DNA of 64,000 nucleotides from an uncultured SAR116 cluster alpha proteobacterium. Its GTDB lineage: Bacteria > Pseudomonadota > Alphaproteobacteria > Puniceispirillales > Puniceispirillaceae. Each line of letters opens with the position of its first letter. The first letter of the stretch is position 1. Under the pieces are notes generated by a model. It was not told where the DNA came from. It saw nothing but the letters and a program-made list of their open reading frames with translations, and made no database searches. A program made the translations under genes and the position numbers. Location of the stretch: assembly GCA_902596655.1 (NCBI GenBank), contig CACJUX010000004.1:1-64000 (forward strand). The letters run 5' to 3'. This document shows, one piece after another, positions 1 through 64,000 of this stretch.

Positions 1-626
1 CTGCTGCGCTTGCGGCGCTTGCACTTATCAGCGCCTATATCGCTAAAGTCAGCAATGGTGATCCCACCTTTGTTCTTGCTATTAATAATCCAATGGTCCT
101 GTGTGGCATGTTCATCGGTGGTATTTTCCCATTTTTGGTAAGCGCGATGACAATGACTGCTGTTGGTGATGCTGCTTTTGACATGATCGTCGAGGTGCGT
201 CGACAGTTCCGTGAGATACCTGGCCTTCTTGAAGGTACAGGCAAGCCAGACACGGCCCGTTGTGTCGATATTGCTACACGCGCTGCTTTGCGCAAAATGG
301 TGATGCCAGGCTCTATGGCAGTGCTGGCACCGGTGATTATTGGATTTACCCTGGGTCCGAAGGCGCTTGGCGGCATGCTTGCTGGCGCGCTGATCTGCTG
401 CGTCATGATGGCCTTGATGATGGCCAATGCTGGTGGCGCATGGGACAATGCTAAGAAATATGTCGAAAAAGGAAATCTGGGTGGCAAAGGTTCAGATGTT
501 CACAAGGCAGCAGTGGTTGGTGACACGGTTGGTGATCCTTTAAAAGATACCTCTGGGCCATCAATGAATATCCTAATTAATGTGATGGCAATTGTTAGTT
601 TAGTAATTGCACCTTTACTAGTTTAG
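1..626 (+). CDS. hppA: Membrane-bound proton-translocating pyrophosphatase, C-terminal part (5' truncated by window)
   Basis: The reading frame is open from base 3, so this is the 3' end of a longer gene cut by the window edge. The protein is the C-terminal ~208 residues of an H+-PPase, which hydrolyses pyrophosphate in the cytoplasmic membrane and pumps protons. Visible support: the hydrophobic segment [16 protein letters not shown], the family segment [19 protein letters not shown], and the conserved C-terminal block [12 protein letters not shown]...[17 protein letters not shown] with its Asp-rich substrate-binding residues, ending in a last membrane helix. The residues that separate K+-dependent from K+-independent enzymes lie upstream of the window. 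It is unlikely to be functionally tied to the sulfur genes that follow on the other strand. Confidence 0.95.
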
Positions 627-650
627 CGTTAAGGGCAACCCGTAAATTCG

Positions 651-680
651 AAACCGGTCTCTCATGGCCAGTTTTTAATT
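651..680 (+). terminator. Probable terminator of hppA
   Basis: A nine-base stem (651-659 with 666-674, one C:A mismatch and one G:U pair) with a six-base loop runs straight into a T run. It lies 25 bases after the hppA stop, between hppA and the convergent soeC, so it may serve both directions. Confidence 0.5.
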
Positions 681-698
681 TTCAACGCCAACGTTGCC

Positions 699-1613
699 TC
701 ATTGTGCTTCTCCATAATAGAGGGAAACGACGTGTTTTGCCTCTGCAAAAAACAACCAACGCTCAATGAAAACTCCAACAAAGTGTAAAAATAACGCTAA
801 TCCGAGAAGCACAGAAGATGACGGAAACGAAATAAAAACAAGAAGGGGAATGAAGCCTCCTGCCAATATCGACATTACACGCAATTTAAGTGCATGACGG
901 CGAGCTACAACAAACCCCATTTCTGTCTGTAGATAATTTTCTGAGGTATGAGGGGGCATCAAAGGTCTCACTTTTCCAAAACTTCCAAGTCCCGTTGCGG
1001 ACTCCAGCGTACTCTCTGGCGACTGTTTATCTAGGTTTCTCCACCAGAGAACTTTAGCTACCCAAGCTAAAATTAATAAACAATAAGTGAGGTGGTATAT
1101 TTCAGAAATAAAACTTTGACCAGCTACTGCTAATAACCACATGCTGGCCAGAAGGCCTCCAGACACGCTGAACAGCAAATAGCAAGCAGGAGTTAAGGGA
1201 TGATGCCAACAGGCAACCGTTTTTAAGGAGGCGTAAATCATAGAAGTGGCGTAAACAGTCACACCTATCAAAAACACTAGCGGCAAACCTAACAAAAAAG
1301 GAACACTGCCTATCAAATAGTTCCATCCAAACCACACGGCTAGCAAGCTTAAAACCAAAACAGCAAGCACCCCTTCACGTGACAACCAACTTGAGCGCCA
1401 CTGACTTAGGGCCCTCCATGCTCGCTCTGGATGCCCCAAATGCAGCGTCGAGCTCAATAGGCCTGTTCCAATAAGGCCAAAAGTAAAAACTGAAACAATG
1501 AAAAAATTAATGACGTTTCCTAGGTCAATTAAGCCTAAGACAACCCATGCGGCTAGGCCCAAACCCAAACCAGAAGCGGAGGTGAAAAAAATAATCGACC
1601 ATGCAGGATGCAT
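699..1613 (-). CDS. soeC: DmsC/NrfD-type membrane anchor subunit of sulfite dehydrogenase (SoeC-like)
   Basis: A 304-residue polytopic membrane protein with about eight hydrophobic helices. It carries the DmsC-family stretch STLHLGHPERAWRALSQWRS followed by WLSREG. In this family the subunit anchors the molybdo-iron-sulfur enzyme to the cytoplasmic membrane and passes electrons to quinone. It is last in a tight three-gene minus-strand operon, three bases after soeB. Because the catalytic subunit has no Tat signal, the complex should face the cytoplasm, which fits SoeABC rather than periplasmic DMSO reductase. The name SoeC is inferred from this context; the DmsC family membership is read directly from sequence. 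Confidence 0.85.
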   Translation of the reverse strand: MHPAWSIIFFTSASGLGLGLAAWVVLGLIDLGNVINFFIVSVFTFGLIGTGLLSSTLHLGHPERAWRALSQWRSSWLSREGVLAVLVLSLLAVWFGWNYLIGSVPFLLGLPLVFLIGVTVYATSMIYASLKTVACWHHPLTPACYLLFSVSGGLLASMWLLAVAGQSFISEIYHLTYCLLILAWVAKVLWWRNLDKQSPESTLESATGLGSFGKVRPLMPPHTSENYLQTEMGFVVARRHALKLRVMSILAGGFIPLLVFISFPSSSVLLGLALFLHFVGVFIERWLFFAEAKHVVSLYYGEAQ

Positions 1614-1616
1614 ACT

Positions 1617-2360
1617 CTATCCAAGTCTTTCTAAAGTTGCATCCATCCATTTCCAAAAACCCTTTGGAGTTTGAGCTTCGGCCATGGCAACCAGGGACAT
1701 AGGTGTTTCATCTTTTTGCCGGCGTGGACGAGGAGGAAGGTATTTGTTAACAGGCTTTGTTTTTTGCTCAGGCAAAAGGTCGAAACCGTCCCTGGCAGAT
1801 ACAAGTTTGCTAACATCAGAGTTAGGGTCACCCAAGTCACCAAAATGCCGAGCATTAGTAGGACAGGTCCTAACACAGGCAGGAATCTGATCCTCTTTAG
1901 GCAAATTATCGTTATAAATTCTATCTACACAGAGCGTGCATTTCTTCATAACACCTTCGACTGGGTCCATTTCTCTTGCTCCATATGGGCACGACCAAGC
2001 ACAAAGGCCACATCCAATACACCAATCCTCATTTACCAAAACTATTCCATCTTCCGCGCGCTTAAACGATGCTCCAGTTGGACACGCAGTTACACAAGGA
2101 GCGTCTTCGCAATGCAAACAAGATTTTGGGAAATGAACAGTTTTGGCGTCTTCTGCGTCACCTGCTTCAAAGGCATGAACTCTATTAAGCCATGCTCCAT
2201 TTGGATTTGCCCCATACGCGTTGTCATCACTGAGCGGCGCGCCGTAGCCAGAAGTATTCCATTCTTTGCAATTAACAACACAGGCCTGGCATCCAACACA
2301 CAAGTCCAAGTCTATAACTAATCCAAGTTTTATAGCAGAAGGCTCTGGAAGGCTTGTCAT
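1617..2360 (-). CDS. soeB: Four-cluster ferredoxin subunit of sulfite dehydrogenase (SoeB-like)
   Basis: A 247-residue electron-transfer subunit with four cysteine groups of the DmsB/PsrB type: CVGCQACVVNC, CLHCEDAPCVTACP, CIGCGLCAWSCP, and CTLC followed by CVRTCP. These bind four [4Fe-4S] clusters carrying electrons from the molybdenum subunit to the membrane anchor. The start ATG overlaps the soeA stop (ATGA), so the two are translationally coupled. There is no signal peptide. The C-terminal tail (about residues 205-247) is unrelated to cluster binding. Confidence 0.88.
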   Translation of the reverse strand: MTSLPEPSAIKLGLVIDLDLCVGCQACVVNCKEWNTSGYGAPLSDDNAYGANPNGAWLNRVHAFEAGDAEDAKTVHFPKSCLHCEDAPCVTACPTGASFKRAEDGIVLVNEDWCIGCGLCAWSCPYGAREMDPVEGVMKKCTLCVDRIYNDNLPKEDQIPACVRTCPTNARHFGDLGDPNSDVSKLVSARDGFDLLPEQKTKPVNKYLPPRPRRQKDETPMSLVAMAEAQTPKGFWKWMDATLERLG

Positions 2361-5245
2361 ACTTTAGGCTCACTCTTGACTTTGGTTTTATTTCCAGTCC
2401 ATTGAAGCCCGTACCTCAAGGTTTTACTCGGGGTTGGCACCACACCGTTCATTCTTGGCAAGGCTGGGAATTGCGGAAACGCTTGAGTTGGTTCATTTGC
2501 GTCAGCTTTTCTTATGTTTACCTTCAGATCAAACCACGCTGCTTGACCAGTTATTGGGTCTGAGTTTGCCCATCTCTGGCCGTCACCCTTTGCGGGTAAC
2601 AGTTCGTGAATTAAGTGATTTAACAAGAAACCTTTTTTAGCCTCAGGAGCATCGTCTTCCAGCTGCCAGGCACCTTTTCTCTTACCAATAGCATTCCAAG
2701 TCCAAATGGTTTTTTCATTAAGACCCGCCATTATAGCCACTGGTACACGAATTTTACCGTGGTGCGACGTTACCCAAATCCAGTCCCCATCAGACAGGTT
2801 ATGTTCTTTTGCCAATTTTTGAGGAACAAACATGGGATTGTGCCCATGGATTTGTCTAAGCCAAGGGTTTTGCGAGCCCCATGAATGATACATTGCCATA
2901 GGGCGTTGGGTCAGAGCATGTAATGGAAATTCTTCCTCATCAACAGACGCCCCTTCAAATGGCGCATACCAAGTAGGTAAAGGAGTAAAACAACTTTTAA
3001 CTCTATCGCGCAGATGCTCAGGTGGCTGAATATTTCCATGACCTTCAGCTGCAAGGTGAAATTTCTGCAGAGGTTCGCTGTAAATCTGAAAGGCATAGGG
3101 TTGAGGGCTATCATAGATACCCATATCTACCGCAAACTCCTGATACGCTATGTTGGCCATTTTATAATATCGCGCTTCATGCGGTATGGATTTATGCCAA
3201 AATGCACCGTTGGCTATATATGCATCAAGTTGTCCTGGGTTAGGTTCACCGCGTCCAGATTGGGCCCCATTACCCCTAAATCCTGCTAGTGGCCCGATAC
3301 CTGGCTTGCGCTGGTGATTGACAATATAATCTCCATAATCTGAGTATCTGGCTCCCCCTTCCCCGTCGACCATGCCTGGAAGACCGAGCCTCGCCCCCAA
3401 ATCTAGCAATACCGATTGAAATCCTCTCACATCACGGTCTGGTTCAAAAACTGGCCACCTAATGGCGTCACAAACCGCATCTGCCTCGCAGATTGGTCTG
3501 TCCAATAAAGAAATAGCGTCATGGCGTTCTAAATAAGTGGTATCTGGCAAGATGAGATCTGCATAGGCGACCATTTCCGACGAATAGGCATCTGAATAGA
3601 TAATTTTTGGGATTTTATATTCACCAGTCTCAGGATCAGTTTCGGTGAGCATCTCCATCACACCGCGAGTGTTCATCGATGAGTTCCAAGCCATATTCGC
3701 CATATACATAAACAACACATCAACAGGATAGGGATCCCCAGCTACAGCATTGGAAATAACCATATGCATCAAACCATGAGCTGACATAGGTGCATCCCAG
3801 CTATATGCTTTATCAATCCTTTGTGGGCTTCCATCGGAACCAAGAAGAAGATCTTCTGGTCCCAGAACATATCCTAAAGGAGCCCCAGGTAATGGCTTGC
3901 CCGCGCTGACCTGATCTGGTCTACCTGCAGGCTTTGGGTGCGCTTCCGGCGGTTTTGGATAAGGGGGTTTAAACCGCCATCCTCCTGGCACCTCCACAGA
4001 TCCTAACATCAATTGTAAAACATGGAGAGCTCTACATGTCTGGAAGCCATTTGAATGAGCTGATATTCCTCTCATAGAATGCATGGCAACTGGACGGCCT
4101 ATCATCGTTTCATGCCGTTCTCCCTTCCAGTCCGTCCAAGGCTGTTTAATAACAATTTCTTTGGCAAAGGCAGCCTCGGCAAGATCTGCTGCAAATTGCC
4201 GAATTCTATCTGCCGCAATTCCAGTAGTGTTAGCTACTGCCTCCGGCGCATATGCATCGTCCATGTAAGTTTCAGTTAGAATCGTAAATGCAGGAGTAGC
4301 GATGCCACCACCGTCCAAAGGTATTTGGCCATTCATTGCAGAGCTGACATTCTTTGATTTATACGAAACGGCTTGACCTGTTGAGCGATCGAGAACCTGT
4401 GGTTCACCCGCAGCGTCACGCAAAAATAGACCGTCATTCGCAGCACCAGGGTTTCGGATGACTAGCCATGGAGAATTTGTATACCTACGGAGATAATCCA
4501 CATCAATATTACCAGAAAGCATCAATTCTCGGATTAGCGCAATTATCAACAAACCATCAGTTCCCGGTGTGATCCCATACCAATCATCAGAGATCGCTGC
4601 ATAGCCAGTTTGGACTGGGTTGACTGAAACAACCTTTTTTCCGCGGCTCTTGACTTTGCCAAGTCCGATTTTGATTGGGTTAGAGTCGTGGTCCTCTGCC
4701 ACACCAAATAAAACAAACATTTCCGTGAGTTCCCAATCAGGGGCGCCAAACTCCCAAAAAGCTCCACCAACAGTATAAATTCCACCGGCCGCCATATTGA
4801 CAGAGCAAAAGCCACCATGCGCCGCAAAATTTGGAGTCCCAAACTGCTGCGCCCACCAACTAGTCAGCGCTTGTGATTGATCCCGGCCAGTAAAAAAAGC
4901 TAGTTTTTTTGGGTCTGTGTTCCTGACCGGCTCTAACCAATTGGTTGCAGTGGATAACGCCTCTTCCCAACTCACTGGTTCAAATTGTCCAGACCCACGC
5001 GGACCAACTCTGCGCATTGGTGATTTGAGGCGTGCCGGCGAATAGTGCTGCATAATGCCAGCGGACCCTTTAGCGCACAACACCCCCTTATTTATTGGAT
5101 GATCCCGATTTCCTTCGATGTACCGAATTTTATCATCACGGATGTGTACATTGATCCCACATCTACACGCGCACATGTAGCATGTCGTCTTCTTGATCTC
5201 GTCATTGACTTTTGGACTGTATTCAATTTGAGGCTCAGAGGACAT
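2357..5245 (-). CDS. soeA: Molybdopterin catalytic subunit of cytoplasmic sulfite dehydrogenase (SoeA-like)
   Basis: A 962-residue molybdopterin-guanine-dinucleotide oxidoreductase of the DMSO reductase superfamily. Near the N-terminus it has a [4Fe-4S] motif (C22-x2-C25-x3-C29, and C57 in KGVLCAKG). The likely Mo-ligand cysteine lies in the HGGFCSVN segment. The C-terminal MGD-binding part includes PLHALTQRPM and HGHNPMF. There is no Tat leader, so the enzyme should be cytoplasmic. That is the feature separating SoeA (sulfite:quinone oxidoreductase) from periplasmic DmsA, PsrA or TtrA relatives. Neighbouring phosphotransacetylase, TauE-type exporters and sulfonate genes support sulfite as substrate. 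Thiosulfate, tetrathionate or polysulfide chemistry cannot be excluded from sequence alone. Confidence 0.82.
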   Translation of the reverse strand: MSSEPQIEYSPKVNDEIKKTTCYMCACRCGINVHIRDDKIRYIEGNRDHPINKGVLCAKGSAGIMQHYSPARLKSPMRRVGPRGSGQFEPVSWEEALSTATNWLEPVRNTDPKKLAFFTGRDQSQALTSWWAQQFGTPNFAAHGGFCSVNMAAGGIYTVGGAFWEFGAPDWELTEMFVLFGVAEDHDSNPIKIGLGKVKSRGKKVVSVNPVQTGYAAISDDWYGITPGTDGLLIIALIRELMLSGNIDVDYLRRYTNSPWLVIRNPGAANDGLFLRDAAGEPQVLDRSTGQAVSYKSKNVSSAMNGQIPLDGGGIATPAFTILTETYMDDAYAPEAVANTTGIAADRIRQFAADLAEAAFAKEIVIKQPWTDWKGERHETMIGRPVAMHSMRGISAHSNGFQTCRALHVLQLMLGSVEVPGGWRFKPPYPKPPEAHPKPAGRPDQVSAGKPLPGAPLGYVLGPEDLLLGSDGSPQRIDKAYSWDAPMSAHGLMHMVISNAVAGDPYPVDVLFMYMANMAWNSSMNTRGVMEMLTETDPETGEYKIPKIIYSDAYSSEMVAYADLILPDTTYLERHDAISLLDRPICEADAVCDAIRWPVFEPDRDVRGFQSVLLDLGARLGLPGMVDGEGGARYSDYGDYIVNHQRKPGIGPLAGFRGNGAQSGRGEPNPGQLDAYIANGAFWHKSIPHEARYYKMANIAYQEFAVDMGIYDSPQPYAFQIYSEPLQKFHLAAEGHGNIQPPEHLRDRVKSCFTPLPTWYAPFEGASVDEEEFPLHALTQRPMAMYHSWGSQNPWLRQIHGHNPMFVPQKLAKEHNLSDGDWIWVTSHHGKIRVPVAIMAGLNEKTIWTWNAIGKRKGAWQLEDDAPEAKKGFLLNHLIHELLPAKGDGQRWANSDPITGQAAWFDLKVNIRKADANEPTQAFPQFPALPRMNGVVPTPSKTLRYGLQWTGNKTKVKSEPKV

Positions 5246-5368
5246 GGAACTTACCTGCGGTTGAACGGAATATGAGAGTTTGAGACTATGCGATAAAATG
5301 CCCCGTTAACAATCATTAGTCAAACTGGTAATTTTCATAAATACGTTCGAAAATGCTTATGAGTTGTT

Positions 5369-6265
5369 ATGACATTAACTCAGATCAAAATATTTCTTGC
5401 TACGGCTGAAATTGGTAATTTAACTCAGGCTGCAAAGCACATTGGGGTGACTCAATCTGCAGCATCAAGTTCAATTTCTGCATTAGAAGAGTTGTATCAA
5501 ATAAAACTCTTCAAAAGAGTGGGCAGGTCTATTGTGTTATCTGAAGAGGGAAAACAGTTTCTACCTGCAGCGAGGCATTTTTTTGAGAGTTCAGAAATTG
5601 CGAAGAAGAGTCTTATTGAGATCGGTGGTAAAGCAGTTGGCAACCTCCAAATGTCAGCCAGTCAGACAATTGCTAATTATTGGCTACCGCCTGTACTCGC
5701 AAAATTTCAGACTATTAATCCTGACGCTAAACTTAACATAACTATGTCCAATACAGCTGGAGTGGAGAACTCCATTTTGAATGGGAGCGCAGAAATTGGA
5801 TTCGTAGAGGGGGAGATAACTTCTGAGCAACTTTTAGTTACCGACGTTGATGATGACCAACCAGTTCTTGTAGCCGCTGAGAAATTGTTCACTGCTTTAA
5901 ACCAAAACTATAACGATACAGACATAAAAAATCTTCCGTGGGTCGTGCGCGAAGTAGGATCTGGAACGCGACGCTTACTAGAATATTATATGAACTCACG
6001 CCAAATCGAATGGGACGAGGTTAATATTGCCCTAGAGTTACCCAGCAATGAGGCGGTGAGGCAAGCGGTAGAGTCTGGTGCTGGTATCACACTCCTATCT
6101 GAATACGTTGTTAGCTCGTCGGTGAAAAGTGGCCTCTTAAAATTAATTCCAGTTGAACTTCCTGTGAGGAAATTTAGGCTAATTACTCATAGAAATAGGA
6201 AGTTTAGCAATGTGTCCCAAGCGTTTATTGAGATGCTAACTTCGAAAAATTTGGAAATGACTTAG
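5369..6265 (+). CDS. LysR-family transcriptional regulator, divergent from soeABC
   Basis: A 298-residue LysR-type regulator. An N-terminal winged helix-turn-helix (LTQAAKHIGVTQSAASSSIS) is followed by an effector-binding domain with the NWLPP-like segment ANYWLPPVLAKF typical of the CysL/YeiE branch. It is transcribed away from soeA with 123 bases between the start codons, the usual arrangement for a LysR protein controlling its divergent neighbour. The gap contains an imperfect inverted repeat (CATAA at 5336, TTATG at 5357) close to the start, too short to call an operator. A role in sensing sulfite or a sulfonate metabolite is inferred from position. Confidence 0.88.
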   Translation: MTLTQIKIFLATAEIGNLTQAAKHIGVTQSAASSSISALEELYQIKLFKRVGRSIVLSEEGKQFLPAARHFFESSEIAKKSLIEIGGKAVGNLQMSASQTIANYWLPPVLAKFQTINPDAKLNITMSNTAGVENSILNGSAEIGFVEGEITSEQLLVTDVDDDQPVLVAAEKLFTALNQNYNDTDIKNLPWVVREVGSGTRRLLEYYMNSRQIEWDEVNIALELPSNEAVRQAVESGAGITLLSEYVVSSSVKSGLLKLIPVELPVRKFRLITHRNRKFSNVSQAFIEMLTSKNLEMT

Positions 6266-6288
6266 ATATTAGTTTCAACCTCTCAAAG

Positions 6289-7407
6289 TTAAGCGTTAAT
6301 CAAAGCCGCAAGAGCAATTGATGCTATTCTAGCTTGGGGAGGATCAGAGCGACTGGTTAATACAATTGGAACCTTACCACCAACGACAATTCCAGCGGCT
6401 AGAGCGTTAGCAAAGTATACTAATGACTTGAACAATACATTTCCTGAAACAAGGTCAGGCACCACCACCGCGTCTGCTTTTCCTGCAACGATCCCCAGCA
6501 AACTATCCTCAGCAATCTCTTTAGAGTTCACAGACTTCGGGGATAGAGCAAGATCAAGTGATAGGGGGCCGGCATAATCTGCTTTTTTGTCAACTTTTCG
6601 CGCTAGTTGAGCTATCTGCTCTGCTTCTATGCTTGATGGTATGGCCTTTGACAGAGCCTCCGTTGCAGATAGGATTGCGATTCTTGGCCTTGCAACACCG
6701 AGCTTGCGTGCCATTTCCGCCGTCTGCAAAGCGGCATCAACTCGTGTCTCGACGCTCGGGGAAACATTTACTGCAGCATCGGATATAAGCAATGCCTGAC
6801 CACCGTCGGGCGGCAGCATCGCAAAAATGTGTATCATACGGCCGTTGGTGCGTATGTTAGCATCACGACGAACAATACCTCCCATAAAAATATTGGAGTG
6901 TATTTGTCCCTTTATCAATCCCGATGCTTCTCCACTATTGACCAGTGAAATAGATGTATCAATTGCCTCACTCTCACCCACCGCGTTTACAAGGCGAACC
7001 CCATCAAGATTCCAGCCGAGTGCTTTTGCATCTGAAATAATTGATTCAACTTCACCAACCATGATGGGAACAGCTAGACCTCGGTCCAGTGCTTCACGCG
7101 CTGTTTCCATCACGTGTTTCCCGATTGCTCGAACAAAAGCTACCCTTAAAGGCGGCAACTTATCTACTAGCCTCAACAAACTCTCAGGACAATTGTTTGT
7201 CTGTTCGCCTAGAAAAGGAGAGCCCGATGGCTGAAAGTCTGTCGCATTTCTCTGATGGGGTTCTGACTGCACTTGGCTTCCTCTACTCAAACAAGTGTGG
7301 ATAAAGGGGGAGAAAGTATCCTGTAATTTCTTTGTTGACTGCGCTAAAGTACTGTAGCTTAGACTAAATTCTATAAAATTTTGAACGTAAATTATGACGT
7401 CTTGCAA
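6289..7407 (-). CDS. pta: Phosphate acetyl/butyryltransferase family enzyme (Pta), non-ATG or uncertain start
   Basis: The recognisable domain starts around residue 70 (LPPLRVAFVRAIGKHVMETA) and runs to the C-terminus with the family blocks SGLIKGQIHSN, LISDAAVNV and VVVPDLVSGNVL. It is the single-domain phosphotransacetylase type (COG0280), converting acetyl-phosphate and CoA to acetyl-CoA. In sulfonate degraders this type follows Xsc, which makes acetyl-phosphate from sulfoacetaldehyde; no xsc lies in this window. The first ~70 codons begin with TTG, contain no ATG and match nothing I recognise, so the true start may be internal or the extension may be the remnant of a lost N-terminal domain. 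It follows the GcvT-like gene by 9 bases. Confidence 0.82.
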   Translation of the reverse strand: MQDVIIYVQNFIEFSLSYSTLAQSTKKLQDTFSPFIHTCLSRGSQVQSEPHQRNATDFQPSGSPFLGEQTNNCPESLLRLVDKLPPLRVAFVRAIGKHVMETAREALDRGLAVPIMVGEVESIISDAKALGWNLDGVRLVNAVGESEAIDTSISLVNSGEASGLIKGQIHSNIFMGGIVRRDANIRTNGRMIHIFAMLPPDGGQALLISDAAVNVSPSVETRVDAALQTAEMARKLGVARPRIAILSATEALSKAIPSSIEAEQIAQLARKVDKKADYAGPLSLDLALSPKSVNSKEIAEDSLLGIVAGKADAVVVPDLVSGNVLFKSLVYFANALAAGIVVGGKVPIVLTSRSDPPQARIASIALAALINA

Positions 7408-7416
7408 ACTACAGGT

Positions 7417-8580
7417 CTAATTGGAATTCAAATTTTGGTAAAATCTTCTGTTGGTTATAGTAACCTCAGCGATGCCCTCAGCAGTATTGACGTATGCAGT
7501 GGTTCCAGGTGACGCACTTTTAGGTGTCACATGCGCAAAGCCAATAGTCTTTTTTAACCATTGTGAATAACCACAACTCGTAATTTGTCCAATCCTCTCA
7601 CCTCCATTACAGAGAGGAGCTCTGTTTGCTATTGATAATTGCTGACTAGATTGAAATCCAACAAGGCATTTTTGGAGTTTGCAATTACGCGACAACAAGC
7701 ACTCCTTTCCTAAAAATTCTGTCTTAGTATAGTCGACAACAAAATCCAGCCCAACTTCCCTTGGAGTCTGAACACCTGTCATATCTTGTCCAAAAATCAA
7801 AAGTCCTGCTTCTATTCTCATCATATCCAAAGCGCCAAACGCAACTGGACATACCGCAGGCACACCACGGCCTAGAATCAAATCCCATATATCTTTAACA
7901 ACATTATAATCACAAAAGATTTCAAATCCGTCCTCCCCAGAATAGCTTACCCGCGCGACAAGGACTGGATGACCAGCGAGATCGAAATTTCTCACTTCAA
8001 AGCGCTTCATCTTGGCCATTTTGTCACGTGAATTTTCGTTGGTTAACACTGAGGCAAAGGAGCTTGCAGCTTTTGGACCTTGAATCATCAGACAATGAAG
8101 ATGCTGGCATTCAGTAAGCTGAACATCGAATTTACTCGCCTCACTCCGTAACATAGCAAAGCCACGTCCAGCGCCAAAACAAATCAACCAAGCATGCTCA
8201 CAACCGTTAACCACAGCGTCGCGCCAAGTGTGTCTAGAGTTAAGTCGAAACAGTATGGCATCGTCGAGAATATTCCCATCCGCATCTAGTATTACTGTAT
8301 ACACAGCGGTTCCTGGCTCTTGGGCATAACAGTTTCTGGTGACACAGCTATCGAGAAACCACTGAGCCTGCTTTCCTTTCACGAGAATTTTTCTTATGCC
8401 AGACATATCAGTTAGTCCACATTCGGTTCTTATGGCCAGGTGTTGCATTTGCAGGGAATGACTGTAACTCAAGGGCAGCATTAAGCCGTTCCAATTGACC
8501 ATCACTGCACCAAGATTTAGGTGTCTTTTATGCAACGCACTTTTTCGTGCGACAATTCCAATGGGGTCATAACTAAGCAA
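7417..8580 (-). CDS. GcvT-like, tetrahydrofolate-dependent aminomethyltransferase-family protein
   Basis: A 387-residue protein of the GcvT/DmdA/sarcosine-dehydrogenase C-domain family. The N-terminal LGAVMVNWNGLMLPLSY, the RTECGLTDMSG block and the GNILDDAIL segment with the catalytic-type Asp are all present. So is the folate-pocket part YSGEDGFEIF and a C-terminal GcvT_C barrel. Such proteins move a methyl or aminomethyl carbon onto THF. Candidates are glycine T-protein, DMSP demethylase or an unknown C1 demethylase. No gcvH or gcvP is nearby, which argues against a glycine cleavage role. The start is probably TTG at 8580, overlapping the upstream stop by 8 bases. An odd His/Trp/Cys-rich insertion (RHTWRDAVVNGCEHAW) follows the catalytic Asp segment. 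Confidence 0.75.
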   Translation of the reverse strand: MLSYDPIGIVARKSALHKRHLNLGAVMVNWNGLMLPLSYSHSLQMQHLAIRTECGLTDMSGIRKILVKGKQAQWFLDSCVTRNCYAQEPGTAVYTVILDADGNILDDAILFRLNSRHTWRDAVVNGCEHAWLICFGAGRGFAMLRSEASKFDVQLTECQHLHCLMIQGPKAASSFASVLTNENSRDKMAKMKRFEVRNFDLAGHPVLVARVSYSGEDGFEIFCDYNVVKDIWDLILGRGVPAVCPVAFGALDMMRIEAGLLIFGQDMTGVQTPREVGLDFVVDYTKTEFLGKECLLSRNCKLQKCLVGFQSSQQLSIANRAPLCNGGERIGQITSCGYSQWLKKTIGFAHVTPKSASPGTTAYVNTAEGIAEVTITNRRFYQNLNSN

Positions 8581-11173
8581 CGTTTTTAGACTGCCTTGTC
8601 TGTTTACGGCGCATATTCTTCAAAAATGTGGAGAGTCCAACTACCACTAGTGGACCAAAAGCTATGTTAAAAATTATGATATTTCGAAATAGGGTATCAA
8701 CCCTCTCACGCATTTCTTGACGCAGGGCACGCAAATTACGCTTAATTGGATAAGCAAGCGCCTGCAATTGCATAACCTGTTGTCGTAAATCATTGGGCAA
8801 TTGTTCACGATTGGCAGCACCTGTCATTTGCAAAACCTCTGCAATACTTGTCTCAGCTTTTGAAATCTGGGAGAGATACTCAGCTTCACGTTCGCGATAA
8901 ATTTGACGCGTTTCAAAGAGCATATTCTCTACTTTTTTAAAGGGTCTTATAGGGTTTCCGTTTGAACGAATAGCCAACAAACGGTCATCTCCAGTAAGGT
9001 ACTCAACCATGTTCAAAAATAGCGAGAAATTGTCATTTATGGGCCTGGGCATCGTCGTTCCACCGACTTGCGCTTCAGTCATACTATACCCATTGTAAAT
9101 CCAATCAGCATCACCCACCGCAAAAAATGAGGCTTTTGTGCTAGTTGTCACTTTAGAGCTCTCCACCAGAGCTGGTTTGACTTCACCATCCATATAAACA
9201 ACCAGATTTCGGGGAGGATTTGTTCCCGGTGAGAAATTAGCCGCAAGAACATTGGCTTCATTTAATTTGATTTCGCGCTTGTAAAGCTCTGCAGTCTGAG
9301 TGCTTGTGGATACTACCGGATGGACAGATTTGTTGCTTTCATCAATTTCGAAATGGCCTGCTTCCGCGAAAAGTAGCCGATTCAGCGCAATAGATACTGG
9401 ATGCTCTTTGGAAATATTATTTGGCCCAATTTGCAACCAATAAGGAAATGGATAGGCAGCACCTACATCTGACTGAACGAGTGAGGAGTTTAAATCATCT
9501 CCCACAATTTTGTCAGGCGAAAACGCAAGTCCATAAGCATTCAACAAATCTATTAATGTGTTGATCTCGCCTTCTTTTGATGCATTAATCACCAAAGAAG
9601 CATTAGCCTCATTCATACGTTGATACGGATCAACCAAAAATAATGCTCCTAGGCCACTACTGATGTGTGCATCGATTGCTTCTAGCATGCCGCGCCGGAG
9701 CACCGGCGCATCTATGACAATTAATATATCAATATCTTCGGGCAGACTGTCAGCAAAGTAAGGGACTATCGTAATATCGTACTGGCTTTTTAACTCTTCC
9801 AAAATTGAAAATGACGGGTGTGGCTCATAGGCATTCCTTGGTTTAAGAAACGATGATAAAACACCAACTCGGTGCGTCTGTTGGCGAGAAAAATTGCTTA
9901 GTTTAACGGCTATATCATATTCCAACAGTGCTGCGCGCTTGTGATCAAAGTAGTTTATCACAAGATTTCTGCCATCTGCTTTAAAAACCGCGCCAAAATA
10001 TAGAGTGTCCCCCGAACTCATTGGGACCGCTGAGACACCAGCCAGCTCCGCCATTTCGGCTAATTCGGTGTCCTCACTTAAAGCGATAAATTTAACCTTT
10101 ACTTTGCCTTGGCTTTTTTTCTCTATCCGTTTTAACAGCTTCTCTACCCGGTTGCGGTGATTCCTAATTGTTGGCGGCACCTGAGCTAAACTTTTGTTAA
10201 AAAACAACTGAATATTGGTAGTCTCTGGAACACTGCGAGCAATATCTATTGTTTGTGCGCTTAAAGTAAATTCACGCTGTTCGGTAACATCCACTCCAAC
10301 ATCTAGCTTTGAGACAACTACTACAAGTCCTGCAATCAATCCTACAAAAATTATGAACACAGCCAGACTGCCTATTACTTCTTTTAACCTGCTCGCCGTT
10401 GGTTGGCGTAGGGCTTCAAACTGAAGTGCAGAAATCCAAAGCGAGACTAAACACAACGTTGTAAAGTAAATCAAAGCTGCAAGGGTTATCTCTCCTGACG
10501 CAATTTCTTGAAACCAGTGTTTTGGACTCAGTGCATAAGTAAACCTCAAGAACTCAGCTATTTGATTTGGCAGTAAAATCAAAAGTGATTTTTCTATGTC
10601 AAAAACCAACAAACTTAATACGAGTGCGATACCAAGGAGAAAAGATGAAACCTTTTCCCTTGATATCGCCGCTGCAAGCACCGCGACTGCATAAAGTGAA
10701 GCAAGTAGTAAGGCTGCTCCAAGATAACCCGAGAAAATAATTCCCCAGTCTGGCTGACCCAAAAAAGCAATTGTGATAACCATAGGAAAAGTAAGTATCA
10801 ACATCCCCAGCAAAAGTAGGGTGCCAGATAACCACTTGCTGAATATAAAAATTGGCCCAGGTATAGGTAAAGACAGCAAGAGATTGACACTTCCAGGCTT
10901 CTCATGGCTTTCAAACGCGCGCATGGCCAAGGCTGGCACAAGCAAAACGCTGATCAAAATCAGAAATTGCCACTGCAAATCAAGATTAGCTAGGTTTGAG
11001 TTGAGAAAATTGCCGATGAAAAAGACACTACCATTAAGAAACACAAGAAACCCAACAGCAAATATTGGCATCGCAGAGGAGTGAACCTGTTGTCTCAATT
11101 CATGCAGCAAAGTTACCCAAATCATCGTAGCGGGTTTTGATAAATCCCTACTGATTTTAGATGACACAAGCAT
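8573..11173 (-). CDS. GldF-GldG fusion: ABC-2 permease with auxiliary periplasmic domain
   Basis: About 866 residues. The N-terminal part has six hydrophobic helices of an ABC-2 type permease, followed by a membrane helix (SLAVFIIFVGLIAGLVVVV). Then comes a large soluble region of the ABC-transporter auxiliary (GldG/DUF7088-like) type with DVTEQREFTLSAQTIDI and LFFNKSLAQVP. It ends in a coiled segment and a final C-terminal helix. Paired with the ATPase upstream it forms a Gld-type exporter; in gliding bacteria homologues are GldFG, elsewhere the substrate is unknown. Several starts are possible: ATG at 11173 (used here, overlapping the ATPase gene) or ATG at 11125, the latter looking more like the usual N-terminus. 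Confidence 0.8.
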   Translation of the reverse strand: MLVSSKISRDLSKPATMIWVTLLHELRQQVHSSAMPIFAVGFLVFLNGSVFFIGNFLNSNLANLDLQWQFLILISVLLVPALAMRAFESHEKPGSVNLLLSLPIPGPIFIFSKWLSGTLLLLGMLILTFPMVITIAFLGQPDWGIIFSGYLGAALLLASLYAVAVLAAAISREKVSSFLLGIALVLSLLVFDIEKSLLILLPNQIAEFLRFTYALSPKHWFQEIASGEITLAALIYFTTLCLVSLWISALQFEALRQPTASRLKEVIGSLAVFIIFVGLIAGLVVVVSKLDVGVDVTEQREFTLSAQTIDIARSVPETTNIQLFFNKSLAQVPPTIRNHRNRVEKLLKRIEKKSQGKVKVKFIALSEDTELAEMAELAGVSAVPMSSGDTLYFGAVFKADGRNLVINYFDHKRAALLEYDIAVKLSNFSRQQTHRVGVLSSFLKPRNAYEPHPSFSILEELKSQYDITIVPYFADSLPEDIDILIVIDAPVLRRGMLEAIDAHISSGLGALFLVDPYQRMNEANASLVINASKEGEINTLIDLLNAYGLAFSPDKIVGDDLNSSLVQSDVGAAYPFPYWLQIGPNNISKEHPVSIALNRLLFAEAGHFEIDESNKSVHPVVSTSTQTAELYKREIKLNEANVLAANFSPGTNPPRNLVVYMDGEVKPALVESSKVTTSTKASFFAVGDADWIYNGYSMTEAQVGGTTMPRPINDNFSLFLNMVEYLTGDDRLLAIRSNGNPIRPFKKVENMLFETRQIYREREAEYLSQISKAETSIAEVLQMTGAANREQLPNDLRQQVMQLQALAYPIKRNLRALRQEMRERVDTLFRNIIIFNIAFGPLVVVGLSTFLKNMRRKQTRQSKNVA

Positions 11174-11906
11174 CTCCAGAAATCTCACTTTTATAATCAC
11201 CAATAAGCATTTTGACTTTTGGTTCTAATCGACCATTCTCACTCAAAAATTTTTTGATAGGTCCAGCATCAGCAATTTGTCCATGACGCATAATTACCAA
11301 GTCCCTGCACAGTAACTCTGCTTCCTCGAGGATATGGGTCGACATCACTATTGTTTTGCTTCGCCCCATACGCTTCAAGATGGCCCTAATTGCAGATTTC
11401 TGGATTGGGTCAAGGCCATCAGTTGGTTCATCTAAAAATAGAACCGGTGGGTCACCTAACACTGCTTGTGCCAACCAAGCGCGTTGTCTCCAACCTTTTG
11501 ACAGTCTTCCTAACTGTGATGTCAGCACTTCCTCGAGCGTAAGGACTTCGATAATCCGGTTAATTTCAAAATCCGCAGCATCGTTATAGAACCCCTTTGC
11601 GTTAGCCACAAAACGCAAAAATTCCGATACATAAAGACTCTCAAAACCGTTTACTGCTTCTGGAAGGTAGCCTATCTGCGCTTGAGCAGAAACTCTTTCG
11701 CTAACAATTGAACAGCCATTGATTTCCGCATCACCAGAGTCAGGAGTTAGAGAACCTGTAAGCATCTTAATCAAAGTTGACTTACCTGCGCCGTTGGTCC
11801 CCAAAAGCCCAAGAACGCCACCATGCGAGGCTGTGAGCGAAACATCAACTACTGCATTTGTTGTGCCATAAGATTTGTTGAGCAAACGGGCTTTAATTGT
11901 CATCAC
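11157..11906 (-). CDS. ABC transporter ATPase, GldA-like exporter type
   Basis: A 249-residue ABC ATPase: Walker A GTNGAGKSTLIK, signature LSKGWRQR, Walker B VLFLDEPTDGLD, and the switch His in MSTHILEE. The sequence is of the DrrA/GldA exporter class. It overlaps the start of the fused permease gene, so the two should make one transporter. The short C-terminal region after the ATPase core is poorly conserved. Its link to the neighbouring C1 and sulfur genes is only positional. Confidence 0.9.
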   Translation of the reverse strand: MMTIKARLLNKSYGTTNAVVDVSLTASHGGVLGLLGTNGAGKSTLIKMLTGSLTPDSGDAEINGCSIVSERVSAQAQIGYLPEAVNGFESLYVSEFLRFVANAKGFYNDAADFEINRIIEVLTLEEVLTSQLGRLSKGWRQRAWLAQAVLGDPPVLFLDEPTDGLDPIQKSAIRAILKRMGRSKTIVMSTHILEEAELLCRDLVIMRHGQIADAGPIKKFLSENGRLEPKVKMLIGDYKSEISGDACVI

Positions 11907-11940
11907 AACACCTGCAGAGAAATAGTGCCGTCAGCTTTGA

Positions 11941-12219
11941 TCACAGATCGACGATAAACCCCGCAACGATAAACAAGAAAACGCTCAGACCCATCAACCA
12001 ATAGCCTATTTTATTGGCTAATTTTTCCCAAGTAGACCTCGTTCCATCCCTACTTCCGCTGTCATCATCGATTGTAAAATTATCAACAGTTGGCCTCCTA
12101 GAAAGAAGGTTGGGCAATATGGTAAAAATAGCTCCTGTAATAGCGAGCCCCACCACTATTGGCTTGCTACTCAGCAATTTCAGAATTTCCAAAGGGTCCA
12201 AAACCACTCCATGTTTCAT
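11941..12219 (-). CDS. Small membrane protein of unknown function
   Basis: A 92-residue protein with two predicted membrane helices (about residues 21-38 and 72-90) joined by a polar acidic loop (FTIDDDSGSRDGTRS). I do not recognise a family. It sits on the same strand between the ABC importer and the Gld-type exporter, 34 bases upstream of the exporter ATPase, so it may belong to the exporter operon. Initiation at ATG 12219 is plausible but the ribosome site is weak. Confidence 0.5.
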   Translation of the reverse strand: MKHGVVLDPLEILKLLSSKPIVVGLAITGAIFTILPNLLSRRPTVDNFTIDDDSGSRDGTRSTWEKLANKIGYWLMGLSVFLFIVAGFIVDL

Positions 12220-12257
12220 CGAAGACCGCCAACCGACAAACGGGTCTGCAAAATAGG

Positions 12258-13100
12258 TTATTTTAGTACAGCGAAGCTCTTCATAGCTTCGTCATGCAAT
12301 AGCTCCATAGCCTCTTTTTTATATTCAAACGCTTGTTCGGTCGTTAGCATCTTATAGTCTCGGGGTCTTGGTAACTTAATCTTCATAACTGTTTGCACTG
12401 TCGTTGGCTTATTTGAGAGAACGACTAAATTATCGGCAAGAAAAATAGCTTCGTCGATTTCTGATGTTACAAAGATGTTAGTTTTTTTGTTTTCCTCGAA
12501 CAAATCGAGAAAAAACTCTTGCATTAAACTCCTAGACATTGCGTCTAGCCCCCGAAAGGGTTCATCCATGATCATGACCGTTGGTTCATTTATCAAGGCC
12601 CGAGCAAGTTCCGCTCTTCGTTGCATGCCACCCGACAATTGAATTGGATATTTGTGAATAAATTCTCCTAAACCGACTTTGACGAGAAGCGCCTCAGCCT
12701 CATCTTTCAAAGCCTGGCCAGACTTGTCGCCACGCATTTTAGGGCCAAAAACAACATTCTCGTAAGTGGTCTGCCAGGGAATCAACGCTGTCTCTTGAAA
12801 AACCACCATGCGGTCTTTAGCTGGCCCTGTTATAGGCCTGTTATCAATCAGCACCTCCCCGCTATCTGGCGTTTCAAAGCCAGCCATGATATTAACTAAA
12901 GTGGACTTTCCGCAACCTGAAGGACCAACAATAACTGTGAGTTCACCGGCTGGGAATTCGATAGAGACATCTTTAAGCACGTCATCAGAAAGCCAGGCCT
13001 CTCCGTATGATTTTGATACATTACGTAACGTCACGCTCGCTGCATCATTTGGCACAACCTTTTTAGCGGGTTTCGATTTTAAGGTCTGCTTCACAGCCAT
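12258..13100 (-). CDS. ABC importer ATPase B, nitrate/sulfonate/taurine type
   Basis: A 280-residue ATPase of the SsuB/TauB/NrtD class: Walker A GPSGCGKSTLVN, signature LSGGMQRRAELARAL, Walker B VMIMDEPFRGLD. The expected switch position reads TSEIDEA where TauB-like proteins have THxxxEA, so the conserved His is replaced by Ser. It is the last gene of the five-gene importer operon. A gap of about 60 bases separates it from the preceding permease. It would energise import together with the second ATPase encoded upstream. The missing switch His suggests an asymmetric ATPase pair in which this subunit is weakly active. Confidence 0.9.
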   Translation of the reverse strand: MAVKQTLKSKPAKKVVPNDAASVTLRNVSKSYGEAWLSDDVLKDVSIEFPAGELTVIVGPSGCGKSTLVNIMAGFETPDSGEVLIDNRPITGPAKDRMVVFQETALIPWQTTYENVVFGPKMRGDKSGQALKDEAEALLVKVGLGEFIHKYPIQLSGGMQRRAELARALINEPTVMIMDEPFRGLDAMSRSLMQEFFLDLFEENKKTNIFVTSEIDEAIFLADNLVVLSNKPTTVQTVMKIKLPRPRDYKMLTTEQAFEYKKEAMELLHDEAMKSFAVLK

Positions 13101-13162
13101 TGCATTCTCCTAACACAGCACTTTATTTTTTCGCAGTCTATTTATGGCCAGTTATTTTTACT

Positions 13163-13987
13163 TCAGAAAAGGCGACGCCACGGCATCATAAAGTAACCAA
13201 GCTTCCTTATTGCGCTTGATGATAAATAGCCGGCTATACCAATCGAAATCATACCTACCACGATTTGTTCGAGAGATCCGCCCATGTAGGAATTCCATAT
13301 GAAGAAACCAAGTCCTCCGCCACCTTGGGTACCGCCCCCGGAGATCATTTCTGCGGCAAGCACAACCTCCCACGTAATACCCATACCCACAGCTGCTCCG
13401 GTAAAAATGGACGGGAGAGTGCCTGGTAAGACAATCTTCCAAAACAGGTCGAATTGCGACGCGCCCATTGACTGAGCTGCCCTGAGATAACTGATGTCAA
13501 TAGACCTTGCACCCCCAAGAACATTGATCACGATTGTGAAAAACGCTCCTAGGAAAGTGACAAATGCGATTGACATCTCATTAGTTGGCCAAAAAATAAG
13601 AGATGCTGGCACCCAAGCCAGCGGCGGTATCGGCCGCAAAATTTCGAATGGTGGGAAAAACAAGCCTCTAAAATACCTATTAACTGCCAACAATAGCCCA
13701 AAAGGTATTCCAATCAACATTGCAACCAAAAAGCCAGTGAGCACCCGACTAAAACTGGAAACCCAACTCTGCCAATAGCCGATTTTTGGTATCACCTCCA
13801 AAAACGCGGCAAACACATCTGCTGGTGGTGGGACTAAACCAATACCGATGATATCAACACCAAACCAATCATCAAACAAAGCTCCTACATGCCAAATCAC
13901 GAGAAAAATTAGGATCGCACTAACACCCCTTTTCAAGGTTACCTGTCCCATGAGTTTAGCAAAAAAACTTTTTTTCGTTGAAGTCAT
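13163..13987 (-). CDS. ABC importer permease B, nitrate/sulfonate/taurine type
   Basis: A 274-residue binding-protein-dependent permease of the SsuC/TauC/NrtB class. It shows six hydrophobic helices and the coupling-helix region AAQSMGASQFDLFWKIVLPGTLPSIFTG, typical of this family. The second permease of the operon carries a matching segment, so the two probably form a heterodimeric channel. It lies between the two ATPase genes on the minus strand. Confidence 0.92.
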   Translation of the reverse strand: MTSTKKSFFAKLMGQVTLKRGVSAILIFLVIWHVGALFDDWFGVDIIGIGLVPPPADVFAAFLEVIPKIGYWQSWVSSFSRVLTGFLVAMLIGIPFGLLLAVNRYFRGLFFPPFEILRPIPPLAWVPASLIFWPTNEMSIAFVTFLGAFFTIVINVLGGARSIDISYLRAAQSMGASQFDLFWKIVLPGTLPSIFTGAAVGMGITWEVVLAAEMISGGGTQGGGGLGFFIWNSYMGGSLEQIVVGMISIGIAGYLSSSAIRKLGYFMMPWRRLF

Positions 13988-14037
13988 CGTTTCCTCGAAC
14001 AGTTTACCAATCTATGCAAAGTTTTTGTCAGCCTTAA

Positions 14038-14889
14038 TCAAGCCATTTCTCTTTCGCCAGCCTGAAATGCCTTCACAGCCTCTTCATGAACGGCATCACT
14101 CACTTCCTCCAGCAACTTTCTGAAAGCTTCTGACGATTGAGTCTCATACGATCTAGGCCTTGGAATTTTCACTTCCACGGTTTTCTTAAGCTGGCATGGT
14201 CTCGTTGTGACAATATGCACCTTATCACCCAGGAAGATCGCCTCCTCCAAATCATGCGTAATGAAAAAGATCGTAACGCCGGTGCGGTCATAAGTCTCAA
14301 GTAAAGACTCATGCATAATTTGTTTTGTTAGAGCGTCCATAGCCCGGTAGGGCTCATCAAGTAGCAAAACTTTAGGGTCGTTTATAAGGGCCCTAACAAT
14401 CTCTGCACGCCTGGCCATGCCAGATGAGACTTCCCCCGGATATTTTGTGAGGAAATCTCCCAACCCTGCCTCGGCAAGCATCGTACCAGCTTTATCCATT
14501 GCTTCGCGCGATCCCAAAACTTTTTGGACTATTGGGCCGTACGCCACATTTTCTTGCAAAGTTTTCCATGGGAACAAAGCGCCATGCTGGAAAACCACCA
14601 TTCTATCTGCGCCCTGGTCAGCTAGTGGTTTGCTAGGGCCACACAAAAGCTCCCCGTCGAGGTGAATGCTTCCCTCAGTGACAGAGTGAAAACCAGCAAT
14701 TGCATTCAAAAGTGTTGTTTTGCCGCAACCAGATGGCCCGACAATCATACAAACTTCACTGCCAGCGATTTCCATAGAGCAATTGTCAACTGCCATGACA
14801 TTTACTCCCTCAGGGTCGTACACCTTCGTGACATTTTTGATGCTCAGTGCGCCTAAGCCTGAGTTTCTATTTTTTTCTTTTGTCATCAA
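14038..14889 (-). CDS. ABC importer ATPase A, nitrate/sulfonate/taurine type
   Basis: A 283-residue ATPase: Walker A GPSGCGKTTLLN, Walker B VLLLDEPYRAMD, switch His in FFITHDLEEA. The signature reads EVSSGMARRAEIVRAL, with Ser where the second residue of the usual SGG is expected (SSGM). Compared with the partner ATPase at 12.3-13.1 kb, this one keeps the switch His and the other keeps the canonical signature. That fits a heterodimer with one consensus site. It starts 15 bases after the upstream permease stop. Confidence 0.92.
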   Translation of the reverse strand: MMTKEKNRNSGLGALSIKNVTKVYDPEGVNVMAVDNCSMEIAGSEVCMIVGPSGCGKTTLLNAIAGFHSVTEGSIHLDGELLCGPSKPLADQGADRMVVFQHGALFPWKTLQENVAYGPIVQKVLGSREAMDKAGTMLAEAGLGDFLTKYPGEVSSGMARRAEIVRALINDPKVLLLDEPYRAMDALTKQIMHESLLETYDRTGVTIFFITHDLEEAIFLGDKVHIVTTRPCQLKKTVEVKIPRPRSYETQSSEAFRKLLEEVSDAVHEEAVKAFQAGEREMA

Positions 14890-14904
14890 ATTTTCCCCAC
14901 ATCC

Positions 14905-15792
14905 CTATCGACCTTGTTGGCTAAGCTCTTTGACATGCCAAGCCATCAATTTATTTCCAAGCATACGGACCAGTGCTGAGCTGAAATAGCCTATGAAGCC
15001 AAGAGTAATCATCGCAATTACCATTGGTACGGTGACGTTGTTCATGTAGGCGTCCACAATCAAGTAACCCAAGCCAAGATCACCGGACACCATCTCTGCG
15101 GCTACAAGTGAAAACCAAGCCACGCCGATTGAAATTTGAAGTCCAGTAAAAATAAAGGGAAGCGCACCTGGGACTACAACATTCTTAAAAACATCCCACC
15201 TACTCGAACCAAGGCATCCAGCCGCTCGAAAATACTCCTCATCAATTGAGTCAACGCCCAACATGGCATTGAGAGTTGTTACAAAAAATGATGCCAAAGT
15301 TGCGAGGAAGAGCACTGGCCCTTCAAAACCCGGCAACAGCAAAATCGAAAGTGGCACCCAAGCAAGAATTGGTATTGGCCTTAGAACTTCGATTATTGGA
15401 AAAATATAATCTCTTATTGTTCTAGACCACCCCATGAAGAGGCCCAGCGGCACCCCAAATGCCGTGGCAATTCCAAACGCGATAAGAATACGTCGGCAAC
15501 TTACGATAATATGATCGTAATATTCCTGAGTAAATATTGATATTCCCTGAAATGGATCAACTGCAAACCAATCTTTTGATATTGCAACTGGTCCCGGAAG
15601 CTTATCAAATCTCCATATTTGCAAACCCTCGCAAAGTACCCAATAGGCAAATAGCCACAAACCAATACCCATTAATGTAAGGTAAGGGTCTAATTGACCC
15701 AGGTACTTCTTTGTTTTGTAGACAAACAAATTAAATCCCTGAGGTGCAACCATTTTGCCGTTTTGATTTGTAGTTGAGGAGTTTGCACTCAT
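14905..15792 (-). CDS. ABC importer permease A, nitrate/sulfonate/taurine type
   Basis: A ~295-residue permease with the family signature AAGCLGSSRWDVFKNVVVPGALPFIFTG and six helices. Compared with typical SsuC it has an extra N-terminal hydrophobic segment (LTLMGIGLWLFAYWVLCEG). I place the start at ATG 15792 (MSANSST), which has GGGGAT six bases upstream, instead of the longer frame opening at 15828. It follows the binding-protein gene after an intercistronic hairpin. Confidence 0.9.
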   Translation of the reverse strand: MSANSSTTNQNGKMVAPQGFNLFVYKTKKYLGQLDPYLTLMGIGLWLFAYWVLCEGLQIWRFDKLPGPVAISKDWFAVDPFQGISIFTQEYYDHIIVSCRRILIAFGIATAFGVPLGLFMGWSRTIRDYIFPIIEVLRPIPILAWVPLSILLLPGFEGPVLFLATLASFFVTTLNAMLGVDSIDEEYFRAAGCLGSSRWDVFKNVVVPGALPFIFTGLQISIGVAWFSLVAAEMVSGDLGLGYLIVDAYMNNVTVPMVIAMITLGFIGYFSSALVRMLGNKLMAWHVKELSQQGR

Positions 15793-15869
15793 GTCGATCC
15801 CCACACTTAATACGATGCCCAATGCCATCGAAAAGACTGTCGTTAACGATAAATTAAATTAATAGAGGA

Positions 15870-15899
15870 GTTGGGACTCAGATTAGTCTGAGCCCCAAC
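15870..15899 (-). other. Intercistronic hairpin after the binding-protein gene
   Basis: Arms at 15870-15882 and 15887-15899 pair with a single G:U-type mismatch around a TTAG/CTAA loop. On the transcribed (minus) strand it lies directly after the binding-protein stop and is not followed by a clean U run. It is better explained as an mRNA-stabilising or partial-attenuation element that raises binding protein over permease than as a full terminator. Confidence 0.5.
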
Positions 15900-15907
15900 C
15901 GATGTTT

Positions 15908-17011
15908 TTATTTTGCGACGATGCGCCCGACCGGCGTGGTAAGACCACGCTTCTCTAACACACGCTCAGCAAACTGACCCATCACGCCTTCGGGACGAAT
16001 TTGTGGCGCAGCAGCAGGCTTCTTCTTCAGGCTGTAAAGAAAAGCAGTTGCATCACGAAGTAGAGATTTTGCGTCATCACTAATCACAAAGTCTAGTTGA
16101 AGCTTTGTTGTGCCTGACATTGGTGAGTCATACAGGCTAGCTTTCAACACGGACCTATCTATCTTCTCAGTCTGAGCCTCAGCCATAGCTGCTATCGCAT
16201 CAGCATTTGCTGGATCAGCAACAAACTCTTGAGCATCCAGCTCAGCTTCCAACCAGCCCATTACAGCATCCGGCCGCTGCGAGATAAGGTCATTTAACAT
16301 CACCATGAATGCCCCGTCTTGCGCACCGAAATCCTCTCCAGATGCAGCTCGGCGAGCAATCCCAGCTGAGACCATTTTAGATGCGGTAGGCTCCCAGATT
16401 GCCGCAGCGTCCAGTTTACCTGCACGGAAGTTTGTCGTGATGACCTCAATATTCTGGTTGAGGTACTTAGCGGGTTTGATGCCAGCTTTTTTGAACGCAA
16501 GCTGTGCAAACCTGTCGGTACAAGCACCATGCGGCGCTGAAGTAACTTTGCCATCCATCCACTTGACAGCATCAACGCCATTTGCAAATTGCGGCGCATC
16601 ATTTCTTACCAAAAAGATGTTACACTGCTGCTTTGACGTTCCAAGTGCTGCAACAATCCTTATGTCTGTGCCGCCCCTTTCAGGAAGATATTTAAATGTC
16701 GAAGCGATGGCTGGCATGTCGCCCATGTATCCAATGTGCTGCTTTTCACCAGCCATGGCGTTTACAATTACCGAACCCTGAAGCCCGACCTGAAACTCAG
16801 CTGTTGACCCCGCTGGCAAATGGTTTTTCCAAAAAGATTTGCCATTGTTTACCACGCCCGTCCAAGACTCAGTGTAATAAGGCTGGTAACCAATCACCAA
16901 GTTAACGGCCTCCCCAGGTTTCCCAAAATCTACGCCAGCAGACGCAGACAAAGGTGCCATCGCGACAGCAGCTGCTATCCCAAGGCTTTTAAGTTTTTTC
17001 ATATTTGGCAT
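15908..17011 (-). CDS. Periplasmic substrate-binding protein, sulfonate/nitrate (NMT1/SsuA-like) family
   Basis: A 367-residue exported binding protein. The signal peptide is visible (MKKLKSLGIAAAVAMAPLSASA, cleavage near residue 25). It is followed by an NMT1/SsuA-type two-lobed fold with VNLVIGYQPYYTESWTGVV and, later, GKLDAAAIWEPTA, the family's signature near the ligand cleft. It is first in a minus-strand importer operon and divergent from the oxygenase genes. A strong GGAGGAG lies just before the ATG. By position it plays the part of MsmE, the binding protein of the methanesulfonate importer; I cannot assign the ligand from sequence. Unlike SsuA it has a long C-terminal tail rich in Ala/Pro. 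Confidence 0.9.
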   Translation of the reverse strand: MPNMKKLKSLGIAAAVAMAPLSASAGVDFGKPGEAVNLVIGYQPYYTESWTGVVNNGKSFWKNHLPAGSTAEFQVGLQGSVIVNAMAGEKQHIGYMGDMPAIASTFKYLPERGGTDIRIVAALGTSKQQCNIFLVRNDAPQFANGVDAVKWMDGKVTSAPHGACTDRFAQLAFKKAGIKPAKYLNQNIEVITTNFRAGKLDAAAIWEPTASKMVSAGIARRAASGEDFGAQDGAFMVMLNDLISQRPDAVMGWLEAELDAQEFVADPANADAIAAMAEAQTEKIDRSVLKASLYDSPMSGTTKLQLDFVISDDAKSLLRDATAFLYSLKKKPAAAPQIRPEGVMGQFAERVLEKRGLTTPVGRIVAK

Positions 17012-17070
17012 TTTATTCTCCTCCCATTTTTCGTGATAAGTAGCAATTGTTCAGAACTAGCAAGCGCGCT

Positions 17071-17093
17071 TATCGCTGGAACGATAGGCGAAA
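17071..17093. promoter_or_regulatory. Candidate operator between importer and oxygenase genes
   Basis: Bases 17071-17086 form a small inverted repeat (TATCG, 6-base spacer, CGATA). Bases 17081-17091, read on the minus strand, give TCGCCTATCGT, which recurs exactly at 21929-21939 ahead of the second alpha-subunit gene. The site lies 70-80 bases upstream of the binding-protein start. The rest of the 388-base gap 17012-17399 has no recognisable gene. A TTGACA occurs at 17308 without a convincing -10 element. Confidence 0.4.
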
Positions 17094-17399
17094 TGCAGAA
17101 CATGTTATATCTCAAAACACCAATGCTTTACTCCGATCTGACAACGCCAGTTTTACATATCCAGCCCTTAGCCGAACCTTTTTTATTTGTAGTAGCCTAG
17201 GTCTGATTGGTTAACGCTATCAAGGGTCCATCTAATTCGCAACGCTTATTGAGTGATAGAGAGCTATGTAATTCACGGTAGTTGTTTTACAAATCGAGGT
17301 GTTTAAATTGACAACGTTATTCAATATTCAAGTAGTTCAGTGAATTAAGCTGTAAAAAAACGTACCGAGATCAAATCATATATCGTAGGAAGTTGAATA

Positions 17400-19790
17400 G
17401 TGATGGGACAAAGTGTAACAACCAACAGGCAGAACGCAAACGAAAGCCCCTTTAATGATAATTCTAACGAAACGTTAAAGCGCGGGAAAGAGGCGTTTTA
17501 CAAGGAACAGCAGAACATTTTCAAAAACGTATGGGTACCCGTATGTCATGAGTCAGAGCTTCTAGACCCATACGATTTTCGAACAAGCAGTATTGGTAAT
17601 GACAACATTATCATCTGCAGAGCACCCGACGGGAAAGTCAATGCTTTATTAAACGTTTGCCCACACCGTGGGATGTTGATTGAACGTCGTCCTCAAGGCA
17701 GTTTCCTTGAAGGCCAAGCATCCGGAAACCCGAAAAGAATCACCTGCATGTTTCATGCGTGGCAGTTTGATATGAGAGGCAACTGCGTTTACGTTGCGCG
17801 CGAAAAAGAAGGTTACCAAGATAGGTTTTGTAAAGATGATGCAGGACTCAGACGATTAAGGTGCTCAGTTGGCTTTGGAGGTTTTGTATGGGTCAATATG
17901 AGTGATCAGCCAGTCGCTTCACTGGAGTATTGGATTGGAGAAGCCCTCGCACCAATAGAGAAGCAAATTAGCTCCTCCCGCTTGGAAGTGGTGCATTATC
18001 ACAAGGAAATGATACAAACAGGATACAAAGACGAAATTTTGAATGGGCTAGGACGTACCGTAGGACTGTTTAATAATTTGTTCTTTCCTTTTGGGCACTG
18101 CGCCTCTCACAGCGCGGACGAAAAAATTGGTTCAAGTGGCGAAAATAAGTTTCCCGCTCCTAGTTCAACACAGTCGATCAGGGTGAATTTGTTTCCAGGT
18201 TACGTGTTCCACTTAGACGGACCCACTCTTAATGTTTCTACCATCACACCTGTGTCGGAAAACCAAGTCATGGTAGAACATAGAGGGTTGGCACCAACGA
18301 ATGATAGTGAACAGGATCGCCTTTCACGTTCTAAGCATTACAACAGCATTTTCGGCCCATTTCGGTCTCCAAAAAGCGAAAGTTCGACCCCCAACGGCAA
18401 GCCAGAGAGCAAAAATCCAGAGTTGGCCAAGCATTACAATGAGGAATGGTCACGATGGATGGACGAACACTATAAAGGGGGATCCGATTTGTCCGACCGT
18501 CTCGTTGCGCAGGGTCAGAGAGCCAATACCGATTTGGAGTCTGACCTTGCCGGACCGAAAGTGGTTGTGGTTGGAGCCAGCCATGCCGGTATTGCGTTTG
18601 CGGACAAACTTAGGAAAAACAATTTTACCGGGCCTATCGCGATTTTTGACAGACAGGTCGGTGGTCCTATGGAAAGGCCGCCATTATCGAAAGGCTTTCT
18701 TCTTGGCGGTGGGGAGACCGTAGAGGCTAAATCGCTGCTTAGACAAAAAAAATGGTACAAAAACAACAAGGTACGTCTCAAAACGCAATCCATAGTACAC
18801 TCTGTTGACACAACACAAAAAACTATAACTGTTAACAATGGAGTGATTGTCAACTATGACAAACTTGTGATTGCCAGCGGAGCAAAACCTAGAGAATTAC
18901 CTGACACGGTTGGCGTTGCGAATGCGTTTACTCTAAGACAGCCTTCCGATGCCAATGCAATCCGCCAAGCAGCAAACAATGCCGACTCAGTGGTGATCAT
19001 TGGTGGAGGATACATTGGGTTAGAAGTGGCTGCCTCGCTAAGAAAAAAAGGGTTGGTGGTCACAGTGATTGAGGCCGCTGAGAGGATTCTAGCGAGGGTT
19101 GCAAGCAAGCCCTTGGCAGAGCATTTCCAAAAATTGCATGAAAATCAAGGGGTCAAAATTTTCACTGGGATTGGAGTAGATAAAATTGACCATGAAGATG
19201 GGATTTTTACTGGAGTCGTTCTATCTGATGGAAACGAAATCAAAGCAGACATTTTGATCACAGGCATTGGAGTTTTTCCAGATAGCAAGTTGGCAGCAGA
19301 TGCAGGGATTGAAACTCAGCGTGAAAACGGTGGAGCCATTCTTGTCGACGAGACAATGAAAACAAGCGACGAAGATGTTTACGCAATTGGTGATGTTGCT
19401 ATCCGGCGTGATCAAGACTTGGCAATCGAGTCAGTGCACAATGCCCAAGAAACGGCCTCAATAGCTGCTGCTGCAATTACCAACACTTCATTACCAGTTA
19501 TACAAACACCCTGGTTTTGGTCTGACCAATACGACACAAAATTGCAATCCGTTGGTATCGTTCCAGTGGGGGACAGTGACGTTTATCAAGTTGCGCGACC
19601 AGGCAAAAAAGAGGGCGGCATTTCCTTTTGGAGCTATAGAGATGAAAATTTGATAGCTGTCGAGGTTGTCAATGACCCCGCGACTTACATGGAAGCGCGT
19701 CAATGTTTGGATACCAAGCAGTCGCCAGACCCGAAACAAATCTCAAATCGCTCTTATTCACCGATTGATAGTGGAGGAGCGCGATCCTGA
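17400..19790 (+). CDS. Msm-like Rieske alpha subunit (iron site lost) fused to FAD/NAD(P)H ferredoxin reductase
   Basis: A 796-residue fusion. Residues 1-~360 resemble the large subunit of methanesulfonate monooxygenase (MsmA). The Rieske ligands C87, H89, C116 and H119 are intact with 26 residues between the pairs, a spacing longer than the usual 17 and one I recall as characteristic of MsmA. Where the iron site should be (about 209-235) the sequence is YKDEILNGLGRTVGLF, with no D/E-x2-H-x-H. The segment that should hold the C-terminal Asp ligand is replaced by a Ser/Pro-rich linker after FGPFR (322). Residues ~386-770 are a BphA4/CamA-type reductase: FAD motif VVVVGASHAG, ERPPLSK, NAD motif VVIIGGGYIG and YAIGDVA. 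The likely role is electron input and storage for the partner alpha subunit at 21.98 kb. GTG 17400 or ATG 17403 starts, with AGGA upstream. Confidence 0.85.
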   Translation: MMGQSVTTNRQNANESPFNDNSNETLKRGKEAFYKEQQNIFKNVWVPVCHESELLDPYDFRTSSIGNDNIIICRAPDGKVNALLNVCPHRGMLIERRPQGSFLEGQASGNPKRITCMFHAWQFDMRGNCVYVAREKEGYQDRFCKDDAGLRRLRCSVGFGGFVWVNMSDQPVASLEYWIGEALAPIEKQISSSRLEVVHYHKEMIQTGYKDEILNGLGRTVGLFNNLFFPFGHCASHSADEKIGSSGENKFPAPSSTQSIRVNLFPGYVFHLDGPTLNVSTITPVSENQVMVEHRGLAPTNDSEQDRLSRSKHYNSIFGPFRSPKSESSTPNGKPESKNPELAKHYNEEWSRWMDEHYKGGSDLSDRLVAQGQRANTDLESDLAGPKVVVVGASHAGIAFADKLRKNNFTGPIAIFDRQVGGPMERPPLSKGFLLGGGETVEAKSLLRQKKWYKNNKVRLKTQSIVHSVDTTQKTITVNNGVIVNYDKLVIASGAKPRELPDTVGVANAFTLRQPSDANAIRQAANNADSVVIIGGGYIGLEVAASLRKKGLVVTVIEAAERILARVASKPLAEHFQKLHENQGVKIFTGIGVDKIDHEDGIFTGVVLSDGNEIKADILITGIGVFPDSKLAADAGIETQRENGGAILVDETMKTSDEDVYAIGDVAIRRDQDLAIESVHNAQETASIAAAAITNTSLPVIQTPWFWSDQYDTKLQSVGIVPVGDSDVYQVARPGKKEGGISFWSYRDENLIAVEVVNDPATYMEARQCLDTKQSPDPKQISNRSYSPIDSGGARS

Positions 19791-19907
19791 GGCCTTTTGC
19801 TATAGGTTAGTTGTCGTAAACACTTCATGTTACTTGCGACAACATCTAAGCCGCTTTGGGTAGGGCATTTAAAGCATTTAGAATTTTAGAGTGGGGAAAC
19901 AATCAGA

Positions 19908-20408
19908 ATGACAAACGCAAGCGCAGTGGAAATCGAAAAAAAAATCGAAAAAATTATCTATCAAACCGCATTAGCCCTAGACGATAATGACTGGAAGAGT
20001 TGGTTTGACCTCTGTGATGACGCCTTTTTTTACTCGATCACGTCCTTCAGTCCGGAAATAAACAAAAAGATGACCTACTTTAGTGGCAACAAAAAAGAGT
20101 TGGTTGGTTTGATGGACATGTTACCAAAACACAACACCGATCACTCTCCACTTCACCGACATACCTCTGTCTATACTATTGACGTTGGGGATGAAGGTCG
20201 GTCTGCTACAGCAATCAGTTCAGTAACAATTTATCAAAATATGCTTGATGGCATTAATTCTCATCTGGACTCGGGTGAGAGCAGGCTCTTTGTCATCGGC
20301 AAATACTTCGACGAGTTTACGATAGAAAATGGCAACCCAAAATTTTTGAACCGTGAAACTAAACTAGATAATAGACGTCTTGATAAGGGTTCTCATTGGC
20401 CTTTGTAA
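19908..20408 (+). CDS. Ring-hydroxylating-type oxygenase beta subunit (MsmB-like)
   Basis: A 166-residue protein of the NTF2/SnoaL-fold small-subunit family of Rieske oxygenases. Its features are the N-terminal helix with ALDDNDWKSWFDLCDD, the central HRHTSV segment, and the C-terminal FLNRETKLDNRRL that normally packs against the alpha subunit. It is structural, not catalytic, in this family. It lies 117 bases after the fusion gene; an imperfect hairpin (19810-19843, 7-base arms) sits between the two. Length and fold fit MsmB. It would hold together the alpha/alpha-prime assembly. Confidence 0.85.
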   Translation: MTNASAVEIEKKIEKIIYQTALALDDNDWKSWFDLCDDAFFYSITSFSPEINKKMTYFSGNKKELVGLMDMLPKHNTDHSPLHRHTSVYTIDVGDEGRSATAISSVTIYQNMLDGINSHLDSGESRLFVIGKYFDEFTIENGNPKFLNRETKLDNRRLDKGSHWPL

Positions 20409-20476
20409 GGATTTCTATCCTGCAAAGACTTAGCGCCTTAGTGCCGAACGCTTGTAAATTATAGAAGGTAGATTGC

Positions 20477-20881
20477 ATGGCTTGGACAAAAGTCTGTGAA
20501 AAGAGTGAAATACCCGAAGGCTCAATTAAAAAAGTGTGGGCAAGAATTGGAGGGGGCATACCCATTGCAGTCGCTCACCATAAAAACGGCTATGTCGCGA
20601 TCCCACCTGTCTGCCCACATCTAGAAGAGCCATTAGAAGATTCCGGTTTAGTCACTGGATGCAAATTAACTTGTACAAAACATCTATGGTCGTGGGACCT
20701 AGAGACCCTTGAGCTTAAAGATGAAGCGGAACTTCCGTTGAAAACTTACGATATAAAAGTCGACGGGGATAATCTAATGGTCTACGTCACTGAGCAGTTA
20801 GAATACACATTTGACGAAGATGAAGATATTGATGAAGAGACTTTCTTTCACGATGACGATGATTACGATGACATCTGGTAA
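20477..20881 (+). CDS. Rieske [2Fe-2S] ferredoxin (MsmC/T4moC-like) with acidic tail
   Basis: A 134-residue soluble Rieske ferredoxin. The ligands are C46, H48, C66 and H69, with the standard 17-residue spacing (CPH...CTKHLW). The HLWSWDLETLELKDEAELPLKTY block resembles toluene monooxygenase ferredoxin T4moC. It would carry electrons from the reductase domain of the 17.4 kb protein to the oxygenase cluster. The C-terminal 25 residues are extremely acidic (many Asp/Glu), which could guide docking. It has a good ribosome site (GAAGGTAG). It is in line with the beta-subunit gene, 68 bases apart. Confidence 0.92.
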   Translation: MAWTKVCEKSEIPEGSIKKVWARIGGGIPIAVAHHKNGYVAIPPVCPHLEEPLEDSGLVTGCKLTCTKHLWSWDLETLELKDEAELPLKTYDIKVDGDNLMVYVTEQLEYTFDEDEDIDEETFFHDDDDYDDIW

Positions 20882-20916
20882 GCAACACGATAGCTTTAAT
20901 CAATAGTGAGAAAAAA

Positions 20917-21735
20917 TTGTATTCATTGAGTAATTGGCCCAACATTGAAGTATTTCAGACGAAACAATACCGTGATGCGCGCGTTGAAGCTCATAATGCG
21001 CTTTTTTGGATGGCACGTGCTGCTCACAGTTTCGTGGAACCAATGCCAGAGAATGCTCACTTAAACTTATCATGGGAAAATGATTCTGCCGATTTCAGAA
21101 CGCAAATTTTTGGTGACAATATACAAATCGGCATAAATTTGCCTGAATTGGAGCTTTATTTTTGTGAAAAAAAAGAAAAAGTGCCGCACAGTTTTTGGCT
21201 TGATGATAGAACTCCCGCGTTTGTTGAGGCTTGGTACTTAGTAGAATTACTGCACAGGGGTATTGATCCTGAGACATTTTCAACATCCTTACCATTCGAC
21301 TCAAAAAACATGGTGATGGGAGACACGCAGGATCACAATGCGTCACTATACAAAAAAGAACTTACCGCTCTGAAAGACTGCATTCATAATACAATTCCCA
21401 TCCTTGAAGGGCTAGCGAACCGATTGCGAATTAATAACAAAATAGGAAAAGATCCACATAAAATCGTTTTGGAGCCAGAGACCTTTACCTTGATTTTGAC
21501 CAACATTCCAACCAAAAACGTTAACCAGAAAATTACTACTGGGTTAAGTGCCGGCGATAATTTACGTCAAACACCCTTTTTGTTTACCAAATCGATTGAT
21601 CAAGCTAACGGTTCAACAAACCATCTTTTGGATTACAACCCTGAATGTTTAATTACCCTCGAATCGATCATCAGCAAAGCCATCACTCAAGACGAACTAG
21701 TGAACAACTTGTGCTCGTTTTTAGTAAAGGAATGA
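20917..21735 (+). CDS. Unrecognised 272-residue protein of the oxygenase operon
   Basis: The frame opens with TTG at 20917, 35 bases after the ferredoxin stop, and closes just before a clear terminator, so it is the last gene of the oxygenase operon. I do not recognise a family. The protein is soluble with no signal peptide or membrane helix. The N-terminal half has aromatic-rich segments (HNALFWMARAAHSFVEP, SFWLDDRTPAFVEAWYLVELLH) and the C-terminal half is mixed alpha/beta. It has four cysteines that form no obvious metal motif. Its conserved location between ferredoxin and second alpha subunit suggests assembly, a regulatory subunit or substrate-handling function. Confidence 0.7.
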   Translation: MYSLSNWPNIEVFQTKQYRDARVEAHNALFWMARAAHSFVEPMPENAHLNLSWENDSADFRTQIFGDNIQIGINLPELELYFCEKKEKVPHSFWLDDRTPAFVEAWYLVELLHRGIDPETFSTSLPFDSKNMVMGDTQDHNASLYKKELTALKDCIHNTIPILEGLANRLRINNKIGKDPHKIVLEPETFTLILTNIPTKNVNQKITTGLSAGDNLRQTPFLFTKSIDQANGSTNHLLDYNPECLITLESIISKAITQDELVNNLCSFLVKE

Positions 21736-21757
21736 GCAATTAATCATCCCAGTTCCT

Positions 21758-21793
21758 AACCGATACAGATCTTGTCGGTTTTTCGTTTTTTTT
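21758..21793 (+). terminator. Terminator of the oxygenase operon
   Basis: A six-base stem AACCGA/TCGGTT (21758-21763 with 21775-21780) leads into a run of T residues interrupted once. It ends the unit containing the fusion, beta, ferredoxin and 272-residue genes. The second alpha gene must therefore have its own promoter or depend on readthrough. Confidence 0.7.
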
Positions 21794-21836
21794 TGAATCT
21801 GGGGTGTCTGTTTGGGCCGATTCCTATTATTAGCTT

Positions 21837-21851
21837 TCGGCTATTAGCCGA
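21837..21851. promoter_or_regulatory. Palindromic element upstream of second alpha gene
   Basis: A perfect 7-base inverted repeat, TCGGCTA and TAGCCGA, flanks one base. It sits 44 bases after the terminator and about 130 bases before the next start codon. It could be an activator site for the alpha-prime promoter; a short hairpin by chance is possible in this AT-rich gap. Confidence 0.35.
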
Positions 21852-21918
21852 TCAATTAGTACCCAAATTTGAGGTCTACTAAAGGAAACCATAGATTTAA
21901 AAAAGTAGTCATTTTTAC

Positions 21919-21959
21919 TTGTGAACACTCGCCTATCGTGAGATTATTATCTTAGGCGA
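21919..21959 (+). promoter_or_regulatory. Candidate promoter and operator of second alpha gene
   Basis: TTGTGA (21919) and GATTAT (21942) are 17 bases apart and match sigma-70 boxes moderately. Overlapping them is an inverted repeat with 7-base arms, TCGCCTA (21929-21935) and TAGGCGA (21953-21959). The left arm is part of the 11-base sequence shared with 17081-17091, so one regulator may control both transcription units. Confidence 0.4.
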
Positions 21960-21979
21960 AAACCGTGGAGACGTTAGTA

Positions 21980-23068
21980 ATGGCCCCCAGAAATCACAAA
22001 AATTGGTTGAAAACTCCGAAAGTAGAATACATTTCAAGCGAGTGTTATAATAATTATGGCATTTATGAACAAGAGATTGAACATATCTTCTCAAAAGTCT
22101 GGGTGCCGATGTGCCACATAAGTGAGATGGCCAATGATGGAGATTTCCGTTCTACACAGATTGCGAACAAAAATGTTGTAGCGGTAAATCGTAGCGGTGA
22201 CGTCCACGTCTTCATTTGTCCATCAATTGATCTCCCTGCTGGCAACGGCATAGACACTGAAGGACTTCACAGACTGCACAGTGAAATTAAACACGGCGGA
22301 ATGGTCTGGACCACTCTCGACGAAAATCCTAGCATGAGTGTCGAAGAATGGACATGCGGCGCTTTTGACTGCATCGCAGATGCTATTGATGCTGAAGAGA
22401 TGGAAGTGTTTCACTATCACAAAGCAGTGATCGACACGAATTACAAACTTTGGCACGATACAAACAGTGAATTTTACCATGATTTTATGCATTATTTTAA
22501 TCGAGTGTCGGGTTTTAATGATGAATACTTCGCTCGCAAAAATATACCATTTGACAATGGACACGTGAATGTTAGCAGCTTCACCGTGAACTACGAGGAA
22601 TATGATGGTTTTGAAGACCGCGGTGAGCTCTCATTTCCTAACCTCCCGCCTAACCAATGGTATATGGTGGATTTGTTTCCAGGCTATAATTTTAACTTAC
22701 GGGGCAATGCATATAGGAGCGATATTGTTACTCCGTTGGGACCGAACCGTGTTCTTATCGAATTTCGCGGTTATGGGTTGAAAAAAGATACACCGGAAGA
22801 AAGAGCGACTCGCGTGAAAGCCCATAATTCAATTTGGGGCCCTTTTGGCAGAAACCTGCATGAAGACTTGATTGGTGTTGCAGGTCAGGGCACGACTATG
22901 AGGGAAGGAACAGAAACCCGTAACATTCTTCACGGTCGACACGAAAACTCAACTATTCATGATGAAGTTGGAATGAGACACTATTACGAGGCCTGGGGAA
23001 GATTTCTTGGGTTAAACCCTATGAACCCACTTGCGGTGCTTCAAGACAACGTGCAAGCGGCAGAGTAA
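21980..23068 (+). CDS. Msm-like catalytic alpha subunit lacking the Rieske cluster
   Basis: A 362-residue protein closely resembling the MsmA catalytic domain. The iron site is intact in outline: D160-x3-E164-x2-H167-x3-H171 (NYKLWHDTNSEFYHDFMH) plus D296 in GPFGRNLHEDL as the likely third ligand. Glu replaces the usual bridging Asp, as in some carnitine-type oxygenases. The Rieske region is gone: C80 is followed by PSID, with no second His or Cys pair, and a deletion of about 47 residues relative to the 17.4 kb protein rejoins at GGMVW. It cannot receive electrons by itself and should depend on the Rieske domain of the fused protein. The start is ATG 21980 with GGAG nine bases upstream; an earlier GTG at 21965 is less likely. 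Confidence 0.85.
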   Translation: MAPRNHKNWLKTPKVEYISSECYNNYGIYEQEIEHIFSKVWVPMCHISEMANDGDFRSTQIANKNVVAVNRSGDVHVFICPSIDLPAGNGIDTEGLHRLHSEIKHGGMVWTTLDENPSMSVEEWTCGAFDCIADAIDAEEMEVFHYHKAVIDTNYKLWHDTNSEFYHDFMHYFNRVSGFNDEYFARKNIPFDNGHVNVSSFTVNYEEYDGFEDRGELSFPNLPPNQWYMVDLFPGYNFNLRGNAYRSDIVTPLGPNRVLIEFRGYGLKKDTPEERATRVKAHNSIWGPFGRNLHEDLIGVAGQGTTMREGTETRNILHGRHENSTIHDEVGMRHYYEAWGRFLGLNPMNPLAVLQDNVQAAE

Positions 23069-23093
23069 TCTAAGAGCTAGAAATAGCGGATTT

Positions 23094-23121
23094 ATGGCGG
23101 CGTTTTGCCGCCATTTTTTTT
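23094..23121 (+). terminator. Terminator after second alpha gene
   Basis: Perfect 8-base arms ATGGCGGC and GCCGCCAT (23094-23101, 23107-23114) with a GTTTT loop and an eight-T tail form a textbook intrinsic terminator. It also separates this gene from the convergent LysR gene. Confidence 0.9.
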
Positions 23122-23174
23122 AATCATAAAGTAAATAATGGTGTCCAAGAAAAGCCGTATGGCGAGGCGAACTT

Positions 23175-24095
23175 TTAGTAAAGGTATTTTTGTAATTCAC
23201 CCGTCTCTGCTAACGATTTCGCAATTTTTTCAGCGATACGCGGCATTGGCATTATGTTATCAGTTTTGACCCAAAATAGAGATACGGTTTTTTCTACCGA
23301 CGGCTCCTTCAATAAAAGAGCTTTGGTACCATCAAGCAAACCTGGCATACGTGTAAAGTGAGTGGGTATGATAGTACACAGTTCAGTGTACTGTGTTTGG
23401 AACATCAAATGAAGTATGGATTCAGACTCAATTTTTGGAATAACCTCACAATCCAAACGTCGGAAAATATTATCAACCAGCCGACGTTCATGCATTGAAG
23501 ATCGAAGCATGGCAAAGGGCAGTTTTGATGCATCTTTCCAAGAAATTTCCTCAATTTTCTCAAATTCAAAAGAGTCAGGCACGAGCAAACTCCAACTCTC
23601 CTCAAATATCGGCTGTGCATTACACCAAGACATTTCGTCCTCGTGATCGCTATAAGTAATCGCACAATCCAGAGCATATTTGTCTAAACTAACTTTTAAC
23701 TCATCATTTCCAACAAAATGAACATCAACCGAAACGCCCGGATATGCCGATCTAATCCTTTGCAAAATAATTGGCAGAACCGGTGACATGGATGGCATAG
23801 CTCCAATACGCAGCCGACCTTGTAGGTTGTGTTTCATATCCCCAATGTCATCATGCATTGCGTTACAGTTAGCGAGGATCAGACGTGCCCACTTCGACAC
23901 TTTTTGCCCTTCTTCAGTAATGCCATACAAGCGTTGTCCGCGACCACGCTTGAAAAGCGTGATACCGAGTTCTCTCTCAAGCTGCTTAATACCATTTGAC
24001 AAGCTAGGCTGTTTTACATTGCATCGTTCAGCAGCGCGACCGAAATGGTCTTCTTCGATGACTGCGATCAAATATTCAAGTTGCCTCAAAAACAC
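23175..24095 (-). CDS. LysR-family regulator (OxyR/CbbR-like length)
   Basis: A 306-residue LysR protein. The N-terminal HTH is DHFGRAAERCNVKQPSLSNGIKQLE with the following FKRGRGQRLYGITEEG wing. The effector domain includes LRIGAMPSMSPVLPIIL and a C-terminal FWVKTDN block. It lies convergent with the second alpha subunit and divergent from the TauE gene (283-base gap with a palindrome). Likely targets are the TauE-PanB-Fhs genes and possibly the oxygenase. The inducer cannot be predicted. Confidence 0.9.
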   Translation of the reverse strand: MFLRQLEYLIAVIEEDHFGRAAERCNVKQPSLSNGIKQLERELGITLFKRGRGQRLYGITEEGQKVSKWARLILANCNAMHDDIGDMKHNLQGRLRIGAMPSMSPVLPIILQRIRSAYPGVSVDVHFVGNDELKVSLDKYALDCAITYSDHEDEMSWCNAQPIFEESWSLLVPDSFEFEKIEEISWKDASKLPFAMLRSSMHERRLVDNIFRRLDCEVIPKIESESILHLMFQTQYTELCTIIPTHFTRMPGLLDGTKALLLKEPSVEKTVSLFWVKTDNIMPMPRIAEKIAKSLAETGELQKYLY

Positions 24096-24204
24096 AACTG
24101 GCTCCCAAAGACATTTGGTGAATCACATTTCAGCTCGACGTAAAGTTCAGATCACAAATTCCACACTTACACGTTTGTCATGACTGGACTAACTCGTTTT
24201 TATT

Positions 24205-24223
24205 TATGCTATAATATAGCATA
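24205..24223. promoter_or_regulatory. Perfect palindrome, probable operator
   Basis: TATGCTAT and ATAGCATA, separated by AAT, form a perfect 8-base inverted repeat in the 283-base gap between the divergent LysR and TauE genes. Position and symmetry fit a regulator binding site. The gap has no other gene; a 17-codon frame at 24272 has no ribosome site. Confidence 0.5.
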
Positions 24224-24378
24224 TATCAATCAATAAATGTCAATATCATAGGCAAAGACTAACATAAATATATGAATCAAAAAATGTCCAACTTAGGATA
24301 TGTTAACTGCTCAACAATGATGTAACAAGCGCCGCAGAGGTGCTTTATCCAAACAAATTTTTAGAGGTGCATTGAACC

Positions 24379-25134
24379 TTGGAAGCCTTATCCATTAACC
24401 TCCTTTCTTTTCTTGCATGTGGCTTTTTATCAGGCTTGTTGATTGGTGCAGTTGGAATTGGTGGCGTCATTTTAGTGCCTCTGCTGACTTTTGCTCTTGG
24501 TGTGGACATCTATCAGAGCATTGCGGCAAGCATTTTTGCTTTTGTAGTCTCGGGTCTTGTTGGCACTTTTAATTATGCAAAACGAAAGGTAATTTCATGG
24601 AGAGATATAAAATTTATCTGGATTGGCGCTGCACCATCAACACTGTGTGGCGCAATATTGCTTTCGCATGTAAGCAAAGAACTCTTGACCCTACTGATTG
24701 CTTTTTTAGCTCTTGGCTCTGCTATTAGGGAATTCCTTAAGCAGCAGAACAAATCTCATGATTTCACTATTGTAATTTCGAGAAGTAAGCTGATTTTCAT
24801 TGGTGCTTTCACTGGTTTTTTCTCGGCCTTAAGCGGTACTGGTGGGCCGCTAATTCTCATCCCACTAATGCTTTGGTCTTCTGTCCCAATAACTATTGCT
24901 ATTGGCCTTGCCCAGTCGATTCAATTACCTATTTCTATTTTTGCTACTATCGGAAATAGCTGGAGCGGTATTCTCAATTTTTCTATCGCATTTCCTCTGG
25001 CTACGGGCATTGCTTTCGGCACCTACTACGGAGGGGTTTGGATTAGAGGATTTTCAACTTCACAAATTAAGAAAGGCGTTGCGATTATTTTGGCTGCAAT
25101 CGGAATCGCAATGACCATCTCTGTTATAATTTAA
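24379..25134 (+). CDS. TauE/SafE-family permease 1
   Basis: A 251-residue membrane protein with about eight helices and the duplicated TauE motif: GLLIGAVGIGGVILVPLL near the N-terminus and SALSGTGGPLILIPLML mid-protein. The family exports sulfite, sulfoacetate or related anions. The start is TTG with GAGGTG upstream. It is first of a plus-strand run leading into the PanB paralogue. Context suggests sulfite or sulfonate-derived anion export. Confidence 0.88.
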   Translation: MEALSINLLSFLACGFLSGLLIGAVGIGGVILVPLLTFALGVDIYQSIAASIFAFVVSGLVGTFNYAKRKVISWRDIKFIWIGAAPSTLCGAILLSHVSKELLTLLIAFLALGSAIREFLKQQNKSHDFTIVISRSKLIFIGAFTGFFSALSGTGGPLILIPLMLWSSVPITIAIGLAQSIQLPISIFATIGNSWSGILNFSIAFPLATGIAFGTYYGGVWIRGFSTSQIKKGVAIILAAIGIAMTISVII

Positions 25135-25286
25135 GCCTTGAGCTGTTTAATTGCTTGCTAAATAGCTGTGGCAGAAACACTAATAGCTAAGACAGATTTT
25201 ATTGTTTGGCTTTTTTGCTTCTACATTACCGTTAAAGAGGTTTGCACCCATGCGAACAAAACATTTGCTGCTAGGGAGGAAGCAAA

Positions 25287-26174
25287 ATGGCCGATTCAAA
25301 ACCGCGTAAAAAGGTAACATACAAAACACTGTTAAAAAAAATGGAAGCTGGAGAGCCTATTACGCAGCTTGCAGCTTATGATTATCGGACTGCCGTTGTT
25401 GCTGATCGCTTAGGCATGGATATTCTCTGCGTTTCTGACACTGGCGGCATGATCTTATTCGGGCATCAAAGTACAACCTCTGTAAGTTTTGATGAGGTTA
25501 TGATGATGTCAAAGGCAATCGACAGAGGCTCGCAATATGGCCTGAGAATGGTTGACATGCCCTATTGGAGCTTTCATGTCTCGAAAGAGCAGGCTGTGGA
25601 AAATGCTGGCCGTTTTGTTCACGAAGCCAATGCCGAGGTCATGAAATGTGAGGGCAACCGTCACCACGTTCCTGCCATCGAAGCCATTGTAAGTGCGGGC
25701 ATCCCAGTTCAAGGCCACATTGGCATAACCCCAATGCGTATGCCGCAGCTTGGAGGTTTTGTAGCCCAGGGCAAAACTGCAGATCGAGCCAAGGAATTAA
25801 TAGATGATGCAAAGGCAATGTATGACGCTGGTTGTTTCTCAATTCTCTGCGAAGTTACAACATCAGAGGTCGCGGAATATCTGGCAGAAATCTTACCTGT
25901 TCCTGTTATCAGCCTTGGCGCTGGTAATTGTGCGGATGGAGTGCATATAATCTCCTCGGATCTGTTCCACCTATGGGAAGAACACGTGCCAAAACACTCG
26001 CGTATATACACGGACCTTATTCCAATCATGGAAGACGTGATTACGCGTTACATGGACGATGTCAAAACTCGAAATTATCCCGGACCTGAAAACACGATAA
26101 AAATGCCAGAAGACGAGTTGCGAAAATTTGCAAAAGATATGAAATGGGAACGCAAGCTTGACGAGTTAGGTTAA
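25287..26174 (+). CDS. PanB paralogue: methylene-THF-dependent ketoacid hydroxymethyltransferase family
   Basis: A 295-residue protein of the ketopantoate hydroxymethyltransferase family. All expected active-site positions are kept: metal-ligand Asp residues in CVSDTGG and MVDMPY, Lys/Glu in MKCEGN, and the catalytic-type Glu in LCEVTT. It diverges from typical PanB in the loops (GHQSTTSVSFDEVMMM instead of GHDSTLPVT), has a longer C-terminus, and is not near panC. Placed between a sulfonate-type exporter and formate-THF ligase, it could move a C1 unit between methylene-THF and a keto acid other than ketoisovalerate. A simple relocated panB remains possible. A strong GGGAGGA ribosome site precedes it. 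Confidence 0.75.
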   Translation: MADSKPRKKVTYKTLLKKMEAGEPITQLAAYDYRTAVVADRLGMDILCVSDTGGMILFGHQSTTSVSFDEVMMMSKAIDRGSQYGLRMVDMPYWSFHVSKEQAVENAGRFVHEANAEVMKCEGNRHHVPAIEAIVSAGIPVQGHIGITPMRMPQLGGFVAQGKTADRAKELIDDAKAMYDAGCFSILCEVTTSEVAEYLAEILPVPVISLGAGNCADGVHIISSDLFHLWEEHVPKHSRIYTDLIPIMEDVITRYMDDVKTRNYPGPENTIKMPEDELRKFAKDMKWERKLDELG

Positions 26175-26216
26175 CTATAAGTGCTATCCTTCTCGTCCGA
26201 AACATCTTCCGTTTTT

Positions 26217-26253
26217 GGATAAGGAAAATCTATCAAAAAGGTTTTTCTTATCC
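26217..26253 (+). other. Hairpin upstream of formate-THF ligase
   Basis: Near-perfect 12-base arms (26217-26228 and 26242-26253) enclose a 13-base loop, 43 bases after the PanB-like stop and 52 before the fhs ATG. There is no T run directly after it. It may limit readthrough or stabilise the fhs mRNA. It does not match any riboswitch I know. Confidence 0.4.
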
Positions 26254-26305
26254 GAGACCCATTAACAAAAAAATTTTACCTTAATTTTGCTTAGAGACTA
26301 AAGCC

Positions 26306-27982
26306 ATGAGTTACAAATCAGACATTGAGATTGCGCGCGAAGCGGATATTTTACCAATCCAGCAGATCGGGGCAAAACTTAGTATTCCAGAGAAAGATCT
26401 GCTGCCATTCGGTCATGACAAAGCAAAAATTTCTGCCGAGTTTATCAAGGCGCAGCGCAATGGCAAGGATGGTAAGCTAATTCTCGTAACAGCAATCAAC
26501 CCCACCCCCGCTGGTGAGGGTAAGACAACGACCACAGTCGGTCTTGGCGACGGTCTCAACGCATTAGGCAAAAAAGCCATGATCTGTATACGTGAGGCTT
26601 CGCTTGGCCCCTGTTTTGGGATGAAGGGTGGTGCGGCTGGCGGTGGGTATGCCCAAGTTGTGCCGATGGAGGAGATGAACCTGCACTTCACGGGTGATTT
26701 TCACGCTATCACCTCAGCGCACAATCTGCTCTCTGCGATGATTGATAATCACATCTATTGGGGCAATGAGCTGGAAATTGACCAGCGCCGTGTTACATGG
26801 CGTCGTGTTGTCGATATGAACGATCGAGCGTTGCGCGACATAGTCACAAGCCTTGGCGGCGTTTCAAACGGATTTCCGCGGCAGGCAGGTTTTGATATCA
26901 CGGTTGCCTCTGAGGTTATGGCTATTCTCTGCCTTGCACTGGACATTGAGGATTTACAAAAACGTCTTGGCAACATAATTGTTGCATATCGCCGTGACCG
27001 CAGTCCGGTCTATTGCCGCGATATCAAAGCGGATGGGGCGATGACGGTTTTGCTCAGTCAGGCGATGCAGCCAAATCTGGTGCAGACGCTTGAAAACAAC
27101 CCTGCCTTTGTTCATGGTGGACCCTTTGCCAATATCGCACATGGCTGTAATTCCGTTGTGGCCACGACGACGGCTTTGAAGCTCGCCAATTATGTTGTCA
27201 CCGAGGCTGGCTTTGGTGCCGACCTGGGCGCTGAGAAATTCATGAATATTAAGTGTCGTAAGGCTGGGATTGCCCCCAGCGTCATTGTTCTGGTGGCAAC
27301 GGTGCGGGCAATGAAGATGAATGGTGGTGTAGCCAAGGCTGACCTTGGTATGGAGAATATTGATGCGGTGCAGGCGGGTTGTCCAAACCTTGGTCGCCAT
27401 ATTGAAAACATGAAATCATTTGGTGTCCCAGTAGTGGTCGCAGTGAATCATTTTGTTACTGACACAGATGCCGAAGTTGAGACGCTGCAGAACTATGTAG
27501 CCGAACAGGGCTCAGAGGCGATTGTCTCGCGTCATTGGGAGAACGGCTCCAAAGGGGCGTTGGAACTAGCGACCCGTGTGGCTGAGGTCGCCGATGCAGA
27601 TATGGCAAATTTTGCGCCAATCTATCCAGATGATATGCCTCTTCTTGAAAAAATTGAGGCAATCTCTAAACAGATATACCGTGCCGATGAGGTGATTGCT
27701 GATCAAAAAATTCGTGATCAACTCAAACAATGGGAAGATCAAGGATATGGCAATCTGCCCGTCTGCATGGCAAAGACTCAGTACAGCTTCAGCACGGATC
27801 CGACATTGCGTGGAGCGCCAACAGGTCATAGCGTTCCTATTCGTGAGGTTAGATTGTCTGCTGGAGCCGGCTTTATTGTCGCCATCTGTGGTGAAATCAT
27901 GACGATGCCCGGTTTGCCACGTGTCCCCTCTGCTGAGGCTATTATGCTCAACGATCAAGGTCAGATTGAGGGGTTATTCTAG
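26306..27982 (+). CDS. fhs: Formate-tetrahydrofolate ligase
   Basis: 558 residues, full family length. It shows the P-loop-like ATP site [15 protein letters not shown], the [23 protein letters not shown] block and the C-terminal [11 protein letters not shown]. It joins formate to THF using ATP, feeding formyl-THF to purines or, in reverse, releasing formate. With formate dehydrogenase 1.6 kb downstream, the cell can split formate between assimilation and oxidation. Base composition is closer to the GC-richer genes to the right than to the AT-rich genes to the left. Confidence 0.97.
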
Positions 27983-28114
27983 CCATGGTTGGTAGTGGCA
28001 TTATTACCATGCCAGTGCTGCCGATAAATATTAAAGCCCAGGCATTATTTAAGTCAGTCAGACAAATTGAAAATGAAAACACTAGGGGCTGGGGGTAATG
28101 CTCCAAACTAAAAA

Positions 28115-29119
28115 ATGAAAAATATAAAAAGCCTTCCGGAGCTATTTACTCTAATCGTAGCAACCGTTGCTTGTTATTTATTTATTGAGACACAGATCAA
28201 TTTGTCATCGCTGGATTCCATAGGCGACCTTTCAAGTATAGATCTTATTGTACTTTCATTTCTGTTAAGTGTTCTTATCGCAGTTATTGCTGTGATAGCT
28301 GGTGTGGGTGGCGGGGTTATATTCACACCTATTTTACTAGCATTTACTTCAATCGATACTTTGATAATTCGATCGACTGGCCTTGTCGTTGCAATGTTCA
28401 GTGGTCTTGTATCTACAGGCCCCTTAATGCGAAAAGGTTTAGCAGACGTAAAACTTGTATTTTTAGGGGCCCTTCCCATTATCGTCGGAGGTATGCTTGG
28501 CTCTCTGTCTGCGATATATCTAGCCAAACACCTTGGTGAAACCTCAGACGCTATAGTAAGGCTTTTACTTGGCCTTTTACTTATCTTCATTGCTGTCATG
28601 TTCATCTTTAGCGGCAAAAACATGGAATACCCTGCCGCGCGACCAAAAGATAGCCTTGCGATGAGACTTAAGCTTCGTCACAGCTACTGGGAAGACTCAT
28701 TGAAATCTACCATTAGTTATAAAGCCATCCACATCAAAATGGCCGTGTTTCTCTTCCTAGTTGTTGGTTTTACCGGTGGTTTTTTTGGGCTTGGCGGCGG
28801 TTGGGCTGTGGTGCCCGTGCTCAATTTGGTTATGAGTATACCACTCAAAGTATCCACAGCCTCCAGCGGTGTTCTACTTGCACTTGGAAACGCCGCAGCT
28901 ATTTGGCCCTATATCAATGCAGGGGCATTAATTGGGGTGGTCGCAGCACCATGGATGCTTGGTCAAGTTGTTGGAGGAATCATCGGTGCGCATATTTTAG
29001 CGTCAGTAAAGGCCTCAATCGTTCGAAACATTCTTATCACCATGCTTTTGGCTTCAAGCTTAAAGTTAATTGGCAGAGGACTTGAGACGCTCCTTGGCGT
29101 TGAAATACCCATAATCTAA
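28115..29119 (+). CDS. TauE/SafE-family permease 2
   Basis: A 334-residue membrane protein with the TauE repeat motifs AVIAGVGGGVIFTPILL and GGFFGLGGGWAVVPVLN and about nine helices. It is longer than the first copy because of an extra cytoplasmic loop (residues ~170-205, SGKNMEYPAARPKD...). It starts 132 bases after fhs and is followed after 9 bases by a small membrane gene, forming an exporter pair. An anion such as sulfite is likely but not provable here. Confidence 0.88.
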   Translation: MKNIKSLPELFTLIVATVACYLFIETQINLSSLDSIGDLSSIDLIVLSFLLSVLIAVIAVIAGVGGGVIFTPILLAFTSIDTLIIRSTGLVVAMFSGLVSTGPLMRKGLADVKLVFLGALPIIVGGMLGSLSAIYLAKHLGETSDAIVRLLLGLLLIFIAVMFIFSGKNMEYPAARPKDSLAMRLKLRHSYWEDSLKSTISYKAIHIKMAVFLFLVVGFTGGFFGLGGGWAVVPVLNLVMSIPLKVSTASSGVLLALGNAAAIWPYINAGALIGVVAAPWMLGQVVGGIIGAHILASVKASIVRNILITMLLASSLKLIGRGLETLLGVEIPII

Positions 29120-29128
29120 GGAAATAAA

Positions 29129-29557
29129 ATGAGAGACCCCAGAAAACATCCAGTTCCAATATCAGGCGTGGTCTATGGTGAGATTATCTACTGGCTGACG
29201 GTTGGCTCGTCCTTTGTTGTTCTTTTAGGCACTATTATTAGTTTTATTGAAACTCAATCTTTGGTCTCGTCAGCCTACATACTCAAATCTGTTCTTACTG
29301 GTAAAAATGTTGAAGAAATTTGGCTCGGTTCAGATATAAGTCAAATTCCGGACATAAAGTTTTACATAACGACATTTAACTTTGGTGAAAGTATAACCAT
29401 TCTAGGAATAGCGTTCGGAGTATTCAGTGTAATTCCTGCAGTTTTCTGTGCTTCATATTTTTTGTGGCGTTCAAGAAATCCTATATTTGCAATATCTGCA
29501 GTATTTGCCGGCATTATCACAATATGCTCCATGCTTGCAGGTGTGCTTTGGGCATAA
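29129..29557 (+). CDS. Small membrane protein paired with TauE/SafE permease
   Basis: A 142-residue protein with three to four hydrophobic helices (about 22-40, 85-110, 120-141). It has a good ribosome site (AAGGAAAT) and sits 9 bases after the TauE gene. Small proteins of the DUF1634 kind are often encoded next to TauE/SafE permeases. This one fits in size, topology and place, but I cannot confirm the family by eye. It probably works with the upstream exporter. Confidence 0.6.
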   Translation: MRDPRKHPVPISGVVYGEIIYWLTVGSSFVVLLGTIISFIETQSLVSSAYILKSVLTGKNVEEIWLGSDISQIPDIKFYITTFNFGESITILGIAFGVFSVIPAVFCASYFLWRSRNPIFAISAVFAGIITICSMLAGVLWA

Positions 29558-29601
29558 CAATTGTCTAGGGCATTTTTGTAGAAGAGAGGTAGCTTTATCA
29601 A

Positions 29602-31311
29602 ATGAATGAAATGCACCCGATGGGGGACCGCCAGCAGGGCCATAAATCAAGTCGTGGTAAGGGGAATTATAAGCCCAAGGGTCGGATGCTTGACCCCAGC
29701 GCGCTAACCGAGTTGCAAAGTCTGCTTGGCGAGATTACACCCCAGCGCGACATGCTGATTGAGTATCTGCACGTCATTCAGGATGCGCATAGCCATCTTT
29801 CAGCCCGACACCTTGCCGCGCTGGCACATCTGATGCGCCTGCCAATGGCTGAAATCTGGGAAGTTGCCAGTTTCTATGACCATTTCGATTTGGTTCGAGA
29901 GGGTGAAACTGCGCCTGCGGCCTGCACCGTGCGAGTCTGCACATCGCTGTCCTGCATGATGGCTGGTGGTGAGAAGCTGCTCGAAAAGCTGCAACCCTAT
30001 GCCAGCCAGAGCGTAAGATTTGTCGCCGCCCCCTGTATTGGCGCTTGCGACAAAGCACCAGCCGCGGCGGTTGGCCATCAGCTCGTCGAACATGCCAGCT
30101 TTGATGAGCTAAAGGCTGTGCGCGAGGCAAGACACGCTGCAATTCCCCAGGATGCAATAGATTTTGATACCTATTGCGCCAATGGCGGCTATCAGACACT
30201 GAAAGGCATTCTGGACGGCACACACAGCCGTGAGGAGATTCTGGGCATCATGGACAAGGCGGCGTTGCGCGGCCTTGGCGGCGCTGGATTTCCCACAGGG
30301 CGCAAATGGCGCATCGTTGGGGATCAGGCTGGCCCGCGATTGATGGCGGTGAATGGCGATGAAGGTGAGCCCGGAACCTTCAAGGACCGGCTGTACTTGT
30401 CAGGCGATCCACACCGGATGATAGAGGGTGTCCTGATTGCCGCGCATGTTGTTGATGTCGATGCCTGTTATATCTATATGCGCGATGAGTATCCAGAAGT
30501 CATTGCGCTGTTACGCCGTGAGATTGCCCTGGTCAAGGCCGCGGGTCTGGCGGATCATGTGCAGCTGCATCTGCGGCGCGGTGCCGGTGCCTACATTTGT
30601 GGTGAAGAATCGGCGATGATTGAATCCATCGAGGGCAAGCGCGGCCTGCCGCGACACCGCCCCCCTTATGTGGCGGAGAAGGGTATTTTTGACCGGCCAA
30701 CGCTGGTGAACAATGTCGAAACCCTGCATTGGGTGCGTGACATTATCGAAAATGGTGCCGACTGGTTTAATGCACAGGGCAAGGATAACCATCCAGGACC
30801 GCGCAGTTATTCGGTTTCCGGTCGCGTGGCCAAACCGGGCGTGATTGTCGCGCCGGCTGGGTCCAGCGTCAGGGACCTCATTGAGCTGTGCGGCGGCATG
30901 GCCGATGGGCATGACTTCAAGGGCTACCTACCCGGCGGCGCATCAGGCGGTATTCTGCCGGCTAACAAGGGTGATATCCCGCTTGATTTTGGCGGACCAC
31001 TTGCCGAAGAGGGCTGTTTTGTCGGCTCGCACGCGGTGGTGGTGCTGTCAGACAAGGATAATATGTGGGATGCGGCAAAAAATCTGATGCAGTTCTTTGC
31101 CCATGAGAGCTGCGGCCAGTGCACACCTTGTCGCAATGGCACGGCCAAAGCGGTGATGCTAATGCATTCAGAAGCACCGGATATCAGTCTGCTAGATGAA
31201 TTGTCGGTAGCAATGGCGGATGCCAGCATCTGTGGCCTTGGACAGGCGGCATCGAACCCGTTGACCAGCGTAATGAAACATTTTCCAGAAGATATTGGTG
31301 GAACAAAATAG
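29602..31311 (+). CDS. fdhB: NAD-dependent formate dehydrogenase, NuoE-NuoF fused subunit
   Basis: A 569-residue fusion. The first ~180 residues are a NuoE-like thioredoxin-fold [2Fe-2S] domain with CTSLSC and CIGAC ligands. The rest is NuoF-like with the FMN/NADH site (GLGGAGFPTGRKW, YICGEESAMIES) and the [4Fe-4S] motif SCGQCTPCRNGT. It takes electrons from the catalytic subunit and reduces NAD+. The sequence is visibly GC-richer than its left neighbours. It is separated from fdhA by 77 bases. Confidence 0.93.
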   Translation: MNEMHPMGDRQQGHKSSRGKGNYKPKGRMLDPSALTELQSLLGEITPQRDMLIEYLHVIQDAHSHLSARHLAALAHLMRLPMAEIWEVASFYDHFDLVREGETAPAACTVRVCTSLSCMMAGGEKLLEKLQPYASQSVRFVAAPCIGACDKAPAAAVGHQLVEHASFDELKAVREARHAAIPQDAIDFDTYCANGGYQTLKGILDGTHSREEILGIMDKAALRGLGGAGFPTGRKWRIVGDQAGPRLMAVNGDEGEPGTFKDRLYLSGDPHRMIEGVLIAAHVVDVDACYIYMRDEYPEVIALLRREIALVKAAGLADHVQLHLRRGAGAYICGEESAMIESIEGKRGLPRHRPPYVAEKGIFDRPTLVNNVETLHWVRDIIENGADWFNAQGKDNHPGPRSYSVSGRVAKPGVIVAPAGSSVRDLIELCGGMADGHDFKGYLPGGASGGILPANKGDIPLDFGGPLAEEGCFVGSHAVVVLSDKDNMWDAAKNLMQFFAHESCGQCTPCRNGTAKAVMLMHSEAPDISLLDELSVAMADASICGLGQAASNPLTSVMKHFPEDIGGTK

Positions 31312-31388
31312 CTGATGAAAAATATACTATAGCTATGAAAAATCTATTGCGACTTTGAAAAACAAAATTACAGAGTTATCGTAAACTC

Positions 31389-34160
31389 ATGAGAAATTCA
31401 GGTAAAATCAGTTTCACGCTTGATGGCAGGGAAGTCACTGCCGAGAATGGTGAGACCATCTGGCATGCGGCGGCCCGGCTTGGCATCGACATTCCGCATC
31501 TTTGCTACAAGGATAATGCCAGCTACCGGCCCGACGGCAACTGCCGCGCCTGTATGGTCGAGATCGAGGGCGAGAGGGTGCTAGCGGCATCCTGTATCCG
31601 TACCCCAAGTGAAGGCATGATTGTCAGCAGCCAGTCACACCGGGCGACAACAGCCCGCAAGATGGTTATGGAACTGCTGGTCTCGGACCAGCCGGACCGT
31701 GAGGTGGCGCATGACCCCTCCTCCGAACTGTGGAAATATGCAGCCGAGCAGGACGTTGAGACAGGCCGTTTTCCGCCTAAATTCTCGCCAGAACCCGATA
31801 GCAGCCATCCAGCCATCGCGGTGAATATGGATGCCTGCATCCAGTGTGGACTTTGCGTCAGGGCATGCCGTGAGGTGCAGGTCAATGATGTGATCGGCCT
31901 TGCCGGCCGCGGTGCTGACGCGCATATCGTGTTTGATTTTGGCGATGATATGGGGACCAGCACCTGCGTTGGCTGCGGCGAATGTGTTCAAGCCTGCCCG
32001 ACCGGCGCGTTGATGCCGAAAACACTGCTTGATGACGAGCAGAAGCTGGCCATCACACCGGACCGACATGTGGACTCGGTATGCCCCTATTGCGGGGTTG
32101 GATGCCAGCTGACCTTTTCGGTCAAGGATGAGGCGATCGTTGCCGTCTCTGGACGCGAGGGACCGGCAAACAAGGGCCGTCTGTGCGTCAAGGGGCGCTA
32201 TGGCTTTGATTACATCGCCAACCCGGAACGGCTCGTAACGCCGCTGATCCGGCGCGAGGATGTGCCAAAATCGGCGTCCCTGCCCTTTGATCCAGCCAAA
32301 CCGCTGACGCATTTCCGCGAGGCAGGATGGGAAGAGGCGCTCGATCTGGCCGCTGGCCGTCTGGCGGCGATCCGCGACACGCACGGGCCAGCCGCAATGT
32401 CAGGCTTTGGATCAGCGAAGGGCAGCAATGAGGAGGCCTATCTCGTGCAAAAGCTGGTCCGGGCCGGCTTTGGCACCAACAATGTCGACCACTGCACACG
32501 GCTTTGCCATGCGTCATCGGTAGCAGCGCTGCTGGAGAATATCGGCTCCGGTGCGGTCACCGCATCCTTTTCCGAATGCCGCAATGCTGAGGCGATCATC
32601 GTTATCGGCGCCAACCCAACGGTCAATCATCCCGTCGCCGCAACTTTCATCAAGAACGCCGCGCAGCGTGGTGCGCGGCTGTATGTGATGGACCCGCGTG
32701 GCCAGCATCTCGACCGTTATGCAACACATTCGCTCAATTTCATCCCGGGAAGCGATGTTGCGCTACTGAATGCGATGATCAATGTGATCATCAGCGAGGA
32801 GCTGTATGACGCTAACTACGTGCGTGATCACACCGAAGGCTTTGCCGAGCTGAAGAAACGCACCCACAGCACAACGCCAGAGGCAATGGCTCCCATCTGT
32901 GGAATTGAACCTGCGGTGATCCGCGATGTAGCGCACGGCTATGCAAGTGCTAGAGGAGCAATGATTTTCTGGGGAATGGGAATCTCGCAGCACACGCATG
33001 GAACCGATAACTCGCGTTGTCTGATCTCATTAGCTCTATTAACCGGCAATGTTGGCAAGGCGGGATCGGGTCTACACCCACTACGTGGCCAAAATAATGT
33101 CCAGGGCACTTCAGATGCTGGCCTAATCCCAATGTTCTTTCCTGATTACAAGCCTGTTGGTGATGATGAGATTCGAAAAAAATATGAAGAGTTATGGGAA
33201 ACCAAGCTTGATCCCAATAAAGGCCTAACTGTCGTTGAGATTACCGATGCAGCGTATGAAGGCAAAATCAAGGCGATGTATATCATGGGTGAGAACCCAG
33301 CAATGTCTGATCCCAATCAAGCTCACGCCCGTGCAGCCTTAGCAAATCTGGAAATTCTGGTTGTACAGGATATCTTCATGACCGAAACAGCAGCCTTTGC
33401 AGATGTGATCCTGCCTGCCTCGGCCTTTCCCGAGAAGGACGGCACCTTCACCAACACCGACAGACGTGTACAGATGGGCCGGCAGGCCGTCGCCCCTCCG
33501 GGCGAGGCAAGACAGGATTGGTGGATCATTCAGGAAATTGCAAACCGCATGGGACAAAGCTGGAACTACAGCCACGCACGCGATATCTTTGGTGAGATGC
33601 GACTGGTGATGCCATCACTAACTGGTATTTCCTGGGCCAGACTTGAAGCCGAGGGTGCAGTAACCTATCCCTGCGCAGACGAAACTAGCGAAGGTCAGGA
33701 CGTTATTTTTAGTGACGGCTTCCCAACACTAACTGGACGTGGCCGAATGACACCCGCAGACGTGCTACCCCCTAACGAGGCACCAGACGAGGCGTTTCCA
33801 ATTGTCCTAACAACGGGCCGCTTACTCGAACATTGGCACACCGGCTCAATGACACGCCGGGCAAGTGTGCTGGACGCGTTAGAACCAGAACCAGAAGTGC
33901 ATATGGCACCTGAAATATTGCAAAGCCTGCAAGTTAAAGCTGGCGATCTAGTTCGCGTAGTAACAAGGCGGGGCGAGATCGAACTTGCTGCCCGCATCGA
34001 TCCAAAACTGCCAAGTGGAATGATTTTTGTGCCCTTCTGCTTCTATGAAGCACCAGCAAATTACCTAACCAATCCAGCACTAGACCCTTATGGCAAGATT
34101 CCCGAACTGAAATTTGCCGCTGCTCGGGTCGAGGTCGTGCAAGAGGTTGCCGCAGAATAG
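31389..34160 (+). CDS. fdhA: Formate dehydrogenase catalytic alpha subunit
   Basis: 923 residues. An N-terminal NuoG-like ferredoxin domain (C39, C52, C55, C69) is followed by two [4Fe-4S] motifs, CIQCGLCVRAC and CVGCGECVQACP. The Mo-enzyme cluster motif CPYCGVGC and the active-site Cys-His in DHCTRLCHASS come next, then the MGD-binding C-terminus (TTGRLLEHWHTGSMTRR). Cysteine replaces selenocysteine as the molybdenum ligand. It oxidises formate to CO2 for NADH, closing the C1 route from FrmA/FghA. GC content falls noticeably inside the gene near 32.95 kb. Confidence 0.95.
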   Translation: MRNSGKISFTLDGREVTAENGETIWHAAARLGIDIPHLCYKDNASYRPDGNCRACMVEIEGERVLAASCIRTPSEGMIVSSQSHRATTARKMVMELLVSDQPDREVAHDPSSELWKYAAEQDVETGRFPPKFSPEPDSSHPAIAVNMDACIQCGLCVRACREVQVNDVIGLAGRGADAHIVFDFGDDMGTSTCVGCGECVQACPTGALMPKTLLDDEQKLAITPDRHVDSVCPYCGVGCQLTFSVKDEAIVAVSGREGPANKGRLCVKGRYGFDYIANPERLVTPLIRREDVPKSASLPFDPAKPLTHFREAGWEEALDLAAGRLAAIRDTHGPAAMSGFGSAKGSNEEAYLVQKLVRAGFGTNNVDHCTRLCHASSVAALLENIGSGAVTASFSECRNAEAIIVIGANPTVNHPVAATFIKNAAQRGARLYVMDPRGQHLDRYATHSLNFIPGSDVALLNAMINVIISEELYDANYVRDHTEGFAELKKRTHSTTPEAMAPICGIEPAVIRDVAHGYASARGAMIFWGMGISQHTHGTDNSRCLISLALLTGNVGKAGSGLHPLRGQNNVQGTSDAGLIPMFFPDYKPVGDDEIRKKYEELWETKLDPNKGLTVVEITDAAYEGKIKAMYIMGENPAMSDPNQAHARAALANLEILVVQDIFMTETAAFADVILPASAFPEKDGTFTNTDRRVQMGRQAVAPPGEARQDWWIIQEIANRMGQSWNYSHARDIFGEMRLVMPSLTGISWARLEAEGAVTYPCADETSEGQDVIFSDGFPTLTGRGRMTPADVLPPNEAPDEAFPIVLTTGRLLEHWHTGSMTRRASVLDALEPEPEVHMAPEILQSLQVKAGDLVRVVTRRGEIELAARIDPKLPSGMIFVPFCFYEAPANYLTNPALDPYGKIPELKFAAARVEVVQEVAAE

Positions 34161-34164
34161 CCTC

Positions 34165-35664
34165 CTAACGCTGATTAAATGGCGTCAAATCGGCAATTAC
34201 TGATGCGAGGCGGGCTATGCCTTCTTCTATTTTTTCTGATGAAATAGCTGAATACGAAATTCTAAAATAATTAAGCGGTGGTTGCTTTGGATTGAAAAAA
34301 ACATCGCCAGGCTCAATCAAAACACCTCTGTCCAGAGCCTTTGCCGCGAGCTTGCGAGAGTCTAGCCATGTTGGTCCATTCACCCAAAAACTAGTTCCAC
34401 CAAAATGACTACCCGTCTGGCTGAACAAATTGTGCTTATCCATTGCTTCTTGCAAAATAGAACGACGTGAAGCCAAGTGCCGCCGAAGCCGTCGAATTTG
34501 TGCATCGTAATGGCCAAGTGCCATAAAATAAGCTAACGTGCGTTGTGCGTGTCCGGGCGGGTGCCGCAACATTAAATGCCGAAGTGCCCGCGCTTCAGCA
34601 ATAAGGCTCTCAGGGGCAACCAGATAGCCAAGCCGCAGTCCTGGAAAAACAGATTTAGACAGGCTACCTACATAAATCACTCGCCCTTCGTCATCCAGTG
34701 ACTTAAGTGCAGGGGTAGCAGATTCTAAAAAATTCATTTCAAATTCATAATCATCTTCAACGATCAACAAGTCATGCTGACTTGCCAGATCGAGCAGTTG
34801 ACGTCTTCTTGAGGCAGGCATGGTGCGCGTTGTTGGGCATTGGTGACTAGGAGTGATAAAAACCAGATCAGACCCTTTAAGGACAGCTTCATCAAGGACA
34901 AGACCACCGCCATCAACTGGCAGTTCAGAAATATTTGATGTCCGCTTACGCAAGATATCACGCAGGTCAGGATATGCTGGATTTTCAATTACAACATGTT
35001 TCCCAGAATCAACAATTAATTCGGCAACAAGATAAAGTGCGTTTTGTGCGCCAAGGGTCACGAGAATTTGTTCAGGGCGGGCCCTTATTCCACGGCGAGG
35101 TAAACTGCGTGAGCATATATAATTGACCAGCATGGGATCATCATTCATGCCAAAATCGCCAACCATATTTCCAAAGTTTCTCATCCCAAGGGCCTGGCGG
35201 GCGCAATCACGCCACTCCGACATCGGAAATAATTCATTGTCTACCTGCCCATAAATAAATGGGTAGGGATACTCACGCCAATTTAATGGCTTTTGTACGG
35301 GTTGGATATCAGCACAAGACTGAACCAACTTACTCTTCCAATCGATCACGCTATCGTTAGATCCAATTACACTGAGCTGGTTTGAGGCCAGCTGGGAAAG
35401 TTGTGAGACCGGTGCATCATAACTGACACTGTACCCTGAGCGTTCACGTGGCTGAAGATAACCTGTGTCAACAAGGGCCTGATAAGCCAAAATGACTGTA
35501 TTACGAGAAACTTTAAGTTGTTTAGCAAGAGCCCTACTTGACGGTAATTTATCACCGGGCAAGATAGCTCGAGCAAGGATAGCCTCCACGACAGACTGCC
35601 TTATCTGTGACTGAAGACTAATACCAGAAGTACTGTCCAATGTGATGACAATGTGATCTTGCAC
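34165..35664 (-). CDS. tauR: MocR/GntR-family regulator with aminotransferase-like domain (TauR-like)
   Basis: 499 residues: an N-terminal GntR winged helix (PSSRALAKQLKVSRNTVILAYQAL) plus a class-I aminotransferase-like PLP domain with the Schiff-base Lys in GSLSKSVFPGLRLGYL. MocR proteins bind PLP and an amino-group effector. TauR, the taurine-responsive member, lies beside tpa and tauABC in alphaproteobacteria, and the same arrangement is seen here (divergent from the aminotransferase, tauABC next). GabR-type control is an alternative. Two direct repeats in the promoter gap support DNA binding there. Confidence 0.85.
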   Translation of the reverse strand: MQDHIVITLDSTSGISLQSQIRQSVVEAILARAILPGDKLPSSRALAKQLKVSRNTVILAYQALVDTGYLQPRERSGYSVSYDAPVSQLSQLASNQLSVIGSNDSVIDWKSKLVQSCADIQPVQKPLNWREYPYPFIYGQVDNELFPMSEWRDCARQALGMRNFGNMVGDFGMNDDPMLVNYICSRSLPRRGIRARPEQILVTLGAQNALYLVAELIVDSGKHVVIENPAYPDLRDILRKRTSNISELPVDGGGLVLDEAVLKGSDLVFITPSHQCPTTRTMPASRRRQLLDLASQHDLLIVEDDYEFEMNFLESATPALKSLDDEGRVIYVGSLSKSVFPGLRLGYLVAPESLIAEARALRHLMLRHPPGHAQRTLAYFMALGHYDAQIRRLRRHLASRRSILQEAMDKHNLFSQTGSHFGGTSFWVNGPTWLDSRKLAAKALDRGVLIEPGDVFFNPKQPPLNYFRISYSAISSEKIEEGIARLASVIADLTPFNQR

Positions 35665-35717
35665 TGCCTTATCACCATCAACTGTCCCAACAATGTACTT
35701 GACTCAATTAAAACATA

Positions 35718-35752
35718 TTATCTGGTACTAATTAAAGCCTTATCTGGTTCTA
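35718..35752. promoter_or_regulatory. Direct-repeat operator for the MocR regulator
   Basis: TTATCTGGTACTA (35718-35730) and TTATCTGGTTCTA (35740-35752) are identical except for one base and are spaced 22 bases start to start, two helical turns. MocR regulators such as TauR recognise direct repeats with a CTGG core. The sites lie in the 228-base gap between tauR and the divergent aminotransferase gene. Confidence 0.7.
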
Positions 35753-35892
35753 TATGTTCAACGCACTCCCTAGTTAGCGTTTCTTGTGGCATCAACAGTC
35801 ATATTAACGTTCAGTTTGCAATCGTTTCCTGATCTTTGGCTATGACACCGTAAAGCCCACCAAATTTAATTGTAAAGGGAAGGATCCCAGAG

Positions 35893-37206
35893 ATGTCTTT
35901 TGATGTGAATTCACTCGAGGCCCACTGGATGCCGTTTACGGCAAACCGTGACTTCAAGAGCAACCCACGCATGGTTGTCAAATCTGAAGGCATGTATATG
36001 TGGGATTACAAGGGTGGGCAAATTATTGACGGTTCATCGGCCTTATTCTGTACGCCTGCTGGTCATGCGCGCCGCGAAATTGCCGAGGCTGTTTATAACC
36101 AGATGCTTAGCAATGACTACACGCCGCATTTTCAGCTTGGTCATCCAGGGTCATTCGAGCTTGCAGAACGTGTATGTAGATTACTTCCAGATGATTTCAA
36201 TCATATTTTCTTTACCAATTCTGGCTCCGAATCCGTGGACACTGCAATTAAGGTCATTCTTGCCTACCAACGTGCCCGTGGCCAGGCGCAGAGAAACCGT
36301 CTAGTTAGTCGTGAGCGAGCTTATCACGGAGTCAATATGGGCGGTGTTTCGCTGGCCGGCATGGTTAAGAATCGCGAGACATTCGGACTCACATTGCCGA
36401 ACATTTCGATGATACGCCACACTTGGACCGAGGAACAACGCTTTGCCAAGGGACAGCCGCTAACAGGCGCTGAAATGGCAATGGACCTTGAACGCATTGC
36501 AGAGAATCTCGGAGGCAATACCTTGGCCGCGGTCTTCATTGAGCCTGTTGCCGGATCAACCGGTACATTGGTACCGCCAGTCGGCTATCTCGAAAAAGTG
36601 CGGGAAATCTGTGACAAGCATGGATTGTTGCTGGTGTTTGACGAGGTAATTACCGGCTTTGGCCGAATGGGAACACCCTTCGCAACTTATAAATTCAATG
36701 TCAGGCCAGACATCATTACCATGGCGAAAGCACTGACCAATGGTGCCATACCGATGGGTGGCGTCGCCGTAACTGACGAAATCTACGCCACTATCAATGA
36801 TGCCTCACCAACCACTGCCATTGAGTTTTTCCATGGCTACACCTACTCAGCGCACCCATCTGCGTGTGCAGCTGGTATTGCAACTCAGAAACTCTATCAA
36901 GAAGAAGGTCTATTTGAACAAGCAGCCAGCATGGAATCCTATTTCCTTGATGCCATCTGGAGCCTTGAGGATCATCCGATGGTTGCTGACATCCGTGGTA
37001 TCGGTTTAATGGCTGGTGTCGAGGTACATCCCGGGGCGGCGCCCGGCGCGCGTGGCATGGAAATGCAAAAAGCGATGTTTTGGAACGGACTACACATTAA
37101 ATGGACTGGTGACAACGCCATCATCGCACCCGCGTTTATTGCCGAACGTAAGCATATCGATGAGATAGTCGATAAATTCCGCAAAACGCTTGATCAACTA
37201 CAGTAG
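35893..37206 (+). CDS. Class III omega-amino acid:pyruvate aminotransferase (taurine or beta-alanine)
   Basis: A 437-residue PLP enzyme of the beta-alanine/omega-amino-acid:pyruvate branch: N-terminal LEAHWMPFTANRDFK, FTNSGSESVDTAIK, the Asp pair partner in LLVFDEVITGFGR, and the PLP Lys in ITMAKALTNGAIP. It transfers an amino group from a terminal amine to pyruvate, giving alanine. Next to tauR and tauABC the substrate is probably taurine (yielding sulfoacetaldehyde); beta-alanine, hypotaurine or homotaurine are alternatives. The sequence looks closest to BauA-type enzymes, so I do not assign the symbol tpa. Confidence 0.85.
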   Translation: MSFDVNSLEAHWMPFTANRDFKSNPRMVVKSEGMYMWDYKGGQIIDGSSALFCTPAGHARREIAEAVYNQMLSNDYTPHFQLGHPGSFELAERVCRLLPDDFNHIFFTNSGSESVDTAIKVILAYQRARGQAQRNRLVSRERAYHGVNMGGVSLAGMVKNRETFGLTLPNISMIRHTWTEEQRFAKGQPLTGAEMAMDLERIAENLGGNTLAAVFIEPVAGSTGTLVPPVGYLEKVREICDKHGLLLVFDEVITGFGRMGTPFATYKFNVRPDIITMAKALTNGAIPMGGVAVTDEIYATINDASPTTAIEFFHGYTYSAHPSACAAGIATQKLYQEEGLFEQAASMESYFLDAIWSLEDHPMVADIRGIGLMAGVEVHPGAAPGARGMEMQKAMFWNGLHIKWTGDNAIIAPAFIAERKHIDEIVDKFRKTLDQLQ

Positions 37207-37223
37207 ACATCTGTCAGAATACG

Positions 37224-37246
37224 CAAGGGGGCTTTTGGCCCCCTTG
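37224..37246. terminator. Bidirectional-type terminator between aminotransferase and tauC
   Basis: A nine-base perfect stem CAAGGGGGC/GCCCCCTTG around TTTTG lies 17 bases after the aminotransferase stop and 49 bases beyond the convergent tauC stop. The flanking T runs are short, so it may act with modest strength in both directions. Confidence 0.65.
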
Positions 37247-37295
37247 TTGCATGAAATGTGTTTGACGACGGTGCCAGCACGCGCGCCAAAGACAC

Positions 37296-39227
37296 TTAGC
37301 CCTTTCCACGCCAAGGAATGATCTTCGCAATGGCCAACCGCATCACAAGATCAAAAATCAACCCCAGCAATCCCATGATCAGGATAGTTACCCAGATCAG
37401 CTCATAGTCTGACACGGTTCGCGCCACATTCTCAATGAAACCAATGCCCGTTGTTCCGGCAAGCATCTCCGCTGCAACCAACGTGCCCCAACAAACACCA
37501 ATAGCAATGCGAACCCCAGTGAGGATTTCTGGCATGGCATTTGGCAGAATGACATGGCGCAAGATCTGGCTATTAGTTGCTCCAAGTGAATGCGAAGCGC
37601 GAATCTTTGAGAGCTGCGTTCCCGAGGCACCGGTTCTGGCTGAAATCACCATGATCGCAAACGCCACCATGAACAGCAGAAATATCTTGCCATCATCTTG
37701 AATGCCAAAAATGGTCAGAATCAAAGGGGCCCAGGCCAACGGTGGTACAGGACGATAGAGTTCGATCATCGGATCGAAAAAGGATTTGAAGAAACGCGAT
37801 ACGCCCATATAGATGCCAAGGGGCACACCAACAAGAATTCCAAAACCCATCGCTACCAGAACCCGGAACAGCGAATCCCAGATATGGCCATCCAGCATCG
37901 GCACCGATCCTAGATTGACTTCACCCTGGGCGACTGCAAGCAGCTTGTCCTTGTAATTTGGCTTGAACTCGCCGCTGTAGCCATGTGTGCCGTAGCTGCC
38001 TGGCAGCATATCGACAAGACCGTCAGGAATCAAAAACGCAACAACATCGGCGATTGGCAACCATTTCCACCACAACAAGGTCGTCCCCTTGTAACCACCA
38101 CCGCTCTCCAGATCAGGATTTGCAAGTGTTGAGAATGTTGCAATTACATCTGTCGGTTTCGGCAACCAGCGCCCAGAACCCTGCTCGGTACATTGCGTGC
38201 GCGACTTCACCACACCATCACCCGGGAAAAAAAGGCTTTCGACAACGCTAAGACCACCTTTAGCAACAGCCAGTGACGCATACACCTCATTGACGGCAAA
38301 ATAGACACCATCCATCGACTCCGCTGGGAAAATTGTCCCATCGTCAATGCGTTTGAATATCCGGTCGACCGCCTTGACATGGGCTTTGCGAGTGCCCTCC
38401 TGGGGCTCATCAAGCTGCATCAGCGGATCGGGTGTCTTCAGCGCCTTCAAAATTACCTTGGTGTCTGCAATCAGCTGCTTTGCCTGCGGAGAGATGTTTC
38501 GCACTTTCAGAAAAGCTTTGGCAACTTCCTGAACATCCAGTGTCACGCTATCGAGAAGCACTCCCTTGCCGGTAACCGGCAACATTGGGATTTCGACTTC
38601 AGACGTTCCCCATTTTGGCTGTTCCAACGCCTCTTTCTGGGGTTGCAGCTCGCTATAATCTGCTCGCAAACGTTTAGCGACATCCCGCAAATCCATCTCA
38701 ACCGCCAGAAGCGCACTTCTGGCATCTTGATCCGAAAATTCAGGATTTGACAGCACAGTAAGCAAATCCTTGATCTGCGTCACAGCAAGAGACAGATTCG
38801 TCTGCTCCCGCGGTGTAAAGACCTCAGCCGGCATTGATACCGCCAGCTTGTCAAGCTGTGCCGAATTTCTGACAACTAGCGCTGTAGATTTTAGATAGCG
38901 TGAGTCAACTGGCAACGCCGCCGTGATGGGCGACATTGCTTCCTCAACCTTGGCAACCTGACATAATTCATTCGCCGCGAAGGGGAAGACCGCCCGGGCT
39001 ATACCCCAAGAGTAATAAAACCAGACCAGCATCAGCGCCGACACACCGCACAAAGCCCAGTACCAGCCGCCTTTGGTCCGCTCGGGATCACCAAACACTT
39101 CATCCTTGGCGCGCAGCTTTGTCTGCCTCATACCAACGAAGATCGAAAACACAAAAGTAGCAGCCAATGCTATAATGATGACAAGGGCAATGGATGCCCG
39201 ATTATCTGAAATCCAATCAAACACCAC
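37296..39227 (-). CDS. tauC: Taurine-type ABC permease with large extra N-terminal domain (TauC-like)
   Basis: 643 residues, about 2.3 times a normal TauC. The last ~200 residues are the standard permease with the coupling segment ASHSLGATNSQILRHVILPNAMPEILTG. Ahead of it are two membrane helices (about 14-31 and 54-70) and ~350 residues without membrane segments, rich in charged helices. These would lie in the periplasm and could form a docking or sensing domain. The start is a GTG overlapping the tauB end, with GAGGAGAT upstream. It is third in tauABC. The extra domain matches nothing I recognise. Confidence 0.88.
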   Translation of the reverse strand: MVFDWISDNRASIALVIIIALAATFVFSIFVGMRQTKLRAKDEVFGDPERTKGGWYWALCGVSALMLVWFYYSWGIARAVFPFAANELCQVAKVEEAMSPITAALPVDSRYLKSTALVVRNSAQLDKLAVSMPAEVFTPREQTNLSLAVTQIKDLLTVLSNPEFSDQDARSALLAVEMDLRDVAKRLRADYSELQPQKEALEQPKWGTSEVEIPMLPVTGKGVLLDSVTLDVQEVAKAFLKVRNISPQAKQLIADTKVILKALKTPDPLMQLDEPQEGTRKAHVKAVDRIFKRIDDGTIFPAESMDGVYFAVNEVYASLAVAKGGLSVVESLFFPGDGVVKSRTQCTEQGSGRWLPKPTDVIATFSTLANPDLESGGGYKGTTLLWWKWLPIADVVAFLIPDGLVDMLPGSYGTHGYSGEFKPNYKDKLLAVAQGEVNLGSVPMLDGHIWDSLFRVLVAMGFGILVGVPLGIYMGVSRFFKSFFDPMIELYRPVPPLAWAPLILTIFGIQDDGKIFLLFMVAFAIMVISARTGASGTQLSKIRASHSLGATNSQILRHVILPNAMPEILTGVRIAIGVCWGTLVAAEMLAGTTGIGFIENVARTVSDYELIWVTILIMGLLGLIFDLVMRLAIAKIIPWRGKG

Positions 39228-40014
39228 CCATGATCTCCTCTTCCATATCCCAAATCATGCTCAGGATCTCCTCACGGGTAGTGTTGAACTCTTTTTCCTG
39301 CTTTATTTCGCGCAACGAGCGCTTCAGCCCCATCTCGGCAAAGGACAAATTATATTCACGGTGGATGCGACCTGGTCGGGGCGCCATCACGAACAGCCTC
39401 TCCCCCAGAAGCAGAGCTTCTTCAACCGAGTGGGTAATTACAATGATTGTCTTGCCTGTCTTTTTCCACAGCTCAAGTATCAGTGACTGCATTTTCTCAC
39501 GGGTCAACGCATCAAGCGCACCAAGCGGCTCATCCATGAGGATCAAATCCGGATTATTCACAAGGCAACGGGCAAGCGCAACACGCTGCTGCATGCCGCC
39601 GGACAATTGATAGGTTGGCGTCTCACCAAAACCCTGAAGACCCACAGTGTCCAGCCAAAAATTGACTAGCTCTCTGGCCTCCATCTCACCCATACCCTTC
39701 ATGCGAAGTCCAAAATCAACATTCCTTGCAACCGTAAGCCACTCGAACAGCGCACCTTGCTGAAACACCATGCCGCGTTCGGCGCCTGGCGCCTGAATGT
39801 CTACACCGCCAAGTGACAAAGTGCCGCTGGTTGGCGTAATGAAGCCGGCAATCATGTTCAGCAGGGTGGTCTTGCCACACCCGGAAGGCCCAAGCACAGT
39901 CAGGATTTCACCTTCCTTCAGACTGAATTGTATGTCTTTAAGCGCTTCAACCTTTGACCCGGACATTGGGTTGACAAAGGTCATGCAAAGGTCTTTGCAA
40001 TAAAGATCGGACAT
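39217..40014 (-). CDS. tauB: Taurine-type ABC transporter ATPase (TauB-like)
   Basis: A 265-residue ATPase: Walker A GPSGCGKTTLLN, signature LSGGMQQRVALARCL, Walker B LILMDEPLGALDALT, switch His in VITHSVEEA. All motifs are consensus. It lies between the binding protein and the long permease, overlapping the permease start by 11 bases. The ribosome site GGGGAAAT precedes the ATG. Confidence 0.94.
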   Translation of the reverse strand: MSDLYCKDLCMTFVNPMSGSKVEALKDIQFSLKEGEILTVLGPSGCGKTTLLNMIAGFITPTSGTLSLGGVDIQAPGAERGMVFQQGALFEWLTVARNVDFGLRMKGMGEMEARELVNFWLDTVGLQGFGETPTYQLSGGMQQRVALARCLVNNPDLILMDEPLGALDALTREKMQSLILELWKKTGKTIIVITHSVEEALLLGERLFVMAPRPGRIHREYNLSFAEMGLKRSLREIKQEKEFNTTREEILSMIWDMEEEIMGGV

Positions 40015-40044
40015 ATTTCCCCATTTATATTCTTTTAGTTAGCA

Positions 40045-40071
40045 AACAAGGCCCGCATCGCGGGCCTTGTT
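40045..40071 (-). other. Intercistronic hairpin between tauA and tauB
   Basis: A perfect 12-base stem with a 3-base loop lies 26 bases past the tauA stop and 31 before the tauB start. No U run follows on the transcribed strand. It probably protects the tauA message or attenuates readthrough so that binding protein is made in excess. Confidence 0.6.
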
Positions 40072-40096
40072 GTGTGTTTTAGTATGGCGTTCTGAA

Positions 40097-41077
40097 TTAC
40101 TCTAGAAATTCGCCTGTAATCACCTTGGCAATCTTTTCATTAACGTTCCAAGCGCCGGGCTTCTTGAAAACCAGACCAAGTGACTCTGCTGCTGAAACGG
40201 CTATCCCATCTTTGCCGAAGTAACCACTCTGCTGTTCTGCGATGGTTGGGAAGATGAAACCTGCCATCTGATTCTTTGTTGTCTCAAAATCCATACCGGC
40301 ATCAGCCGATACTTTCTTAATCTGCAGGGTTTTGCCTTTCCAAGCTTGGTTTGCCTCTTCGGTCACTTGCAAAAATGTGCGCAGAAGATCTGGATTCTCT
40401 GTGGCGAATTTCTCAGTGACAGATACAACATCAAAAGAACCGATACCCGCATCTGTCTTTTCCTGAGATGACATGATTGGCGTTCCAACCTCGCCAGCGG
40501 CCTTTGCTGAAGCACCACCAAAGATGCAGGCCATCGCCACTGAACCATCGGCAAGAGATACGGCACCGTCAGCAGGTGCCTGATCAACAATTGTCATTGT
40601 TGACATGTCAACATCAAGCGCTGCCATCTGCTTTCTGAAAGAGAAGTCAGCCATTGTATTCAATGGAACAGCCACAGTTTGACCTTCCAGCTCAGAAGCA
40701 TTGGCAGACGTGATACCAAGGCTATCATTAACAAAGCAGTCATTTGCTTCATAGACAACGGCAATCGAAACCATTTTCAACGGTGCGCCCTGCTGGATCG
40801 CAGTCACAAAGGGCGCGAGACCCTGAGAATAGGCAATGTCAATGTCGCCAGCCAGCATAGCTTCAGTCATCTGAACGCCAGTTGAGAAATCAGTCCAGTT
40901 TACGTCGACACCCATGGCATCGTCATAAACCTTGTCAACTTTAGCAATTTGATTTGGGGTCGCCCATTCGAGGAAAAACGCTACATTAACGGAGTCCGCA
41001 GCGTGGGCTGCCGAGGCAATGCCACCAGCAATTACGATAGCAGATGCAACCATGTATTTTTTAAAAAATTTGTTCAT
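40097..41077 (-). CDS. tauA: Taurine-type periplasmic binding protein (TauA-like)
   Basis: A 326-residue exported protein with signal peptide MNKFFKKYMVASAIVIAGGI...AHA. The mature protein begins near DSVNVAFFLEWATPNQIAK, typical of TauA-type NMT1 family proteins. It includes the ligand-cleft segment GDIDIAYSQGLAPFVTAI. I chose ATG 41077, which has AGGGAG eight bases upstream, over an earlier frame start at 41104. Genetic linkage to tauR and the aminotransferase favours taurine or a related amino-sulfonate as ligand. Confidence 0.9.
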   Translation of the reverse strand: MNKFFKKYMVASAIVIAGGIASAAHAADSVNVAFFLEWATPNQIAKVDKVYDDAMGVDVNWTDFSTGVQMTEAMLAGDIDIAYSQGLAPFVTAIQQGAPLKMVSIAVVYEANDCFVNDSLGITSANASELEGQTVAVPLNTMADFSFRKQMAALDVDMSTMTIVDQAPADGAVSLADGSVAMACIFGGASAKAAGEVGTPIMSSQEKTDAGIGSFDVVSVTEKFATENPDLLRTFLQVTEEANQAWKGKTLQIKKVSADAGMDFETTKNQMAGFIFPTIAEQQSGYFGKDGIAVSAAESLGLVFKKPGAWNVNEKIAKVITGEFLE

Positions 41078-41391
41078 TAATAATCTCCCTGTGACACGTT
41101 TCACGCGTCTTTACGGTTTCAATATTCCAACCCAAATTACCCCTGATGAGGTCAGACCTCGTCAGGCGTCACGCTTGTTGGAAACATTTTTATCGTATCA
41201 TTCTGTATAAAAAAAGAAATACAAATCCCAAAAGCACTGAATTAAGAATAGTTTTAACCCAAACTTTGCCTGATTTTCTTACCCACTAAATCAATTTTTT
41301 CCACCCGAGTCGGTGTTTCTCAATATCTTGCTAATTCAGGGAAAGCTGCCTGTCGATCTTGCATTCACTCGAGATTGGAAATGATTTTGAC

Positions 41392-41407
41392 AATGATACG
41401 TATCATT
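41392..41407. promoter_or_regulatory. 16-base perfect palindrome, probable operator
   Basis: AATGATAC/GTATCATT is a perfect 16-base palindrome with a central CG, overlapping a TTGACA at 41387. It lies in the 447-base gap between divergent tauA and the flavin hydroxylase gene, 118 bases before the latter. The shape resembles LacI- or FadR/GntR-type operators. Nothing else gene-like is seen in 41078-41524. Confidence 0.55.
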
Positions 41408-41524
41408 CCTCGCCATAATCACCATATGATTGGAAGTGAGAAAGAATGTTAGGCATAATCTAAGTGCGGACTAGCCGTTCGAGAATCAACATCGCTAACC
41501 TACCAGCAAAGAGGCGGAGGTATA

Positions 41525-42661
41525 ATGGACAACGAAATCGCCATCAGCGGGACTGGTATAGCCGGGCTCGCTGCTGCCACGGCCGTCATCGCAGCAGACC
41601 ACAACTGTGTGCTCTTCGGGCCACCCGCACAGGTGATAAAGGGTGGGGTGCAACTTGCTCCAAATGGATGGGCCGCCCTATCAGTTTTGGGATTGGCGCA
41701 GGACGTGCTATCGGAGGCAACACGGCTGTATGAGATCACCGTCCGTAGCCTGACAAATGGCGCAACTTTAGCAAGGTTACCGCTAAAGGATGTCTACGCC
41801 AGTGTGGCAAAGGCAGATTTGGCAACTATCTTTAAGCAGAAGATTGAGAAGACTGACCGGTTTCGCCACCATTACACCACTGTAAAGCTGACGTGCCTAA
41901 AAAATGACAGCGTCACCATCATTGGCAAAGATGAACGCCTTTATCGTGTCGCCGGACTGGTCGCCGCCGATGGCGTTGCAGGCTTTGGTCGTGCATTTAT
42001 TTCCGGCCAGTCCGAGATAGCGATAAGGGCCTCGCTAGCAACAGACAAGGTAGCCTTGCGATCAACTATACACCGATCGGATCTACCAAACTTTTTCTCC
42101 CAGCCCGTCAGCAATCTCTGGCTTGGCGATGGCGTTCATATTGTCCATTATCCAATTGGCGATAGTTCGAACATTGTTGCCACCATGACCAAAAGACTGG
42201 CCCATAGCAAATGGCAAGAGCGGCTGTTCCGGCACAACACACCACTGCAATTTCTGGTTGATCCAGCGATCGAGTGGACATCAACGCCCCTGCCCCAATC
42301 AAGCAACAACATTTGCTGGCGGCGCGGCAACATGGTGCTTGCAGGTGATGCCGCCCATGTCATGCCTCCGCATCTGGCACAGGGGGCAGGTCAAAGCCTC
42401 CAGGATGCGGCGTGCCTGATGCAGTCACTCACGCAGCATACTGATGTCACTAGTGCCTTTGCTGCGTATGCCCGCCATCGATCCGGAGCAGTCGCAAAAA
42501 TTACCCAGAAAGCCGATATATCTGGGAAGATCATGGCCTTTTCTGGGCTTGCCGGAAAACTACGAAATGCCGCTATTGATCTGGGTGGCAATCATCTCAT
42601 GCAAGAATGGCTCGCAGAAGTGTGGGCCGCCGATCCCGGGCTCCGCAGTCAGGACACCTGA
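41525..42661 (+). CDS. FAD-dependent aromatic hydroxylase, group A (UbiH/salicylate-hydroxylase-like)
   Basis: 378 residues. It has the N-terminal FAD motif ISGTGIAGLAAATAV, the second FAD motif MVLAGDAAHVMPPHLAQGAGQSLQDA, and the arginine-bearing substrate region typical of NAD(P)H flavin monooxygenases. The motif DG at VAADGV (residue ~145) is present. Substrate unknown: 3-hydroxybenzoate/salicylate-type or ubiquinone-type hydroxylation are both possible. The gene is divergent from tauA and convergent with the dioxygenase gene (47-base gap). An ATG with GGAGG precedes it. Confidence 0.8.
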   Translation: MDNEIAISGTGIAGLAAATAVIAADHNCVLFGPPAQVIKGGVQLAPNGWAALSVLGLAQDVLSEATRLYEITVRSLTNGATLARLPLKDVYASVAKADLATIFKQKIEKTDRFRHHYTTVKLTCLKNDSVTIIGKDERLYRVAGLVAADGVAGFGRAFISGQSEIAIRASLATDKVALRSTIHRSDLPNFFSQPVSNLWLGDGVHIVHYPIGDSSNIVATMTKRLAHSKWQERLFRHNTPLQFLVDPAIEWTSTPLPQSSNNICWRRGNMVLAGDAAHVMPPHLAQGAGQSLQDAACLMQSLTQHTDVTSAFAAYARHRSGAVAKITQKADISGKIMAFSGLAGKLRNAAIDLGGNHLMQEWLAEVWAADPGLRSQDT

Positions 42662-42708
42662 CGCGCACGCTCCAGGGCGTGCTGGCTAAGCATTGATCAC
42701 TCAAAAAA

Positions 42709-43833
42709 TTAAACCAGCCAGTTATCGAATAAGGCAAGGCCATTGACACGCACCGCACTCTCATAATCCTCACGGTTGATGTAGGAGCCGGCCATCTTAC
42801 GTCGGCCCCAAAAAGGGCCACGACCATGCAGGACACGCCAATTGTCAAACACCAGCATATCACCGGGTTGCAGCGTGTACCGCCATTGAAAGCGAGGATC
42901 ATTTGCCAGACGGTCAAACCTTATGATTCCTGCATAAAGCGCACGCATGACATCCTTTGGCAGAGTTATCGTTGCGCGGTCGTAATTGTTGAAACTAACT
43001 TGCACCAGATTCCCGTCTCGGTCAGTCCGGAAAATGGGACGCTGAGCTCGCAGAATCACACCATCACCTTTATAGATACCGGTGACATCAATACGCGTGA
43101 GATCTGCATAGATTTCAGGAGCCGTTCGTTTTAATTCGGCAGCAATGCGAAAGCCATCAACCATGATTGAGGCACCTCCCGTTGCATCGTAATCCACGCA
43201 CAGCAGCATTTGCAGCCCGGGGGCGTCATGACTGTATGTACCATCCGTATGAGGTCGGAGTTCTTTTGGTGTATAGGCGGAATCCGCCATGTTCTCATTG
43301 GCTTCAAATTCCCATAGGCCTCCAAAAATCGTGTGTCTCACGTAGCCAATACGATTAGTCAAATCTGACACCGCATCCACATTCTGAGGCGTTCCGGTGA
43401 CAACGGCAAAGCCTGTTTTCAAAATGATGTCTAGCAGCGTGCCCAAACCATTATCCTTAATCACATCGTGGTGAGCTATTCGGACCGCATCATCTTCGAG
43501 GCTGGCACTATCCCAAATCGTTGGTTCGGGCATTGCCAGCATAGGAGTAGGCACGGCATAGGATGCTAGAAAATCTTCCTCGTAACAAACCGAGTCATCC
43601 ATGTCCGGCCATTTGATCTGCAGCGCAACGCCATTATCCACAAGCGCAGCCTCAAAGGGCTTGATATCAGCATCCACCTCGCAGGTGAAGAGCTCCCGTT
43701 GATGCGACCGGCTGTCGAAGCTGATTGGATCACGCGCATTATCGCGCAACCAGAAATAATCAAAATCAGCAGAACCGCTGCCAGAAATTATAACACTCAA
43801 GCAATCATCTCTTAGGGTCAAATTACTTAACAT
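42709..43833 (-). CDS. Gamma-butyrobetaine/trimethyllysine hydroxylase-like Fe(II)/2-oxoglutarate dioxygenase
   Basis: 374 residues of the TauD/TfdA fold, BBOX branch. Iron ligands H195-x-D197 (RPHTDGTY) and H336 (VLHGRG) are present, with the oxoglutarate Arg nearby (RRKMAGSYINRED). The N-terminal DUF971-type domain has the WLRDN start, but the zinc-binding cysteines expected right after it (CxCxxC) are replaced (WLRDNARDPISFD). So this domain may be metal-free. Candidate substrates are gamma-butyrobetaine, trimethyllysine or another quaternary amine; a sulfonate is not indicated by sequence. Confidence 0.82.
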   Translation of the reverse strand: MLSNLTLRDDCLSVIISGSGSADFDYFWLRDNARDPISFDSRSHQRELFTCEVDADIKPFEAALVDNGVALQIKWPDMDDSVCYEEDFLASYAVPTPMLAMPEPTIWDSASLEDDAVRIAHHDVIKDNGLGTLLDIILKTGFAVVTGTPQNVDAVSDLTNRIGYVRHTIFGGLWEFEANENMADSAYTPKELRPHTDGTYSHDAPGLQMLLCVDYDATGGASIMVDGFRIAAELKRTAPEIYADLTRIDVTGIYKGDGVILRAQRPIFRTDRDGNLVQVSFNNYDRATITLPKDVMRALYAGIIRFDRLANDPRFQWRYTLQPGDMLVFDNWRVLHGRGPFWGRRKMAGSYINREDYESAVRVNGLALFDNWLV

Positions 43834-44019
43834 CTTAAAAGCTCCTTTGTTGGCGTCATTCTAGCCACTCATCCACCCCTGCCGCAAGTCCATGGAGGCG
43901 GTAAGGGTTCTTCACCTGCCGCAGCAGCTTTATCTTACCAAACGGCCCTATTGGAAAAGTAAAGACTCAATGCTAGTTTGCACTGGCAATGTTAAGCAAC
44001 CTTTGAACCACTAACGTAA

Positions 44020-45033
44020 ATGACCAAAGCCAGATCAATGACTGACCATATTGTCGAAATGAAGCAGATGTTGGCAAAGGTAAGGCAGACCACGAATGAA
44101 GATGGATTTGTAGTTGCCGCGCTCTACAAATTTGCTGACCTGCCAGACTACAGGGAGATCCAAACGGTGATTCAGCAGCTTTGCAACGATGCTAGCGCGC
44201 TTGGCACAATTCTGCTCGCCAAAGAAGGTATAAACGGCACCATCTGCGCCCCCGAAACCGGCATGAAAAGCATTCTTGAGTGGCTCGCTTGCGAACCCCG
44301 GTTTGAGGAGATCTCGCTGAAATTTTCCTTCACCACTGAACAGGCGTTTCTTCGCATGAAGGTGCGCCTGAAAAATGAAATTGTCACAATGGGTGTTCCC
44401 CAGATCAACCCTGCGCAACAGACTGGAATCTATGTTGACGCGAATGAGTGGAACAGACTGATTGCCGACCCCGACGTCATGGTGGTAGACACTCGCAACA
44501 CCTATGAGACGGCCATTGGTATGTTCAAAGGCGCGGTCGATCCAAGGACCAAAAATTTTCGCGATTTTCCAGCTTGGGCGCTTGCGCTGGCGAAACAGGG
44601 TGATAACAAAAGACCGAAAAAGCTAGCAATGTATTGCACCGGCGGAATTCGCTGTGAAAAGGCCAGCGCCTTGATGCAAGATCTGGGGTTTGATGAGGTC
44701 TATCACCTGAAAGGCGGCATTCTCAAATATCTCGAGGATGTGCCAGATGACGCCAGCAAATGGACAGGTGAGTGTTTTGTTTTCGATGGCCGAGTCGCAG
44801 TCGATCATGACCTTCAACCGGGAAGCTACAGTATGTGTTACGCGTGCCGCATGCCCCTCTCACAGATAGAAATGACGCATCCAGATTTTGAGGATGGCAT
44901 CAGTTGCCATCATTGCAGATCTACTCAGAACCCAGTACGTACCATGCGTTTTGCCGAGAGGCAGAAACAGATCAGGATGGCAAAGGAACGGGGCAAACAG
45001 CATCTTGGTGTCCCCCATCACAAGCAGAAATAG
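44020..45033 (+). CDS. trhO: tRNA uridine(34) hydroxylase, rhodanese-fold (TrhO)
   Basis: 337 residues with an N-terminal ferredoxin-like domain, a rhodanese domain with active-site Cys in the signature YCTGGIRCEKASA, and the C-terminal cysteine-rich region CYACRMPL...CHHCRS that may bind zinc. The family hydroxylates U34 of certain tRNAs using prephenate-derived or oxygen-dependent chemistry. Housekeeping-like. Starts at ATG 44020 or in-frame ATG 44038 are both plausible; no strong ribosome site distinguishes them. Confidence 0.9.
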   Translation: MTKARSMTDHIVEMKQMLAKVRQTTNEDGFVVAALYKFADLPDYREIQTVIQQLCNDASALGTILLAKEGINGTICAPETGMKSILEWLACEPRFEEISLKFSFTTEQAFLRMKVRLKNEIVTMGVPQINPAQQTGIYVDANEWNRLIADPDVMVVDTRNTYETAIGMFKGAVDPRTKNFRDFPAWALALAKQGDNKRPKKLAMYCTGGIRCEKASALMQDLGFDEVYHLKGGILKYLEDVPDDASKWTGECFVFDGRVAVDHDLQPGSYSMCYACRMPLSQIEMTHPDFEDGISCHHCRSTQNPVRTMRFAERQKQIRMAKERGKQHLGVPHHKQK

Positions 45034-45133
45034 CTTGCATGCTGCCAGCTCTGGGCCAATATATTGGCTGCCAAAACACAATGACGAAATGAATTCGATG
45101 TTTAGATGACATCCATTGTGATGGAGATCACCT

Positions 45134-46351
45134 ATGGCACAGGCAGTTTTTAACAAACCCTTCACACAGCAGGAGGCCATTCCCGACGCAGGTATTGAAC
45201 GGGCTGTCGAAATTATGAAAAGTGGACGGTTGCACCGCTATAATCTGGCTGGCGATGAGGACAGCGAGGCTAGTTGCCTCGAGATGGAATATGCAAAATG
45301 GCAAGGCGTTGACTATTGCCTCGCCTGCACCTCTGGTGGCTATGCGATCCAGTTGGCGTTGCGTGTCTGCGGCGTAAAGCCGGGCGACAGAATACTCGCC
45401 AATGCCTACACGCTAGCACCCGTTCCCGGTGCCATTCACAATGTTGGCGCTCATCCCATTCTGGTAGATATTGATGAGAACTACCACATCGACTTCGAGG
45501 ATCTCGATGCAAAAGCGGCGGAAAGTGATGCCAAATTTCTTTTACTTTCCCACATGCGGGGTCATATTGCCAATATGGACAGGGTGGTCGAGATTTGCGC
45601 TGCTCACGGCATCTGTCTGATCGAGGATTGCGCACACACCATGGGAGCCAAATGGCGGGGCGTTCGATCAGGCAATTTTGGCAAGGCCGCCGCCTTCTCA
45701 ACCCAAACATACAAACACATGAATTCCGGCGAGGGTGGCCTTCTGACCACGAATGATGCGGAAATCGCCGCACGCGCTGTTATTTCATCAGGATCCTACA
45801 TGCTATATGGCCGGCATGGTGCCATTCCGGCAGAAGAGGTTTTTCAGAAGGTGCGCCTTCACTCGCCAAACTATTCTGGCAGAATGGATCAGATGCGGGC
45901 TGCGATGCTACGGGCACAATTGCCAATCCTTGAGGAAAATCTAGCTCGCTGGAACAACCTTTATGACAGGCTGCATACCCGTTTGTCGGCAATGGATGGG
46001 GTGATCATACCAAAGAGAAAGCAGGATGAATTCTATGTTGGTTCCTCAATTCAGTTTCGTGCTAGTGCTCTGCCAAAAGATCAAATCCCATCATTTGTCG
46101 GCGCGTGTGCTAAACGTGGCGTAGAGCTGAAATGGTTTGGCGATGATCAACCAAAAGCCTTTACCAGCCGTTATGACAGCTGGCAGTACATCGACAACCT
46201 GCCTGTTTTGCCAACCACATTACGGGTTCTGGAAAAAACAGTTGATATGCGGGTGCCGTTGACCTTTACGATCAAGGATTGCGACCTTATTGCTGACATC
46301 ATTGAAGACGAAATGACCCGTTTTATTTCTAACTGGGGGCAAGCATGTTAG
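45134..46351 (+). CDS. DegT/DnrJ/EryC1-family PLP aminotransferase
   Basis: 405 residues. The PLP Lys lies in TQTYKHMNSGEGGLL, with DCAHTMGA preceding it and the ACTSGGYAIQLAL pocket near the N-terminus. The family makes amino sugars or amino cyclitols, but some members act on small amines. No sugar-pathway neighbours are present, so the substrate is unknown. The C-terminus has WFGDDQP and overlaps the convergent yqjG gene by 4 bases. Confidence 0.82.
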   Translation: MAQAVFNKPFTQQEAIPDAGIERAVEIMKSGRLHRYNLAGDEDSEASCLEMEYAKWQGVDYCLACTSGGYAIQLALRVCGVKPGDRILANAYTLAPVPGAIHNVGAHPILVDIDENYHIDFEDLDAKAAESDAKFLLLSHMRGHIANMDRVVEICAAHGICLIEDCAHTMGAKWRGVRSGNFGKAAAFSTQTYKHMNSGEGGLLTTNDAEIAARAVISSGSYMLYGRHGAIPAEEVFQKVRLHSPNYSGRMDQMRAAMLRAQLPILEENLARWNNLYDRLHTRLSAMDGVIIPKRKQDEFYVGSSIQFRASALPKDQIPSFVGACAKRGVELKWFGDDQPKAFTSRYDSWQYIDNLPVLPTTLRVLEKTVDMRVPLTFTIKDCDLIADIIEDEMTRFISNWGQAC

Positions 46352-47328
46352 AGATGGTCACGGTCATGAGGCGCTAAAAAATCCTGCTCCGGCCCGACTG
46401 GCACTATACCGGTTGGATTGATGTTCAGGTGGCTTGCGTAATAATGATATTTAATATGTTTCATGTTCACCGTTTCAGCAATGCCCGGCATTTGGTACAG
46501 CTCACGCATGAAGCCTGAGAGCGCGGGATAATCGGCAATACGCCGAATGTTACATTTGAAATGACCAACATAGACAACATCGAAACGTACCAATGTTGTG
46601 AATAGACGCCAATCTGCCTCAGTCAGGGCATTTCCAAGAAGATAGCGCTTACCAGTCAGACGCAAGTCAAGCCTGTCCAGCGAGGCAAATAGCTGGCTGA
46701 CTGCCTGTTCATAGGCATCAGCACTTGTTGCGAATCCGGACCTATAAACCCCATTATTCACATTCTGGTAAATGTCGGTGTTGACCTCCTCAATCTCCGC
46801 CCGCATTGTAGCTGGCCAGAAATCGAGATCATTTCCCGTTAGGCCATCAAAGGCGCTGTTGAACATGCGGATGATTTCAGAGGATTCGTTGGAGACGATG
46901 GTCTCGCTCTGCCGATCCCAGAGGACAGGAACAGTAACGCGCCCAGTCGATCTTGGATCGCTTTGAAGATAGACCTGAGAGAGCCTAGCCGTCTGCAAAA
47001 CGTCATCACCGGTTGCACCGTCAAAATCTGTTTTGAAGGTCCATCCCTCATCCAGCATTAAAGGATGCACAACGGAAACGGAGATGTGTTCCTCAAGCCC
47101 CTTCAGATGACGAAAGATAAGCGTACGGTGGGCCCAAGGACAGGCATAGGAAACATAAAGGTGATATCGACCTGACTCAGCGGCAAACCCACCCTTGCCA
47201 CTTGGACCGGCGGAACCATCGGCGGTCACCCAGTTCCGATACCGGGCGGTATCACGAACAAAATGTCCATCGCTCTTCTTAGTGTCATACCATTGCGAAG
47301 ACCATTTTCCATCGACCAGTAATCCCAT
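46348..47328 (-). CDS. yqjG: Glutathionyl-hydroquinone reductase (Xi-class GST, YqjG/Ecm4 family)
   Basis: 326 residues with the xi-class signature YACPWAHRTLIFR (catalytic Cys), a long N-terminal extension typical of the family and the C-terminal helical domain. It reduces glutathionyl-hydroquinones made when quinones react with glutathione. It follows rpe by 5 bases on the same strand. Its presence, with FrmA/FghA, implies a glutathione-based cell. Confidence 0.93.
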   Translation of the reverse strand: MGLLVDGKWSSQWYDTKKSDGHFVRDTARYRNWVTADGSAGPSGKGGFAAESGRYHLYVSYACPWAHRTLIFRHLKGLEEHISVSVVHPLMLDEGWTFKTDFDGATGDDVLQTARLSQVYLQSDPRSTGRVTVPVLWDRQSETIVSNESSEIIRMFNSAFDGLTGNDLDFWPATMRAEIEEVNTDIYQNVNNGVYRSGFATSADAYEQAVSQLFASLDRLDLRLTGKRYLLGNALTEADWRLFTTLVRFDVVYVGHFKCNIRRIADYPALSGFMRELYQMPGIAETVNMKHIKYHYYASHLNINPTGIVPVGPEQDFLAPHDRDHL

Positions 47329-47333
47329 GACTT

Positions 47334-48020
47334 TTAGTCCCCCTGACTGCTATGTGATGCTGCGGCCTGACGGATGGCGGCAATATTCTTCGCATAGGCG
47401 GCGGTTCCATCACCCCTAAAAATAGCCGATCCAGCAACAAGGGCAGTGGCGCCAGCAGCGACAACAACGCCGGCCGTGTCCATAGTAATGCCGCCGTCAA
47501 CCTCGATGGTGATGTCACACTTACCAATCATCTCTTTAACCCTAGCAATTTTGTCCGTCATCGCGCTGATGAAGGATTGTCCTCCAAAGCCAGGATTGAC
47601 CGTCATCAAAAGAACAAGGTCAATCCGGTCAAGCACGTAGGCCAGACAATCAGGGGGGGTGTGGGGATTCAGTGCGACACCGGCTTTGCATCCTAGCTCC
47701 CGAATCCGTGACACCGTCCTGTACAGATGTGGACAGGCTTCGGCATGAACAGTGATGATATCTGCACCAGCATCGGCATAAGTCTCGAGAAGACGATCAG
47801 GATTTGACACCATTAGATGCGCATCAAAAATCTTGGTTGATACAGCGCGGACGATTTTGATGATCGGTGGGCCAAAGGTCAGATTGGGTACGAAATGACC
47901 GTCCATGACATCAAGGTGAATCCAGTCAGCACCAGCCTCGTCAATTGCAGCGATCTCTGCCGCCAATTCTCCAAAATCAGCCGCAAGAACCGATGGCGCT
48001 ATAATAATGTCAGTTGCCAA
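47334..48020 (-). CDS. rpe: Ribulose-phosphate 3-epimerase
   Basis: A (beta/alpha)8 epimerase of ~228 residues: [12 protein letters not shown] at the start, [14 protein letters not shown] with the metal-binding His/Asp, [10 protein letters not shown], and EVDGGI. The frame is open further upstream (to 48104), but TTG at 48020, with AAGGA seven bases before it, gives the normal family length. It interconverts ribulose- and xylulose-5-phosphate. It lies in a short operon with yqjG. Confidence 0.95.
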
Positions 48021-48258
48021 TTGTCTGTCCTTCAGAAACCCGCCGTACAAAAAATTTTGCCGAAACTTCGACAATGGAATGACTTGATAAAACGCAGAAG
48101 ACAAGAAAACAACCTATCTACAAGGTCAAAAGTCTCTTTCGCTTAAGTTAAAACTCTCCCCATAAATATTGAAATCTAGCGAAATTTTGCCGCATTGCCT
48201 TATGTTTGCAGGCAATCGGGATTCCTATATAACGATTGAGTAACCGAAAGGAATTCTG

Positions 48259-49443
48259 ATGACCAAGCCCAATTTTGACTGGACTGACCCATTCTTTCTC
48301 GATCAGCAGCTTTCTGATGAGGAACGCATGGTCCGTGACACCGCCCGGCAATTTTCGCGCGACGTCCTGTTGCCGCGAGTCATTGATGATTTCCGGGAGG
48401 AGCGGTTTGATCCCGAAGTAATGCAGCGAATGGGCCAGTTTGGTCTACTGGGAGCAACAATTCCTGAGGAGTATGGAGGCGCTGGCGCCAATCATGTTGC
48501 CTATGGTCTTGCGGCACGTGAAATAGAGGCTATTGACTCCGGATATCGGTCCGCCATGTCGGTTCAGTCATCTCTTGTGATGCACCCAATCCACAGCTTT
48601 GGTACTGATGAACAAAAAACAAAATATCTGCCAAAACTCGCGACAGCCGAAATGATCGGCTGCTTTGGACTAACCGAACCCGACCACGGGTCGGATCCAG
48701 GCAGTATGGCGACAAAGGCGGTCAAGGTGCGTGGCGGCTATAATCTCAGCGGGTCCAAAATGTGGATTTCGAACGCGCCAATTGCCGATATTGCGATTGT
48801 TTGGGCAAAGCTTGATGGCGTCATCCGTGGCTTTATCATTGATCGTAAAACAGCTGGTTCGGGCCTGACAACACCTAAGATTGAGGGCAAGCTCTCGCTT
48901 CGCGCCTCAATGACAGGATCCATTCAGATGGACGAAGCCTTTGTCAGCGACGATAACATCTTTCCAGAGATATTTGGACTAAGGGGGCCATTCTCCTGTC
49001 TCAATAAAGCGCGTTACGGTATTGCTTGGGGAACCCTTGGTGCGGCCGAATTCTGCTATGATGCAGCGAGGCGATATACACTTGACAGAAAACAGTTTGA
49101 CCGGCCACTGGCAGCCAATCAACTGATTCAGCTTAAGCTTGCGGATATGCACAGCGAAATCAGCATTGGTCTGCAGGCATGTCTTCGTGTTGGCCGTCTG
49201 CTGGATGAAGGAAATTGCCCGCCCGAAAACATTTCTACAATCAAGCGCAACAGCTGTGGCAAAGCGCTGAACATCGCCCGCATGTCACGTGACGTTCACG
49301 GTGGTAACGGCATCGCAGAGGAATATCACGTCATGCGCCATCTGATGAATCTGGAGACGGTAAACACCTATGAAGGCACACATGACGTCCATGCACTGAT
49401 TCTGGGACGTGCAATCACCGGCATACAGGCATTCACTGGATAG
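48259..49443 (+). CDS. gcdH: Glutaryl-CoA dehydrogenase (acyl-CoA dehydrogenase family)
   Basis: A 394-residue flavoprotein. The start ([27 protein letters not shown]), FAD block [32 protein letters not shown] and the catalytic Glu in [15 protein letters not shown] all point to the glutaryl-CoA dehydrogenase branch. It converts glutaryl-CoA to crotonyl-CoA and passes electrons to ETF. Lysine/tryptophan catabolism is the usual role. It is divergent from rpe (238 bases) and convergent with the EamA gene with one base between. Confidence 0.93.
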
Positions 49444-49444
49444 C

Positions 49445-50320
49445 TCATTCTGGCTTTTGCCGTTTTGTGAAGACCGACGGGTCAACAATCACCACGCCAA
49501 CACCGGCAATGACAATGGTGCCGCCCAATAGGACAATTATATCTGGACGCTCACCTAAGAAGCTGACCGCTCCAAGGATAGTGACCAAAGGCAAAAGCAG
49601 CAGAACTGGCATCGCCATCGGCACCGGATAGCGGGCGAGAACGAAGTACCAAGCAGAATAGCCAACAACTGTCATAATCAGACCCAGATACAGTAAAGTT
49701 GCCCACGCCACCATCGGCGCTGTTGAAATCTGCTTAACCAGATCACCTTCAAAAAGCATCGCAGCAAGGATCATCTGTGGGCCAGCCATTACTCCCATCC
49801 ATGCCGTCAGCTGAAATCCTGTCAGTGCACCTTTTAGTTGGCGGATCAAAACTTGTCCAAGTGCAAATGCCAGCGTGCCACTGAAGATTAGCATCACACC
49901 AAAAATCTGACCGTCAAGTGAGGGGGACCCGACAATAGTTAAAATGCCGAAGCAGGCAATGGCAATGCCCACAACCTGCCTCACTGACGGTTTTTCACCG
50001 AGCAGCAATGCTGCGATAATCACCCCAAAAATGACCTCTGCCTGCACCAGCAGCACAGCTGGAGTGGCATCCATTCTGGCCAACCCGGAAAATGTCAGGC
50101 CATATTGCAATGTCGCGCCAATAAAGGAAATGCCGCAGATCTGTCTCAAATAGCCTCGTGGAACTGGGACAAACCAGATCAACACTGTCGCCGCCATTAG
50201 GAAGCGCATGCCCATTAGCAATAGCGGAGAAAAATGATCCAACCCAGCCTTTGCTAGGGTAAAGCCAAACCCCCATGTTAGCGGTACCAGAAGTGCAATC
50301 AGGATATGTCTAATTGTCAT
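49445..50320 (-). CDS. EamA/DMT-family transporter
   Basis: 291 residues with ten hydrophobic helices in two EamA repeats (PLTWGFGFTLAKAGLDHF; PMVAWATLLYLGLIMTVVGYSAW). DMT exporters move amino acids, polyamines or other metabolites. It is the last gene of a six-gene minus-strand operon beginning with the class III alcohol dehydrogenase. The link suggests export or uptake of an amine/amino acid treated by the upstream hydrolases. Confidence 0.88.
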   Translation of the reverse strand: MTIRHILIALLVPLTWGFGFTLAKAGLDHFSPLLLMGMRFLMAATVLIWFVPVPRGYLRQICGISFIGATLQYGLTFSGLARMDATPAVLLVQAEVIFGVIIAALLLGEKPSVRQVVGIAIACFGILTIVGSPSLDGQIFGVMLIFSGTLAFALGQVLIRQLKGALTGFQLTAWMGVMAGPQMILAAMLFEGDLVKQISTAPMVAWATLLYLGLIMTVVGYSAWYFVLARYPVPMAMPVLLLLPLVTILGAVSFLGERPDIIVLLGGTIVIAGVGVVIVDPSVFTKRQKPE

Positions 50321-50359
50321 CGTCGCTGCACCACTTTAATTGGGATTGGAGCCAAAAGC

Positions 50360-51535
50360 TCACTTGACCGATACAAGGTGATTGAGAACACGGTCAAGAA
50401 ACTGCAATCCCTGTTTCACTGCTCCTTCTTCTATATATTCATCGGGTTGATGCATTTGCGCCATTCCACCGGGGCCGAATACAATTGTCTCCATTCCAGC
50501 CTTCTGGAAATAGGCACCATCAGTGCCGAATGAGACAACACCTGGTTCTTCATTTGTCCATAAGCGCGCGACAAGTTCAGCGACCTTCGAATGCGGACGA
50601 GCCTCCATTCCGGGGACATCCGAGACGATTGTCAATTTGATATCCGCCTTGTCTGAAAGGGCTCTCATTTCCGGCAATAGGACATCACGAGCAAAGGCGC
50701 GAATTACTGCAAGAACAAGATGCGGATCGTCTTTCGGAAGAGGTCGTATCTCCCAATCAAACTGACAAAATGCTGGAATGATATTTCGCGCCTCGCCACC
50801 ATTGATCAAACCTACAGAGATGCTGGTGTATGGTGGATCAAACGGTGAGTCAGGATCTGGCCTGTTGGCAATATCACGAGCGGTCTGATTGATAAATTCA
50901 ATCAGTCGGGCCGCAAAGAAAATGGCATTGACTTTGCCTGCCGGGTTTGACGCGTGCCCGGATGTTCCAGTAACCTCTGCTATTAGCTCCATGCCACCCT
51001 TATGGCCGATGAACGGGCGCATGTCCGTCGGCTCGCCAATAATCGCCATTTCGGCGGAAATACCATGGCGCTCCAAAAATTCTGGCATCCGGGCGGACCC
51101 AAAACAGCCGACTTCCTCATCAAAAGTAAAAGCGAGGTGAACAGGCACACGCAACCTGTCACGCGCCGCGACAAAATCCGGAACCATGGCCAGTGCAATG
51201 GCAATAAACCCTTTCATATCAACAGCGCCACGCCCATAGAGCCGTCCCTGATCCCGCTTGAGAATAAAGGGGTCACTCTGCCAACCCTCAGCTGAGGCTG
51301 GAACAACATCGGTATGGCCCGACAGAATGATGCCGCCATCAACCTTTTCGCCAATCGTGGCAAAAAGATTCATTTGCTTGCCATCATTCGTCATATCGAG
51401 CAACACGCTGACGCCATGCGACTCCAGATAGGATTTGATATAGCCGATGATCTTGCCATTTGGCTCACCACTGACAGTTGGGAAGGCCACAAGGTCTGCC
51501 AGAAGATTGATTGCTCTTTCAAGACGTTCAGACAT
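50360..51535 (-). CDS. M20-family deacetylase (ArgE/acetylornithine-deacetylase-like)
   Basis: 391 residues. Metal ligands: LSGHTDVVP (His/Asp), GRGAVDMKG (Asp), the catalytic and metal Glu in TFDEEVGCFG, Asp in GEPTDMRPF, and the dimerisation domain with HASNPAGK. ArgE-type enzymes remove N-alpha-acetyl groups from acetylated amino acids. It sits 3 bases after the DoeA-like gene, so the natural substrate may be an N-acetyl-diaminobutyrate-type product rather than acetylornithine. Confidence 0.85.
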   Translation of the reverse strand: MSERLERAINLLADLVAFPTVSGEPNGKIIGYIKSYLESHGVSVLLDMTNDGKQMNLFATIGEKVDGGIILSGHTDVVPASAEGWQSDPFILKRDQGRLYGRGAVDMKGFIAIALAMVPDFVAARDRLRVPVHLAFTFDEEVGCFGSARMPEFLERHGISAEMAIIGEPTDMRPFIGHKGGMELIAEVTGTSGHASNPAGKVNAIFFAARLIEFINQTARDIANRPDPDSPFDPPYTSISVGLINGGEARNIIPAFCQFDWEIRPLPKDDPHLVLAVIRAFARDVLLPEMRALSDKADIKLTIVSDVPGMEARPHSKVAELVARLWTNEEPGVVSFGTDGAYFQKAGMETIVFGPGGMAQMHQPDEYIEEGAVKQGLQFLDRVLNHLVSVK

Positions 51536-51538
51536 CGC

Positions 51539-52723
51539 TCAGATCAAATGGACATGCTGTGGAAAATTACACAAACGGACAGAGCCTGTGTCCGTTATGA
51601 GCAAAGTCTCGCTCAATTCCATTCCCCAATCATCCATCCACATGCCCAGAATCACATGGAGAACAGCGTTTTGAGGCACAATAGTCCGTTCTGCAGGCCG
51701 CAGTGATAATGTGTGCTCACCCCAATCAGGCGCATAGGCATTACCGATCGAATAGCCGATACGGCTCTTTTTCTCAAGGCCATAGCGATTAAGGACCTTC
51801 TGCCATGCCTGGTGCACATCACCAGCAACAGCGCCCGGATGGAGCGCATCCATCACTGTTACCATGCCTTCCTGAACCGCATCTGATGTCCACATCAACT
51901 TATCTGATGGATCACCAAAATGAACCGTCCGCGCCAGCCCAACATTATAGCGTTTGCGGCATCCCCCCAGTTCAAAAGCCACAGTTTGCCCTGCCTCCAG
52001 CAGAGAGTCAGTCCACATGGGATGGGCCGACGTTGCCGCTTCACCCGCCAGAATCAAGGGATGCAGAGCGGGCATGTCACCGCCAAATTCTGGCGTCCCC
52101 CTGATCATTGCGGCGGTGATATCAGCCATCAGATCGCATTGCCGTACGCCGATTTGAGCACCATCCCATGCCGTCTGCATCGCGACTTCGGCAATCTGAG
52201 CTGCCTGCCTCATCACAGCAATTTCGGCATCACTCTTGATGAAACGCACCCAATTTACTAACAAATCAGCCCCTGTCCAGATGGCATTCGGCAAGCCGGC
52301 CTGCAGCGCTCCAACAGCACGTGGTGTGAGGTAATAGACATCATCCTCGAGGCCAATCCGCGCTGTGGCAAAGCCATTGCCAGCCATCCAATCTGCCAGA
52401 AACTCCATTGGATGAGTGTCGAGACGCTGCACCAGCGGCTCTGGATAGGCAACAATTTGCGATTCCGTCAGATAGGTAGTGAATTTTACCGATCCTGCAT
52501 CCATTAGGCGTCCCATCCAGAATGGCCCTTCCTGCAAATCGAGAAACATAATCTGCGGCGTGTAGAACGACCACGCATCATAGCCTGTCAACCAATTGAT
52601 ATTGGCTGGATCGCCAATGATCAGAGCGTCAAGCCCACGCGTTACCATTTCAGCCCTGACCCTGAACAGCCTGTCATCATACTCAGCTCTGGAAAATGCA
52701 GGTGCCACGACCGTCTTTCTCAC
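51539..52723 (-). CDS. M24-family hydrolase resembling ectoine hydrolase DoeA/creatinase
   Basis: 394 residues of the creatinase/pita-bread fold. The N-terminal NWLTGYDAWSFYTPQ and the C-terminal IGYSIGNAYAPDWGEHTLSLRP followed by GMELSET are close to DoeA (ectoine hydrolase). The metal-binding Asp residues of aminopeptidases are replaced (FELGGCRKRYNVGLARTV), as in metal-independent creatinase-type members. It probably opens a cyclic or amidine substrate (ectoine or creatine-like), not a peptide. The usual doeB, doeC and doeD partners are absent in the window. Confidence 0.78.
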   Translation of the reverse strand: MRKTVVAPAFSRAEYDDRLFRVRAEMVTRGLDALIIGDPANINWLTGYDAWSFYTPQIMFLDLQEGPFWMGRLMDAGSVKFTTYLTESQIVAYPEPLVQRLDTHPMEFLADWMAGNGFATARIGLEDDVYYLTPRAVGALQAGLPNAIWTGADLLVNWVRFIKSDAEIAVMRQAAQIAEVAMQTAWDGAQIGVRQCDLMADITAAMIRGTPEFGGDMPALHPLILAGEAATSAHPMWTDSLLEAGQTVAFELGGCRKRYNVGLARTVHFGDPSDKLMWTSDAVQEGMVTVMDALHPGAVAGDVHQAWQKVLNRYGLEKKSRIGYSIGNAYAPDWGEHTLSLRPAERTIVPQNAVLHVILGMWMDDWGMELSETLLITDTGSVRLCNFPQHVHLI

Positions 52724-52732
52724 CTATAACAG

Positions 52733-53701
52733 CTAATCGCTCATCCTGTAGCCAACACCGGGAAGCACACACAGCATTTCAAATATCAAATTTGCCGCAA
52801 GAAGTGCCGTATTGCCCTGTAAATCATAGGGTGGAGATACTTCGACCAGATCACAGCCAACCAGATTCAGTCCCTGACAGCCGCGGATAAGTTCAACCGC
52901 CTGAATTGATGTCAGGCCACCAATTTCAGGTGTGCCAGTGCCAGGTGCAAAGGCTGGGTCGAGCGAGTCTATATCAAATGTCAAATAAACCGGGCGCGTC
53001 ACCATTTTAGCGCGAATACTATCAATCAGTGGCGTTGCCGATTTGTGCCATAATTCTTCTGCCTGAACGACTGTAAAACCCTTGTCACGCGCCCAATCAA
53101 AATCCTCAGCGGTATATCCAGTGCCGCGCAGTCCAATCTGAAATGTATAATCAGGATCGATCAGCCCTTCCTCGAATGCCCGACGAAACGGCGTTCCATG
53201 GGCAATGGATTCACCGAACATATGTTCATTTATGTCGGCATGGGCATCAATGTGAACAAGACCGACAGGCCCATGTTTCTTGGCAATTGATCGTAGCACT
53301 GGCAAGGTGAGTGTATGGTCCCCTCCAAGGGTCATGGGAATGACAGAATTGGTGAGGACATTGTCATAGAACACCTCAATGCGGTGCACGGCATCCTTTA
53401 GATCAAATGTATTGATTGGCACATCGCCGATATCAGCAATCCGCAGCGAGTCAAACGGCGCGGCACGGGTCCACATATTGTAGGGGCGCAGCATCACCGA
53501 CTCTGCACGTATCTGTTTTGGTCCAAAGCGAGTGCCAGGCCGGTTTGAAGTGCCGACATCCAGCGGAATACCAATAAAACATGCATCCAGCCCTGCGGCA
53601 TTGTCCGCTGCTGGCAAACGCATCATCGTTCCAGGACCCGCAAAACGTGGCATCTCATTGCCACCAAGCGGCTGGAATAGATCGTCGTCACTCATCCCCA
53701 A
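52733..53701 (-). CDS. speB: Agmatinase/guanidino-acid ureohydrolase
   Basis: 322 residues with the manganese-binding ureohydrolase motifs GGDHTLTLP, IDAHADINEH and TFDIDSLDPAFAPGTG. The family splits guanidino compounds to urea and an amine: agmatine, guanidinobutyrate, guanidinopropionate or others. The substrate is not resolvable here; the symbol marks the family. It lies 9 bases upstream of the DoeA-like gene. Start ATG 53701 or the second ATG two codons later. Confidence 0.85.
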   Translation of the reverse strand: MGMSDDDLFQPLGGNEMPRFAGPGTMMRLPAADNAAGLDACFIGIPLDVGTSNRPGTRFGPKQIRAESVMLRPYNMWTRAAPFDSLRIADIGDVPINTFDLKDAVHRIEVFYDNVLTNSVIPMTLGGDHTLTLPVLRSIAKKHGPVGLVHIDAHADINEHMFGESIAHGTPFRRAFEEGLIDPDYTFQIGLRGTGYTAEDFDWARDKGFTVVQAEELWHKSATPLIDSIRAKMVTRPVYLTFDIDSLDPAFAPGTGTPEIGGLTSIQAVELIRGCQGLNLVGCDLVEVSPPYDLQGNTALLAANLIFEMLCVLPGVGYRMSD

Positions 53702-53726
53702 CCCCCTTACCGATTCTGTTCCCTAG

Positions 53727-54554
53727 CTAAAGGCGTGCAGCGTGCCAGCGTAGATGATCATCCATGAACGTCGAAATGAAGAAATAGGAATGGTCGTAGC
53801 CAGCCTGCATCCGCAAAGTCAAATTAATGTTGGCCTTCTGGCATGCCGTCTCAAGCAGCCATGGCCGCAAACCGCTATCCAGAAAGCTGTCGGCGTCACC
53901 TTGATCAACCAGAAAGTCAGAGCCTCGATGCCCATCCTCAATCAAGGCAACAGCGTCATATGCGCGCCAACTATCCATGTCATCTCCCAGATATTTGCCA
54001 AAGGCAGTTGCCGACCAGTCCGCCGTCATCGGATTAACAATCGGCGCAAAGGCTGAACAGCTTTTAAATCTCTCCGGGTTCCTGAGCGCCATAATCAGCG
54101 CACCATGACCGCCCATCGAATGCCCAAAGATGCCCTGACGCGAAATATCAATAGCAAAGTTTGCCGCTACCAGTTCCGACAATTCGCCCAGAATATACGA
54201 GTACATCTGGTAATGCTTAGCATAGGGGGTTGCAGTAGCATTGAGGTAGAAGCCAGCGCCTGATCCGAACTGCCAGTTGTCTGCCTCATCGGGCACTTTA
54301 TCTCCACGCGGGCTGGTGTCCGGACAGACTACGGCAATGCCAAGCTTGGCAGCCATACGCCTGTACTCGCCCTTTTCCATGACATTGGCGTGGCTGCAGG
54401 TGAGGCCTGACAGGTACCAAAGAACAGGGACAGGCCCTTTGCTATCCGGCGGCATGAAGACAGCAAATGTCATATCACAGCTAGTGGTTTCTGCCTGATG
54501 CCGATAGACACCTTGAACCCCACCATAGGACAGGGCTTTTGAGACAGTTTCCAT
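53727..54554 (-). CDS. fghA: S-formylglutathione hydrolase
   Basis: A 275-residue esterase-D family serine hydrolase: nucleophile in GHSMGGHGALIMALRNP, the LTCSHANVMEKG oxyanion segment, the catalytic His in MQAGYDHSYFFISTFMDDHL. It hydrolyses S-formylglutathione to formate and glutathione. The start overlaps the adhC stop (TGATG), so both steps of the formaldehyde pathway are coupled. Formate then feeds Fdh or Fhs. Confidence 0.97.
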   Translation of the reverse strand: METVSKALSYGGVQGVYRHQAETTSCDMTFAVFMPPDSKGPVPVLWYLSGLTCSHANVMEKGEYRRMAAKLGIAVVCPDTSPRGDKVPDEADNWQFGSGAGFYLNATATPYAKHYQMYSYILGELSELVAANFAIDISRQGIFGHSMGGHGALIMALRNPERFKSCSAFAPIVNPMTADWSATAFGKYLGDDMDSWRAYDAVALIEDGHRGSDFLVDQGDADSFLDSGLRPWLLETACQKANINLTLRMQAGYDHSYFFISTFMDDHLRWHAARL

Positions 54555-55663
54555 CAGAATACAACAACCGACCGGATTGACTCACCAGCATGCATGAGAT
54601 CAAAGCCCTTATTGATATCCTCAAGTGCCAGCGTATGCGTGATCATTGGATCAATATCAATCTTTCCCTGCATGTACCAATCGACAATCTTTGGTACATC
54701 GGTCCGGCCACGCGCACCGCCAAAGGCCGTGCCCCGCCAGCTTCGCCCCGTCACTAGCTGGAAAGGGCGCGTTGAAATTTCCTGTCCTGCCCCAGCCACC
54801 CCAATGATGATAGATTCTCCCCATCCCTTGTGCGCACATTCAAGCGCTTGGCGCATTACAGAAGTGTTACCAATGCATTCAAAGGAATAGTCAGCGCCAC
54901 CACCAGTCAGCTCAACAAGATGGCCAACAAGGTCACCCTTGACCTCACTTGGATTAACGAAATGCGTCATTCCAAATTTTTCACCCCATTCCTTTTTACT
55001 ATGATTTAGGTCGACGCCCACGATCATATTGGCCCCAATCATGCGAAGGCCCTGAATAACATTTAGCCCGATGCCGCCAAGGCCAAACACCACTGCATTA
55101 CATCCAAGCTCTGCCTTGGCGGTGTTAACCACGGCACCAATACCAGTGGTCACGCCGCAACCGATGTAACAGATCTTGTCAAACGGCGCTGCCTTATCAA
55201 CCTTGGCAACAGCTATTTCTGGCAGCACAGTGAAGTTCGAAAATGTCGAAGTTCCCATGTAGTGCAGAACCTGTTTGCCATCGATTGAGAAACGGCTGGT
55301 GCCATCAGGCATCACACCTTGCCCCTGAGTGGTGCGGATGGCCTGACACAGATTCGTTTTTGGATGGAGACAATAGTCACATTCGCGGCACTCCGGAGTA
55401 TAAAGCGGGATCACGTGATCACCTGGCTCGACACTAGTCACGCCCGCGCCCACCTCGCGCACAATACCTGCACCCTCATGCCCAAGAATCGCTGGAAACA
55501 TACCCTCTGGATCAGCACCAGAGAGAGTAAACTCATCCGTGTGGCAAATGCCGGTCGCCATAATTTCTACCAGCACCTCGCCAGCGCAAGGGCCATCAAG
55601 GTCGACCTCCATGACTTCAAGTGGTTTACCTGCCTCAAAAGCGACTGCGGCTCTCGTCTTCAT
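54554..55663 (-). CDS. frmA: S-(hydroxymethyl)glutathione dehydrogenase, class III alcohol dehydrogenase
   Basis: 369 residues with the catalytic zinc site (MATGICHTDEFT, GHEGAGIVREVG), the structural zinc cysteines CRECDYCLHPKTNLC, and the NAD-binding GLGGIGLNVIQG. It oxidises the formaldehyde-glutathione adduct to S-formylglutathione. It is first in the six-gene operon. It handles formaldehyde from methanesulfonate, demethylation or other C1 sources. A 150-base gap separates it from the upstream hydrolase gene. Confidence 0.97.
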   Translation of the reverse strand: MKTRAAVAFEAGKPLEVMEVDLDGPCAGEVLVEIMATGICHTDEFTLSGADPEGMFPAILGHEGAGIVREVGAGVTSVEPGDHVIPLYTPECRECDYCLHPKTNLCQAIRTTQGQGVMPDGTSRFSIDGKQVLHYMGTSTFSNFTVLPEIAVAKVDKAAPFDKICYIGCGVTTGIGAVVNTAKAELGCNAVVFGLGGIGLNVIQGLRMIGANMIVGVDLNHSKKEWGEKFGMTHFVNPSEVKGDLVGHLVELTGGGADYSFECIGNTSVMRQALECAHKGWGESIIIGVAGAGQEISTRPFQLVTGRSWRGTAFGGARGRTDVPKIVDWYMQGKIDIDPMITHTLALEDINKGFDLMHAGESIRSVVVF

Positions 55664-55813
55664 CTTCCCACTCCCCCAATATTAAATTTATTCTTTTATT
55701 TTGTTAAATTCACTCACTCAAGGACGATGACACGACACTAAGGCAAAATTCAAGGCAGTTTTTGTGAATTGACTGTGTCTCTCCAGCTCACTCCCTAATC
55801 CAAAAACACAAAA

Positions 55814-56698
55814 CTATTGGCCTGAAACTCGTCGAATCCTAGACAAAAAATTTACCAACTCCGCAGCAACTCTGCCAGTCTGCTCAATGTGCTGAAAGTG
55901 GCCACAATTTTCCAAAGACACGAAATAAGAGTTTTTTAAAACTTCTGACATTTCCCAGCTTACATTTAATGGCACCATACGATCGCAGTCAGAGGCGATT
56001 ACGAGCACAGGAATCACAATTTCTGCAACACGGTTACTCAGATCAAATTTGCTACAGGCGAGAAAATCCCCAAACACAGTTTTTGAGCCCGCATCAAGCA
56101 TTCTTTGCTTGGCTTTTTCCCTGAAAAACGCCGCCATCTGCGGACTGTCCGCAACAGCCCCAGTTTTTTTATGCCATGAATACTTAACGATACTGTCGAC
56201 AGTTGATTCAAATGTGTTTTGTAAACCATCAAGAATAGCATCGTTGACAATCATTTTGCTCGCTCCACCAATCGCCACGACAGAACAAATACGCCAATGA
56301 TGACTTAGTGAGGCGTTTAGCGCGATTGCAGCACCCATGGAATGTCCAACTAAGCATGCATTTTTTAAATCCATCGCATCTAGAAAATCTATGATGTCGC
56401 TAGAATATTCATCTATGCTAGTTTTGTTTTTTCCTTCTGATTTTCCGTGCCCAGGTAAATCAACAGCGTAAATCGAATAATCATCTAAGCCAGCATTGAA
56501 AAGCCTGATCGCACCTTGGTTGCTTGGTGTCAAACCAATTGATCTAACTAAATGGTTGGCCCTGCGCCATGCCAACGGCCAATCAATCTCTTGCCCACCT
56601 GCACCATGAATTAGAACAATTTTTGGACTACTTATATCTCCAATAACACCATTGAAACTAAATGATATTTCATGGTTTTGAATCGTAACTTTGGGCAT
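55814..56698 (-). CDS. Alpha/beta hydrolase
   Basis: 294 residues with the catalytic triad visible: Ser in CLVGHSMGAAIAL, Asp in ASDCDRMVPLN, His in ENCGHFQHIEQTG. It also has the oxyanion HGAGG and DLPGHGKSEG. Esterase, lactonase or C-C hydrolase activity cannot be told apart. It is AT-rich and unlinked in operon terms to frmA (150-base gap). Confidence 0.85.
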   Translation of the reverse strand: MPKVTIQNHEISFSFNGVIGDISSPKIVLIHGAGGQEIDWPLAWRRANHLVRSIGLTPSNQGAIRLFNAGLDDYSIYAVDLPGHGKSEGKNKTSIDEYSSDIIDFLDAMDLKNACLVGHSMGAAIALNASLSHHWRICSVVAIGGASKMIVNDAILDGLQNTFESTVDSIVKYSWHKKTGAVADSPQMAAFFREKAKQRMLDAGSKTVFGDFLACSKFDLSNRVAEIVIPVLVIASDCDRMVPLNVSWEMSEVLKNSYFVSLENCGHFQHIEQTGRVAAELVNFLSRIRRVSGQ

Positions 56699-57360
56699 TA
56701 AATAAATTCCATCGAAAAATTGGCATCCTCAAAAACAGACAACCATCTGATTAATAGGTTATGTGTACTCATTGCATTTTGAACCGCGTTGTTAGATATA
56801 TGCCTAAGTGAATTATCCTAACCCGCCCCATATATAGTTAGAAATAAATTAATGGTTTTTGGATAGCATTTCTCTCTCAAAAGACAATTGAGGTGGTAAG
56901 AGAAAAGTTGTCTGAAAAATTTGGGTTTAAGTCGATACGGGGACCCAAAAACCTGTTTGACTAGCGAGAATAAACTTTTTTAGAAATCTCTATACTTTTG
57001 CCTCAAACTTTCATCATGCCGGCGTTTGAATTGTTATTTGTGAACATCATCTCACTTTGTGGCATGTCTGCTCGTCAGAGACTGATTACGAAAGCATCTA
57101 GAAATAGAATCACTTTGTTTCCAAAATGAGGGAATCCAGGTTTCACATAGTTGAATCTGCAATCGATCCCTTGGTCCCTTCAATTTATAAAGCTATTTGA
57201 AGTGATTGCTTCAACAAAAAGTCAATTAATTTGCCCGACATGCTATGATCGTGCGAATACTGATATGATTGTACTTTTTCAAATCAACGCAGATTATAAC
57301 ACACCCGGGTTCAGCGGTTCATTTTTACTTGTCGCCCTATTTAAAACGGGCACAAACACA
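56699..57360. other. Gene-free intergenic stretch
   Basis: A 662-base AT-rich gap with no convincing gene. An open stretch ending at 56963 on the plus strand (protein-like end REKLSEKFGFKSIRGPKN) lacks a start and could be a gene remnant. A 100-codon frame at 57151 overlaps the TetR gene and has no family features. The promoter of the alpha/beta hydrolase should lie at its left end. Confidence 0.4.
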
Positions 57361-57942
57361 TTATTCATTCAATCCTTTCGAAAGAGACCGGATGACAAGG
57401 TCACTAAATACATCCCCAATATCCTCAGGAGATTGAAGGCCATAAGGTTTTAGCCACAGGCAAGAGTAGAAATACATTCCCAAAAGTCCTTTGACAGCGA
57501 TTTTATCGACTTCCCTAAACACATTTTGCTGCACACCCTCTTCTATAGTTTTAGACCAGATTTGCTGGTATTCTGCATGCATGCACATAACATTATAGTG
57601 TCGTGAACCTGTCAAAGACTGCACCTCCCGAAAACAGACAACTATTTCCGCTAAATTACTGCTAATTACAGCCATCAAGTGTCGGCTCAACGCTCTCAAA
57701 CGCTGAATAGGATCTGGATACTCTCTTGCTATACTGTGGCCAGACTGTACCAAATCTGAGATATAATGAGATGCTATTTCGTGAAGAAGATCTTCCTTGC
57801 TTTCTATGTGATGATATAAGGTTCCGCGACCAAACCCCGAAGCCGCCCCAATCTCGGCGACGCCAACCCCATTGTAGCCTTTTTTTGCAAACAATGTAGC
57901 CGCAACCTTGGTTATCTTCTTTGCCTGTTCTGTCTGTTTCAA
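57361..57942 (-). CDS. TetR/AcrR-family regulator
   Basis: 193 residues: TetR HTH KKGYNGVGVAEIGAASGFGRGTLYHHIESKEDLL, then an all-helical ligand domain with RALSRHLMAVISSN as in acyl-CoA-responsive TetR proteins. Its targets may be the hydrolase gene or the MaoC-SUOX-ETF operon starting 0.9 kb away. The neighbouring long gap leaves room for several operators. Confidence 0.88.
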   Translation of the reverse strand: MKQTEQAKKITKVAATLFAKKGYNGVGVAEIGAASGFGRGTLYHHIESKEDLLHEIASHYISDLVQSGHSIAREYPDPIQRLRALSRHLMAVISSNLAEIVVCFREVQSLTGSRHYNVMCMHAEYQQIWSKTIEEGVQQNVFREVDKIAVKGLLGMYFYSCLWLKPYGLQSPEDIGDVFSDLVIRSLSKGLNE

Positions 57943-58838
57943 TGTTCCATCATCCGTTCATTAATACCTTTTTGCTAGGTCGATTTTACCCATATCCTCT
58001 GATCACGATTCTGGTCACCGCGCCTATTCCATCTTCAATGCATTTTTAGACAGATAGTAGCTGCTTGACTACCTACAGCGTTCAAAGGTTCTATTTCTGG
58101 GTTTGCTCCAAATTGTCTAATTTCGTGGATTAGTGTCATAGTATCTCAACAACTGACCCTAACAATAGGCGTTCGAGCGTAATTGCGCTCACCGATAAGT
58201 CTAGCCTGTCAGACATACACGCTAATTCTTTCCACATTGCCACAAATCTTTAGCTTTGTGCGGGGTAAATGGAACGTGCTAGAAGACACCTGATCAAACT
58301 TTAAAGCTAGAGTCTGTCACCTTATTCCAGCGTTCAGCAACTTTTTGCTTGCGGGATTTGTTTGGTTCCTCCACTGAGCAATATGATCAATCTTAACCTC
58401 AACAAAAACTAATGCCCAATATCATTAATCAGATTAGCAAACATTTCACTGTTAAGCTTATCTAATTAAAAGCTGCAAAAGGTTTCGTTCAACTGATCAA
58501 AAGGGGCTATCTTTCCAACACTAATAGTAACGTTGTTTGTGGATGACTTTCTGCCAGCGCCAAATTTACAACAACTCAGTAGCTCTTGTATGAAATCGCA
58601 ATTTTTGGTTGCTTGGGCCTAAACCTGGTTCAAAAAGGTCTCCCAAAACTTTAAGTTATCAGACTATTCTAACATTCTAAACGAATGATAAAGGTTTTGA
58701 TTATTCGACATGAGATTCAAAAAACTTGCATTGTACCGTTTGGTCTGTACAATATAAAATTATAACTGCGTGTGATAAAAATAGTGAGCACTGTTCTAGG
58801 TTTTTTTTAGCAAGGTTGGGTTGAGGGACTTTGTTGAT
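57943..58838. other. Long gene-free stretch between TetR and MaoC genes
   Basis: About 0.9 kb, AT-rich, without a supported gene on either strand. A short minus-strand open stretch around 58330-58430 (ending KKLLNAGIR) has no start or known family and may be a relic. The promoter for the MaoC-SUOX-ETF operon should be near 58700-58820. I found no repeat or RNA structure that stands out. Confidence 0.4.
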
Positions 58839-59294
58839 ATGTCTGAAGCAGAAAAAAAAGATGGTTGGGTAGGAGTTGTAAACGGCAAACCAAAAATTGG
58901 ACAATTCAGTGAGCGGTCCCGGATCACTAAGTTAAGCGATATACATGCTTTTACTGAGATGACAGGTGATAAAAATCCAGTCCACTACGATGAGGAACTC
59001 GCAAAAAAAACGCCATTTGGGAAGCTCATAGTGCAGGGTGGTGTAACAACTGGCCTTCTTAATGCCTGTGTTGCGGAAGACTTGCCCGGGCCCGGCACAG
59101 TTTTTTTGTCAACTGAACTAAATTTTTTAAAAGCTGTTGGCGTTGGAGAAAAGTTGACTGCTCGAGTTGAAATTGAGTCTGTAAGAAGCGACAAACCGAT
59201 ATGCAGACTTACAACTAAAATTACCGACAGCGCTGGTGATGTTTGTGTTGATGGCACCGCTACAACTTACACCATGGCACTTAAAGGTCTTTAA
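58839..59294 (+). CDS. MaoC-like (R)-specific enoyl-CoA hydratase-fold protein
   Basis: About 151 residues. It has the hydratase active-site motif FTEMTGDKNPVHYDEEL (Asp and His) followed by FGKLIVQGGVTTGLL, as in PhaJ-type hydratases. The start ATG 58839 has GAGGGA ten bases upstream; a TTG at 58821 also opens the frame but falls inside that region. It is first in an operon with the sulfite-oxidase-family and ETF genes, so an acyl-CoA substrate with a sulfur or C1 side group is conceivable. Confidence 0.8.
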   Translation: MSEAEKKDGWVGVVNGKPKIGQFSERSRITKLSDIHAFTEMTGDKNPVHYDEELAKKTPFGKLIVQGGVTTGLLNACVAEDLPGPGTVFLSTELNFLKAVGVGEKLTARVEIESVRSDKPICRLTTKITDSAGDVCVDGTATTYTMALKGL

Positions 59295-59353
59295 AGCAGA
59301 TAAAATTTTTTGGAAATATCTGGATAGAAATTCAATATTACGGGAGTGATGAA

Positions 59354-60616
59354 ATGTCAGATGATATCGAACTTGAGGGTGAGTGGGTAATGGGATGGCC
59401 CGATCGCAAACGTGCCCGTGTAATGCCAAGTAAAGACTCAGAAGGTAGAACTATTTTTGGACGCTCTCCGTTACTCGATCTGGAGGGATTACTGACCCCA
59501 ACTGACGCCTATTATGTTATTGCTCAACTTAACATGCCTGATCCGGTCCATCCCGATGACTTCTCATTCTCGATCGGCGGGATGGTTGATAATCCGATCG
59601 AGTACACTCTTGATGACATTCGAAAGTTTCCTGGACGCACTGTGCGGGCAGTAACCGAATGTGCAGGAAATGATGGCGAATTTTGGGACTACATTGATGA
59701 GGGGAAAAACACGCGCAAGCCCTCCTTACGCGTTGTTCAAGCTGAAGAAGGTGGTTGGCGCCAATCGGGAGATGGCGAAGAGGCCCTAGACATTGATAAC
59801 ATCCTTGAGTCTATACCCACCACCGGTCTTGTTAGTGGTGGTGAGTGGACCGGAGTGCCATTTAAGACTTTACTCGAGCTTGCAGGTATACAAGAAGGGG
59901 CGGTGTCTGTTGCCCTTCATGGTTGGGATGAGGGAAGACCCGACCCAGTAACCCAGTACCTATCAGTTGGACGTACTGACTTCGATGTGGTTGATCCCGG
60001 CATCATCAATTACGCAAAAGCGATGCCAATAGAAAAAGCTCTTCATGAAGATACAATTCTGGCATGGGCTCACAATGGTGAGTACTTGACACATGTGCAC
60101 GGTGCGCCATTAAGGTTGGTTGTGCCAGGCTGGGCCGGAAATTGGTGGGTAAAATGGATTGATAGAATAGAAGTACTCGATCACACACCAGATTTTTATT
60201 ATCAAACTCACTACTTTGTGAGCGGTAAGTCACCAGAAGATCCTAATAAGAAACCGATGAAAACTCTTGGTGTCAAGGCATTGATTACTTCACCTCGAGA
60301 CGATGATGGACCAATTAGGTGTGGTTCCCACGCCATAACTGGCCGAACCTGGAGTGGGGAGGGTGCCGTAGTTCGCGTCGAAATCAGTACTGACGGGGGT
60401 GAAAGCTGGAACGATGCGACCATTGAGGAATCTAACGACCGGTGGCTATGGCGGCGCTTTCATTATGCTTGGGAGGTCACTGAGCCAGGGCAGTACAAGG
60501 TAATGGCGCGCGGAACGGACGAAAAAGGAAGAGTCCAGCCAACTATGGACTGGAATTTCCAGCGCAAGCACTTTGACGGCATCGTGCCAGAGAACATCAT
60601 TGTCGAGAAAGGATGA
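59354..60616 (+). CDS. Sulfite-oxidase-family molybdenum enzyme, cytoplasmic (SoxC/SorA-like)
   Basis: A 420-residue Mo-pterin protein of the sulfite oxidase (SUOX) family: molybdenum-ligand Cys103 in TECAGND, the GVPFKTLLELAG block, LRLVVPGWAGNWWVKWI in the core and the C-terminal immunoglobulin-like dimer domain (WSGEGAVVRVEISTDGG). No Sec or Tat signal is visible, unlike periplasmic SorA/SoxC, so it should act in the cytoplasm. No cytochrome gene follows; instead ETF beta and alpha follow by 6 bases. Sulfite or an organosulfur compound may be the substrate. Confidence 0.85.
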   Translation: MSDDIELEGEWVMGWPDRKRARVMPSKDSEGRTIFGRSPLLDLEGLLTPTDAYYVIAQLNMPDPVHPDDFSFSIGGMVDNPIEYTLDDIRKFPGRTVRAVTECAGNDGEFWDYIDEGKNTRKPSLRVVQAEEGGWRQSGDGEEALDIDNILESIPTTGLVSGGEWTGVPFKTLLELAGIQEGAVSVALHGWDEGRPDPVTQYLSVGRTDFDVVDPGIINYAKAMPIEKALHEDTILAWAHNGEYLTHVHGAPLRLVVPGWAGNWWVKWIDRIEVLDHTPDFYYQTHYFVSGKSPEDPNKKPMKTLGVKALITSPRDDDGPIRCGSHAITGRTWSGEGAVVRVEISTDGGESWNDATIEESNDRWLWRRFHYAWEVTEPGQYKVMARGTDEKGRVQPTMDWNFQRKHFDGIVPENIIVEKG

Positions 60617-60622
60617 CCTTCC

Positions 60623-61435
60623 ATGAAGATTGTGGTTTGTGTCAAACAAATTCAGAACCCCGAGATCCCAGCTGCTCAGTTTCGCATTGATGAAGAAGCG
60701 AAGGTTTTGATCCCAGTTTCCGGTTTATCGCCCGTGCTAAGCCCATTCGATGAACAAGCAGTTGAAGCTGCCCTGAGAATACGTGATAGGGCAGAAGAAG
60801 GCGCAGACATAGAAATAACGATTGTAACTATTGCTCCAAAAGGTGCTCGCGCAGCAATTAAAGCGGCGCTTGCTTTGGGTGCTGACAATGCGGTTTTACT
60901 CAATGAACCAACATTTGATGGGGGTGGTGGGTATGTTACCGCTCGCAATCTAGCTGAGACAATACGCGCCATAGGTGATGTGGACTTAATCTTGACTGGG
61001 CGTCAAGCGGCAGATGGGGATGCTGGTGTTGTTGGCCTTGGAATAGCCGAAATTCTTGATATCCCGGCCATAACCTTTGCGCGGAATGTGCAAACTGCCG
61101 ATGGAGTCGTCACAGTTCAACGTGTACTTCAGGATGGTATTGAGACGGTTGAAGCAGATTTGCCAGCGTTGGTTACTATCTCCAATGAGTTGGGTAAAGT
61201 CCGGAACGCATCAATGCGCGAGACCATGCGTGCAGCGAAGAAGCCGGTTAAGGAATGGACTCCAGAGGATATTGGTCTTGATGAGACGCAAGTTGGCTCT
61301 AGCGCTACGCGTTACGAGTTGGAGCGTCTCTATATCCCGGTAAACGAAATCGAGTGTGAATTCATCAGCGGAGATACACCAGCCGAAATAGCTGCCACTC
61401 TTGCTCAACATATGCGTGAAGAAAATTTGATATAG
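60623..61435 (+). CDS. etfB: Electron transfer flavoprotein beta subunit
   Basis: A 270-residue ETF beta: N-terminal KIVVCVKQI, FDEQAVEAALRIRD, VTIAPKGARAAIKAALALGAD, the LTGRQAADGDAGVVG AMP/FAD site and a C-terminal recognition arm. The sequence looks like a specialised ETF, not the one serving general beta-oxidation. It sits in the SUOX operon and is directly followed by etfA. Confidence 0.93.
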   Translation: MKIVVCVKQIQNPEIPAAQFRIDEEAKVLIPVSGLSPVLSPFDEQAVEAALRIRDRAEEGADIEITIVTIAPKGARAAIKAALALGADNAVLLNEPTFDGGGGYVTARNLAETIRAIGDVDLILTGRQAADGDAGVVGLGIAEILDIPAITFARNVQTADGVVTVQRVLQDGIETVEADLPALVTISNELGKVRNASMRETMRAAKKPVKEWTPEDIGLDETQVGSSATRYELERLYIPVNEIECEFISGDTPAEIAATLAQHMREENLI

Positions 61436-61444
61436 GATCAAAAG

Positions 61445-62437
61445 ATGACCGATAATAAAAGTGGTGTTCTTGTAGTTGTAGAGGTGGAGGATAGCCAACC
61501 TATAGACCTAGGATTAGAAATGTTAGCGTTAGCAAGGCGGCTCACTGGTATTATGGGTGGGACGGTCACTGCGGTCGCTTTTGGTACTGGCTTGGAAACC
61601 ACTGGTGAAACACTTACTGCATATGGTGCAGATCAAGTTTTGCTTAATGATAACGAAATATTTACCAATTTTCACGCTGAAGCCTGGTTACCAGATCTAT
61701 CCAAAATAATCACTGAGGTCGAGCCCGCTCTTGTCCTCATTGGACATTCCGAGTCTGGCACTGATTTGGCCCCCCGTCTAGCATTCCGTCTTGATGTTGA
61801 TGTAGCTACCGGTTGTGAGTCAATTGATATTGTTAATGGACGGCCACACATGACACGAAGCTGTTTTGGCGGCCTTGCACGCGAAGTGATCACTTTTACC
61901 AAAACGCCTGCGCTAGCCACTATCCGCTCGAAGAGCCAACAGGCTCTGGTACCTGATATGAAGCGTTCCGCGGAGATTAAGCACGTGAGTTCAATTCTTG
62001 ACGTGAACGCTATCCGCACCCGTGTTGTTAACCGCGATAGAGAGAAAGCTGTTGGAGTGCAGATGGAGAGTGCAAAAGTTGTGATTGGTGGTGGGCTAGG
62101 TTTAGGCGGGCCAGAGGGTTTTAAAACACTTAATGAAATTGCAGAATTAGTCGATGGAGCTGTTGGTGCTAGCAGGGCCGCTTGTGATTTGGACTGGTGC
62201 CCGCGTTCCTATCAGATCGGACTGTCTGGGCGTACAGTGGCACCTGAACTATACATTGCGGTCGGTATCTCCGGTGCCAGTCACCACATGGCGGGCTGTG
62301 GCAACTCTAAGACCATTGTTTCAGTCAATTCTGATCCAAAAGCAGAAATTTTTAAATCATCTCGTTTTGGTATTGTAGGAAACTCTCAGGAAATCATGCC
62401 TGCGTTGGCTGAAGAAATCAGAAAGCTAAAGGCCTAA
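61445..62437 (+). CDS. etfA: Electron transfer flavoprotein alpha subunit
   Basis: 330 residues with the FAD-binding C-terminal domain: VVIGGGLGLGGPEGFKTL, YQIGLSGRTVAPELYIAVG and ISGASHHMAGCGNS. The last segment differs from the usual GAIQHLAG, and FGIVGN replaces YGIVGD near the end. These changes occur in divergent ETFs paired with dedicated dehydrogenases. No ETF:quinone oxidoreductase gene follows in the window. Confidence 0.93.
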   Translation: MTDNKSGVLVVVEVEDSQPIDLGLEMLALARRLTGIMGGTVTAVAFGTGLETTGETLTAYGADQVLLNDNEIFTNFHAEAWLPDLSKIITEVEPALVLIGHSESGTDLAPRLAFRLDVDVATGCESIDIVNGRPHMTRSCFGGLAREVITFTKTPALATIRSKSQQALVPDMKRSAEIKHVSSILDVNAIRTRVVNRDREKAVGVQMESAKVVIGGGLGLGGPEGFKTLNEIAELVDGAVGASRAACDLDWCPRSYQIGLSGRTVAPELYIAVGISGASHHMAGCGNSKTIVSVNSDPKAEIFKSSRFGIVGNSQEIMPALAEEIRKLKA

Positions 62438-62846
62438 CACAAATTGTCTGGGGGCCAGCCGAGAGGTATTTTCATCAGTATGGTGCTCCAAAGGCTTTAA
62501 AGAAGATGCCTGTGCCAAGTAGCCGGTATGGATATTCACCGGGAGCCCACCTTTGGCATGTTTACAGACGACATGATCGGGTATTTATTTTGCAGAGATG
62601 CCTCCTTCTCTTTTGAGCCTAAATTTATACTAACAAAATGAAGTTTGCAGTCTTTTAGGCAAAAAAATTGGATGAATTCACTGTCAGAAATTGGTTCAAA
62701 TTAAAGTTCACTCATTTTTGATCAAAAAACAAATTACCTTCTAGCCTATCTATTAATAAGAAAAGAATTCAACGACTTGCTTAATTGATTTACAAAAAGC
62801 ATTCAAAATAATGCCAGTTTAAGTAGTTAGCCGACCGCCAGACTAT
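62438..62846. other. Intergenic stretch after etfA
   Basis: 409 bases with no supported gene. A plus-strand open stretch up to about 62610 (including GPAERYFHQYGAPKALKK) lacks a start and matches nothing I recognise. The right half is AT-rich. No strong terminator was seen. Confidence 0.35.
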
Positions 62847-64000
62847 GTGAAATTGTTGGAAATGTGTTGGTTGTCAAACGTGTCATCAAACCGTTGGTTT
62901 GTTCTTGTGATTACCGGTATGGCGCTAATTCTGCCATTAACCACTTGGTACTCGGCCACAGCTATCATACCAGAGCTATCCGCTCTAATGTCTTTGAGCC
63001 TGTACCAAGCATCTTGGTTTACTAATAGTGTACAAGTAGGTTTGGTGTCAGTGCACTTATCATAAGCTTATTATCTTTTATCGATATTTATTAAAGTTCA
63101 ATCAATATGACTTTATCTGCATGTGTTGCTGGTATCGCAAATGCAGTCTTAATTTTGGAACCTGGGGTAGTCCCATCGCTTCTTTCTCGACTTGTAACAG
63201 GGATGTCTTTAGCAGGTATATACCCCACAGTAATAAAATTCATTGCTACGTGGTTTAAAATAGGACGTGGCTTTGCAATGGGAATAACGCTGAGTGCGCT
63301 GACGCTGGGATCTGCTTTACCTCACCTCATGCGTGCTGTTGGAGTCCAATTTGACTGGAAATTGGTGATTTTTATGAGCTCACTAGCTTGTCTTTTAGCT
63401 TCAGCGCTTTTTGCATTTGTTTTGCACGACGGGCCTCACCAATTTTCCAAGACTAAGGCAGATCTAAATCAATTTGGCGGCATCATTAGGGACCGTTCGT
63501 TAATGCTAGCGAATATTGGCTATTTTGGTCATATGTGGGAACTATATGCAATGTGGGGTTGGTTTTTTGCATACGCTATAGCAGCAAAGAGCACAGGACT
63601 TGCTCTGGAAAATGCCGCGTTACTGACATTTTTAATTATTGCAGCGGGCGCACCCGGTTGCCTTTTTGGAGGAAGGTTAGCAAATCGTATAGGTCGTTGT
63701 TACTCAACTAAATTGCTACTGATTTTTTCAGGAATAAGCGCACTCTTCATTGGGCTCTTTTTTAATGGCCCTCTTGGCTGTTTATCACGATTGTATTGAT
63801 CTGGGATTCACAGCAGTTGCGGATAGCGCCCAATTTTCAGCCGCAGTCACTGAGCTCTCTGACCAATCAATGGTTGGTTCTGCATTGGCATTTCAAATGG
63901 GTGTTGGGTTTGCGATAACGATATTTGTTATCTGGTTGTTACCGGCCTTGGCAGAGGATATGGGCAGTTGGCGCTGGGCTTTCGTGATATTAGCACCTGG
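62847..64000 (+). pseudogene. Frameshifted MFS transporter (window ends inside it)
   Basis: Three reading frames in succession encode consecutive parts of one major-facilitator protein. 62847-63065 gives the N-terminus and first helix; the next frame gives FGVSALIISLLSFIDIY before a stop; 63107-63799 gives helices 3-8 (LVTGMSLAGIYPTVIKF, IGRGFAMGITLSALTLGSALPHL). From about 63780 a third frame continues with TAVADSAQFSAAVTELS to the window end. At least two frame changes and internal stops make the gene non-functional, unless they are sequencing errors. Confidence 0.75.

Follow-up and report, generated by a model that had tools for sequence, protein, structure and literature searches.

The window analysed here, a stretch of 64,000 nucleotides from an uncultured SAR116 cluster alphaproteobacterium, probably encodes a methanesulfonate monooxygenase in which two paralogues, through complementary loss, have divided the alpha subunit between them. 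The CxH-x26-CxxH motif of the Rieske cluster is found in one protein and the E/H/H/D iron site in the other, and only the pair together has both of these marks of an MsmA. Both sites are retained together in 12/12 ordinary MsmA proteins aligned. The division of ligands recurs far beyond chance, in all 15 aligned copies of the first protein and all 38 aligned relatives of the second. Complementary retention and loss, co-occurrence of the two halves, fusion to a reductase and purifying selection on each retained site are demonstrated at the level of sequence; from these we infer the physical contact of the halves, the order of electron flow, the substrate, the stoichiometry and the activity of the split enzyme.

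The first protein (17400..19790, + strand, 796 amino acids, with an alternative ATG start at 17403) contains, according to Pfam, an MsmA-type Rieske alpha subunit with a dead catalytic domain, fused in frame to an FAD/NAD ferredoxin reductase. The Rieske domain comprises residues 45–133 (5.4e-16), and its ligands C87-x-H89-x26-C116-x2-H119 (17658..17756, +) are kept in 15/15 fusion copies, the window copy counted in. The vestigial catalytic domain (17847..18464, +) has lost both the E-x2-H-x3-H iron helix and the C-terminal Asp block. None of the 15 aligned copies keeps any E, H, H or D of the iron site: the helix is deleted in 13, and in the remaining two the ligands are substituted (K/Q/K or K/Q/N). 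The earlier note had considered an iron site elsewhere in this protein, and the alignment finds only these deletions and substitutions. The C-terminal part (residues 387–785; 18558..19754, +) is a glutathione-reductase-type FAD ferredoxin reductase, made of Pyr_redox_2 (residues 387–686, E = 5.8e-64) and Reductase_C (residues 705–785), and its top PDB matches are putidaredoxin/rubredoxin-type reductases with E down to 2e-68. Alpha and reductase share one open reading frame in 14 of the 15 copies, the exception being G091 with two overlapping frames. An assembly or frame artefact was considered and is rejected, since the fusion recurs in independent genomes. Structure prediction of the fusion as a single chain was poor (pTM 0.45).

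The second protein, alpha-prime, is a Rieske-less catalytic subunit of 362 residues (21980..23068, +) in which Pfam detects Ring_hydroxyl_A only. A longer GTG start exists at 21965 (frame 21965–23068); the relatives all start at the ATG at 21980, from which residues are counted here. The iron site E164-x2-H167-x3-H171 (22469..22492, +) and the ligand D296 (22865..22867, +) are kept in 38/38 aligned proteins and in 80/80 phage copies. Rieske ligands are absent from the window protein and from every one of the 38 relatives (0/38). The AlphaFold model (pLDDT 83, pTM 0.86) has the Rieske oxygenase alpha fold, a Rieske-domain scaffold followed by a helix-grip catalytic domain, with the cluster loops absent from the sequence. 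The best folds found by Foldseek are the alpha subunits of NagG, TPADO and CntA (E down to 1.5e-20, TM ~0.7).

The residue numbers of the earlier note (C87/H89/C116/H119 and E164/H167/H171/D296) hold, as does the 26-residue spacer, and the complementary dead sites it described are confirmed both in the window and among the relatives. Its description of two MsmA-type alpha subunits needs revision in one respect. They are complementary, conserved and co-inherited, but the first is a fusion of a Rieske alpha to a reductase and is not MsmA-sized, so that the nearest known architecture is that of NdmC/NdmD and not a plain alpha/alpha-prime pair.

The two halves travel together in cellular genomes. 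Among 136 genomes of the order, 12 have one half, and all 12 carry the other half too. The earlier note had raised the prospect of relatives with one of the pair only, and none is found among these genomes, although the iron half does occur alone in phages. Nor is there an intact MsmA in the 12 genomes, which the note had named as a threat to its reading; they include the window genome (G000, 73% complete) and four at 98–100% completeness (G077, G087, G088 and G092). Certain genomes (G087, G091) have the two genes on opposite strands, separated by ~12 kb. The distance matrices of fusion and alpha-prime are correlated (r = 0.91, 0/2000 permutations), for which shared species history alone could suffice. 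In a tree of the shared scaffold the two proteins fall on either side of ordinary MsmA on long branches.

In support of a split enzyme, selection bears most heavily, in each half, on the site still kept. Among the fusions the Rieske cluster-binding segment is 98% identical with a median dN/dS of ~0.006, compared with 30% and ~0.48 for the iron-helix segment. Their dead catalytic domain evolves fast (mean distance 0.46), with a median dN/dS of ~0.13 in its core and 0.39–0.48 at the lost metal site. Against ordinary MsmA, the fusion shows 89% identity in the Rieske segment and 24% at the iron helix. Conversely, the iron helix is 98–99% identical across the alpha-prime set, and alpha-prime resembles ordinary MsmA at 80% identity in the helix, 76% in the core and 68–80% over the catalytic segments. 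It is barely conceivable that both genes are functionless copies undergoing pseudogenisation. The loss of parts from both and the absence of an ordinary MsmA would fit such decay, which is nevertheless rejected by the pattern of dN/dS and of identity at the retained sites, and by their conservation in 15 and 38 aligned copies and in 80 phage copies.

Between the two alpha genes lie only a beta subunit, a Rieske ferredoxin and a 272-residue protein; a plant-type MsmD is not among them. The MsmB-like beta subunit (19908..20408, +; SnoaL_4 and Ring_hydroxyl_B) is 53–67% identical to the beta proteins of ordinary msm loci. The 272-residue protein (20917..21735, +) gave no match in a Pfam search; homologues occur in many msm loci, including the ordinary L030, L036 and L042. 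Upstream, divergent msmEFGH-like genes for a sulfonate ABC transporter (12258..17011, −), with the binding protein at 15908–17011 (SsuA_fam, 1.1e-22), are placed as in other SAR116 msm loci. The window also carries DmsABC/SoeABC-like molybdoenzyme genes (699..5245, −; PhsA/DmsA-family matches and DmsC), a candidate sulfite or DMSO oxidoreductase, and a TauE/SafE sulfite exporter (24379..25134, +; Pfam 5.3e-37). Sulfite exporters and C1-folate genes are found among the context of split loci.

The MsmC-like Rieske-type ferredoxin (20477..20881, +, 134 residues; Pfam Rieske, 3.2e-11) is 84–98% identical in most SAR116 loci. A complete and conserved Rieske protein encoded between both genes could in principle feed an alpha-prime trimer with beta directly, which would make the fusion no more than a reductase carrying a Rieske domain as a passenger. 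We regard this arrangement as unlikely, because a mere passenger would drift, yet the cluster segment of the fusion is nearly invariant, has the MsmA-specific 26-residue loop and remains close to that of ordinary MsmA. Moreover, ordinary msm loci already have the ferredoxin and the alpha Rieske domain is nonetheless retained there.

In the split enzyme as proposed, NADH would reduce the FAD domain of the fusion, and the electrons would go on, probably through the 134-residue ferredoxin, to the fusion's Rieske cluster; crossing between subunits, they would then reach the mononuclear iron of alpha-prime. Alpha-prime together with beta would oxidise methanesulfonate to formaldehyde and sulfite, and each half alone would be inactive. 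Methanesulfonate is the presumed substrate because of the 76–80% identity in the catalytic core and the gene context.

This path would be the same whether the halves share an alpha3-type ring, as the earlier note assumed, or the fusion docks from outside. The latter arrangement, a sub-case of the proposed enzyme with the fusion serving as Rieske donor to an alpha-prime homotrimer (with beta), is a serious possibility, if somewhat short of an even one. It has a precedent in NdmC/NdmD (PMC4408171), and the dead domain of the fusion evolves so fast that it may not occupy a conserved ring position. On the other hand, ~200 residues of that domain, with 48 invariant columns, are retained under some constraint (core dN/dS as above), and alpha-prime keeps its emptied Rieske scaffold, as if both halves still filled alpha-shaped places.

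The iron half without the Rieske half is a widespread gene of marine phages, present on at least 600 viral contigs as well as in phage HMO-2011, whose protein ADW08429.1 (“methanesulfonate monooxygenase”) is 70% identical to the window alpha-prime. The 80 copies fetched all keep the iron site and none has a Rieske site; aprB lies upstream of the gene in 8 of these loci. Scans of viral sequences for relatives of the Rieske alpha or of beta returned none, and the phage records contain no beta. PHROGs has no family for the phage protein. Cellular and phage copies are intermixed in a weakly resolved tree, and the catalytic part of the HMO-2011 protein is nearest to an IMCC1322-like copy, by a small margin only (89.7%).

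Phages with the catalytic half alone would presumably use the fusion, beta and ferredoxin of the host. An alternative is that alpha-prime has a Rieske-independent role, for example as an iron enzyme that draws on some other reductant, and that phages carry it for this purpose. The phage distribution would suit such a role, as would the synteny of alpha-prime with LysR, TauE and C1 genes, which persists in genomes whose fusion gene lies 12 kb off. We consider it improbable. In Rieske oxygenases a bridging carboxylate connects the neighbouring subunit's Rieske cluster with the iron (PMC12445004), and this residue, E164, is invariant in alpha-prime despite the lack of a cluster of its own; the catalytic segments remain close to those of ordinary MsmA, cellular genomes always pair alpha-prime with the fusion, and the host strain of HMO-2011 is reported to have both Rieske-bearing and Rieske-less MsmA (PMC4433239).

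Returning to the split enzyme, we find the arguments evenly balanced for a broader proposal: that it is an obligate two-protein Rieske oxygenase, with the Rieske half fused to its reductase, of which phages supply the catalytic half during infection and so drive methanesulfonate oxidation by the host. The phage gene would then be an auxiliary metabolic gene for part of an enzyme, like phage-borne photosystem D1. If a host enzyme does have one of its subunits replaced by phages, the flow of carbon and sulfur from methanesulfonate may come under phage control in one of the commonest clades of the surface ocean, and, if the split is real, surveys by Rieske motif or annotation alone would miscount msmA in the ocean. 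As a natural model of electron transfer between subunits the pair would also be useful: the donor site and the acceptor site belong to separate polypeptides, and either could be mutated while the other is left intact.

Rieske-less “MsmA” proteins of SAR116 and phage HMO-2011 were published in 2015 as an oddity lacking the motif (PMC4433239) and are of the same type as the window alpha-prime. The earlier note, which knew of no described Msm enzyme of this build, remains right about the complementary partner, which does not appear in that paper; the Rieske-less protein was already in print. The split enzyme would explain the presence of such a protein in SAR116 and in abundant marine phages, a puzzle noted in 2015.

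The ordinary MsmABCD systems of Filomicrobium, of Methylosulfonomonas and, within the order of the window's organism, of G128/L183 share with the split locus the Rieske loop with its 26-residue spacer, the iron site E-x2-H-x3-H...D, beta, the Rieske ferredoxin and the divergent sulfonate transporter. They differ in having a single intact alpha and a plant-type-ferredoxin FAD reductase, MsmD (L183:552-1595; present in G128), whose place in the split locus is taken by the glutathione-reductase-type domain of the fusion. Adjacent Msm-like alpha genes also occur in another alphaproteobacterial family (G294, G164, G468; loci L177–L179), at ~35% identity to the split system. The second alpha is Rieske-less in G294 and G468 and has a degenerate CxC motif in G164, with the iron site kept; the first, where cleanly read, is whole and unfused and its Rieske spacer is short, and the reductase of G294 is plant-type, unlike that of the window.

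The closest likeness is to the caffeine (7-methylxanthine) N7-demethylase NdmC/NdmD/NdmE of Pseudomonas putida CBB5, described as the first reported split with the Rieske domain on the reductase polypeptide (PMC4408171), where a Rieske-less oxygenase is likewise paired with such a reductase. In Ndm the reductase has FMN and two [2Fe-2S] clusters, while the fusion is of the glutathione-reductase type with FAD (Pyr_redox_2 and Reductase_C only), and a Pfam search of the five cluster proteins found no GST domain corresponding to the GST-like NdmE. Unlike in Ndm, the Rieske half retains a dead alpha catalytic domain, the oxygenase is MsmA-like with a beta subunit, and its catalytic half is carried by phages. 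The proposed split Msm enzyme of SAR116 is apparently an independent variant of such a split.

The alignment and a ligand map against ordinary MsmA, in which one alpha subunit carries both sites, bear out the proposal of an earlier note that two MsmA-like proteins encoded here have complementary dead sites. The first, a 796-residue protein (17400-19790, + strand) referred to as the fusion, has at its N-terminus the MsmA-type Rieske domain that the note described (residues 45–133, Pfam 5.4e-16), followed by a catalytic domain without metal ligands. That account covered the N-terminal half only and missed the C-terminal reductase: residues 387–785 make up an entire glutathione-reductase-type FAD/NAD ferredoxin reductase (Pyr_redox_2, 5.8e-64, and Reductase_C), whose top PDB matches are rubredoxin/putidaredoxin-type reductases. 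The second, alpha-prime (362 residues, 21980-23068, + strand), has the catalytic Ring_hydroxyl_A domain as its sole match, and the Pfam search gave no Rieske match. Starting from the listed GTG at 21965 lengthens it by five residues, which relatives do not have.

The two genes are the first and fifth of a run on the + strand, and between them lie, in order, the genes for a beta subunit (19908-20408), a Rieske-type ferredoxin (20477-20881) and a 272-residue protein with no Pfam match (20917-21735), which is found in split as well as ordinary msm loci and represents an unnamed methanesulfonate-linked family. Genes for a sulfonate ABC transporter, its SsuA-family binding protein included, are located upstream in divergent orientation, while a LysR regulator, TauE/SafE sulfite exporters, a PanB-like protein and C1-folate genes lie 3' of the run. 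The PanB-like hydroxymethyltransferase (25287-26174) adjoins Fhs in this neighborhood, is kept across SAR116 loci and may act in C1 metabolism instead of pantothenate synthesis. Near the cluster, at 699-5245, are DmsABC/SoeABC-type molybdoenzyme genes; the SAR116 set has been named dmsABC (PMC8547437) or soeABC (PMC12262181). The source draft genome is 2.24 Mb in size and 73% complete, with SAR116 (Puniceispirillales) genomes as nearest relatives.

The ligands were scored in six columns, with the second Rieske pair taken from the printed motif, in 15 fusions (including that of the window), 18 cellular and 20 phage alpha-prime copies and 12 ordinary MsmA. All 15 fusions keep C-x-H-x26-C-x2-H, none keeps the iron ligands E, H, H and D, and the C-terminal Asp block is absent from every one. 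The iron helix is deleted outright in 13 of the 15; it is still there in the IMCC1322-like fusion of genome G077 and in that of locus L017, where the ligand places read K/Q/K and K/Q/N, respectively, as if the loss were less advanced in these two sequences. Conversely, E164, H167, H171 and D296 are kept in 38/38 alpha-prime copies, none of which has a Rieske ligand pair, and every ligand of both sites is kept in the ordinary MsmA (12/12).

Divergence follows the same pattern. Between fusion and ordinary MsmA, identity drops from 89% over the Rieske segment to 24% over the iron helix; for alpha-prime it is 80% over the iron helix and 76% over the core. Pairwise dN/dS is rough, as synonymous sites are saturated in many pairs, yet segments differ strongly: among fusions, identity is 98% in the cluster segment, with a median ratio of 0.006, and 30% and 36% in the iron-helix and lost-Asp regions, with 0.48 and 0.39. 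Cellular alpha-prime copies are 98% identical in the iron helix and 90% in the core. Judged by sequence, each half is preserved where the other half is broken.

The co-occurrence search suggested earlier placed alpha-prime in 12 of 136 genomes of the order and the fusion in the same 12, with no genome carrying one half alone. Nor was an intact MsmA, which would have spoken against the pair, found in any of the 12 carriers, among them G077 (one contig, 100% complete) and G087, G088 and G092 (98–100%). An ordinary single MsmA together with MsmD, the usual plant-type reductase, is found in genome G128, which lacks both halves. The fusion of G090 is a fragment at a contig end, and that of G091 is read as two overlapping ORFs of 330 and 465 residues (L180:3689-6075, 4-base overlap), through either natural fission or a sequencing error. 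Within one genus, seven genomes carry the pair and other complete ones do not, so the two genes appear to come and go as a unit. Two complete pairs are present in G087. The pairing is more than an operon effect, since in G087 and G091 about 12 kb separates the fusion gene from the alpha-prime gene, which lies on the other strand. Fusion and alpha-prime distances are correlated (r = 0.91, 14 pairs, 0/2000 permutations), which vertical descent alone could also yield.

Alpha-prime is also a common marine phage gene, present on at least 600 viral contigs in an IMG/VR scan. In HMO-2011, a phage isolated with SAR116 strain IMCC1322 as host, it sits between structural and packaging genes, and on several other contigs its neighbors match phage families (terminase, endolysin, ribonucleotide reductase, thymidylate synthase). 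Loci L019 and L020, from bins named 'Rickettsiales' and 'Hellea', look viral, the former with ribonucleotide reductase, nuclease and other phage-type genes. A motif scan of 80 fetched phage copies found the iron site in all and a Rieske motif in none. The viral scan found no relatives of the fusion's Rieske region or of the beta subunit, and the phage loci examined held no homolog of any other cluster protein; we infer that the catalytic half comes from the phage, with the electron-delivering half left to the host. In 8/80 phage loci alpha-prime is preceded, in most cases immediately, by aprB, whose product exceeds the TIGR02060 cut-off for adenylylsulfate reductase beta (L061:5526-6011, L063:5526-6011, L109:5532-6008 and five further loci). 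This ties alpha-prime to the handling of sulfite, a product of methanesulfonate cleavage, and the two genes possibly form a cassette for methanesulfonate sulfur. No aprA was noticed near these loci.

E164, which occupies the place of the bridging carboxylate (PMC12445004), is invariant in alpha-prime although the protein has no Rieske cluster of its own, which argues, on sequence grounds, that it is still fed by the cluster of a partner. Since it is the fusion that carries an MsmA-type Rieske loop, a path through this protein to alpha-prime is proposed. Electrons would pass from NADH to the FAD of the fusion, then to the Rieske ferredoxin, the fusion Rieske cluster and finally the alpha-prime iron, where the putative substrate methanesulfonate would be cleaved with sulfite among the products. 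The ferredoxin step is suggested by analogy, since three-component oxygenases with glutathione-reductase-type reductases use one. As the earlier note pointed out, a ring of three subunits mixed 1:2 or 2:1 would contain only one productive interface. An alpha-prime trimer with docked fusions, by analogy with NdmC/NdmD, could have three. The dead domain of the fusion is moderately constrained (48 invariant columns) and alpha-prime keeps an emptied Rieske scaffold (predicted model pLDDT > 90 over residues 31–150), so ring positions for both proteins are mildly favored, while the rapid divergence of the dead domain speaks against them.

Parts of this arrangement can be recognized in earlier work. 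IMCC1322 has two annotated MsmA proteins with a Rieske motif in one only, and the MsmA of HMO-2011 and ocean metagenome MsmA lack the motif (PMC4433239); SAR116 genome papers use msmA as an ordinary marker (PMC8547437, PMC12262181). In the open-licence literature no description was found of the reductase fusion, the iron-site loss in the Rieske-bearing protein or the complementarity. Msm-like alpha genes also form adjacent pairs in another alphaproteobacterial family (L177-L179, from G468, G294 and G164). There the second alpha is Rieske-less or has a degenerate CxC for CxH and keeps the iron site, and the first is intact where cleanly readable (G294, G164). From their sequences these pairs look like a separate instance of an alpha subunit doing without a Rieske cluster of its own; they include intermediate states, and the recurrence is apparently independent of the SAR116 case. 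In the caffeine demethylase NdmC/NdmD the Rieske domain has moved from the oxygenase onto the reductase polypeptide (PMC4408171). The split Msm system appears to be new and, since it differs from Ndm in both reductase type and oxygenase family, to have arisen independently of it.

Follow-up and report, generated by a model that had tools for sequence, protein, structure and literature searches.

Probable division of an MSAMO-type Rieske oxygenase alpha subunit into two complementary chains in a SAR116 bacterium

A Rieske oxygenase of the methanesulfonate monooxygenase (MSAMO) type has probably been split by reciprocal loss in an uncultured SAR116 cluster bacterium, its single alpha subunit now being represented by two complementary chains. 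The window (the whole stretch of 64,000 nucleotides analyzed) encodes: (i) a chain in which a Rieske domain is fused to a reductase, and (ii) a Rieske-less paralogue with an intact mononuclear iron site. With one site removed from each chain, the pair is a clear-cut natural experiment on the rule of intersubunit electron transfer. According to a 2025 review, the Rieske oxygenases have yet to yield a self-sufficient system (PMC12445004). The window holds a natural oxygenase-reductase fusion in that family, yet the fused protein is not predicted to be self-sufficient, as the iron lies in the other chain.

Fused Rieske-reductase chain

The fused gene (17400-19790 with its stop codon, forward strand) encodes 796 residues in a stop-free frame (17400-19787) that starts at GTG (17400) or ATG (17403). 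A preliminary description of this DNA placed the feature at 18555-19790, a range that delimits the reductase part correctly but not the gene, which starts at 17400/17403. Its proposal that a Rieske subunit and an FAD/NAD(P)H reductase form one chain is borne out by the uninterrupted frame, by PDB matches and by the Pfam domains Rieske (residues 45-133, 5e-16), Pyr_redox_2 (387-686, 6e-64) and Reductase_C (705-785, 1e-18); a stop between residues 360 and 386, for which the frame in the window was inspected, is not there. The FAD motif (GASHAG from residue 392, position 18573) and the NAD motif (GGGYIG from residue 535, position 19002) reside exactly where they had been reported. Both dinucleotide motifs and Reductase_C, the marks of a BphA4/CamA-type reductase, are thus present, and the best PDB matches of the C-terminal part (rubredoxin/putidaredoxin reductase and BphA4-type enzymes) agree with this assignment. 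The reductase shares Pyr_redox_2, Reductase_C and the FAD and NAD motifs with the BphA4/putidaredoxin reductase family, whose members are stand-alone proteins of about 400 residues; by contrast, here it is attached as C-terminal domain to a Rieske alpha-like chain (14/15 loci).

The Rieske [2Fe-2S] ligands C87, H89, C116 and H119 (17658-17756) follow the pattern CxH-X26-CxxH, as they do in all 15 fused chains compared. The 26 residues between H89 and C116 correspond to the long spacer used to recognize MSAMO, which is described as typical of MsmA (PMC4433239). Beyond the Rieske domain is a remnant of the alpha catalytic domain that has lost the iron ligands (17988-18464, approximately residues 197-355), as seen by alignment; its dN/dS is 0.18-0.24. 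A Ring_hydroxyl_A domain is absent from the fused chain in the Pfam search. The AlphaFold2 model has a pLDDT mostly below 50 over the N-terminal half, and this half of the model is unusable.

Judged by its ligands, the product of 17400-19787 is no longer an oxygenase, with the Rieske ligands kept and those of the mononuclear iron gone. The label of oxygenase subunit in the preliminary description therefore fails, as the iron-site segments EFYHDFMH and HEDLI are missing from all 15 fused chains. That description also implied a self-sufficient enzyme, with NADH, FAD, Rieske center and oxygen activation in one polypeptide. The union of Rieske domain and reductase is suggestive of such an enzyme; however, the same missing segments and the lack of Ring_hydroxyl_A leave it with next to no credibility, and it is rejected because the fused chain has no iron ligands. 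Thus, NADH, FAD and the Rieske center share one chain, but the oxygen-activating iron does not; the iron site is found in the Rieske-less paralogue (21965-23065), outside the range first described.

Rieske-less paralogue and reciprocal loss

The Rieske-less alpha gene (21965-23068, forward strand; 367 residues, ATG alternative at 21980) is 2.2 kb downstream of the fused gene. Its product (21965-23065) has a Ring_hydroxyl_A catalytic domain and no Rieske match in Pfam, and in pairwise alignment to the fused chain the gap in the Rieske-less chain spans the cluster-binding loops, which are deleted. The iron-site segment EFYHDFMH (22469-22492) includes H172, H176 and E169, the latter presumed to be the bridging carboxylate by analogy with E205 of CntA (PMC7948474), and the HEDLI segment (22859-22873) includes D301, presumed to be the third iron ligand. 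Most of the predicted model of the chain (mean pLDDT 72.5) is covered by matches to complete alpha subunits, such as terephthalate dioxygenase (TPADO) and CntA; thus, according to the model, a shrunken Rieske scaffold persists. A viral fold search with the Rieske-less chain returned two matches with E <0.001, both with an identity of about 10% and a TM-score close to 0.4.

The loss is reciprocal when the fused (15), bacterial Rieske-less (16), viral (27) and one-chain (67) proteins are aligned. The CxH and CxxH motifs are conserved in 15/15 fused chains and in none of the 16 bacterial Rieske-less or 27 viral chains; by contrast, EFYHDFMH and HEDLI are found in 0/15 fused, 16/16 bacterial Rieske-less and 27/27 viral chains. 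Among columns that are nearly invariant (at least 95% conserved in the 67 one-chain MsmA), the 44 of the Rieske region are retained at a fraction of 0.89 in the fused chains compared to 0.175 in the bacterial Rieske-less and 0.157 in the viral chains, whereas the 118 of the catalytic region are retained at 0.34, 0.94 and 0.94, respectively. The segment ahead of the Rieske loops is kept about equally in all groups (0.60-0.65). With one chain devoid of the iron segments and the other devoid of the cluster loops, the two are, as read from their sequences, complementary halves.

All parts of both chains are under selection. Nei-Gojobori estimates of dN/dS from six pairs, which are rough as some dS values exceed 1, are 0.018-0.045 for the Rieske part of the fused chain, 0.029-0.085 for its reductase, 0.031-0.081 for the N-terminal part of the Rieske-less chain and 0.005-0.034 for the catalytic part of the latter (one of the six pairs not computable). 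The catalytic remnant of the fused chain is the fastest-evolving and least constrained part (0.176-0.238), and its residual constraint would fit a scaffold that holds the complex together.

Gene neighborhood

Between the two alpha genes, all on the forward strand, are genes for an MsmB-like beta subunit (19908-20408; 166 residues, 66% identical to MsmB of the one-chain locus L122), an MsmC-like Rieske ferredoxin (20477-20881; 134 residues, 61% identical to MsmC of L122) and a conserved 272-residue protein without a family (20917-21735), which occurs in many msm loci, both fused and one-chain. The retention of a separate Rieske-type ferredoxin, as first described, is thus confirmed. Upstream of the fused gene and divergent from it are msmEFGH-like ABC transporter genes (12258-17011, reverse strand), of which the MsmE-like product (15908-17011) is 91% identical to MsmE of L122 and the next three are 84-87% identical. 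The MSAMO hallmarks MsmB, MsmC and an msmEFGH-type transporter are therefore all represented, at 66%, 61% and 84-91% identity to L122. Downstream are a LysR-type regulator (23175-24095, reverse strand) and a TauE-like membrane protein that is a probable sulfite exporter (24379-25134, forward strand), both named by reading the sequence. Methanesulfonate is probably the substrate, based on these neighbors and on homology. At 702-5245 on the reverse strand, genes for 962, 247 and 304 residues resemble a DMSO-reductase-like trio, likewise named by reading; in the locus L114 such a trio lies between msmC and the gene of the family-less protein.

Proposed electron path

The sequences show the domain content, the complementary ligands, the reciprocal constraint, the co-occurrence and the loss of MsmD; that both chains reside in one complex is inferred, as are the path of the electrons, what the ferredoxin does and which substrate is used. 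Electrons would pass from NADH to the FAD of the fused chain, and from there by way of the MsmC-type Rieske ferredoxin (20477-20881) to the Rieske center of the same chain. They would then cross the subunit interface via E169 to the iron of the Rieske-less chain, where O2 and methanesulfonate would be converted to formaldehyde and sulfite. The Rieske-less chain has a glutamate at a CntA-like spacing from the first histidine ligand (E169 and H172), the corresponding histidine of CntA being residue 208. In CntA, the bridging glutamate E205 is described as essential, and the Rieske-iron distance as 44 Å within a chain and 12.2 Å between neighboring chains (PMC7948474). The same source describes electrons of ordinary Rieske oxygenases as moving from the Rieske center of one alpha subunit to the iron of the neighboring chain; as transfer normally occurs between neighbors, the two sites never needed to be on the same polypeptide. 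In a three-membered ring, however, only a contact between a fused and a Rieske-less chain would be productive, so that no more than one interface in three could function. Such a ring stoichiometry counts against the reading as a split oxygenase.

Two variants of the path differ in the role given to the ferredoxin. In one, the iron of the Rieske-less chain receives its electrons straight from the ferredoxin (20477-20881), and the fused chain is a mere ferredoxin reductase with a vestigial alpha domain. The Rieske ferredoxin retained beside the fused gene and the loss of the iron site from the fused chain are in line with this route; however, constraint on the Rieske region of the fused chain equals or exceeds that on the reductase (dN/dS 0.018-0.045, with 0.89 of the nearly invariant columns kept), unlike in a vestige, and one-chain systems with the same MsmC still keep the Rieske center of alpha, such that we consider this variant unlikely. 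In the other, the split is the same but FAD reduces the Rieske center directly, within or between fused chains, with the ferredoxin as an accessory. The fusion does bring both groups into one chain; yet MsmC-type ferredoxin genes adjoin the fused gene in the loci compared, and BphA4-type reductases normally pass electrons to a Rieske-type ferredoxin, which makes this second variant equally doubtful. That the ferredoxin gene has persisted next to the fused gene favors a split oxygenase in which the ferredoxin serves as a bridge over one in which it is a dispensable side branch.

Distribution and integrity of the fusion

A scan of named genomes for relatives found 94 loci, of which 80 were kept: 67 with one alpha chain and 13 fused (one of them split). 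In each of the 67 one-chain loci, a single chain combines CxH-X26-CxxH with an iron-site motif; the HEDLI pattern is present in 65/67. The fused chain of L133 has no HEDLI, the segment that resembles the pattern being another one. For 9 of these 13 fused loci the slice also contains the Rieske-less gene; for the remaining four (L125, L131, L136 and L166, of genomes G002, G007, G059 and G007, respectively), the contig ends or the Rieske-less gene is elsewhere in the same genome. Two full sets of fused and Rieske-less genes occur in G007 (L112 and L113), each pair about 11 kb apart and in divergent orientation.

When each chain was used as a query against 61 genomes of the family, the Rieske-less chain was detected in 12 and the fused Rieske chain in exactly these 12: 10 have it complete, G059 has it split and G057 has it on contig ends. 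Both chains were absent from the remaining 49 of the 61 genomes, where matches were at most to the reductase part, and no one-chain MsmA was found among the 61. The co-occurrence in 12/61 does not represent 12 independent events, as the genomes are related and the genes mostly linked. Among 385 genomes drawn from the class, five have a match at E <= 1e-50: the genome of the window, two from the family that figure in the count above and two that have another kind of two-alpha system. In these last two, adjacent alpha genes of a different Rieske oxygenase are observed (L244 6317-8649 and L245 6328-8720), one product having both metal sites and the second alpha having kept the iron site but not the Rieske ligands, which are deleted in G433 and mutated in G129. 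Such a loss of the cluster from one of two alpha chains may recur.

An assembly artefact or a decaying pseudogene would be suspected from the draft state of the window's genome (73% complete) and from the frame broken in one relative. By contrast, related genomes, in which the preliminary description proposed to look for a stop or frameshift, mostly have the frame intact: 14 of the 15 fused loci compared show no interruption, including that of the window and L114 of G010, a genome in a single contig of 2.75 Mb, and purifying selection is strong. The independent genomes and the dN/dS values lead us to reject an artefact or pseudogene, the likelihood of which is negligible. The exception is the single-cell genome G059, in which the fused gene (L119 14689-17072, the same locus as L136) is broken at the linker into frames of 330 and 465 residues; these overlap by a few bases and represent a real fission or an indel.

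Evolutionary history

Classical MsmD is a separate plant-ferredoxin-type reductase, as stated in the preliminary description (347 residues; Fer2, FAD_binding_6 and NAD_binding_1). An ordinary MsmD is found in 54 of the 67 one-chain loci, the 13 without it including short contigs, compared to 0/13 fused loci; in the window, no MsmD match was detected in positions 1-30000. Two loci outside the fused group, L135 and L172, have an ordinary MsmA and a separate gene for a related reductase, with no match to MsmD in their slices. Homologues with separate genes, which the preliminary description had named as evidence against the fusion, thus exist; as they adjoin the fused clade on the reductase tree, they are read as the ancestral state and not as a refutation, and their arrangement is likely that which preceded the fusion. 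On this tree, the 15 reductases of fused loci are on one side of a branch (99), with the separate reductases of L135 and L172 as their neighbors (95); together, these 17 are separated (100) from 19 further reductases of the family.

On the tree of all alpha chains, the fused and the bacterial Rieske-less groups are each on one side of a branch (99 and 96, respectively); owing to long branches, this tree does not fix the position of the duplication among the one-chain MsmA. In the fused chains of G010/L114 and L133, the remnant is longer and less decayed, and these two branch separately from the rest of the fused group. The simplest order of events would be an exchange of the reductase, followed by duplication of alpha with fusion and reciprocal loss.

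Comparison with known systems

MsmABCD systems, such as those of Methylosulfonomonas methylovora M2 and Filomicrobium, resemble that of the window in the homologous alpha, beta and ferredoxin components, the X26 spacer, the divergent msmEFGH transporter and the sulfur and C1 genes nearby (PMC4433239). By contrast, the single alpha of MsmABCD holds both metal sites and its MsmD is separate and of the plant-ferredoxin type, whereas the system of the window has two complementary alpha chains, a fused BphA4-type reductase and no MsmD.

The nearest known split is NdmCDE, the 7-methylxanthine N7-demethylase (caffeine) of Pseudomonas putida CBB5, presented as the first reported case of this kind, in which a Rieske-less catalytic chain likewise works with a Rieske domain fused to a reductase (PMC4408171). 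The same source describes the NdmD reductase as FMN-type with two [2Fe-2S] clusters and the GST-like NdmE as required. The system of the window instead has an FAD-type BphA4 reductase (Pyr_redox_2 and Reductase_C) and no FMN-type one, and retains an alpha scaffold remnant on the Rieske chain, a separate Rieske ferredoxin and the beta subunit. The 272-residue protein (20917-21732), considered as an NdmE-like partner, has no Pfam or NCBIfam match and only weak PDB matches (E 0.03 and weaker). The system works like NdmCDE but is not classed with it, given the other reductase family, the retained alpha scaffold, the beta subunit and the ferredoxin, the comparison being with the published description of NdmCDE.

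Phage-borne catalytic half

Rieske-less chains were noted before: one of two IMCC1322 'MsmA' and the 'MsmA' of phage HMO-2011 are described as lacking the Rieske motif (PMC4433239), and the HMO-2011 gene is discussed among auxiliary genes (PMC4928673). In their passages on these genes, neither source names a partner for the missing Rieske cluster. The chains from HMO-2011 and IMCC1322/GOS are of the same type as 21965-23065; unlike here, they are not paired with an iron-less Rieske-reductase chain in the pertinent text of PMC4433239. The new element is therefore the complementarity of the Rieske-less 'MsmA' and the iron-less Rieske-reductase chain; no published description of such a pair was recognized in a literature search of mainly open-licence papers. 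The pair is a candidate explanation for the Rieske-less 'MsmA' reported from HMO-2011 and ocean metagenomes (PMC4433239). Counts of msmA based on the Rieske motif miss the Rieske-less chains.

IMG/VR was scanned with the Rieske-less chain, and the best 80 of at least 600 matches were kept. None of these best 80 has the Rieske ligands, all contain EFYHDFMH and HEDLI, and no homologue of MsmB, MsmC or the reductase was found in their flanks of up to 5 kb. HMO-2011, the host of which is IMCC1322, carries a Rieske-less gene (70% identical), with genes for lysozyme, terminase and portal protein nearby. On the tree of Rieske-less chains, the bacterial ones are monophyletic (99) and the viral ones next to them paraphyletic, HMO-2011 being the first to diverge; this topology only hints at a viral source of the bacterial chain. 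A phage chain devoid of the other subunits fits complementation by the host, although it falls short of proof. We lean, if only slightly, toward a scenario in which the split evolved independently of NdmCDE into two half-dead alpha paralogues, and in which phages with the catalytic half plug into the Rieske-reductase half of the host, keeping or raising methanesulfonate oxidation during infection.

Phages may also carry one subunit each of two sulfur-oxidizing enzymes. An aprB-like gene is present in the fetched stretch of 8 of the best 80 (of at least 600) viral loci, and in L031 (4526-5011), L033 (4526-5011) and L083 (4532-5008) the AprB-like (adenylylsulfate reductase beta) gene is directly upstream of the viral Rieske-less msmA; the copy of L033 passes the TIGR02060 cut-off.
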